From the IMG/VR virus record IMGVR_UViG_3300025082_000033, positions 1 through 34,183 of that record: a stretch of DNA of 34,183 nt. One strand, 5' to 3'. Positions 1 through 34,183 of this stretch are shown piece after piece. Source of the DNA: a virus. Each line of letters opens with the position of its first letter. The stretch's first letter is position 1. The translations under genes and the position numbers were made by a program. The notes under the pieces were generated by a model, which made no database searches, was not told the origin of the DNA, and saw only the letters and a program-made list of their open reading frames with translations.

Positions 1-448
1 CGTCCTCACTGATGTCAGCGCAGGTCCACTTGAAGAAGGCACGCATGGCCGTGGAGGTCGAGCCCGCCAGTGCGGCCTTCACATCCCGCAGGGGAAGGAC
101 AGCCGTGCTGTTGCTGACATGAGCCGGGCGCTTGACTTTCTCGTCCTCTCTCTGTACTTTGAAAGAGGAGATCTCCCCGTTGGAGAGGTTCGCCTGGATC
201 CAGAGAGCATCCTCGTGAGCTGTCGAAAGCAGGGTGTCTCCTGACTTCACGGCAGTGCGCCCGACAATGTCGTCTGCGGCACCACTGACTGCCAGCTCGA
301 GAGACTGGGCGATGGCGCTCTTGTGGCTGCCGTTCGGCCCGACGATGAGCGTCTTGTCTCCGAGATCGACATGCCAGGCCTCGCCGTCGATGCTCTTGAG
401 GTTGGACTTGATCTGTTGAACGTGGAGGGGGATTTGTTTCTTTGCCAT
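1..448 (-). CDS. SbcC/Rad50-like (SMC-type) ATPase, N-terminal part
   Basis: An uninterrupted reading frame runs from an ATG at 448 to the left edge and encodes 149 residues without a stop, so the 3' end lies outside the window. AGGAG lies 6 bases upstream of the ATG and supports this start. Residues near 37-44 read GPNGSHKS, a Walker A P-loop of the GxxGxxKS type, preceded by a short beta strand (KTLIV). This is the arrangement at the N-terminus of SMC, RecF, RecN and SbcC/gp46 ATPases, where the P-loop lies about 35 residues from the start. In phages such proteins usually form the ATPase subunit of a recombination nuclease (T4 gp46/47-like). It follows the polymerase and a 140-residue unknown in the same operon. 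The coiled coil, signature and Walker B motifs needed to tell SbcC from RecF lie outside the window. Confidence 0.75.
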   Translation of the reverse strand, partial: MAKKQIPLHVQQIKSNLKSIDGEAWHVDLGDKTLIVGPNGSHKSAIAQSLELAVSGAADDIVGRTAVKSGDTLLSTAHEDALWIQANLSNGEISSFKVQREDEKVKRPAHVSNSTAVLPLRDVKAALAGSTSTAMRAFFKWTCADISED

Positions 449-479
449 GACTGCTCCTGTATTCCCTGATGGTAACGAT

Positions 480-902
480 TCAAGATATAGAAGTCAACAC
501 GATTTTCGACCACTGCTTCCAGTTGTCGAGCCCGAGCTCCTTTAATCCGCTGACAGCGTGGAATCTGCCTGTGCTGGGCTCCCACGCAAAGACATGTTTA
601 CCCGCATCGAGGAATCCACGAATCAGACTGTCTGTCGCTCGACCGACGATGGGTCCTTCGGGAATGATGATGCCGTGGAAGAGTGGCGTATCATCCCACC
701 GCACACCCCTCGGCACGTCCTGGCACCAGCGATGCCACCCACCCATTGCTCGCGCGCGGAGTTCATAGTCGTCTCGAGCCGAGGTGACCTGCGCATCCCA
801 CCCCGGTGAGGTGAGTGCTGGGGTGAGTGCCTTGGCCCAGGTATCGATGTGCTCGACCGGACAGCTCTTGCTGTGTGCCAGGAACCAGCGTGCGGTTGTC
901 AT
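480..902 (-). CDS. hypothetical protein, 140 residues, possibly Rossmann-like
   Basis: I chose the ATG at 902 because its TGATG overlaps the polymerase stop codon and a strong AAGGAGG ribosome-binding site lies 5-6 bases upstream. The frame extends further up but would run inside the polymerase gene. The protein starts MTTARWFLAHSK and has a central hydrophobic strand (HGIIIPEGP) followed by VGRATDSLI and a strand KHVFAW. Alternating strands and helices with a G-x-AT turn are reminiscent of nucleoside deoxyribosyltransferase or SLOG-type Rossmann folds, but I see no diagnostic catalytic residue. Its place between polymerase and SbcC-like ATPase suggests a role in nucleotide metabolism or replication, which is inference from context only. 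Confidence 0.75.
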   Translation of the reverse strand: MTTARWFLAHSKSCPVEHIDTWAKALTPALTSPGWDAQVTSARDDYELRARAMGGWHRWCQDVPRGVRWDDTPLFHGIIIPEGPIVGRATDSLIRGFLDAGKHVFAWEPSTGRFHAVSGLKELGLDNWKQWSKIVLTSIS

Positions 903-3673
903 CAGACCTCCTTCAGAGTCTTGCCGACTGCGGCCTCGGAAGTCATGGTGACCACCCACCCGGGAACCTCGACGGTCATGCACTGCTCGACGAGCTTGCG
1001 CCACTGCTCGAGCTGATGCTCTCCCTCGTCAGGCACCTCGACGGCGATGCTGTCGTGGCACTGGTGGATGAGTCCCGTGCCGGGTCCTGCGAATCCATAG
1101 GGGAACTGCTCGATCAGACGCTGCTCGGCAATCCGCATGACGGCAGACTCGGCACTCAATATCGGGTAGTTGACCACTTCGTTCTTCTTGCCATCGCTCA
1201 GGGGGCCCGACCGTCTGCCGAACACAGGCTCGTCCATGAATCCCTGTTGGCGGTAGAGCTTGAGCATTGACTGCCATGCCTTCATCCATTCGGGCTCTGC
1301 CTCGAGCCACGCATCGTGGATGAACCGAACATCTCGCAGACTGAATCCCAGGTAGGGGAGATCGCCCTCATCCGTCTCCGTCGAGGTGAGCACCTGCCAG
1401 ACCGTTGCGGGAGAGGCCCAGTAGATTGAGGCGTACCTGAAGGTCTTGATGATGTCGCGCATGGACTTGGCCTGCCCGCCCGCTGGCTTGCGGTGAAGGC
1501 TGAATCCGTCTGGGCCCCAGCCGTCTGCGCTCTTGAACTTGTCGCCGAACACGCTCCACGCCAGCGTGTTGTGTGGGTCCTGTCCGCTGGCGAAGCACTC
1601 GAGGAGCATCGGGATGCGCCAGTAGCAGGCGGTGATTCTCAAGTGGGCCTGGTCCAGATCCGCCCCGATGAACATTCGACCAGGAGGTGCAGAGAAGATG
1701 CTCTTGAGCGGAGCCTGACCCTTGCGGTTGCCGATGTTCTGCAGGTTCGGACCACTGGAGCTGAGCCTGCCCACACTCGTGACGTGTGCGTTCCAGTTGC
1801 TGCGGACACGACCGTCCTCGAACACGATGCCCTTCACGGGGTCTGCATCTCGTCTGCGCATGGGGATGAGCACAGTGCCCAGGATCTTGTTCTTTTCCCG
1901 CCGATACACACGCAGCTGCTTGAGCCACGTCGCTTGATTCGCAGTGACATTGTCTGCAGCGAGGTGCGCTCGGATGACTGCATCCCCCGTTCCTGGGAGA
2001 CCCGTCTCGGTGTAGAACTCACGCGCATCGATTTGTGGAGGGATGCCCAGTGACCAGATGTCGTAGAGCAGGTTGCGTACCTGGTCCCCGCTACCCGGGT
2101 TGTTGAACGTCTGCGTCCATCCCCGGGCTTCATCGATGAGCCACTTCTGACGTTGACCCACCAAGACCGTGTAGTGGTCCTCGAGTTGACGACGACGAGT
2201 CTGGTCAATCCAGACACCTGCCTTGTGCATCTGCACGCACATGTCCTGGGTGGCATGGTCGACCTGGTGTAGGTTCCAGGGCTTGTCGGCGGGACAGCTT
2301 GCAGGCCGCGCCCACGCGGGCAGCTGTCTGAAGGCACCGTTGAAGTCTGTCGCTTCGATGAGCGGGGGCAGGATGCGCGCGTTGACTACGGTGTCGATGC
2401 AGTTGTATCGGAGGAGCTCGTCGTCATCGGTGGTGCCTGTCGAGATGCTTGCGCCTTTCTCTGTGGATTCCCACCGCTCCACGTCTGTCAGGATGGATCC
2501 GATTGTCTTCAGCCCCTTCGGTAGGTCTGGCGCACGGAACCGCGTGGAGAAGAGGGTATCGACGAGAGGCGCGGGGGTGACACCGAGGTGGTTCTCGATG
2601 ACCATCCGGTCGAAGCTACCCGCGTTGTGCCCCACCCAGGTGCGCCCGTCGGTGAACGCCTTGCACAGGATGTCCTTGATCTCGGCTTCGTCTTCGGGGC
2701 AGAGCCACCGAGCGCCTCGCACAGACTGGAGCGTGATGCCCACGGCATAACTGTTCTGGGCAACAGACCGGCCACCCTTGACGACTCGGCCCTTGCTATC
2801 CAGGTCAGGGATGGCAATGGCGATGGTGCGCAGCCCGCACTCCAATGGCTCGACTCCATCGGTCTCCACATCGTATGCCCAGTAGGGTGCAGGCTGCGCA
2901 AGAAAGGTGCGAAGCTCGTCGGGCGAGGGACGCCAGAGAATGTCTGGGTCTGTCCACTTGAGTGCTCCGGTGAACCAGCGAAACGCCTTACCCATGTCTG
3001 CGTGCAGGACACTGCGCCAGGACGGCGCTCGAGTAATGTAGTCCGGGTGCACGGTGGGAAAGACGCGCCGGCCCTCCCCGGAAGTCTGCCAGTCTTCATC
3101 GACGTAGATAGGGCCGCCGCGAACAGAGAAGATGCTCTTGTTCTGCCCAGTCAGGGCGAGTGTCGCGATACGACCAAGCGTGATGATGTTCTCGTACTTG
3201 GCAGCCAGACTGTGCAAGTGCGGCAGGCAACAGGTCATCGGGTGAGGGTGAGGCTGTTGCCCCTTGCTCTGTCGAGACTTGTTCAGTCGGTCGAGCTTCC
3301 GCGTCATCCGTGTCCAGGCACCACTGGCCTGACCGGGAGGCTTGCACGCAATGACGTTGGTGAGGTCGATGTCGGGCCGACTCTTGCAGATCACAACCAG
3401 CGCTGTCGCCCACTCTGATGCGCCTCGACCCATGAAAGGACGCTGGTGGTGGATGTCCTCGTGCGACGGACTCTCTCCGACAGCGAGAACTGTGGCACCT
3501 TCATGAATCTCTGGACCGACAGGGCGCCAGTCCTCATCGTTGAAGCAGCCACGAGGTCCGAGCGGACACACCTCGCACTTTGCGCCGTGTTCTTGGGGAT
3601 TGAAAGTCAAACTGCACCGGAGAAAGGGTGGGGATGACCTCGACGTGCCGGTGTCGAGGCCACCCCCTGACAA
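902..3673 (-). CDS. family A DNA polymerase with N-terminal uracil-DNA-glycosylase-like domain
   Basis: About 923 residues in three modules. Residues 1-235 resemble a family 4 UDG: C33xxC36, C110 and C148/C149 as candidate Fe-S ligands, GESPSHED at 66-73, RPFMGRG at 78-84, VIACKPP, and the HP(x)4R motif HPDYITR at 209-215. Residues 265-440 carry a DnaQ-type 3'-5' exonuclease: DVE at 268-270, HNAGSFD at 349-355 and YNCID at 423-427. Residues 465-923 are the polymerase: TSVGRLSSSGPNLQNI, motif A ADLDQAHLRI (D672), motif B RDIIKTFRYASIY (R739, K743, Y747) and motif C CHDS (D874). Three conserved positions differ from E. coli Pol I: Glu710 is His, Phe762 is Tyr and Glu883 is Ser. It would replicate the phage genome. 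The start is uncertain: a TTG at 3673 abuts the upstream stop, a TTG at 3610 lies beyond a hairpin, and neither has a convincing ribosome-binding site. Confidence 0.93.
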   Translation of the reverse strand: MSGGGLDTGTSRSSPPFLRCSLTFNPQEHGAKCEVCPLGPRGCFNDEDWRPVGPEIHEGATVLAVGESPSHEDIHHQRPFMGRGASEWATALVVICKSRPDIDLTNVIACKPPGQASGAWTRMTRKLDRLNKSRQSKGQQPHPHPMTCCLPHLHSLAAKYENIITLGRIATLALTGQNKSIFSVRGGPIYVDEDWQTSGEGRRVFPTVHPDYITRAPSWRSVLHADMGKAFRWFTGALKWTDPDILWRPSPDELRTFLAQPAPYWAYDVETDGVEPLECGLRTIAIAIPDLDSKGRVVKGGRSVAQNSYAVGITLQSVRGARWLCPEDEAEIKDILCKAFTDGRTWVGHNAGSFDRMVIENHLGVTPAPLVDTLFSTRFRAPDLPKGLKTIGSILTDVERWESTEKGASISTGTTDDDELLRYNCIDTVVNARILPPLIEATDFNGAFRQLPAWARPASCPADKPWNLHQVDHATQDMCVQMHKAGVWIDQTRRRQLEDHYTVLVGQRQKWLIDEARGWTQTFNNPGSGDQVRNLLYDIWSLGIPPQIDAREFYTETGLPGTGDAVIRAHLAADNVTANQATWLKQLRVYRREKNKILGTVLIPMRRRDADPVKGIVFEDGRVRSNWNAHVTSVGRLSSSGPNLQNIGNRKGQAPLKSIFSAPPGRMFIGADLDQAHLRITACYWRIPMLLECFASGQDPHNTLAWSVFGDKFKSADGWGPDGFSLHRKPAGGQAKSMRDIIKTFRYASIYWASPATVWQVLTSTETDEGDLPYLGFSLRDVRFIHDAWLEAEPEWMKAWQSMLKLYRQQGFMDEPVFGRRSGPLSDGKKNEVVNYPILSAESAVMRIAEQRLIEQFPYGFAGPGTGLIHQCHDSIAVEVPDEGEHQLEQWRKLVEQCMTVEVPGWVVTMTSEAAVGKTLKEV
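3638..3659 (-). promoter_or_regulatory. hairpin between the SSB-like gene and the polymerase core
   Basis: The 7-base arms CCTCGAC and GTCGAGG are perfect reverse complements around an 8-base loop. The hairpin lies just after the upstream stop codon (3674-3676) and upstream of a possible TTG start at 3610. The minus strand has no U-tract after it, so it is not a standard terminator. It could tune polymerase translation or expression, or simply encode the first residues if the TTG at 3673 is used. The pairing is seen; the function is inference. Confidence 0.35.
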
Positions 3674-4321
3674 CTACTGGGTCAGGCCCTGCGCGCCGAC
3701 GGGCGGAGGAGGCAGAACAGCCCCACCAATCGTCGTCTGAGAGGCACCATTGGAAGGTGCAGGAACAGGAGCCGGAGCCACAGTAGCTGCCGGAGCCGGT
3801 GTTGCAGCAGCGACCGCAGGTGGAACGGCTGCAGAGGCACTGCTTGAACTGACAGCGTCAGCTCCTGCAACTGCCGGCTTGGATCCGTCGGCCTGGAAAG
3901 TGTCGAAGGAAACCTGTGTGAGGTATCGGTCGATCTTTCCGTAGGTGGCACCCAGGTCCTTGGCGGCATGCCACTCGAGCCAGACGCTCTTGTCGATCAG
4001 CCAGTCGTCGCTGATTCCCTGAGACATCTGTTCGTTGGTGTACCCAGCGGACAGGAAGACACTCTTGATCGCAGCAACCATGCCGCGAACCTGCTTCTCG
4101 TTGAGACCGGCGATAGCCTTCCCTTCGACATCGTAGGGGGTGTTCAGCCAGTCAGTGCAGGAGAAGCCCTGGAACGACAGGGTCATCCGACGAGCCGTGG
4201 CGCGCGACGGGTGAGGTTCGATCTTCTCGATCTTTGCGGCGTAGTAGCCGGACGGGGGCGCACCGCCACCGAGAGCGGTGACAGAGGTGATGATTTCACC
4301 GGGGATTTGGAATGTAGCCAT
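3674..4321 (-). CDS. candidate single-stranded DNA-binding protein (OB-fold-like, DUF669-like)
   Basis: A 215-residue protein starting MATFQIPGEIIT. The first 145 residues show a pattern I associate with phage DUF669-like and other OB-fold SSBs: a strand with GYYAAKIEKIE, a basic turn, RMTLSFQGF, a linker, a helical part around NEKQVRGMVAAIKS, then a second strand set (SVWLEWHAA, GKIDRYL). The last 70 residues are a low-complexity Ala/Pro/Ser tail ending near GGAVLPPPPVGAQ. It lacks the acidic C-terminal tip typical of bacterial SSB. It sits between the RecA/Sak4-like ATPase and the polymerase, the usual place for a phage SSB. No sequence motif is decisive, so the assignment rests on fold pattern and context. 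Confidence 0.8.
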   Translation of the reverse strand: MATFQIPGEIITSVTALGGGAPPSGYYAAKIEKIEPHPSRATARRMTLSFQGFSCTDWLNTPYDVEGKAIAGLNEKQVRGMVAAIKSVFLSAGYTNEQMSQGISDDWLIDKSVWLEWHAAKDLGATYGKIDRYLTQVSFDTFQADGSKPAVAGADAVSSSSASAAVPPAVAAATPAPAATVAPAPVPAPSNGASQTTIGGAVLPPPPVGAQGLTQ

Positions 4322-4334
4322 GATGGTTTAGTCC

Positions 4335-5300
4335 CTATGGGGTTGGTGGAGGTGGCGGCAGATTGCCGCCGGGTTTTGAGGATGACTCCTCGAGAGTGAA
4401 ATCGAACAAGCCTCGGTTGAGGCGTCGAGAGAGGACTCCGCGAGCAATGCCGTCCTGACAGGCCCACCGCAGGTGGCGCGGGTCGCCCGAGTGTCCGGCT
4501 GCGATTTGCTGAAGCAGCCCGCGAAGATCCTCACCATCCTGTAGCCCGTTGGCAACTCGGTTGGCAACATCCTCTTGCCACTCGAGTCCGGCGAGGCGAG
4601 AGAGCTCGTAGCCGGACTGACTCGCGCGCAGGATTTCTCGGATGTTCGCAGGGGTCCTGCTCGAACAGACACCTGTGCGGTCACCTGTGATCCAGTCGGG
4701 ATCCGAAGGGTTGCACGAATAGATCGCCTGGAACCACGGATCTGGGTACGTCGGGTCGATCAGCGTGCGGAGGCTCATATCGCACCACGACGGCAACATC
4801 TCTACCTGGTTGCGGCTGGGTACGTCGGGACCGCCGGGGCAGAATGCACCATCGGCGTTGTGTCCCGGTGCTCTCTCGTGAAAGGTCATGAGGAGGTGAC
4901 AGCCCAGGTGCCGGCTCATGGAGCTGAGCGTGAGCAGGTGCACGTTGAGCTGCTGGTACTGGTAGAAGCGGTCAGGCTTACCCGACCGTCCTCGAGGTGC
5001 ATTCGCCTGCCAGAAGAGCATGCTCTGTCGACAGATGTGGCTGGCGTCGTCAATGACGATGGCACCGTAGTTCTTGGCGGCTCCGCTCTCGTGAAGTTCC
5101 TTGAGCACCTGTACCAGGGCGTCAAGCGTCTGCGGAGGATGCGTGTGAAGAGCGGGTGTGAACCCGAGCTCATTCTGCGCAACGAGGCTAATGGCACTCG
5201 GTACGCCGATAAACAGGGCATTCGGGAATGCAGCGAGAGCGTCGGAGGTCTTACCCCTCTTCGGCTTCCCGTACACACAGATCATTACGGGGCTTTCCAT
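4335..5300 (-). CDS. RecA/Sak4-like ATPase (putative single-strand annealing or recombination protein)
   Basis: A 321-residue protein with an N-terminal P-loop, GKPKRGKT at residues 11-18, and a Walker B strand IVIDDASH at about 81-88. A short N-terminal strand followed at once by Walker A, with a domain of roughly 230 residues, is the layout of Sak4 and related phage RecA-fold NTPases that work with an SSB in single-strand annealing. The C-terminal ~70 residues are helical and then end in a polyproline tail (GGNLPPPPPTP) similar to the tail of the next gene. GGAG lies 8 bases upstream of the ATG. The gene follows the Cas4-like nuclease, is preceded by a promoter-like region (5316-5355), and is followed 13 bases later by the SSB-like gene. 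A role in strand annealing is inferred from family and context. Confidence 0.85.
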   Translation of the reverse strand: MESPVMICVYGKPKRGKTSDALAAFPNALFIGVPSAISLVAQNELGFTPALHTHPPQTLDALVQVLKELHESGAAKNYGAIVIDDASHICRQSMLFWQANAPRGRSGKPDRFYQYQQLNVHLLTLSSMSRHLGCHLLMTFHERAPGHNADGAFCPGGPDVPSRNQVEMLPSWCDMSLRTLIDPTYPDPWFQAIYSCNPSDPDWITGDRTGVCSSRTPANIREILRASQSGYELSRLAGLEWQEDVANRVANGLQDGEDLRGLLQQIAAGHSGDPRHLRWACQDGIARGVLSRRLNRGLFDFTLEESSSKPGGNLPPPPPTP

Positions 5301-5315
5301 GTTGGTTCTCCAGTC

Positions 5316-5355
5316 AAACTATAGAGACACTATCCGATGCGACCCAGCGGGTCAA
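5316..5355 (-). promoter_or_regulatory. candidate promoter before the Sak4-like gene
   Basis: On the minus strand TTGACC (5355-5350) is followed after 17 bases by TAGTGT (5332-5327), and then by the box CTATAGTTT (5324-5316). The 9-base box occurs in identical form upstream of the helicase start (8453-8445). Spacing to the ATG at 5300 fits a short leader. The -10 match is weak if TAGTGT is used; TATAGT is a better -10 but has no good -35 at 17 bases. Confidence 0.4.
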
Positions 5356-6338
5356 CAGACTTTTCCTCTCTCTCCGAAGAAACAGAGCTTGATGGCCGAG
5401 CAGGCGCCGTAGCGCCCATAGCAGGCCGTTTCATTCATCGCCTTGGGCCACATCCACGGGTCGAGATTGCTCGCCTCGAGTTGTGCGAGACTGTGCTCGG
5501 CGCGCCAGAGCATGTCGCAGAAGTGACTGTCCCGATGCGGTGTAGGTGGCACGCTTCGACGAGCGACCTTCCAAGAGGGTTGGGTCTGAATCAGGTTGAG
5601 CAGCAGCCCACCGAAGTTGCGACCATACAGCTGCCTGCCCATGATGCGGAATGCAGCGAATCCACCGTCGATGGCGTAGGCATCTACGCTTCGGTTAGGC
5701 TGGACGTTCGCTTGGTGCTTGTGGTCCCAGATGGCGATGCGCCCCATGCGGTCTTCGACCACCAGGTCCATGCGTCGAGTCAGGTAGATCGGGCAGTCGT
5801 GCCTGTCATGACCCGGCATGTTGAGCGGCGTGATCTCGATGACGACTCCGTCGATGCCTGGAACGGATGTGACCGGCTGGTCGAGATCGCCTACGTCAGG
5901 ATGAACCACCCATAGACCCCACTGCCCTTCACGTGTACCGATCACGGCAGTCACCGAAGTCTCGACAGCAACGATGCGTCCAGGCGGGTCGGGGTACTGC
6001 ATGATGTAGTTGTCGAACGTGTCGAGCATCCTGTCGAAGTGCTCGTCTCCACCGTACTGGTCGCACCAGACAGACATCGCTTCAGCGGGCTCGAGAAAGT
6101 CTCGTGAGTCTGTGTGCTTCACCCCGTCGACCAGCACGCTCCCTTGCCGCGCACCCCAGATGGCATGTTGATGCGCCTGCATTACATGACCCATCGAACC
6201 CCGCGTGAGTGCGCTCGCAGGTATCAGGTCGATGTGCAGGTGCTGGTCATAGGAGTACAGCTGCGGGCACTTGAAGAAGTTGCCGACCCGACTCCATCCA
6301 CGGAGGCTTCGCCCTGCGTCGATTAGCTTTTCCGTCAT
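5352..6338 (-). CDS. Cas4/RecB-like PD-(D/E)XK nuclease with candidate Fe-S cluster
   Basis: A 328-residue protein. The nuclease core is seen in the helix GSMGHVMQAH near residues 47-56 (the RecB-family motif I histidine), RRMDLVVEDR with D191 (metal-binding Asp), and IAIWDHKHQ with D205 and K207 (the DxK form of the catalytic motif). Cysteines at 24, 306, 313, 319 and 328 bracket the core as in Cas4 and AddB, where one N-terminal and three C-terminal cysteines hold a 4Fe-4S cluster; spacing here is looser than the textbook Cx2C. Such nucleases process DNA ends for recombination in phages that also carry Sak4-like annealing proteins. The ATG at 6338 overlaps the stop of the preceding small gene in an ATGA, which indicates translational coupling. 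Confidence 0.88.
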   Translation of the reverse strand: MTEKLIDAGRSLRGWSRVGNFFKCPQLYSYDQHLHIDLIPASALTRGSMGHVMQAHQHAIWGARQGSVLVDGVKHTDSRDFLEPAEAMSVWCDQYGGDEHFDRMLDTFDNYIMQYPDPPGRIVAVETSVTAVIGTREGQWGLWVVHPDVGDLDQPVTSVPGIDGVVIEITPLNMPGHDRHDCPIYLTRRMDLVVEDRMGRIAIWDHKHQANVQPNRSVDAYAIDGGFAAFRIMGRQLYGRNFGGLLLNLIQTQPSWKVARRSVPPTPHRDSHFCDMLWRAEHSLAQLEASNLDPWMWPKAMNETACYGRYGACSAIKLCFFGERGKVC

Positions 6339-6535
6339 GCTGTCACCGAGATGGTTGATTCGCTGCGGCCAATCTGGATGACTTCACCTGTCGCCGTGTA
6401 GATGGGTACAGGCGTGGATGACTCTCTCTTGGGAGGCTCGGGCTGTGACGCCTTGACGCGAGCTGCGAGCTCTTGATTGGTTGTCGCGAATGCAGCCGTC
6501 GTCTGCATCGCGGCTGCGAGAGGGGAAATCATCAT
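6335..6535 (-). CDS. small hypothetical protein, 66 residues
   Basis: The gene overlaps its neighbours at both ends by ATGA (helicase stop at 6532-6534, nuclease start at 6338), which argues for a real, translationally coupled gene. The sequence starts MMISPLAAAMQTTAAF, then has a charged helix (NQELAARVKASQ), a proline-rich stretch and a C-terminal strand pair ending SESTISVTA. I do not recognise a family. Its position suggests an accessory to the helicase or nuclease, but there is no direct evidence for that. Confidence 0.65.
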   Translation of the reverse strand: MMISPLAAAMQTTAAFATTNQELAARVKASQPEPPKRESSTPVPIYTATGEVIQIGRSESTISVTA

Positions 6536-8421
6536 AATGCCTCCAGTCTGCTGACAATGCTGTTGACCATGGCGTCCTTGTCAGCGATGCCGAGCAGTTT
6601 GGTGTCCAGGCCCTCCAACTCATCTGCCTGGAGGAACTGCTCGATGGGTCCGAACTTCTCCACGAGAATCCCTACCACCCGCTCGTCGTAAGTGCCGGTC
6701 GCAACGATGACCTTCAACAGCGTCGGGTTTCCTCCGAGTCGGTCGAACCGACCCTTCCACTGCGTAAAATCACCGGGCTTCCACGGCAGCATCGCAAAGA
6801 TGGCAACGTCTGTGGTCTGAAGTCCATCAACACCTGTGCCTACGCTCTGCCCTGTCGCCACGAGCACGCAAGGACCAGAGTGGTCTCGGTACGCATCGGT
6901 GATGCGATCTCGCTCGGTCTCGGAGACACCTCCGTGAGCTGTCCACACCGTGATGTCCGCGAGCTTCTCGTCGCCTTCGGTGAGAGACTTCTTGATCTTG
7001 TGCGCCCACACCTCGGCCTCGTTACGCCTTGCTGTGAACACCGCCACCTTGCCACCACCACGCACGCCTTGCTTCACCTCGTCGATGACGAACCCCCGCT
7101 TTCGACTGCAGGCTTCTGCGAGCCTCGCTTCGATCATACGCTCTCGAGCGACATAGTTGAACTTGGTCTCCTTCGACAGAGACTTGAACGCCTGCTTGAA
7201 TGTCTGCTCGTCGCTGAACCGACCTGCCCCGTTCAGTTCTGAGCGGTCCAAGTAGACGACCTGCACCCGGGTATCAGGGAGCGCGGCGTGACTCTCGCTA
7301 TAGGGAACCTCGTGCGTGAAGAAGCTGCACCGTGACCGGAGCTCGTCGAGGTTGCTGCTGCCCCGGTCGTCGAAGCCCCCATACTGTCCTGGCGCGGCAT
7401 CGCAGTGACGGAACGCGAACTTGCTGAAGCTGTGGCTGAAGCCACCCGGGGTGAGCAGGTCCAGCTGACTCCACAGTCTGCGCGGCCTGCCGTCGTCCAG
7501 GGGCGTGGCTGTCAGGCCGACGCGCAGGTTGATGCCGTCCATGTTCGCAACCTCCATGACATGGGCAGCACGGGTCACGTTGTTCTTGCTCGTCCGCTTC
7601 TTCTCGAAGTCCACGGTGCCATCTTCCTTGTGGATGGCCTGCCACCGCTTGCGACTCCCGTGCGTGTGGAGTTCATCGAGAATGAGAACCGTTGGCGCCA
7701 CTCGCTTGATCTCATCGATGTACAAACCGACAGCTTCTCCACCCACCACGACAAAGGCCAACGAGCCCATGCGGCGCAGGTAGCTGTCGAGAGTCTCGTC
7801 ATCTTCTTTTCTTTCTCCCTGCGGACGTACACGGAACGGCGTGATCGTGCTATATTCCTGCACCTGGGACCACCAGACATGCCGTGCCTTAGCTGGACTG
7901 AGCACGAGGGTCGGGCCAGTGCGCGTGAAAGAGGCGACGATGGCGCCAAGAGTCTTGCCCGATCCGCACGGCCACACGTTGAACACCCAGGGACGACTCA
8001 CCGCCCAGCTCACGGACATCGCCTGGTAGGGCGTGAGAATGTCCGCGACATGGGGTCGGATGATTCCCCGGGAGATCAGGTCGTTGACACGGTTGCGTCC
8101 ATCTTGCTCGAGCGCAGCTCGGTCCTCTGCGACGTTACTCCAGAACGAGATACCCTCTACGTCCTTGCCGATGGCAGTGTAGGGCAGCTGGTGGTGAGCG
8201 AGCGTCGACTCGACGAGCCACGCTCCGTGCAGGGGTGCCAGGATTTCGTACTCGGAGACAGCGACTCTCTCGTCGGGAGACATCTGGCGCAGTCGATAGC
8301 GTCGTTGGTTCCAGTAGGCGTAGACCAGGGCACCCGGGACAGTGTGCTCTACGGTATCCAGGTCGATGCTGACGGCGCTCGCGGGAACGCGGTAGACATA
8401 GTGTGGCTGTCGCCAGATCAT
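6532..8421 (-). CDS. SF2/SNF2-like DNA helicase
   Basis: A 629-residue helicase with clear superfamily 2 motifs: Walker A PCGSGKT at 151-157, DELH box in LILDELHTHG at about 246-255, motif III GLTATP at 302-307, a second RecA lobe with KVAVFTARRNEAE and WTAHGG, VLVATGQSVGTGVDG (motif V), and QWKGRFDRLG (motif VI, arginine finger). The first 125 residues are an N-terminal extension without a recognised motif. It would unwind or remodel DNA during phage replication or recombination. AAGGGGG lies about 5 bases upstream of the ATG at 8421. It is the first gene of the leftward operon and faces the regulator gene across a short divergent region with a good minus-strand promoter candidate. Confidence 0.92.
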   Translation of the reverse strand: MIWRQPHYVYRVPASAVSIDLDTVEHTVPGALVYAYWNQRRYRLRQMSPDERVAVSEYEILAPLHGAWLVESTLAHHQLPYTAIGKDVEGISFWSNVAEDRAALEQDGRNRVNDLISRGIIRPHVADILTPYQAMSVSWAVSRPWVFNVWPCGSGKTLGAIVASFTRTGPTLVLSPAKARHVWWSQVQEYSTITPFRVRPQGERKEDDETLDSYLRRMGSLAFVVVGGEAVGLYIDEIKRVAPTVLILDELHTHGSRKRWQAIHKEDGTVDFEKKRTSKNNVTRAAHVMEVANMDGINLRVGLTATPLDDGRPRRLWSQLDLLTPGGFSHSFSKFAFRHCDAAPGQYGGFDDRGSSNLDELRSRCSFFTHEVPYSESHAALPDTRVQVVYLDRSELNGAGRFSDEQTFKQAFKSLSKETKFNYVARERMIEARLAEACSRKRGFVIDEVKQGVRGGGKVAVFTARRNEAEVWAHKIKKSLTEGDEKLADITVWTAHGGVSETERDRITDAYRDHSGPCVLVATGQSVGTGVDGLQTTDVAIFAMLPWKPGDFTQWKGRFDRLGGNPTLLKVIVATGTYDERVVGILVEKFGPIEQFLQADELEGLDTKLLGIADKDAMVNSIVSRLEAL

Positions 8422-8446
8422 CGAACCCCCTTGCGGTCCCTCTGAA

Positions 8447-8473
8447 ACTATAGCGATGCTGCCAGCCTGTCAA
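8447..8473 (-). promoter_or_regulatory. candidate leftward promoter for the helicase operon
   Basis: On the minus strand a perfect TTGACA (8473-8468) is followed after 15 bases by TATAGT (8452-8447), 26 bases before the helicase ATG. The spacer is shorter than the usual 16-18, so an activator or relaxed use is possible. The -10 is part of the CTATAGTTT box also found before the Sak4-like gene. Confidence 0.5.
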
Positions 8474-8487
8474 GTAAGAATCTTGAC
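8469..8487. promoter_or_regulatory. candidate operator: 19-bp dyad between divergent promoters
   Basis: GTCAAG (8469-8474), seven bases, then CTTGAC (8482-8487) form a perfect 6-7-6 inverted repeat centred at 8478. The arms are the -35 boxes of the leftward helicase promoter and of the rightward candidate promoter. A dimeric XRE-type regulator is encoded 41 bases downstream (8528), so autoregulation and control of the helicase operon from this one site is the natural reading. Binding is inference. Confidence 0.5.
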
Positions 8488-8511
8488 GACGTGGTTTCTC
8501 TACGATAGGCT
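8483..8511 (+). promoter_or_regulatory. candidate rightward promoter for regulator and lysin
   Basis: TTGACG (8483-8488) is followed after 17 bases by TAGGCT (8506-8511); TACGAT at 8501-8506 is a better -10 but only 12 bases away. Transcription would start only a few bases before the GGGAGG ribosome-binding site at 8517-8522, giving a very short leader. The call is weak apart from the -35 box. Confidence 0.3.
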
Positions 8512-8527
8512 CTACTGGGAGGTCAAA

Positions 8528-8836
8528 ATGACTAACAAGCACGTAACCGCGTTCTCCAGGCTCATCCGTATGAGTCGAGAGTCTCGTAGCTGGAGCGTTG
8601 CCGAGCTGGCAAGGAGAGCGGGACTGACTCAGCCCGAGGTCAGTCGAGTCGAATCTGGTGCGCGCAAGCCTACCCTGCGTCACGTCAAGGGCCTGGCTGA
8701 GGCCTTTGCGGCAGCCCCCTCGGGGAAGGCCACGGAGCCACAGAAGTACGCGGACTGGTTGGTTCAGTTGGTGGACACCGGAGAGCGTGCTCGCATCAGT
8801 GAACGTATGGAGCGCCTCGGGCGCATCGCTCAATAG
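8528..8836 (+). CDS. XRE-family (Cro/CI-type) helix-turn-helix regulator
   Basis: A 102-residue protein from the ATG at 8528, chosen because GGGAGGT lies a few bases upstream; the frame is open further up but has no such site. Residues about 22-62 form a classical HTH: SWSVAELARRAGLTQPEVSR followed by a VESGARKPTL turn and a helix HVKGLAEAF. The rest is helical and ends in a basic segment, and there is no peptidase or ligand-binding domain as in full CI repressors. It is divergent to the helicase and faces the dyad at 8469-8487. It precedes the lysin by 19 bases, so the two are probably co-transcribed. It could time the switch between the leftward early operon and lysis. A small XRE protein alone does not prove a temperate lifestyle. 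Confidence 0.9.
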   Translation: MTNKHVTAFSRLIRMSRESRSWSVAELARRAGLTQPEVSRVESGARKPTLRHVKGLAEAFAAAPSGKATEPQKYADWLVQLVDTGERARISERMERLGRIAQ

Positions 8837-8855
8837 AAGGAGTTAGTGGGTAATC

Positions 8856-9656
8856 ATGCTGCGCAAAGGTGATATTGGAGACATGGTTCTTTGGCTGCAG
8901 AAGCAGTTGAACCTGCATGGATTCGGCCCTATCGGTGTCGACGGCGTGTTCGGGAAGAACACAGAGAACGCTGTGAAGCGGTTCCAGTGTGCAAGAAAGC
9001 TGTCTGTAGACGGCATCGCTGGGCCCATGACCCAGACCTACCTCAGAGAGACGCCCACGACTCCGTTGAAGCTCGTGTCTCTACGCAGCCCTGCAATCAT
9101 CGAAGTGCTCAAGGAGAAAGGCTACACGGTCTTCGACGACGGGCAGGTGAACTTGATCGGTGTGCGCTTCGAGAGCGAAGAAGCCAACGCCTTCGACGAC
9201 GAGATGCACCTGGTCTGGAAGTCAGGTGATGCCTGGAACCACAAGACCTACCGCATCACCACGGACCCCGGCACCTACTGGCTCAAGAACCCGAGCAATG
9301 TCGACGGGACGGCCATTCTCGTCCCGGGCCAGTACCCTGTGTACCAGTGGGCCTTGCACCAGGGACGCTATCGGACGCTGTGTCAGCGTGGCGGCACAGT
9401 TACTGTCTGGAGAGACAACAACAAGGACAACACACTCGACTACGGCGGCGAAGAGCACACAGGCTGGTTCGGGATCAACATCCACCACGCAGGCACCAAC
9501 AGCACGCAAGTGGATAAGTGGAGCGCCGGCTGCCAGGTTTTTGCCCGGTTGACAGATTGGGGCGAGGCGATGCACATCTGCGAGAGTAGTGGGGTCGAAC
9601 GCTTCACCTACTCGTTGGTAGAAGAGAAGGACTTGCGGTCGACTTCTCTGGCGTAG
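8856..9656 (+). CDS. phage lysin: peptidoglycan-binding domain plus L,D-transpeptidase-like catalytic motif
   Basis: A 266-residue protein. Residues 1-63 match the PG_binding_1 repeat fold: GDIGDMVLWLQKQLN, GVDGVFGKNTENAVKRFQ and VDGIAGPMTQTYL. The C-terminal half has GWFGINIHHAG with H210/H211, and then WSAGCQVF with S223 and C226. A histidine followed about 15 residues later by S-x-G-C is the catalytic layout of YkuD/L,D-transpeptidase-like cysteine enzymes, so a cell-wall active role (lysis) is likely, although the exact bond cut is not visible. There is no signal peptide, so export would depend on a holin; candidates lie in the opposite-strand cassette. AAGGAG lies about 13 bases upstream, rather far. 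The 3' end overlaps a convergent gene by 53 bases. Confidence 0.85.
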   Translation: MLRKGDIGDMVLWLQKQLNLHGFGPIGVDGVFGKNTENAVKRFQCARKLSVDGIAGPMTQTYLRETPTTPLKLVSLRSPAIIEVLKEKGYTVFDDGQVNLIGVRFESEEANAFDDEMHLVWKSGDAWNHKTYRITTDPGTYWLKNPSNVDGTAILVPGQYPVYQWALHQGRYRTLCQRGGTVTVWRDNNKDNTLDYGGEEHTGWFGINIHHAGTNSTQVDKWSAGCQVFARLTDWGEAMHICESSGVERFTYSLVEEKDLRSTSLA

Positions 9657-9837
9657 GCTCTGCGGTATCAGCAGGCTTCTCAGGCTCCGCCACGGCGACA
9701 GCTTCGATGGACTCGAGCGCATCGAGAATCTGCTGCAGGGTGTCCTTGCACTCCTGGGCCTCTTGAACAGACGTAGGGAGCTGAGCAGCGTCTATGGGCG
9801 TAGCCATGACGAGAGTGCTGAGAAGAATCAGGGTCAT
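9604..9837 (-). CDS. small secreted protein of the lysis cassette
   Basis: A 77-residue protein with an N-terminal signal-like segment (MTLILLSTLVMATPIDAA, possible cleavage after AA), then a short amphipathic helix with QEAQECKDTLQQILDAL, and a Pro/Glu/Thr-rich tail. An outer-membrane or periplasmic lysis partner (o-spanin-like) is possible, but the single cysteine lies about ten residues after the signal and is not a lipobox. An ideal AGGAGG site lies 5 bases upstream of the ATG within a palindrome. It is the last gene of the minus-strand late block, and its 3' 53 bases are antisense to the end of the lysin gene. Confidence 0.65.
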   Translation of the reverse strand: MTLILLSTLVMATPIDAAQLPTSVQEAQECKDTLQQILDALESIEAVAVAEPEKPADTAEPTPEKSTASPSLLPTSR

Positions 9838-9847
9838 GGAGGCCTCC
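9838..9847 (-). promoter_or_regulatory. palindromic ribosome-binding site GGAGGCCTCC
   Basis: The 10-base perfect palindrome contains most of the AGGAGG Shine-Dalgarno element and directly abuts the ATG of the 77-residue gene (9837). The TAG stop of the 59-residue gene lies at 9847-9849. Self-pairing between transcripts or local folding could mask the site until the upstream gene is translated to its stop. The palindrome is seen; regulation is inference. Confidence 0.35.
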
Positions 9848-10026
9848 TATTGACGTGGGTGGGCTGCCTCGATGATCGTGAGGATCTGCTCGCTCATCGA
9901 CTTGACCTGCTTGATCTCTGCCTGCAGTAGCGCGATCTCGGTGCGTGTGTCAATCACGAATGACGCGCCTCCCAGCACTGCGGCTGTGAGAACTGCGGTC
10001 ATGACTTTGTGGACGGTCTCAATCAT
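9847..10026 (-). CDS. small membrane protein with coiled coil (spanin- or holin-accessory-like)
   Basis: A 59-residue protein. I chose the ATG at 10026 because it overlaps the preceding stop codon in ATGA; longer versions would run inside the upstream gene. The N-terminus has one predicted transmembrane helix (MTAVLTAAVLGGASFVI), followed by a short heptad-like helix (IALLQAEIKQVKSMSEQI). This topology, membrane anchor then coiled coil, resembles a short inner-membrane spanin or an XhlA-like lysis accessory. No family-specific motif is visible. Confidence 0.65.
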   Translation of the reverse strand: MIETVHKVMTAVLTAAVLGGASFVIDTRTEIALLQAEIKQVKSMSEQILTIIEAAHPRQ

Positions 10027-10457
10027 GGCGTACCCCCATCGGCGACTGTGTCGAACGCATAGGCCGATAGGAGAACCACTGCAACCCCCGAGGTGATGCC
10101 CATGGTCAGTATAACAGCCGGTCGTTCCAGCAGGGGTAGCGGTTGCTGGATCAGTTCCAGCTGCTGTTGGTACCAGTCTCTCTCGAGTACGAGAGAGGCC
10201 GTGTCCAGACGATAACGGGCGTCGAGGGCTTCGGCCCATACTTCAGTCTGGAGTAGGTCTTGGTAGTCACTGAGCGGAGAGAGGACACCGCTGCAGAGCA
10301 CGAGGCCATCACTACCGACAATCCCGCCAGGTACAGCGTTGCCGTGCGTAAAGCCCACCGCTCCCGGGCACTCCCCCTCGAGTGGCTCTGGCGACTTGGG
10401 CCGCTCTGGTGGTTCGGCGAGGGCTGTCTGGAATAGGAGGATCGCAAGCGCATTCAT
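10023..10457 (-). CDS. membrane protein of the lysis cassette, 144 residues
   Basis: The N-terminus (MNALAILLFQTALAE) looks like a short signal peptide. The middle carries two cysteines (GECPG, LCSGVLSP), then a long charged helix with LLQTEVWAEALDARY and LERDWYQQQLELI. A hydrophobic C-terminal helix (ILTMGITSGVAVVLLSAYAF) follows. A secreted or periplasmic helix anchored at the C-terminus next to holin-like genes suggests a lysis role (spanin-like), but I cannot assign a family. The start overlaps the previous stop (10454) and the end overlaps the next start (10026), so the genes are translationally coupled. Confidence 0.7.
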   Translation of the reverse strand: MNALAILLFQTALAEPPERPKSPEPLEGECPGAVGFTHGNAVPGGIVGSDGLVLCSGVLSPLSDYQDLLQTEVWAEALDARYRLDTASLVLERDWYQQQLELIQQPLPLLERPAVILTMGITSGVAVVLLSAYAFDTVADGGTP

Positions 10458-10705
10458 CTCTTCCTCTTGTTGCCCAACGCAGCTAACGCATCAGCCGGCG
10501 AGTCGCTCGTAGCAGCCACATCGATGATCTCCATCTTGTTGTCGAGGTTCTTCTCTATCTCTACGACGCGGACCGCGTGCGTTTCTTCAGCATCTTCGAG
10601 CGGAGAGAACACGATCTCTGGGCTCGGCCTCTTGATCCAGGCTGCGATGAACGTCGCGACCACCATCGCTGCGCCAATGATGGCGCCCCATAGCATGTCA
10701 GTCAT
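10454..10705 (-). CDS. small membrane protein, possible holin or inner-membrane spanin
   Basis: 83 residues. The N-terminal MLWGAIIGAAMVVATFIAAW is a clear transmembrane helix followed by KRP, giving an N-out/C-in or reverse anchor. The rest is soluble and charged with a short helix (VRVVEIEKNLDNKMEII) and a basic end (GNKRKR). The size and single N-terminal helix fit a small holin or a spanin-like protein. It overlaps the neighbouring genes on both sides by a few bases, so the whole cassette is likely translated together. Confidence 0.65.
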   Translation of the reverse strand: MTDMLWGAIIGAAMVVATFIAAWIKRPSPEIVFSPLEDAEETHAVRVVEIEKNLDNKMEIIDVAATSDSPADALAALGNKRKR

Positions 10706-10917
10706 TCAGAGGCTTCGGCTTCGACCACGGTAGGAGCTCCCTCAAGAGCCTTCCCGTCCACGTAGCCCTGGCCCCAGATGTAGCTGACGACGATGGCAGC
10801 GCTGAGCTGCAGCGCATCAACGAGGGCGACCTCGTTGGTGAGGTACTGTGCCACGATGGGCAAGACGGCTCCGATAAAAGCGAACCAGAACTTTCGACTC
10901 TTCAGGCGCTCAGGCAT
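10702..10917 (-). CDS. putative holin, 71 residues
   Basis: Two hydrophobic segments, FWFAFIGAVLPIVAQYL at about 10-26 and LQLSAAIVVSYIWGQGYV at about 37-54, are joined by a short acidic loop. A basic N-terminus (MPERLKSRK) and an acidic C-terminus follow the class II holin layout. AGGAG lies about 7 bases upstream of the ATG. It heads the run of membrane proteins at the end of the late block and is the best holin candidate for the plus-strand lysin. Topology is read by eye; the function is inferred from size and neighbours. Confidence 0.7.
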   Translation of the reverse strand: MPERLKSRKFWFAFIGAVLPIVAQYLTNEVALVDALQLSAAIVVSYIWGQGYVDGKALEGAPTVVEAEASE

Positions 10918-10926
10918 GAGTGTCTC

Positions 10927-11292
10927 CTATGAAACGAGTAGACGGACCTTGACGGCGGAGACCGGGCTCGTGGCTCCGATCTTTCCTGCTTCTCTCACGC
11001 AGGCAAAGCTGACGGCAGTTCCGTACGCAGTCCCTTCAGCAATCGTGTACATGCGGGCGACAGACGCGGGGCACGGGTAGATCTCATTCGGCTCTGTAGT
11101 TCCCACAGTGGGCGAGGCGACATCCCACAATCTGAGGTACGTGATGGCGCTGTTGGCAGTGTTGTCGATGTAGACGCCGAACAGCGTTCCGCTTGTTCCC
11201 AGGACGTTGTTCTCAGGAGTCGCCGTCACTGACGCAGAGTCGATGACGAAGGTACTGAGATTACTTCCGGATGTGATCTTGGCGTGTGCCAT
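10927..11292 (-). CDS. small virion protein, paralogue of the upstream gene
   Basis: 121 residues, all beta-type. The C-terminal half aligns with the neighbouring 120-residue protein: ITYLRLWD, TVGTTEPN, GTAYGTAVSFACVREAG and a final short strand, against VNYVKFYD, TATTLPN, GYSFGTAVTMRCVQEAG. Small phage proteins with a YLKLY...PTVGT-type core are common among decoration, spike or tail-associated proteins, so a virion surface role is likely. GAGGTAG lies 5 bases upstream. The gene is followed 10 bases later by the putative holin. Confidence 0.75.
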   Translation of the reverse strand: MAHAKITSGSNLSTFVIDSASVTATPENNVLGTSGTLFGVYIDNTANSAITYLRLWDVASPTVGTTEPNEIYPCPASVARMYTIAEGTAYGTAVSFACVREAGKIGATSPVSAVKVRLLVS

Positions 11293-11301
11293 GCTGCTAC
11301 C

Positions 11302-11664
11302 TCAGCTCATAGTGAGAATGACTTGGACGTTACCGCCGGAGGGGCTGGTGGTGCCTCCCAGCCCGGCCTCTTGAACACAGCGCATGGTCACAGCGGTACC
11401 GAACGAATATCCATCACAGATGCTGACTGTGCGCGTAGTTCCGTTGACGACCATGAAGATCATGTTGGGAAGCGTCGTTGCGGTTGCCGTGATTGCATCG
11501 TAAAACTTGACGTAGTTGACCTGACTCGCGGCATTGGTCACCTGGATGGTGTGAAATGTCAGCGTGCTCCCAGTGACGCTCGCAGCTGCGGTGTTGTTGA
11601 CTATGGTGTCCTTCACGACGACATCGGTGAACCGAGGGTCGAGTGGAGTGTTCGTCAGGGCCAT
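11302..11664 (-). CDS. small virion protein, first of a tandem pair
   Basis: 120 residues, beta-rich, with VNYVKFYDAITATATTLPN and DGYSFGTAVTMRCVQEAG shared with the next gene. The pair lies head to tail 9 bases apart, which points to gene duplication followed by strong divergence. A decoration or appendage role is inferred from the core pattern and from its place in the late block. GAGAGGTAG is the ribosome-binding site. Confidence 0.75.
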   Translation of the reverse strand: MALTNTPLDPRFTDVVVKDTIVNNTAAASVTGSTLTFHTIQVTNAASQVNYVKFYDAITATATTLPNMIFMVVNGTTRTVSICDGYSFGTAVTMRCVQEAGLGGTTSPSGGNVQVILTMS

Positions 11665-11711
11665 GGTCTACCTCTCGAAGTCAGAATAACATGTCGGCGT
11701 AAATCGACCCA

Positions 11712-11987
11712 TCAGCCCAGCAGCGCTTTGGCGAAGCGTCCCTCGAGGCTGGTCCAGTCAAGGATGAAGTGTGCCCCTGATGCCGATGCCATGAGAGTAG
11801 CATCCTCTGGCACGGCAGCTTCGATGGCGTTGACCTCTGCATCACTGCTTTCCAGGCAGAGAAAGTCACCATCACTGCCAGCAGTGCCTGTGTAGGTCAC
11901 GCCCCAGATCTCACCCGCAGATGCAGCAGACGCGGCAGATGCAGCAGCTGACGCGGAAGCACACTGGATGATTGCCTGGGTGCTCAC
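11712..11987 (-). CDS. hypothetical virion-associated protein, Ala/Ser-rich N-terminus
   Basis: 91 residues. The N-terminal 25 residues are a low-complexity Ala/Ser helix (CASASAAASAASAASAG) encoded by an 18-base direct repeat. The rest is beta-type (EIWGVTYTGTAGSDGDF, SASGAHFILDWTSLEG). The start overlaps the 3' end of the 292-residue gene by 4 bases. I do not recognise a family; the surroundings are small structural genes. Confidence 0.6.
   Translation of the reverse strand: MSTQAIIQCASASAAASAASAASAGEIWGVTYTGTAGSDGDFLCLESSDAEVNAIEAAVPEDATLMASASGAHFILDWTSLEGRFAKALLG
11917..11960. repeat. 18-base direct repeat coding for Ala/Ser tract
   Basis: The 13-mer GCAGATGCAGCAG occurs at 11917-11929 and 11935-11947, an 18-base period, within the Ala/Ser-rich N-terminus of the 91-residue protein. 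It is an in-frame low-complexity repeat that could change length by slippage. Confidence 0.5.
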
Positions 11988-12862
11988 TTGGTCCAGTCCC
12001 CGAGAGAGTGTACGAAGTATCGAATCTTCTTTATGTCGATTATGTTGGAGTTAGCACCACCAGCACCATCAGCAGTATTACCCACGCCGCTGAAACCCAT
12101 AAAGAAATAATAGTTAACAGCCGAAATCTTATCGTTACCAGCATCCCAGGTTTCTTCTGGGTTGAATGTTCCACCACCCCGGTTAGCAATCAAGTCACCG
12201 AAGTTGGACTCCTGCTTGTTGTAGCTTGCATCCTTCCAGTCGTAAGACATTACTGCATTTACTCGTCCGAGGGCACCAAGCCCTATCTTTGTCCCAATGG
12301 TGTCTACTGACACTGCTGTAGTAGACACCATCTTGGCATTACCCCCACCTGGGTCAATACCGTAATCATGTACTTCTGACACTGCGGTGTCCCCAGTCTG
12401 TACAATAGTCCTTCGGAAGAACCTGTGGGCAGTCGACGATGTAGTAATGTCTGACGATCCATCGAGTTTGATGATGCCGACACTAACACCCATGCTTTCA
12501 ACATTCGCTACCGTCCAATCCCACTCGACAGCAAACCCACCTACTGACCTATACTGGCTAAACGTCTCCACGCCAGGAGGTGCGAACGACGAGATAGGCG
12601 TCGGGATGACAACGAACAGGCCAGAAGTAGCAGTTTGACTGTGAGCAACACCAGTGGTTCCATCAGCGAGAAGGATTCTCAGTGTGGCGGCATCCGGGTT
12701 GGTGATCGTCCATCGATCCACAGAGGACCAGACCTTATTTGCGATGTTGAAGCCAGTTGTGCCGAGAGGGTACTCCTGCCACCGAATCCGTGAGAAGTCC
12801 TGAGACGCATCCGTGAAGACCGTCGTGTCGACACCCGCGAAGACTGAGTGCATGACCGACAT
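11984..12862 (-). CDS. beta-rich virion or appendage protein with AT-rich 3' half
   Basis: 292 residues with a regular strand pattern and lectin- or jelly-roll-like texture (GGFAVEWDWTVANVESMGVS, then SVDTIGTKIGLGALGR and a glycine-rich loop near NRGGGTFNPEETW). The C-terminal part has VNYYFFMGFSGVG and ends FVHSLGDWTK. Phage proteins of this type often bind sugars as receptor-binding or decoration modules, which is inference. Codon and base use shift: the 60 bases from 12061 are 43% GC by hand count, against about 58% in typical neighbouring stretches, suggesting recent exchange of this module. The start lies 5 bases past the previous stop codon. Confidence 0.7.
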   Translation of the reverse strand: MSVMHSVFAGVDTTVFTDASQDFSRIRWQEYPLGTTGFNIANKVWSSVDRWTITNPDAATLRILLADGTTGVAHSQTATSGLFVVIPTPISSFAPPGVETFSQYRSVGGFAVEWDWTVANVESMGVSVGIIKLDGSSDITTSSTAHRFFRRTIVQTGDTAVSEVHDYGIDPGGGNAKMVSTTAVSVDTIGTKIGLGALGRVNAVMSYDWKDASYNKQESNFGDLIANRGGGTFNPEETWDAGNDKISAVNYYFFMGFSGVGNTADGAGGANSNIIDIKKIRYFVHSLGDWTK

Positions 12863-12866
12863 GAGT

Positions 12867-13295
12867 CTATGCCTTCCAGTTCAGGTAGATCTTGGCGGTG
12901 GTGGTGCCGCTGGATACCTTGACGATGGCGTAGAGCGTGTCTGCGACGTCTGGAGATGCGCCCGTGGACATGTAGTCGCGACCGATTACCACAGCGGTGC
13001 CTCCCAGAGAGGCGGTCGTCGCGCCCACGACGATGGTCGATGTGCCCTCTGGGGTCAGCGGGTAGTCACCAGCCGCATCGCGCGCCAGGTAGAAGGTGAG
13101 CGTGACGGGCGGTCCACTGAGGCTCGAGAGCTCGAAGGTGATGTCCTCAATGCGGCAGTAGGGAGGTACGTTCGCGCTGCGTGGCGCGTTCGTGCTATCT
13201 GCTGTGAGCGCGATCTTCGCGTACGTCGTGCTGAGGGCCGTGCTGTTGTTGTAGCTGAACCCAGCGCGCCTGTAGCCTCCGAAAGTGTTCGACAT
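12867..13295 (-). CDS. small beta-rich virion protein, 142 residues
   Basis: The protein starts MSNTFGGYRRAGFSYNNST and continues with strands such as VTLTFYLARDAAGDYPL, TSTIVVGAT and AKIYLNWKA. It is of the same general size and texture as the paralogous pair at 10927-11664, though I cannot align it with confidence. AGGAG lies about 8 bases upstream of the ATG. It is the first gene after the giant polyvalent gene and is separated from it by 61 bases carrying a hairpin. A decoration or tail-accessory role is inferred. Confidence 0.7.
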   Translation of the reverse strand: MSNTFGGYRRAGFSYNNSTALSTTYAKIALTADSTNAPRSANVPPYCRIEDITFELSSLSGPPVTLTFYLARDAAGDYPLTPEGTSTIVVGATTASLGGTAVVIGRDYMSTGASPDVADTLYAIVKVSSGTTTAKIYLNWKA

Positions 13296-13333
13296 GAAAT
13301 CGTCTCCTGCTGCTTGCTTATCTTATCAGTTAA

Positions 13334-13354
13334 GGCGCTGTGTTGACACAGGCC
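13334..13354 (-). terminator. weak terminator-like hairpin after the giant gene
   Basis: Just downstream of the stop codon at 13357, GGC + CTGTG pairs with CACAG + GCC (one bulged base, TTGA loop on the plus strand). The minus strand continues TTAACTGATAAG, without a run of T. It may be a leaky attenuator that lowers expression of the small virion and lysis genes, or a processing site. Confidence 0.35.
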
Positions 13355-13356
13355 AA

Positions 13357-16300
13357 TCAAGGGGGGCTGATTGAGCTCTTTTTTCTGCGAGGTATTTCAC
13401 GGCCAGCAAGCTTACCGGGTCTGGTCTCGTACACCTGGAGCATTCCAGTGCGCCGCAGAATCTCTGCTACCTGGGAGGCTGTATCCTCGGTCGATTGCTC
13501 GAACTTGGTTGCGTGCATCTGTAGATACAGCTTGTTGATCTCACTCGCAGCAGCCAGAATCTGTAGTCGTGGGTGCGCTTGGCCGATCAACGCAGGCGCT
13601 ACATCGAGCATCAGAGAAGCGACTCCAGGCGCCACGTAGTAGCGAGCCTCCCTCGTCGTCACGAGACGCTTGGCCTGTTCTCGAGTCAGCGCGGGATTCC
13701 TCTTCATCAGGTCTTCGATGTTGGCGAAGGGGTCCATCTCGGCAGGGATTTTCTTTATGGCGACCTGGCCGGTGGAGATCAGCATCTCACCAATGATGGG
13801 AGATACGCGCATGGGAGGAATGTCGGGGTCCATGCCTGCCATGGACAAGAGAGGTGCAAGCAGAGGGGCTCGATTGACCGGGAACGTGTTGAGCATGATG
13901 TTTTCAAACGCAGGCCCATACGTGTACTCTACTGCGCTCTTGGCTTCGTCTGCGGGTGTGAGTGCCTGCGCTCCTACGAACCCGATACCCAGTTGCATGA
14001 TCCCCGCGATTCCATAGACCATGTGACGCATCCCTGCAGCAATCGTGGACTCGGGAAGAGCTACCACGAAGGCTACTTCGTCTGGGTCGAGGAGTGCCTG
14101 GAACTTGCGGACAGTCTCACTCGCAGCCGGGGGAATGAGGATCACGTTTCGATCTCGCATCCAAGTACTGAGGTCTGACTTCGACGGACGACGAATCGTG
14201 TGCGCGGGGAAGCTCATTCCCTTGAGTTCCTCTCGTCGAGCCAGTTGAAGGACAGAGCTCAACTCGTAGTACTTGCCGTCTTCCAAGATCTGGTCACGGC
14301 CTCGGAAGATTATGTGCATCGCCTTGCGTACTTCGTCGTCGACATTCTCGGGGCCGCCGAAGTAGTCCTCGAGCTGAGCCCGAAGCAGGTAGTACCGAGA
14401 CTGCGTCTCTGGATCGAGGTTCGCGACGTCTACACCGTATGGGTCGACGATGCCCTCGTAGAGGATGTACGACAGTGCGTCCGAGCCTCTCTCCTGGGCA
14501 CGTCGAATGACGCCCATACGATAAGCTCCCCATGGGCTGAACATCATGTCGAACACGTGCTTGTTCGCGTTCTTCTGGAAGGCCCAGAATGGAAGCACCA
14601 TGTTGATCCACCAGCTGCGGTCGAACCCAGACATGGATCCTGCGTAGTCGTAGAGTGCATCAATGGTGAGACGTGCTGCCGTGCGAGGGTCGTAGCCTGC
14701 CTCGACCAGGGTGATCATGGCGCCGAGTCGCTCGCGCTCTGCCCAGGCCTCGGCGATGTCCGCAGTCATGTCGAGTAGGTCGTCATTGAACTGAACGAAC
14801 TTGGAGTCCGTTCTCTTAGCTGCATCGAAGAAGCTATCGATATCCTGCCTGAGAACTCTCTCGAGTGCGCGGGTGTCGAAGCTGGCGAAGATGCCTTCTT
14901 CCACAGCGATGCGTCGAAGCTCTGCTGCGTTGTAGTACTTGGTGGTGCCCCCGTGCGCGAGTGTAATGACTTCGTCGTCTCCCTTGAGCACAGAGTTGAC
15001 GTCTATCCGCCACTTGGTGCCGCTGATGGTCTGGCTGAGCTTGTCAGAGTACTTCTGCAGACCGCGCCTGATCTTCTCGAACTGGTCAGGAGACAGCACA
15101 CCTGTCTTCTGAAGTATGTGTACGCCTCCAGTAATAGGGGGAAGAGTCAGTAGATTCTGTGCAGCGATACGACTCACGCTGGCGAAGGCAGGCCTGAAGC
15201 CTACAGTCATTCCCATCTGCGTGAAGTGGTCGAAGGTGTTCATGATGAAGTACCGGGTCCTCGGGATGTAGGCACCTCGAGTCATCCTGATCTTCAAGAA
15301 CCGGTAGAAGAAATTCCCGGCATCTTGCATATCCTTCAACTCTCCTCTCCCCCGTGCACCGACCTCGAGTCGCTTGAGCGCCATGTTGACTCGATTGAGT
15401 AGCTCCTCGGGCGCCAGGTACGACTTCTTGCCGAGGAGATCCGTGGCCTCCATGAGCACTGGGTTGAGCCCGATACGCCGAGCGTACTCCATGACCTCGG
15501 GCATTATTTTCTCAGACACCTCCATACCGTTTTGCCACGCAGTGAAAGCTTCACCGACCTCTTTTCGTACAACAACGCCCACACGCACCATGTCATCCAT
15601 GGACTTCTTGGCTGCCCCGTAGCCGCCGAGCATCATGAGACCGTGTACCGCAGTAGGTTTCCCTTCTGTCTTCAAAGCTGCGGGAAGCACTCTGTCGAAC
15701 CTCTCCATGGGATTTTCCCATTCCCTCAAGAGCCCGAGCGCGTCGTCATAGTCAACTTTGCTCGCGGACTTCCCCTGTCGCGCTGTAAGTCCCGCATGAA
15801 ACAACAACGACTCGATAATCGACAAAGCCTTTACGTTGTCCTGGCGACCTCCACTGTGTAGCGCAAGCAGTATGGATTTTCCGAAATCACTCTGGCGGAA
15901 CGCATTAAGAATTTCCCCCATGTCGTCTACGGCTTCTACAGGAACGTCTTCGCCGAACCTTACTACTAATTTAGAAGCAATCTCATCAAGCTTGTCAGTC
16001 GGAGCGAGGACCAAGCCAGGCTCTCGAGTTATGCGGTAGAGGAGCCCTTTCGAGATACGCGCCTGCAGTTTAGAGTCAAGGGTTTTGAAGAGCTGCTTGA
16101 CCAAGTCCTGTGAGTCGCCCCAGTAGTTGATGCCTGATGAAGTGACAGGGCGACCAGACTTGAACGAGACAGACTTACCCGTCAAATACTTGATGCAGTT
16201 ATCGTAGTCGCCGTCTTTCGCCAGAGTGACCAGGTCACCAATGGCTTGCTGGACAGGGCGAGTAGCGCCTTCGATGCTGCGTCGAACCGGGGGAGGGAAC

Positions 16301-19300
16301 ACACGGAGGTTCGCATAAGCGTCTCCGCCGAAGATGTAATAGGTCACCAACTTGGTGAGTGTCGTGCCCTGCCCGATGTCATCTTGAAAGAATGAGCGTA
16401 CGATCTCAGCAGCAGACTCCTCGGTGACGTGTCCTCGACGAGTCCAGGGGGCTGGAGCGAGGCTGGCAGGGTTTCTCGCCTGCACGAGCTCCTCGTAAAT
16501 CTGCTGTTGAAGCTTACTGACGTCCTTCTTCGTCAAGGTGACGACACCATCTTTTGCTATGCCGATACCCGTTTCCTCCCCGATTCGGTTGAACATGATG
16601 GGCTTGTCGATGACGAGCTTTCCTGTGGTCTCGAGTTCCTTTGCCAGCTCATTGACACTGCGGGGCGCACCACCGAGACGGTTGATCTCCTTCTGAATCT
16701 CACGAAGTACATCAACGGTGTCGCCTGCCTCACGCAGCTTCTCTTCCCTGGTGTTGCGCAGCAATCGAGAGAACGCCTGCTCCTCGGTCGCGGGCTCCTG
16801 CAGTAGACGATTGAACACGCTCCGGACATCGTCGTTGATGCGGACACCAGAGTCGCCCGACAGCTTCGCGTAGACTCCGACGACGTAGTTCTTGAGCGCG
16901 GTGAACGCCTTGGTGATGTTCGCTGTAGGAGCAGTACCCGACCGGAGATAATCCTCGAATGCATCGGCGAGGATCTCTTCCGCTCGCTTGGTGATGTCAT
17001 CGGTGTCTCCGACGATGCGTGTGCCCTTGCGAACCAGGCTCGCCATCTCTGGGTCGGTCGTCTTCAGCCAGCCCAGCAAGGTGTCGATATCGTTCTCCTC
17101 CAGGTCTCGGACGAGCACCCGCGAGATGCCACGGACCGCATCTCTGAACGTGGCTCCCTCAAAGGCTTCGAGAATCACCCTACCGTCGCTTTCAAATTGG
17201 ATGATGTCCTCGACGACTTCGTCCCGTGGCGTAGCAAAGAGCGGAGCGGGCTTCTCGACCCTGGCCTTGACCTTCGGCGTCAGGTCTACAAAGGGTACTT
17301 TCTCCGGTGGCCAGGTGAAGCGGGCGTCCTCGATACCCACTGACTCGAGAGGCGCCTTCGTGTACTTCTTCACCACGCTGGGCAGGATCTTGTCGTAGAA
17401 CTCTCTGGCGGCTTCCTCAGGCATGCCGACAACTTTAGTGGCTATGTCGCCTCTCGTGAACGCCACACCGTCGTAGCCTTCGTCCGCTGCCTTGCGCAGG
17501 ATGTTCTTGACCGCGAGAGCCGTCCAGGCCTTGGTGTCCTTGAAGGGTGCGTCGGGCACGGACTCTGGGTTCTGCTTAAGAAGCGCCTCGTACTGTGGTC
17601 GAAGACGATCAATCACATTGTCGGGAATACCCAGAGATTTCCACACCTCGATGTTGGGCGTTATCGTCATATCAGGACTCAAGCCAAACTTCTTGAGTTC
17701 CTCCAAGAGTTTGCTTGACTCAACTTGATACCCGACCTGCCGGCCCCTCTGGTGCCAGTCGGACTGGATCTCTTCGACGAAGAGGATCTTCCGGCCTGCC
17801 TCGTCTACTCGGTCAGTCGCGCGGATATGAACCAAGACGTTGGGGGTGTCCCAGTGAGAGCCTTGCGCGCTGCCGAACTCGTCTTTGCGAAGGCTTTTGA
17901 ACCAGTCGCCAACCGATGTGCCATGCGCGTCGTAGCGGTCCCAAACACGATCCCAGACCTCATCATAGTCAGGTACGCTACGCCGTGTGTCTGAAGCGTT
18001 CCATCCATACCAAAGGCGCTGAACATCGGGATCGTCGAGGATCTTCTGCGACTTCATCGGACGAGTGATCAACACTTCGCGGTAGTTCGATCCCGCCTCG
18101 TCACCGTACCCACCAAGGGTGTAGGTGCCCCACTTGGTGCGTGGGATTTTCTGCTCCTTTACAAGTAAATCGAGGTTACCCTTGACGGACTCGAAATCCA
18201 TGAAAGCGTCTGAGTGCTTCAACTCTTCGGCAGCGCTTACCGCACGCTTCATGCGATCTACTTCTCTGAGCAATAGAGCCTCTTTCAGAGACGTGTAAAA
18301 ACGCTGGTCAGCTTCAGGCAGCTTGACTCCAGTAGTGGTGGCGTCTGCGATTGTCGAGTCTACGATGCGGTAAGCCTCGTCAATATCCGCCATCCGTTGT
18401 TTACGGTTGTACCCCATAGGATTGCGAAACAAATCAGCCTTGCCAGATTCAAACAGAGTCAGGACCTTTTTAGCATTAGTGCTCAAATCCTTGGATCCTG
18501 CTCTAATCGCAGCCATCTTAGCGGAACGGATTAATCCAGCAACGGAGGACTCGAAAGCACCAAAAATCTTATCTGGATTATCCTTCACCATGTGAGCCAA
18601 GGTGTTCTCGACCAGGAACCCCTTACTCGTCATGGTGTCTATAAAGTCGCGAACCATTGGCTCAACAGGAGCGTACGCCTCATCAACAGCCCTCTGCGCA
18701 GCCCTCACACGCGGAGGCATGACACCTGCCAACACCTCGTCTACGACGACGCGGTTGTTCTTCAGGTGGTCGAGTATCTCTTTCTTGGTGATCGACGTCT
18801 TGCCCTGTGCGGCAGCGTCATCGAGGAACTGCTCGATATTGGTCCACTCGATCTCTTCTCGCTTGACGCCTTTTCGGAGGGTCCGCATGACCGCTTCCGT
18901 GAGCGGAATCTCCTCGGTGCCGACGATGCGACCAGGTAGCTTCTGCGCAGCCTCCTCCAGCTTGGAGTAGTAAGTCGGTATGTCTTCATCGACCTTGCGC
19001 GGGATCGAGAGCAGAGGCGGCTCGTATATGTAACGGCGCCGTGCGCCTGGCTGTGTGAGAAGTGGGGGAGGACCTTGGCCTGCTTCTATTCGCTGTATGA
19101 CATAACGACTGCGTCCATGCATCAGCCTTTCAAGAGCCTTTACTTCTTCAAGAACAGACCCTTCCGCTTTCTCGACAATCTTGTCTATTCCCCTCCATAC
19201 AAGTCTGAAGGATACGTCGTCAGGGAAGGTCAACACCTTCTCTCTGAGCCTCTCTATCCATGCGCTAGAGTCACCGATATTATTCAGAGCATCATCTACA

Positions 19301-22300
19301 ACCTTGAAGTTGTCCGAGCCCGGATAGTTCCAGTCGTCTGGGAGATACGCCTCGGTTCTAAAGTGGTTTGCGTCTGTCTCTCCTTTGACTCCCTTCCACT
19401 CAAACGGATCTGTAGTCAGGTCTCTCTCGCCCAACTTCAATCCGGCATTGCGATCAACCCCCGGTAGCTGGCCGTCAAAAGTCCAGTCAACAGCAACGCC
19501 CTCTTTGTTGAGCACGGGCTCTTGTGTCGACTTGACTGGAGGAGCAGTCGGCTCGGGCTCAACTTTGACAAGAACACTTACTTCATCTTTTGTTTGATCA
19601 AGTATTTTCTCAGCAGGCTTCCAATTATCGAAGCCCGGACTCCACACCGAGTTGAAGCCGGAAGTATTCGCCCGAACCTTTTCAGCCATTTCGCTGCGGG
19701 TCAAGTTATGAACGGTCGTCTCGCCATCAGTCCAGGCGTAGAGCACCGGGCCTTGCTCAACTGCAGCAGCCTCTGGAAGCGGCTTGACTACAGGCGCTAC
19801 CGGTGCCTCAGTCACAGCAACTGGAGTCGGCTCGTCTATAGGCCGCACCGGGGGCGTTGGCCGCACTGGTGGTGCGGGCTCAAGCGTTGGCTGTACCGGA
19901 GGCAGTGTCGGCTCTGGGGGCCTGACTGGTAGTGGTTGTTCTCCAAGCTCTTTGGGGAAGCGCGTCTTGGCTGCCTTGAATGTGCGCTCCGAGTACTCGA
20001 TGACCCAGGCCAGGGCATTTTGCTCGTCTGCCTTGGTCAAGCCCAGCAGGTCTCCGATGATTTCGACGAACCGAGTGAGCGCATGCTTTACACCACGCGC
20101 CTCGACCGGAATGACCCGCAGAGCCTCTGCAAACTCTGGATCCGTCAACGTGTAGGCGATGATCTCTTCGGCGCGACGAGGCCCGCCCAAGACAGACTTG
20201 TCTGCTATGTGCTCGAAGAGAGCTTTTTGGCTCGACGGGAGATCCGGCTTCTTGAGCTGGTTCTTTGCGTACTCTACGACCTCGGCGGCGAGACGATCCA
20301 GGTCATTATAGGCTACGGCGCGTGCTCGTCTAGCCCAGTTACCGCCTTCCTTGAACTCTCTTTTACCAGCCTGCAACGCAGCGGACGTGGCAGCGTGGAT
20401 TAACTCGTGTACAAGAGTCTGCTCTGTGAGCCCCGTATCGGTCCAGCCTGCGCCTGAAATCTTTATGCCGTTCGCGTCATAAGAGCCGAGCTTGTCAAGC
20501 TTCAGAAGCTCTCTCTCCCTCTGGTTCGACGTGATCTTGAAGTTGATGTCCTTCGAGATGAGGCCCTTGATCCGCTTGCAGAGTTCTCGCGTGACATCGA
20601 GCTCACCGTACTTGGTGAGCCACTCGACTACGTCTTCGGCCTTCTTCATTCCACCGATGTGGTCCCACAGGACAGTCGGCTCCAGTCCATCCATGCGAGC
20701 ACGGGGCGACCCAAACTTGAGCGCCTGACCATCTGGTCCTGTCGGCAACTCTCTCGCAGCAACCACAGGGAGAGCCTGTCGTGGGGGCGCTCCAGAGAGT
20801 TGTGGGGGCACTATGGGAGCGGTAGGTGATACGGGAGCAACAGGCGGTGTTGCGGGAGGTGGTTCAGGCGCACCTGGCTTCTTGGTCGCTTCTGCCTCTT
20901 TGAAACGGAACCGGGTGTTCCACCAGTCCGACTTGGGCAGCCCGTTCTTCCGCTGCCACATCCCGGCTCTCGCGTCGAGTATGCGCGCAAACTGGTCGGC
21001 TCTCTCAGGGCTGACCTTGAAGTTCTTCTGTAGAATCCGCGAGAACTGGTGGCCTTCGGGAGAGACCTCGAAGTAGTGCTGGAACTTCTTGTAGATGTTC
21101 GACGCAATCTCGGTGTACTCGAGATTGAACTTGTCCATGAGCAGCTTCCGCGCCATGAGGTGCGCGCCTGCCCGAATCTCGATGTTCAGGTCGAGCGCGT
21201 CCTCCACCCTGGACAACAGCTTGCCGACCGCAACGTAGTTGTCCTCGTCTACGGCGAAGGCGCCTGCCTTGGCAGCAAGATCATCGAGTCGCTTCTCAAG
21301 AGCCACCACCTCTTTTGCGTCCTTCAGCTTGAGCCGCTCGACAATCGCCTTCTTTGCCTTCTCGGCGTCCGTGAGAAAGTCCGCCATCAGACCGGGCTTC
21401 GGGCCACCGACGAGAATCGCCTTGAGCTTCGCCGCAGTGGCCTCACCGAGCCCCTTTGCATAGTCGGCTTCCTTGAGCGACTTCAAAAAAGCTGTATCGA
21501 GTAGCTGTGCGCGCGTTGCCGGGTTATTGAGCGCTTGCTTGGCGGACTCCAACTTTTCGCGTTTGGTGTGAAATCCGAAGATCCGATCTCTGCGCGTAAG
21601 CACATCGCCTTCTTCGGTTGTCTTGATCACTCGAAGAGATGCTGGGTGTGCGTGGAGCCACTCACCTTGAAGGCGTGAAGGCAGCAGATCGTTCAGTGCC
21701 CTGGCTCCCACTGACAAGATGTCGTCATTGTTCGCCGTACTCGCGAGCACCGACCCAATCGCATCGACGTCTCGCATGACTGTGTCGCCATACTTCGGGT
21801 CCTTGAAGAGATTGGCCTCGAGCATTGCCGCTGTCTTGAGCGCTTCCGGGTCTCCATCAGAGAGGCTCTTGATGACTTTTCCGAGCTCACTCGCCGCCTC
21901 TGCCGCGTCTTTCGCTGAGCCCTTGAACTTGAGGATACGGCTGCCGAGCTTTGACACAGCCACAGCACCCAGCAGTAGATCTGGTGTCAGCACAGAAGCC
22001 GCGAACCCAAGTAAGTGCATCGGTATCGACGTCCACCTACCCGCTGCCTTGGCTGCTTCAGACTCCCCGAGAGTGAAGAACAGGTTTCTACGCTCGGCAA
22101 CGGCACGCTTCATCGCGTCGAGAAGGCTCTCGGTTTCCTTCTTCGTGACAGCCCCTGCAATCACCTTCTCGGGGATGTCCATCAGCTCGAAGAACCACTT
22201 CAGGCCACTCTCCTGGCGCAGGACGACCTGTCCTTCGTTGTTGACGCCGACGATCTCGACGATGGGCATGAACGCCTGACCCCACGTCTTGTTCTCCGCC

Positions 22301-23247
22301 GAAGGCAGGTTGAGTCTGCCCTGTTCGTCGAAGCCAATCGGCACGAAGATGGGAGCTGTCCAGAGCCCCGCTGTCTTCATCATCGCCAGGTCCTTGAGCG
22401 CAGCCTTCTCGAATCTGGACTTCTCCTTCTCCCACTCGGTGCCGTGCTCGGAGAGGCCCAGGTTGCGCATGCGCTGATTCACGTAGAGGTCTTTGTACTT
22501 CGACCAGCCGAGCAGGTCTCCACTGAGCGTCTCTCTCAACTCGATGAGATCCTGCATGTCCTTGTCTGTGGACTTCGCCTTCTTCGACTCTTCGATGAGC
22601 GCCATCGTGTGACCGAACTCGCCTGCTTGGGCGATGTCCTCGGCACCCTTGGCCTCGGTCCCCATGAGACCGCCTGTGGCTTCGCTGATGACATACTCGT
22701 CTGCGCTGGGCATGAACCTGCGGCGAGCCGTATTGAGGTCGATTCCCTCTCTGATGGCCGTTCTCTGGGCAGCTGCCTCACGGATGACCTTGCCCTTCTC
22801 CTTGACGTGCCGGATGTCCTCGGGCATCACCGCAGTGACGCCTCGAGCAGCTACGATCTTCCTGGCCTCTTCGGGGGTCTTGTTCTTCCGACCGACGAGG
22901 TCCACCAGGTCATCGAGGGGCACACCCTGCTTTCGCGCTGCCCGCCAGAGATCATCCTCCGATAGGCCGAGGCTCTTCGCGTGCCACGGGATCACAGCGC
23001 CGATGCTTCGCGGGAATACGATGTCGCCGCCTTCCGAGATGGTTTCTTCTTGCTCTCTCGCTGTTTGAGGCGCCACGGTGGCCGCATTTCGCGCGTTCAC
23101 GGTCGTGTCGATGAGCCGGTCGATCTTGAGATCGATCTCGGGCTCCATCGACTCCTCGATCTTCCCCAGGACCTCCTCAGAGACAGGGGGGATGTCGCGG
23201 ATTGGCGTCTCCGTCGTCGACTCAGCCACCGCGAACCCCGGCTTCAT
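13357..23247 (-). CDS. giant polyvalent protein (about 3296 residues), probably virion-internal and ejected
   Basis: From the ATG at 23247, chosen because translation upstream of it looks like a shadow of the 465-residue gene it overlaps; the frame stays open to 23385 and no start has a strong site. Order of parts: a helical N-terminus; a hydrophobic segment near 405-435 (LLGFAASVLTPDLLLGA); Pro-rich linkers near 820 and 1115; a zincin with HELIH at 947-951 and a possible third ligand in AEEIIAY near 1025; a conserved phage domain with YREVLITRP near 1720, FVEEIQSDWHQRGR near 1826 and DEGYDGVAFTRGD; a second zincin-like domain (about 2000-2155) without HExxH; a C-terminal domain with DYAGSMSGFDRSWW near 2870; and a hydrophobic stretch near 3060-3095. 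These are hallmarks of large polyvalent phage proteins that are ejected with DNA to protect or process it. It is last in the run of internal-protein genes. Confidence 0.85.
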   Translation of the reverse strand: MKPGFAVAESTTETPIRDIPPVSEEVLGKIEESMEPEIDLKIDRLIDTTVNARNAATVAPQTAREQEETISEGGDIVFPRSIGAVIPWHAKSLGLSEDDLWRAARKQGVPLDDLVDLVGRKNKTPEEARKIVAARGVTAVMPEDIRHVKEKGKVIREAAAQRTAIREGIDLNTARRRFMPSADEYVISEATGGLMGTEAKGAEDIAQAGEFGHTMALIEESKKAKSTDKDMQDLIELRETLSGDLLGWSKYKDLYVNQRMRNLGLSEHGTEWEKEKSRFEKAALKDLAMMKTAGLWTAPIFVPIGFDEQGRLNLPSAENKTWGQAFMPIVEIVGVNNEGQVVLRQESGLKWFFELMDIPEKVIAGAVTKKETESLLDAMKRAVAERRNLFFTLGESEAAKAAGRWTSIPMHLLGFAASVLTPDLLLGAVAVSKLGSRILKFKGSAKDAAEAASELGKVIKSLSDGDPEALKTAAMLEANLFKDPKYGDTVMRDVDAIGSVLASTANNDDILSVGARALNDLLPSRLQGEWLHAHPASLRVIKTTEEGDVLTRRDRIFGFHTKREKLESAKQALNNPATRAQLLDTAFLKSLKEADYAKGLGEATAAKLKAILVGGPKPGLMADFLTDAEKAKKAIVERLKLKDAKEVVALEKRLDDLAAKAGAFAVDEDNYVAVGKLLSRVEDALDLNIEIRAGAHLMARKLLMDKFNLEYTEIASNIYKKFQHYFEVSPEGHQFSRILQKNFKVSPERADQFARILDARAGMWQRKNGLPKSDWWNTRFRFKEAEATKKPGAPEPPPATPPVAPVSPTAPIVPPQLSGAPPRQALPVVAARELPTGPDGQALKFGSPRARMDGLEPTVLWDHIGGMKKAEDVVEWLTKYGELDVTRELCKRIKGLISKDINFKITSNQRERELLKLDKLGSYDANGIKISGAGWTDTGLTEQTLVHELIHAATSAALQAGKREFKEGGNWARRARAVAYNDLDRLAAEVVEYAKNQLKKPDLPSSQKALFEHIADKSVLGGPRRAEEIIAYTLTDPEFAEALRVIPVEARGVKHALTRFVEIIGDLLGLTKADEQNALAWVIEYSERTFKAAKTRFPKELGEQPLPVRPPEPTLPPVQPTLEPAPPVRPTPPVRPIDEPTPVAVTEAPVAPVVKPLPEAAAVEQGPVLYAWTDGETTVHNLTRSEMAEKVRANTSGFNSVWSPGFDNWKPAEKILDQTKDEVSVLVKVEPEPTAPPVKSTQEPVLNKEGVAVDWTFDGQLPGVDRNAGLKLGERDLTTDPFEWKGVKGETDANHFRTEAYLPDDWNYPGSDNFKVVDDALNNIGDSSAWIERLREKVLTFPDDVSFRLVWRGIDKIVEKAEGSVLEEVKALERLMHGRSRYVIQRIEAGQGPPPLLTQPGARRRYIYEPPLLSIPRKVDEDIPTYYSKLEEAAQKLPGRIVGTEEIPLTEAVMRTLRKGVKREEIEWTNIEQFLDDAAAQGKTSITKKEILDHLKNNRVVVDEVLAGVMPPRVRAAQRAVDEAYAPVEPMVRDFIDTMTSKGFLVENTLAHMVKDNPDKIFGAFESSVAGLIRSAKMAAIRAGSKDLSTNAKKVLTLFESGKADLFRNPMGYNRKQRMADIDEAYRIVDSTIADATTTGVKLPEADQRFYTSLKEALLLREVDRMKRAVSAAEELKHSDAFMDFESVKGNLDLLVKEQKIPRTKWGTYTLGGYGDEAGSNYREVLITRPMKSQKILDDPDVQRLWYGWNASDTRRSVPDYDEVWDRVWDRYDAHGTSVGDWFKSLRKDEFGSAQGSHWDTPNVLVHIRATDRVDEAGRKILFVEEIQSDWHQRGRQVGYQVESSKLLEELKKFGLSPDMTITPNIEVWKSLGIPDNVIDRLRPQYEALLKQNPESVPDAPFKDTKAWTALAVKNILRKAADEGYDGVAFTRGDIATKVVGMPEEAAREFYDKILPSVVKKYTKAPLESVGIEDARFTWPPEKVPFVDLTPKVKARVEKPAPLFATPRDEVVEDIIQFESDGRVILEAFEGATFRDAVRGISRVLVRDLEENDIDTLLGWLKTTDPEMASLVRKGTRIVGDTDDITKRAEEILADAFEDYLRSGTAPTANITKAFTALKNYVVGVYAKLSGDSGVRINDDVRSVFNRLLQEPATEEQAFSRLLRNTREEKLREAGDTVDVLREIQKEINRLGGAPRSVNELAKELETTGKLVIDKPIMFNRIGEETGIGIAKDGVVTLTKKDVSKLQQQIYEELVQARNPASLAPAPWTRRGHVTEESAAEIVRSFFQDDIGQGTTLTKLVTYYIFGGDAYANLRVFPPPVRRSIEGATRPVQQAIGDLVTLAKDGDYDNCIKYLTGKSVSFKSGRPVTSSGINYWGDSQDLVKQLFKTLDSKLQARISKGLLYRITREPGLVLAPTDKLDEIASKLVVRFGEDVPVEAVDDMGEILNAFRQSDFGKSILLALHSGGRQDNVKALSIIESLLFHAGLTARQGKSASKVDYDDALGLLREWENPMERFDRVLPAALKTEGKPTAVHGLMMLGGYGAAKKSMDDMVRVGVVVRKEVGEAFTAWQNGMEVSEKIMPEVMEYARRIGLNPVLMEATDLLGKKSYLAPEELLNRVNMALKRLEVGARGRGELKDMQDAGNFFYRFLKIRMTRGAYIPRTRYFIMNTFDHFTQMGMTVGFRPAFASVSRIAAQNLLTLPPITGGVHILQKTGVLSPDQFEKIRRGLQKYSDKLSQTISGTKWRIDVNSVLKGDDEVITLAHGGTTKYYNAAELRRIAVEEGIFASFDTRALERVLRQDIDSFFDAAKRTDSKFVQFNDDLLDMTADIAEAWAERERLGAMITLVEAGYDPRTAARLTIDALYDYAGSMSGFDRSWWINMVLPFWAFQKNANKHVFDMMFSPWGAYRMGVIRRAQERGSDALSYILYEGIVDPYGVDVANLDPETQSRYYLLRAQLEDYFGGPENVDDEVRKAMHIIFRGRDQILEDGKYYELSSVLQLARREELKGMSFPAHTIRRPSKSDLSTWMRDRNVILIPPAASETVRKFQALLDPDEVAFVVALPESTIAAGMRHMVYGIAGIMQLGIGFVGAQALTPADEAKSAVEYTYGPAFENIMLNTFPVNRAPLLAPLLSMAGMDPDIPPMRVSPIIGEMLISTGQVAIKKIPAEMDPFANIEDLMKRNPALTREQAKRLVTTREARYYVAPGVASLMLDVAPALIGQAHPRLQILAAASEINKLYLQMHATKFEQSTEDTASQVAEILRRTGMLQVYETRPGKLAGREIPRRKKSSISPP

Positions 23248-24619
23248 ACAACAAGCTGAGGCTCTCGTTGAGGGGGCCGCCGGGGAGGATGTCTCCTGAC
23301 TGCTCGTCTCGAATACGCTGTACCAGAGATTCTCCATACGAATCTCTGTAAGCACGAGCGATGGCTCGTAGCCTCTCAGGGTCACCGGACAATGCGCTCA
23401 AGATCGCACTTCCATCTGTCCCTAAACCCTCTACAGCTTCTCGAATTTGACTTGTAGACTCAGTGACCTGCTGCGAAGAATACGTCTCCGCCTTGGGTTC
23501 TTGGCTACTGCGTGTTCGAGCCTGAGTATCCGAAGGTGGTTCTACAAACGTCGCCTTCCTCGCCTCCTTCCTCGCCTCCTTTTCCACTGCGTCAACAGAT
23601 TGGGCTTCCTCCGCAAGCTCAACGTCAAAGCCGAGAGCCTCCTCTACCTTCTGCAAGTGCGCCCTTGTTTGGGTTGCTTGATTGCTTGAGGCAGTAAGCC
23701 TTGTGACTTCATCTCTCAGTATAGACAACTGCGCGGCATACGCTTCACGGCGGGGACCTGACCCAGTCGAAAGGTAGTCAGACTGCAACGCAGTATATGC
23801 TGTTGCCATTTCCTGCATGTACTCGCGCATCTTCGCATCGAGCGCAGCTTGATACTTCTCGAGTAGCGGAATCGACATGTGTGCGTATTCTTGTTGTAGT
23901 TGCCCAAAATCCGCAAACCCGCCCTCGGTCATCGGACCTGTTGGAACGATGAAGTCCTCATCGATATGCCGAGGTCGCGCCAACGGAGGCGGATCCGCGT
24001 AGATTCGCGCCTTCGTCGCTTCCCGAGAAATTTCAGCCTCGCCCAGAGGAAAGCGCGCCACACCGAGACTCGGTTTTCCGGCAGGCGTAACAGTCCAAGC
24101 ACTCGTTTGCTCCCGAGGCGGTGCGCCGGGTCGATTTGGGGCAAGCCTCTCTGACGAAGGCAAAACCGTACCCGCTGGAAGAAAAGCAGTCGGGCCTACC
24201 CCCTCACCGAGACCTATACGCAACTTGCCAACATCAGTCAGTGGCGCCCTTGTCTGAATCGCTACTTCTCTTCCTGAAGGGCCGACCCTACCCTCATAGA
24301 ATTCGCGTCTCTCTTCTACCGCCCTTTCAGGATGAAGCCCCCTCAATACTGGATCTTGCTCTGTTGGCGTCGGGGTCGCGAGACCTTCTTGATAGAGCCG
24401 CACTCGTTCTCGACCAATCTCCTTTGGCGTCATGTCCTTTGTCGCTACGGCAGCAGCCACAGCCTCCGGCTCGACCTTTCGAGTCTTGGTGCCGGGTGTG
24501 CCTGCGGCTGGTGTGCCTGCGGCTGGTGTGGTGGTGGCCGGTGTGCCTGCGGGTTCATCCACAGCTGTCGATGCTTGAACCGGAACCCCCCCTATACTCA
24601 ACCGCACAGTTGTGCTCAT
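23222..24619 (-). CDS. candidate internal virion protein, 465 residues
   Basis: The ATG at 24619 overlaps the stop of the 1028-residue gene (TAATG). The N-terminus has a pentapeptide repeat rich in T-P-A-A-G. The middle is mostly disordered with PXXP-type segments. Residues about 230-350 are helical and coiled-coil-like (LLEKYQAALDAKMREYMQEM and EVTRLTASSNQ), followed by a KEARKEARK stretch. The C-terminus has a helical segment with IREAVEGLGTDGSAILSALS and IARAYRDSYGESL, like an annexin or saposin-type helical pair; this may be coincidental. Position between the 1028- and 3296-residue genes suggests an ejection protein. Its 3' end overlaps the giant gene by 26 bases. Confidence 0.75.
   Translation of the reverse strand: MSTTVRLSIGGVPVQASTAVDEPAGTPATTTPAAGTPAAGTPGTKTRKVEPEAVAAAVATKDMTPKEIGRERVRLYQEGLATPTPTEQDPVLRGLHPERAVEERREFYEGRVGPSGREVAIQTRAPLTDVGKLRIGLGEGVGPTAFLPAGTVLPSSERLAPNRPGAPPREQTSAWTVTPAGKPSLGVARFPLGEAEISREATKARIYADPPPLARPRHIDEDFIVPTGPMTEGGFADFGQLQQEYAHMSIPLLEKYQAALDAKMREYMQEMATAYTALQSDYLSTGSGPRREAYAAQLSILRDEVTRLTASSNQATQTRAHLQKVEEALGFDVELAEEAQSVDAVEKEARKEARKATFVEPPSDTQARTRSSQEPKAETYSSQQVTESTSQIREAVEGLGTDGSAILSALSGDPERLRAIARAYRDSYGESLVQRIRDEQSGDILPGGPLNESLSLLYEAGVRGG
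24496..24555. repeat. four 15-base tandem units
   Basis: Units of GTGTGCCTGCGGCTG are exact at 24496-24510 and 24511-24525, diverged at 24526-24540 and nearly exact at 24541-24555. On the minus strand they encode a TPAAG-type pentapeptide near the N-terminus of the 465-residue protein. The repeats are in frame, so copy number may vary without breaking the gene. Confidence 0.7.
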
Positions 24620-27600
24620 TACTGCCTCCCCGCCACGACTTGCTCGGTCTCTTCCTCTACCGTCTCCCCTTCCTTCTTTTTCTTCTTGGGACGAGGGAGA
24701 CCGTCAAGGCGATCCATGAATTTGGCAAAGCGTGTGGGAACGAGAGGCTCCTCTGGCGTGGCTCGAGCCTCTTCGCTGAGCAGCTCTCCCTTCCACGCCT
24801 TCGCTATACGCTTCTCCTGTCGCTCCTGCTTCCTGGCTCGTGGTCGTTCCCTCTGAGTCACTGAGGGAGTCTCCGCTGGCGTAGGTACTGGCGGGGGTGC
24901 TTCCGAAGCATCTGGCGAGACTGTTGACGGCTCCTCGAGACTCGCGAGCATGGCAAGACGAGCTTTTTCAGCAACATGCCGCTTGAACTCTTGTCCATAG
25001 TCAGCCCACGCAGCTTGAAGTATCGGGTCTTCTGCGTTCTCTTCGCCCCCAGGAAGAGGTACCCACGCCAAGCCTTCTTCCGTCTCGTACTTCTTATCGG
25101 GGTGCTTGTGTGTCATCCACTGACGAAATGCTTCAGCCTGTGCTGGGTCGTAGTCAGGCACAGAAACGTCCTCACTTACCTCAGCTTCTCCCATACCCTT
25201 TCGCCCAAGTACCTTACCAAACCACCCCCGCGCTCGCGGAGGCGCTTCTGGTTTACCATACAGCTCGGCTTTTTCAGTCTTCGAGAGGGGCTCGAGGTCA
25301 GGCAGGGCTTCCTCTGCAGGCTCCTCGACGGCAGCTACCTCAGTCTCGGCAGACGGCTCGGCAACTTCAGGTTCTTCGACGGGGCGGACAATCTCAGCAA
25401 AAGCGACCGCCAAGTCGCTTCCGGGATCAAGGGGCCATACCTTATCCTCGAGCGCTTTCTTGATCGCGCCCTTGATGATGGGCGTGGCTTCTGAGTCATT
25501 GTACGCATTAATGAGCTTCTGAAGATCCTCAAGCGTGTCTTCTCTCGACGCCTCGAGTTCATCCCCGAAAGTCGGCGCCTCATCTTCAATATCAATATCT
25601 GTGCCTGGGGGCGGAAGAAGTGGAAGATTCTCAAAATCCTCTGCCGGAGGCTCCCAATCCTCTTCAAGCTCCGTGCGAGCACCCTTGAAGCGAGACTCGG
25701 GTCTGACCACGCCAAACAGCTTCTCCAGGGCGCGTCTCTGCCAGGTCTCTGGTCGCTCTGCGGGAATGTCTAAGGGCTCCTCAAGAGGCTCACCATCCAC
25801 AACATCCACATAGCCGCCGTCTTCGACATCGACATCGACTTCGGCTTCGGCTTCTTCTTGGCGTTTGCGTGCTTCGTCTCGACGGGCACGCACCCTGACG
25901 TCGCGCTCAGTCTTGACGCTACTGGGAAAGCCCGTCACACCGAGGGGCTCTTCGGCAGTGACCTGGTACGTGACCGTGGGGTCGTTGATGTCGACGATCT
26001 CTTCCCGCCCAGTGAGCTCATCACGAATACGCCGGGCACCTTCGCCGTACTTCGTCAGGTCCGCGCCATGCATCTTCATCCTGCGGCCTCGTACCTCACG
26101 AGTAGCAGGAAGAGTGTCTAAACGCTCCAGATTGTTGTCCCTGTGCACGTTTTCTTGAGCAGAATCTGCCGATGTCGCCTCGTAAGAACGAGGATTTCGC
26201 GTGAGCAGCACCGCAGCTTCTTCCGCAGTCATGTAACGAACCTTCCCCTCAGCGTCGTAAGTTACGAGAGGCAAGCGCGCATACGATTTATCCGCCTCGG
26301 CCAAGTGAGCTTGAGCATTATCGTCAACAGGAGCAAGTCCCTTGCCGTCATTTGAGTACAGGTAGTACCTACCTTCGCTGTCCACGTAGACAGGAATTTC
26401 TTCGCCCGTGTCTGTATTTGTGATGGGCTTCCCTGAGCCAAAGTCAACTTGATAAAGCGACGGGGCGAGCCCTGTTTCCCTGAGCTCAGCCTCGGTAGCA
26501 GGTTGACCGTCTCGCATGACATAGCCGCCATCGCTATGGCGGAACGTCTCCTGGTCTTCTGGGCTGTAGCCCATTGTCACTCTGACCCACTCGTCGGTGG
26601 GACGGCGCATGCCGACACCGTACCGAGCCTGCTTGCCTCCCTCAGCCACACCTCGAGTGGCTTCCCACCCAAACTGCATGGCAGCCCGCATGTCGTGTCG
26701 ACCCGCGACGTAGTTACCGGCATCATCGACGTATCCGATGGACAGTCCCCGGTCCTTGGCCCACTGCTGTGCTGCGTCCCGACCGACGAACTGCTTGAGC
26801 AGTGCGCGCTTCGGGTCTCCCCCAGCCGTCGACTGTATATCCTCCAGGCGCGCCATCAGCGTCTGTTGAAGCTTGGTCTTCTCGTAGAACTCGTTGAGCT
26901 CTTCTGCAGCCGCCTCACCACTTGAAAGAGGAGACTCGTCAATGGCGTTGTTCGCTCTTGTCGCAATCGACCGAACTCTACCCAGGGCAGCCGCGACTTC
27001 CGCATCTCCCACGTCGCGGCTCACAGTCTCCATCTCAGCGTCGACTTCAGCGATGTCTGACCTGACGTCACTGAGCAACGTGGTCTGATTCTGCTTGAGC
27101 CGTTGATAATGATTGTGGAAATCCTGAATCCTCGCGATCAAGCCGGGGCCCATCCCGGTGCCTTCAGCGATCTCGATGCCTCCGTCTTCGGTGATTCTGA
27201 CTTTGTCGTCACCGATTCGGTCGATGAGGGTCTCCCACGTCGCCGTCGTCTCATTCGTACGCAATCGACTGCCCGGAGACGCGGCTGTTCCAGACTTGTC
27301 GTTGAAAAATGCGTCAAAGCCGGGACCGATGCCCCGTCGACCCGCATTGACAGACGCGCTGATAAGCACTTCATTCCTATGTGTCGCCGACTTCTGGAGG
27401 TCATCTTGTGTCCTGACCAAAGCCGAATGCATCCGAGCCATGGCACTGCGAACACCGTTGCGGTCAGTGACATCGACCTTCGCGAGATTGGTCTCGGCCC
27501 GGATACGTTCGGCGCGAATCTTCGCCCCAGCCTTCAACTGCGCGATGCGCTCATGTGAGAAGGCTGTGTTGATGCCCTTCTCCAAGTTAGCAAGCTGAGT

Positions 27601-27705
27601 GACAAGAACACCCTCGAACTTCAGGTGCTCGGCTTCACTCGTGGGCGTGGACGCACTCCGGGCCGACCATCCGTGTATCAACATGTAGTCGTCCCAGAAG
27701 CTCAT
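24619..27705 (-). CDS. candidate internal virion (ejection) protein, 1028 residues
   Basis: The first ~330 residues are helical and coiled-coil-like (NLEKGINTAFSHERIAQLKA, then repeated long helices). The middle is globular with YxVDxxGRYY-type strands (PVYVDSEGRYYLYSNDGKG). The last ~450 residues are acidic and low-complexity (EVDVDVEDGGYVDVVDG, PVEEPEVAEPSAE) and end in a lysine run (PRPKKKKKEGE). I see no catalytic motif. Very large, helical, charged proteins between the tail and fibre genes and a polyvalent gene are typical of podovirus ejection proteins (compare T7 gp15/gp16 in role, not in sequence). GGGAG lies 9 bases before the ATG at 27705. Confidence 0.8.
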   Translation of the reverse strand: MSFWDDYMLIHGWSARSASTPTSEAEHLKFEGVLVTQLANLEKGINTAFSHERIAQLKAGAKIRAERIRAETNLAKVDVTDRNGVRSAMARMHSALVRTQDDLQKSATHRNEVLISASVNAGRRGIGPGFDAFFNDKSGTAASPGSRLRTNETTATWETLIDRIGDDKVRITEDGGIEIAEGTGMGPGLIARIQDFHNHYQRLKQNQTTLLSDVRSDIAEVDAEMETVSRDVGDAEVAAALGRVRSIATRANNAIDESPLSSGEAAAEELNEFYEKTKLQQTLMARLEDIQSTAGGDPKRALLKQFVGRDAAQQWAKDRGLSIGYVDDAGNYVAGRHDMRAAMQFGWEATRGVAEGGKQARYGVGMRRPTDEWVRVTMGYSPEDQETFRHSDGGYVMRDGQPATEAELRETGLAPSLYQVDFGSGKPITNTDTGEEIPVYVDSEGRYYLYSNDGKGLAPVDDNAQAHLAEADKSYARLPLVTYDAEGKVRYMTAEEAAVLLTRNPRSYEATSADSAQENVHRDNNLERLDTLPATREVRGRRMKMHGADLTKYGEGARRIRDELTGREEIVDINDPTVTYQVTAEEPLGVTGFPSSVKTERDVRVRARRDEARKRQEEAEAEVDVDVEDGGYVDVVDGEPLEEPLDIPAERPETWQRRALEKLFGVVRPESRFKGARTELEEDWEPPAEDFENLPLLPPPGTDIDIEDEAPTFGDELEASREDTLEDLQKLINAYNDSEATPIIKGAIKKALEDKVWPLDPGSDLAVAFAEIVRPVEEPEVAEPSAETEVAAVEEPAEEALPDLEPLSKTEKAELYGKPEAPPRARGWFGKVLGRKGMGEAEVSEDVSVPDYDPAQAEAFRQWMTHKHPDKKYETEEGLAWVPLPGGEENAEDPILQAAWADYGQEFKRHVAEKARLAMLASLEEPSTVSPDASEAPPPVPTPAETPSVTQRERPRARKQERQEKRIAKAWKGELLSEEARATPEEPLVPTRFAKFMDRLDGLPRPKKKKKEGETVEEETEQVVAGRQ

Positions 27706-27717
27706 CGTCGCTACTCC

Positions 27718-28377
27718 CTATGCAGTCTCTGCCTCTTGGGCCTCTAACGCATCAAGTACAGCCTTGAACTTGGCGTATTCCTCCGCCTTTTCCTCGGTCG
27801 TAGGCGCCCCTTCCTTCAGCGCCAGCGCCATTCCCTGAGTCAAGTCTTCCTTGAGCTCTCTGCGCCTCGACTCCGTCATTTGACTGATCTTGTCAGTGAG
27901 ACGCTGAGTCTGCTGCTGCGAGAGAAGTTCAGCCTTGGCAGCGACCTGGGGGATGACCTCCAGCGCCTGCTTGGCAATCTTCGCGATAACCTCTTGCGGA
28001 CGACCAGACCGACCCGTACCACCCAGCGCAGCCGCTTCGCGTCGAAGCTTCGCCTCGATGTCCTTGGTCGAAGCCTGACTCGCCCGAAGAGCTTCTCCCA
28101 TCATCTGGCGCTTCTGCTGGGGCGTCCAGCCGAGCTTGCCCGCCTTCTGTGCGTCGAGAAGGTCCCGATACTCTGCACGAGACTCACGAGCAGGCTTGGA
28201 GAAGTACGCGGGGGCAGCAGCCAGTGCCTGTGCGGCTCCTACCTTGCCAATATCTAAGGCACTCTTGCCCAATGCAGTGAGTGCAGGAGCGGCACCTGTC
28301 AACGCGGCGGTTCCGCCCGTCGCAGCGTCTTTTTCTGGTTCCTGTATCGTGGCACCGGTTAAAGGATTATCGGCCAT
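27718..28377 (-). CDS. candidate small internal virion protein, 219 residues
   Basis: An Ala-rich N-terminal half with a hydrophobic helix (LTALGKSALDIGKVGAAQALAAAP), then a Gln/Lys/Glu-rich, mostly helical C-terminal half (KAELLSQQQTQRLTDKISQM and a long EEKAEEYAKFKAVLDALEAQ helix). Size, composition and place before the two large ejection-type genes resemble the role of T7 gp14, although there is no recognisable similarity. GAGGTG lies 5 bases upstream of the ATG. Confidence 0.75.
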   Translation of the reverse strand: MADNPLTGATIQEPEKDAATGGTAALTGAAPALTALGKSALDIGKVGAAQALAAAPAYFSKPARESRAEYRDLLDAQKAGKLGWTPQQKRQMMGEALRASQASTKDIEAKLRREAAALGGTGRSGRPQEVIAKIAKQALEVIPQVAAKAELLSQQQTQRLTDKISQMTESRRRELKEDLTQGMALALKEGAPTTEEKAEEYAKFKAVLDALEAQEAETA

Positions 28378-28403
28378 CTCACACCTCGTAGATCAGTATA
28401 ACT

Positions 28404-29207
28404 CTACAGGAAGGATAAGACCCGAGCACTACGAACTCCGAAGGAACATCGCTGATAGAATCGAGCAACGATCTCAACACTCTTTCCGCGAGACACCGTA
28501 AGATTCTGAGAAGCGTCGAGTTCTTCCATATAAAGATACAGTTGAAGGTCATGGTAGCCCTTGCTCAAACTGCTCTCGAGGTGACACATATCATACCAGA
28601 CAGACGCTCGTTTTTCCCCTGTCGTACCCGGAAGCAAGAGTGCAGGACCAGAGTAACCATAAATCGCATTCGTCTTGGGAAGACGTCGACGTGTGTGGTC
28701 GATTATGGTACCATCGAGACAAGCGAAAACGCCCATGCGGAGAAGTCCGTCGCTTGAATCCAGACTGAACACAGGTTCAGACGGAGAGCCCGCATTCGTC
28801 CCTGTGATGGCTCGGTGATTCGAGACAAAGAACGAAAACGAAAGCAGGGCGTATGAGGCTGCGTACGGTTGATAGAACCTGATGCCGCAACCCGGCACAG
28901 GTACGCAGTTGTCTACGGTGACTGTGACTACATCGTTGGACTGCGCGGGTGCGCGGGCAAAAACATCTTGCCAGCAGTCGACGGTTTCAACATGCGCTTC
29001 CTGCGCAGCCTGCGTGACCTCACCTGGTTGGATGTGCTCGGCGTAGACCTTGAATCCAGCGTCGAGATTTGCTCCGTCGAGGCCGCCATTCGCCTCTGAC
29101 ATGATACCTTCGCCACTGGAATCCGTGCTGTACACGTTCGTGTTGTGGCCGTCTGTGTCGAGTTCACTGCCATCCGTGTACGTGTACGAGGTAGGAATTC
29201 CAGCCAC
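28404..29207 (-). CDS. virion appendage protein, 267 residues
   Basis: The GTG start at 29207 follows the upstream stop (29209-29211) by one base and has GGGGAG 6 bases upstream. The N-terminus is Ser/Asp/Gly-rich (TDGSELDTDGHNTNVYST), and a beta-rich body follows (YAASYALLSFSFFVSNHRA, GYHDLQLYLYMEELDA) ending in VEIVARFYQRCSF. The pattern is typical of trimeric or jelly-roll tail-associated proteins. It sits directly after the fibre-like gene, so a tail spike or fibre partner is likely by context. No family could be named. Confidence 0.75.
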   Translation of the reverse strand: MAGIPTSYTYTDGSELDTDGHNTNVYSTDSSGEGIMSEANGGLDGANLDAGFKVYAEHIQPGEVTQAAQEAHVETVDCWQDVFARAPAQSNDVVTVTVDNCVPVPGCGIRFYQPYAASYALLSFSFFVSNHRAITGTNAGSPSEPVFSLDSSDGLLRMGVFACLDGTIIDHTRRRLPKTNAIYGYSGPALLLPGTTGEKRASVWYDMCHLESSLSKGYHDLQLYLYMEELDASQNLTVSRGKSVEIVARFYQRCSFGVRSARVLSFL

Positions 29208-29208
29208 G

Positions 29209-30846
29209 TCAACTCCCCTTCTTCAAGTGAAGGACAATCAAGTTCGCTCGACCTATTTCAACATCGGGTAGATCCGCTGCAGAGTGAAACCCGTCTATCC
29301 GACTCGATCCGAAAATCGTGATGTAGTCCAGAGCATCGCTGAAACTGAACGTCTCACCTTGGCCGAACTTCATGACCCACATCAACGGTACGTTGACACA
29401 CTCTGCGCCGTTGCTCAAAGCAGGGCCAGTGTACTCGTCACTCCCAGAAATATCGTAAGATCCAGGGTTGATCGCCAAGTCTCCCCAGCTAGTGTTGAAC
29501 GAATTGATATAAGACTCCGTGGCACGTGCAATCGTTGGTGCCGCGTCACCACTTTTCTTATAGCCAAGGCAAAAACAGGCGTATGCCCCATACGCTTTTT
29601 TAAAAGCGAGCCCACCCGAAGAGACCCCTTGCTTAGTGCCCCCGACATCAAACAGTTGCACATTTCCAAGAACAATAAGTGTGGAGTCCTCGGTAATCGT
29701 GATGGCATCGCTCTGGAGATACGTACCTGCACCATCACTGACTTGCATCCAGCCCATGTTTGGGTCGGAACTGTCCGGGTAGAACACACTCTGACCAAAT
29801 CCCGGGTACCCAGCTTTCATGCCTACACTGAGTGATCCCGATGTCGGCTGCGTCTTCTGCTGAGTCGCAGAGCCCATCATCGACGGCAAGTGATAGTGGT
29901 TGAAAGCACCTCGAGCAGCCGCTCCTGCTTCGACACTATTGAGCTTCTCTCTTACCGCGTCGATGCGATCAGTCCCCAGAGACTCGGCAGAGACTACATC
30001 TTCCGCCTCAAACGCGGGGGCGTCTACGAAAGAGAATGTCGTCGCCGCAGCTGCGTACGTCGGAAGATCGACCACAGCAAGCTGACGGTTATAAATGTAA
30101 ACTCGATCTTTCGTCGCATAAGGGCTTACGTCTGAAGTTCTTGCGAGTCTTCGACAGACCATCTCAACCGTGTGCGTTCCTGGGGGCACCGGATAAACCG
30201 CCATCACACGGACAGGAAAAACTTCAGGGCCGAGAGCCGTTGTATCCTCTGTGTAGTCTGAGCCCGGTCCTGCCTTGTCATCAGACAAAGTACGGCTATT
30301 GTCTGTGGGTCTCCAAGGTCGAGGCACCGTCTCATAGACATCGGATTTACCTGTCGTGGTCCCCTCGACAATGCTCCCGTTGACCCGAATCGCGAACTGC
30401 ACTCGAGCGGGTCTTGTTCCAAGACTGTGCGCATGCCTTACGGCGGACCCAGGGATGGCGACACCACTGTTTAGCTGAAAACCCACCCAGAAATACTGTG
30501 CCTGTGAGAGAATCCACAGGTTGGAGCTTGTTGTTGTCAGCGTCTGAGTGATGTCGTCGACTGGAGCCCAGCTGCCGTCATTCGGGATCTGCATCCCGTT
30601 GGTTCGATCTTCGTCCATCCTAGTACCACTGTTGTAGGTGTTCCACCCAGGAGCTTGGTGCTGCTGCTGATGGTAGACCTTCCAGTAGGCTTCACTGGCG
30701 ATAGTCGGCTCGATACCGGTCTCGAAGTTGTGCTGGTTCAGCTTTCCCGAGTAGAGCTCTGCCGCAGGCGCAACGTCCTCATTCAGCTCGGTCGGATCCA
30801 GCACGTCCTTGTCGCGGAGTCTGCGCTTGGGGAAGATGTAACTCAT
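29209..30846 (-). CDS. tail fibre- or head-fibre-like virion protein, 545 residues
   Basis: The N-terminus starts MSYIFPKRRLRDKDVLDP, with TELNEDVAPAAE soon after. This FPxRR...LNED..P pattern is one I associate with the N-terminal attachment part of podovirus fibre- or tail-associated proteins. A long beta-rich part follows with a repeated Ig/jelly-roll texture (FWVGFQLNSGVAIPGSAVRHA, VMAVYPVPPGTHTVEMVCRR) and a C-terminal part with SSGGLAFKKAYGAYACF. AGGTGA lies 6 bases before the ATG. It is the first gene after the nozzle, as expected for a tail appendage that binds the host. Receptor specificity cannot be read. Confidence 0.78.
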   Translation of the reverse strand: MSYIFPKRRLRDKDVLDPTELNEDVAPAAELYSGKLNQHNFETGIEPTIASEAYWKVYHQQQHQAPGWNTYNSGTRMDEDRTNGMQIPNDGSWAPVDDITQTLTTTSSNLWILSQAQYFWVGFQLNSGVAIPGSAVRHAHSLGTRPARVQFAIRVNGSIVEGTTTGKSDVYETVPRPWRPTDNSRTLSDDKAGPGSDYTEDTTALGPEVFPVRVMAVYPVPPGTHTVEMVCRRLARTSDVSPYATKDRVYIYNRQLAVVDLPTYAAAATTFSFVDAPAFEAEDVVSAESLGTDRIDAVREKLNSVEAGAAARGAFNHYHLPSMMGSATQQKTQPTSGSLSVGMKAGYPGFGQSVFYPDSSDPNMGWMQVSDGAGTYLQSDAITITEDSTLIVLGNVQLFDVGGTKQGVSSGGLAFKKAYGAYACFCLGYKKSGDAAPTIARATESYINSFNTSWGDLAINPGSYDISGSDEYTGPALSNGAECVNVPLMWVMKFGQGETFSFSDALDYITIFGSSRIDGFHSAADLPDVEIGRANLIVLHLKKGS

Positions 30847-30854
30847 GCTGTCAC

Positions 30855-32984
30855 CTACGTATCACTGCGAAGCGGGATGCGGCCCTTCACACTTCCACTG
30901 GTGGCGGCACTGATGTCGAATGCGAACGACGCCAGGTGCAGGCGAGTCGGGCGAGTCGCCGAGATCTCGAATGCCCACGAGTTGACGTTCTCGAGCCCTG
31001 CCGGGATCTGACGCCAGAACAGCCTGGGATCATGCACCTTGGACGTCCCAAGCACTGCGGCCCCGGCAACATCAGTCACCACACCCGAGTCATCGTTGAC
31101 CCCAATCGACTTGAGGTCCGTCATCGAGACATGCTCAGCCCAGGAGCCGTTGCGGTAGAACTTGATAGTCACATCGTCGTTCCAGGCATCGATCATGCCT
31201 ACGAACATAGAGCGTACGTTGATGGGCAGTAAACCGAGTTCGTCGCCCCGCAACCACGCAGAGCGATAGATAATGTCCTCCGCCGTGGTGACTCCGTGCT
31301 TCGTAGAGCGATCCATCACATAGGTCTCGACTCGAGTAGAGTCCCATAGCTTGCTCGAGCTATCCGAGATCTTCTTGTGACCCAGCCCCAACAAGTACTG
31401 TCTCCAGTCATTCGTCGCAGTGAAGTCTGCAATGTGCAGATCCAGCCTCTGTCTACGCCAGTGCGCGCCATCGAAGCAGAGAATGAGCGTGTTGTGTTGC
31501 TCACCTGCAGGAGGAACCGCACACCGATACTCTCCACTGGCCGAATCATAGGCAGCAGCAGACATGCCGAGACGGCCACGGTTGAGGTAGTTGCGTACCG
31601 TGCGGTCGATAGGGGTGCTGACTTTGCTGATGGCTCCCCCCGTCATCGCGTAGAAGCCATCTCGAGCCAACCAGATGAGCGCCCCGTTCGCCATCGCCCT
31701 GATAGAGCTCGGAGCGACACACCCCACCCCCTGCGCCAGAGGAACGGGTACCGAGAAGTCCTGCAGAGAGTAGACGCTGTTCTCGGTAAACGCGAGGAGT
31801 GCCCCATCATGCGAAGCGACCCCTGTAACCTCGGCACCGCCGCTGTCGGGGTAGACGAACTCCGTCGAAGAGAATGTGCCCGGAAACCCCGGGTCACTGC
31901 GCCTGACGATGCCCGGGTCTTCCAGGGTGTTCGCGATGACGAGTCGTCCCTGGTGCGTACACATGACCCGGAAAACCGGAACCACGACACCAGAATCCAT
32001 CTCGAAACCCAGGTCTGAGTCTGCCATGTTGTCGGGGTAGGTCATCGCCCGCTTGTTCGGAACCCGTGTGAGGAACCGGGGAATCGTGCTGACGTGCTTG
32101 GTGTCTGGCGTCCGATAGACGTGCATCGCCACACACTCGTCCGGTCCCTCGGGCAGCATCACCGCAAACTGCCGAGTCAGGTCCGCCAGCTCTGCGTCGT
32201 AGAAATCCTCTTCTCCCAACAACGACCCCCAACCTCTACCAGTCCCATTATTCGGGCTCGCACTCAGCGTGTCCAGAACAACAGGGCGACTTGCCGGAGA
32301 AGGGGCAGACAGGTTGCCGTAGCTGTCTTCGTAGCGAAGGTAGTAGTACCAGGCACCCGACAACAGCGAACCACTCTGACCATTGAGCACATCACCCACA
32401 GTCCCGATGCGACCGGGCCAGCTGTACCCGTAGTAGTTCGGGAAGTTGGCAGTGTCGTGGAGATGACTCATCGGGCCTGCGGTGTCAGGAGGCGCAGGAA
32501 TCTCGGCAAAGCCCAGGTTCGCGATAGAGCCGTCCGAAGCAATCGCCTGGGGACGGTCGATGCCGTTGGTCCAGATGACCAGGTCGTTGAGAACCGTGAA
32601 CTGGTCGGGGAATCTTGGACGATTCTCGCTCGAGAGACCTGTGAGCAGGATCTCCCAGCCCCGGTACCAGCCGGCATGACGATAAATCTTCGAGCCTGCG
32701 CGGATGACCAACATGTCCACCAGACCACCCTGCAGGTTCGTCTGGAAGATGCCATGCGGCGTATCGCTGGCGTAGATGGCCGTCACATAGTCCGACCCGA
32801 TATGGGCCGAGTAGTCCCGGAGCGGCTCATAGGCCGTAGGTCCAAGCACCGAAGTGATCGTCCCTTCCGGGGTTGCCGTGAAGTTCTGTACCTTAAACGC
32901 CAGAGACGCAGCCGAGTAATAGCGCTGCGCCTCGCCAGGAGGCACAACCAGTCTACGAGTCTGCTGCTGGGCTGGGCCCGCCAT
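30855..32984 (-). CDS. podovirus tail nozzle / P22 gp10-like stabilisation protein
   Basis: 709 residues. The N-terminal region has RRLVVPPGEAQRYYSAAS and a TPEGTITSVLGPTAYEP segment. A propeller-like body follows with recurring blades: GILFTENS-type turns (LLAFTENSVYSLQDF), RVMCTHQGRLVIANT and GALIWLARDGFYAMTGG. The combination W-x-A-x-D-G-x-Y and the F-T-E-x-S-V-Y motif are what I associate with P22 gp10/tail nozzle-type proteins of short-tailed phages, which plug the portal channel and carry the fibres. The gene lies downstream of the adaptor-like gene as in other podoviruses. GGGAG lies 7 bases before the ATG. This is the strongest evidence in the window for a podovirus virion. Confidence 0.85.
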   Translation of the reverse strand: MAGPAQQQTRRLVVPPGEAQRYYSAASLAFKVQNFTATPEGTITSVLGPTAYEPLRDYSAHIGSDYVTAIYASDTPHGIFQTNLQGGLVDMLVIRAGSKIYRHAGWYRGWEILLTGLSSENRPRFPDQFTVLNDLVIWTNGIDRPQAIASDGSIANLGFAEIPAPPDTAGPMSHLHDTANFPNYYGYSWPGRIGTVGDVLNGQSGSLLSGAWYYYLRYEDSYGNLSAPSPASRPVVLDTLSASPNNGTGRGWGSLLGEEDFYDAELADLTRQFAVMLPEGPDECVAMHVYRTPDTKHVSTIPRFLTRVPNKRAMTYPDNMADSDLGFEMDSGVVVPVFRVMCTHQGRLVIANTLEDPGIVRRSDPGFPGTFSSTEFVYPDSGGAEVTGVASHDGALLAFTENSVYSLQDFSVPVPLAQGVGCVAPSSIRAMANGALIWLARDGFYAMTGGAISKVSTPIDRTVRNYLNRGRLGMSAAAYDSASGEYRCAVPPAGEQHNTLILCFDGAHWRRQRLDLHIADFTATNDWRQYLLGLGHKKISDSSSKLWDSTRVETYVMDRSTKHGVTTAEDIIYRSAWLRGDELGLLPINVRSMFVGMIDAWNDDVTIKFYRNGSWAEHVSMTDLKSIGVNDDSGVVTDVAGAAVLGTSKVHDPRLFWRQIPAGLENVNSWAFEISATRPTRLHLASFAFDISAATSGSVKGRIPLRSDT

Positions 32985-33000
32985 CTACGACTCCCGTACG

Positions 33001-33471
33001 CTACTTCGCGGACACGCCTGGTTCCCGAGTCCTCCAGACAGCAGACAGCATCGCCTTCGCTTCACTGTTGTTCTTGAGCAGCGGAATCTCCTTGAGCACA
33101 CGAGCACGCCAGGTCATGAACCGCTCACCCTCGACAGGGCCGGGAATCTTCGCTGGGTTGAACGCCTCGGGCGTCTGTGCCTGCGCACCTTCTTCGGTAG
33201 ACTCGGACTTCGGGTCGATCCATGCGCGCTGAAACTCATCGTAAATCCACGTATGCGGCACCCAGTCGAACTTGTTGCGGTAGTCCGCGCCCGAAGACGA
33301 GAACTCAGCTCCGTTGCGAGTCATGAGAACTGCCGTCCACTGGTCCTGGTCATCAGCGGGGCCGATGACACTGATGATCATCGCTTCCTCGAAGAGACTG
33401 TTGAGACTGTAGCGGTGGTAGATATCTCCGACCTGCGGGCGGTCGAAGCTGATGTAGTCGATGCGCGTCAT
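33001..33471 (-). CDS. hypothetical protein, 156 residues, between adaptor and nozzle
   Basis: I prefer the ATG at 33471: the GTG at 33477 overlaps the GAGG ribosome-binding site, which suits the ATG with 5 bases spacing. The N-terminal half is beta-rich (FDRPQVGDIYHRYSL, AMIISVIGPADDQDQW, AVLMTRNGAEF), like a small SH3- or OB-type barrel. The second half is a disordered linker followed by a helical, basic tail (FMTWRARVLKEI and AMLSAVWRTREPGV). No family is recognised. Its place in the head-tail joining region suggests a virion or assembly role. Confidence 0.7.
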   Translation of the reverse strand: MTRIDYISFDRPQVGDIYHRYSLNSLFEEAMIISVIGPADDQDQWTAVLMTRNGAEFSSSGADYRNKFDWVPHTWIYDEFQRAWIDPKSESTEEGAQAQTPEAFNPAKIPGPVEGERFMTWRARVLKEIPLLKNNSEAKAMLSAVWRTREPGVSAK

Positions 33472-33507
33472 GTTCACCTCTGGAAGTATCTTAACAAGGC
33501 GGAATGC

Positions 33508-34183
33508 TTATGTCGTGGATCTGAACGTCCCGTACTGCAGTCGAGAGTATCGACCGCCGAAAGGTACCGGTTCGACAATGCCGCCGGGTGTGGCATAGCG
33601 CGCCCTGTATCGACGCGCGAGAGTCTGGAATCGATCAAGGTGAATCTGTGCACCTTGCTGATCGACACCGTCGAGCAGACACATGTAGTGGAGCGCAAGC
33701 TCGAGCAACGCGGGCACGGCATCACGTTGAATCGGAGCGGTGTCCCTGTCATCGACGAACGCGCGAGGTAGCCTAAGAACTCGGAAGTCGAGCTCGTACC
33801 GCTGATCTTGATGCGGAAAGACCTTCCATGCGTAGTAGCCAGTGCTGTGCTTGAGGGGCCGATAGAAGTCTGGAATGGCTGCACCTGTCCAGACATACGT
33901 GGTCGTCGGCGTAACAACACCTGCAGCATTACCCGGCTCGATCTCAGCCAACAGGTAATAGATCCCCGCCGACTCGACGATATTGTTGTCACCGCTACCA
34001 CTGGCCCCCGATGACGCACCAAGCTCGAAGCTCTCTCGAGCCGCGTAGAACCGGATGCGGAACCCAGAGCGTTGGTCTCTGAGCATCGTCCCCGGGGCGT
34101 CGGAAGGCACAATGCGGTCGAAGTCCGTCATGTAGTCGATGTTCTCGGCGCGGAGAACAATGCCGTCATACGAAGTACTCGTA
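33508..34183 (-). CDS. head-tail adaptor-like protein, 5' end outside the window
   Basis: The frame is open to the right edge (17 residues before the ATG at 34131 read as plausible protein, ENIDYMTDF), and no ribosome-binding site precedes that ATG, so the gene very probably starts outside. The visible part ends with ELDFRVLRLPRAFVDD, then a two-helix segment (DAVPALLELALHYMCLLDGV and IHLDRFQTLARRYRARY). The R-x-L-R-x-P...D followed by a helix hairpin is the C-terminal layout I associate with phage adaptor/gp11-like proteins that join portal and nozzle. The two-gene spacing from the nozzle fits. Confidence 0.68.
   Translation of the reverse strand, partial: TSTSYDGIVLRAENIDYMTDFDRIVPSDAPGTMLRDQRSGFRIRFYAARESFELGASSGASGSGDNNIVESAGIYYLLAEIEPGNAAGVVTPTTTYVWTGAAIPDFYRPLKHSTGYYAWKVFPHQDQRYELDFRVLRLPRAFVDDRDTAPIQRDAVPALLELALHYMCLLDGVDQQGAQIHLDRFQTLARRYRARYATPGGIVEPVPFGGRYSRLQYGTFRSTT

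Follow-up and report, generated by a model that had tools for sequence, protein, structure and literature searches.

Polyvalent proteins of phages contain an MPTase hub, and zincins serve as their release proteases (Iyer et al. 2017, PMC5512222). The virion RNA polymerase of phage N4, gp50, is laid out as an N-terminal domain, a cargo polymerase, an HExxH domain and a helical C2 domain (PMC12633501). Ejection proteins show mosaicism (PMC8954989), and the core structure of the PhiM1 ejection apparatus has been described (PMC11440229).

The DNA analyzed here (the window), 34183 bases long, is a record from IMG/VR. It is probably a fragment of a larger phage genome, because the complete contigs of its relatives (about 35, all from uncultivated phages) are 64–76 kb long. 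A 9.9-kb gene in the window had been described in a first-pass annotation as coding for a multidomain polyvalent protein. This description was borne out by the location of the gene in a block of virion genes and by the homology of its zincin to zincins in virion ejection proteins with solved structures.

A 9.9-kb gene coding for 3290 amino acids

The minus strand of the window carries an open frame from 13357 to 23385. The gene start had been put at an ATG at 23247, which is 18 nt too far upstream. When the gene was aligned with those of two relatives, L002 and L003, the start in both was a GTG matching window position 23229 (VAESTTETP...). This start gave a protein of 3290 aa, and all residue numbers below are counted from it. 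The gene was judged to be real, because L002 codes for a 3346-aa protein that is 93% identical. A megablast search of phages with the giant gene gave no match.

The HELIH zincin, the YREVL/EIQSDWHQ region, the decayed second zincin, the hydrophobic segments and the Pro-rich linkers of the first-pass annotation were all located in the protein. The features, from the N to the C terminus, are:

13357–23229, minus strand: the giant gene (3290 aa), which starts with GTG at 23229 and shares 8 nt with the gene upstream
20890–23229, minus strand: constant N part, residues 1–780, alignable in divergent relatives
20746–20868, minus strand: Pro-rich linker 1, residues 788–828, N-side border of the exchanged cargo
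19936–20712, minus strand: zincin Z1, residues 840–1098, with HELIHAAT and a conserved downstream Glu
20395–20409, minus strand: HELIH motif, residues 941–945
19807–19929, minus strand: Pro-rich linker 2, residues 1101–1141
19603–19695, minus strand: weak GYF_2-like stretch, residues about 1179–1209, Pfam E 0.07, under the curated cut-off
17230–19047, minus strand: EIQSDWHQ cassette, residues 1395–2000, GNAT-like predicted fold, absent from Pfam as tested
17749–17772, minus strand: EIQSDWHQ motif, residues 1820–1827
16795–17223, minus strand: second zincin, decayed, residues 2003–2145, RGISR at the HExxH position
13357–16794, minus strand: constant C part, residues 2146–3290, mostly helical
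14500–15297, minus strand: core with the highest conservation in the family, residues 2645–2910, RYFxMNTxDHF...ERER...DYAGxM...PFWAFQKNAN

NYREVL was found at about residues 1715–1720. The hydrophobic stretches spanned residues 402–425, 3069–3087 and 3198–3216, with hydrophobicity maxima of 1.8, 1.36 and 1.47. The chance expectation for HExxH was 0.04 per shuffled copy of the protein. There are only two cysteines among the 3290 residues.

A search of NCBIfam with the window protein returned nothing, and Pfam detected no N-terminal peptidoglycan hydrolase in it. According to a review, P22-type gp16 likewise lacks such a hydrolase.

The gene occupies the ejection-protein slot of podoviruses

The genes upstream of the giant gene on the same strand include those for 545, 267, 219, 1028 and 465 aa. 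The following neighbors could be placed:

33508–34131, minus strand: 207-aa tail protein, tail tube A position, PHROG phrog_10775 4.8e-6
30855–32984, minus strand: 709-aa virion structural protein, PHROG phrog_3287 2.8e-5
27718–28377, minus strand: 219-aa gene, putative gp14 position, judged only from size and order
24619–27705, minus strand: 1028-aa gene, gp15/tunnel-protein position
23222–24619, minus strand: 465-aa gene directly upstream of the giant gene, unusually divergent

The order toward the giant gene (219 aa, 1028 aa, 465 aa, giant) is that of the end of an ejection cluster. Weak homologues of the 1028-aa gene also precede the giant gene in four relatives (L007, L008, L009 and L011). 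The cultured Pseudomonas phage UFJF_PfDIW6 encodes a 2039-aa protein with the C-zincin; its gene comes after those for tail tubular A and B, the internal virion proteins A and B and a structural lysozyme. A 1576-aa gene fills the same slot in Limnohabitans phage YIMV22061, and its product combines an SLT transglycosylase with a zincin of the Z1 type. Pelagiphage HTVC028P has the EIQSDWHQ cassette as a protein on its own, adjoining a putative internal virion protein. The giant gene thus occupies the podovirus ejection-protein slot, which is that of T7 gp16 and N4 gp50.

The DNA polymerase and helicase of the window phage had only distant cultured relatives, and the 709-aa structural protein had no cultured relative in the phage collection.

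Some other genes deserve mention. Identity between the 465-aa protein and its counterpart in L002 was only 31% (over 313 aa), against 88–100% for nearly all neighbors; by this comparison its gene is a second fast-changing one. The product of a 292-aa gene at 11984–12862 was 57% identical to its L002 counterpart. Two genes lie on the opposite strand at 8456–9656 (plus), coding for 126 and 266 aa. The 266-aa protein is of the endolysin type, with matches to PHROG endolysins, and in our own reading the 126-aa protein has a helix-turn-helix look.

The intact zincin is homologous to those of solved ejection proteins

In an alignment of Z1, HELIHAAT and the downstream Glu were conserved in nine relatives. 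A Z1 profile built from nine phages was compared with the PDB. It matched the internal virion protein 9sfn (1337 aa; E 4.7e-28), the PhiM1 tetrameric ejection protein gp48 (8vb2; E 3.2e-6) and the N4 vRNAP (E 6e-5). The HExxH was intact in all three aligned regions (HEAVH, HEAAH and HELVH, respectively). A PHROG virion RNA polymerase match (9.6e-11) covered the zincin only. These matches to solved ejection proteins place Z1, by homology, in the zincin family of ejection proteins. It would be expected to act as a protease.

The region of PhiM1 gp48 that matches the zincin profile, with its intact HEAAH, comprises residues 379–515 of 8vb2. The authors of that structure described Asp268–Asp528 as endolysin/exotransglycosidase-like and used on peptidoglycan.

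Cargo is exchanged between constant ends

The DNA of the window was compared with those of L003 and L002 in blocks of 50 codons. Against L003, identity over residues 101–800 was 93–100% in most blocks, with dips to 90% at 351 and to 81% at 601. It fell to 59–78% in the Z1 region (801–1100). The sequences after the Z1 region could not be aligned until about residue 1990, from which point identity was 98–100% to the end of the gene.

The homology of L003 to the window ended at residue 1098, near linker 2. The bay of L003 contains a diverged form of Z1 together with a stretch of 326 aa that carries a different intact zincin, HEILHH (Z3). The borders of the exchange are at linker 1 on the N side and just before the C-zincin on the C side, with alignment lost at linker 2. 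Divergence from L002 was mostly in the EIQSDWHQ cassette (1401–1500, 1651–1700 and 1801–2000), with further patches at 1–100 and 351–450. In two sister pairs, L011/L187 and L202/L214, the difference was a Z1 module.

These comparisons showed, at the level of sequence, that a bay (residues about 800–1990) lies between the constant N and C parts, and that its content has been replaced between near-identical phages.

The ends are shared by a family of relatives and the middle varies

Scans with the C part collected 40 loci, including the relatives first found. Surveyed with profiles made from the family, nearly all of these loci contained the N part and the C-zincin/C-core parts, and the middle varied. 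The contents of the middle were GNAT alone, GNAT with Z1, ART with GNAT and HNHP, EIQSDW with Z1 (the window, L002 and L189), Z3, and others. Pfam detected ART-PolyVal in L006, L008, L009, L193 and L215, and also in L018, which is a giant protein from a different phage. It further detected GNAT in L007–L009 and L011, a C5 DNA methylase in L215, PBECR5 in L193, and M23 at the N terminus of L007 and L011, outside the cargo bay.

The first-pass annotation had anticipated matches to MPTase-PolyVal and LPD families. Pfam gave neither for the window protein, so at Pfam level the annotation was refuted by its own standard, an outcome that only profile comparison, with its link to ejection proteins, reversed. 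ART-PolyVal and PBECR5 were present in the relatives.

A cargo domain in L004, L006, L008 and L009 has an HNHP...S..D pattern resembling JAB/RadC metalloenzymes. It had no Pfam match, and our reading of it as JAB-like is based on the motif.

The hydrophobic stretch at 402–425 in the constant N part was similar in most relatives. Comparison of the N part with the PDB by profile gave nothing convincing. The constant C part (AF2 model with pLDDT 74.1 and pTM 0.76) likewise gave nothing convincing against the PDB by profile or by fold, and Pfam searches over 32 members gave only scattered single matches. Because no relative of the constant parts was detectable in Pfam or among solved structures, the term 'chassis' for them is based on position and conservation.

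At the position of the decayed second zincin (PHROG phrog_9880, 1.1e-11), the alignment had HELGH in L004, HEIGH in L006, and HEMGH in L008 and L009. The cultured phages PfDIW6 and Jess A had HETGH and HEAGH, respectively. On a tree of the C part, the state of the C-zincin changed at least five times. In the window protein, decay has affected the constant-part zincin and spared that of the cargo, which may represent a replacement.

In the family survey, an intact zincin was present in every protein whose non-zincin cargo was larger (over 800 aa where measurable), and proteins without any intact zincin had GNAT as their sole cargo. A general need for an active zincin when the cargo is large was rejected as an idea, because after correction for kinship only three to four independent pairs were left and the association was not significant.

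The EIQSDWHQ cassette is widespread

Among the matches listed, 566 of 599 viral stretches with its patterns encoded a relative of the cassette, and relatives were also encoded in 77 genome contigs. They occurred within giant proteins bearing InPase, LPD5, LPD1, RadC or LPD22, and as proteins of about 550–840 aa. Three stand-alone EIQSDWHQ proteins of about 560–570 aa (L138, L155 and L147) were found outside giant proteins, in gammaproteobacterial genome contigs. No Pfam or NCBIfam family covered the cassette in the window protein, nor did Pfam in the relatives scanned.

Thirty cassette sequences shared 21 invariant positions, with E, H, R, Q, S, D and Y residues among them. The AF2 model of the cassette had a pLDDT of 76.9 and a pTM of 0.70. 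Its top matches in VIA were mostly GNATs, with Z scores of 10.2 for the ICL2 C-domain, 9.9 for AtaT, 9.7 for KacT, 9.4 for TacT2 and 9.3 for NatD. The best match (Z 10.2) extended over 135 residues at 2.9 A and was only slightly above the usual noise of 7–8. Foldseek found nothing significant with the same model (best E 0.14). GRxxGY is conserved after EIQSDWHQ; set against the acetyl-CoA motif R/Q-x-x-G-x-G/A, the last position is not conserved, and the canonical motif is not clear. A GNAT-like fold is somewhat more likely than not, and acetyltransferase activity is predicted with less confidence than the fold.

A match between the cassette profile and the family's own GNAT was discarded, as the core was unaligned and only a meaningless terminal match was obtained.

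Motifs of the h[FY]Q or GxPhF type are common at the ends of unrelated modules (ART, HNHP and EIQSDWHQ), as seen in L006, L008, L009, L018 and the tails of the cassettes. Such ends were found in 81 of 108 cassette tails (8.5 expected) and in 5 of 15 ART ends (0.7 expected). They are perhaps structural, since 39 of the 81 cassette tails lay within 25 aa of the C terminus of the protein. We did not adopt them as cleavage sites; they occur at the C termini of stand-alone proteins as well.

Interpretation and alternatives

We consider it probable that the gene codes for the giant last ejection protein of an uncultivated podovirus, with constant ends, an exchanged bay and injected cargo enzymes. 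As a polyvalent ejection protein, it would be located in the virion, and it may undergo cleavage, have enzyme activity and play an anti-defence role. It would be packaged in the capsid and leave through the tail before the DNA; packaging, ejection and the crossing of the envelope would be the task of the constant ends. In the cell, the cargo enzymes would act during the first minutes. The zincin might either free the modules from the chassis or cut a host protein, and the EIQSDWHQ cassette might modify a host target. More tentatively, and somewhat against the odds, the family may represent a standard chassis with a bay whose cassettes are swapped at or near the borders of linkers, the N4 vRNAP being one special cargo, and the cassette may be a new family of injected effectors of the acyl-transferase type.

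The protein could instead be purely structural or peptidoglycan-degrading, with the zincin and the cassette serving as envelope-penetration modules in the periplasm rather than as cytoplasmic effectors. This is suggested by the M23 peptidase in L007 and L011, the SLT domain in YIMV22061, the endolysin-like reading of the matching gp48 region by the PhiM1 authors and the endolysin label of phrog_7348. However, M23 and SLT sit at the N terminus, outside the bay. The bay modules of the relatives (ART, DNA methylase, PBECR RNase and GNAT) have cytoplasmic substrates, and the cassette also stands alone in bacterial genomes. We therefore regard a purely periplasmic role as unlikely. Kinship with the virion RNA polymerase N4 gp50, the polymerase having been lost or diverged, would account for the same order of parts, the similar sizes of protein and genome, the homology of Z1 to the N4 C1 zincin (hhalign probability 97.8, E 1e-12, against an N4-type C-terminal alignment) and the PHROG virion RNA polymerase match. 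Its probability is low, as that match is limited to the zincin, the C part fails to align with N4 C2, Z1 lies within the bay and not in front of the C part, and the DNA polymerase and helicase indicate no kinship with Schitoviridae.

L003 was assembled from a metagenome and contains ambiguous bases, and its exchanged cassette might have been an assembly chimera of two co-occurring phages. We give this very little weight. The frame of L003 is open across both borders, and the same kind of change was found in independent sister pairs. L197, L200 and L201, which come from other samples, also have the Z3 zincin beside the C-zincin, and this makes a chimera unlikely.

Changes in the enzyme sets of polyvalent proteins were previously inferred from distant comparisons; in the giant ejection protein proposed here, a pair of near-identical phages displays the replacement of the bay. 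Such a replacement between conserved ends points to a natural delivery vehicle with an interchangeable payload, and the borders of the exchange give the limits of modules for testing. EIQSDWHQ marks a widespread domain, missed by annotation libraries and present in hundreds of viral contigs, with an enzymatic prediction. The suggestion that the locus represents an undescribed system is not supported in that form; the exchangeable bay and the uncatalogued, widespread cassette set the protein apart within the already known theme of polyvalent ejection proteins.

Comparison with known systems

Like the polyvalent proteins of phages, the window protein is very large and multidomain, is encoded beside late virion genes and has a zincin hub. 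It joins an intact zincin, the EIQSDWHQ cassette and a decayed zincin in one polypeptide, the second activity being predicted, and ART-PolyVal, GNAT and PBECR occupy the same bay in its relatives. It differs from polyvalent proteins in having no Pfam LPD or MPTase match and in carrying a cassette found in neither Pfam nor NCBIfam as tested. Compared with the polyvalent proteins of Iyer et al. (2017), the present family documents an exchangeable bay between constant ends.

The cassette resembles GNAT acetyltransferases (AtaT, KacT, TacT, NatD and the ICL2 C-domain) in its predicted fold, at Z 9–10. Unlike these, it has no sequence match, has EIQSDWHQ...GRxxGY in place of a clear acetyl-CoA motif, and contains a large helical insertion.

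With N4 gp50 the protein shares an N part, a cargo, an HExxH domain with homologous zincin and a large helical C part. Unlike gp50, it has no polymerase match, and its constant-part zincin is decayed. No match was found by hhalign between the constant C part and N4 C2, so that the common chassis is a resemblance of layout and not a shown homology. By the genes tested (DNA polymerase and helicase), the window phage, unlike N4, is not a relative of Schitoviridae.

Compared with the tetrameric ejection proteins of the T7 gp16 type (PhiM1 gp48, 8vb2; 9sfn), the window protein is 2.5 times longer, has no transglycosylase and gave no detectable homology in the hub. The two nevertheless have in common the gene slot and a homologous zincin.
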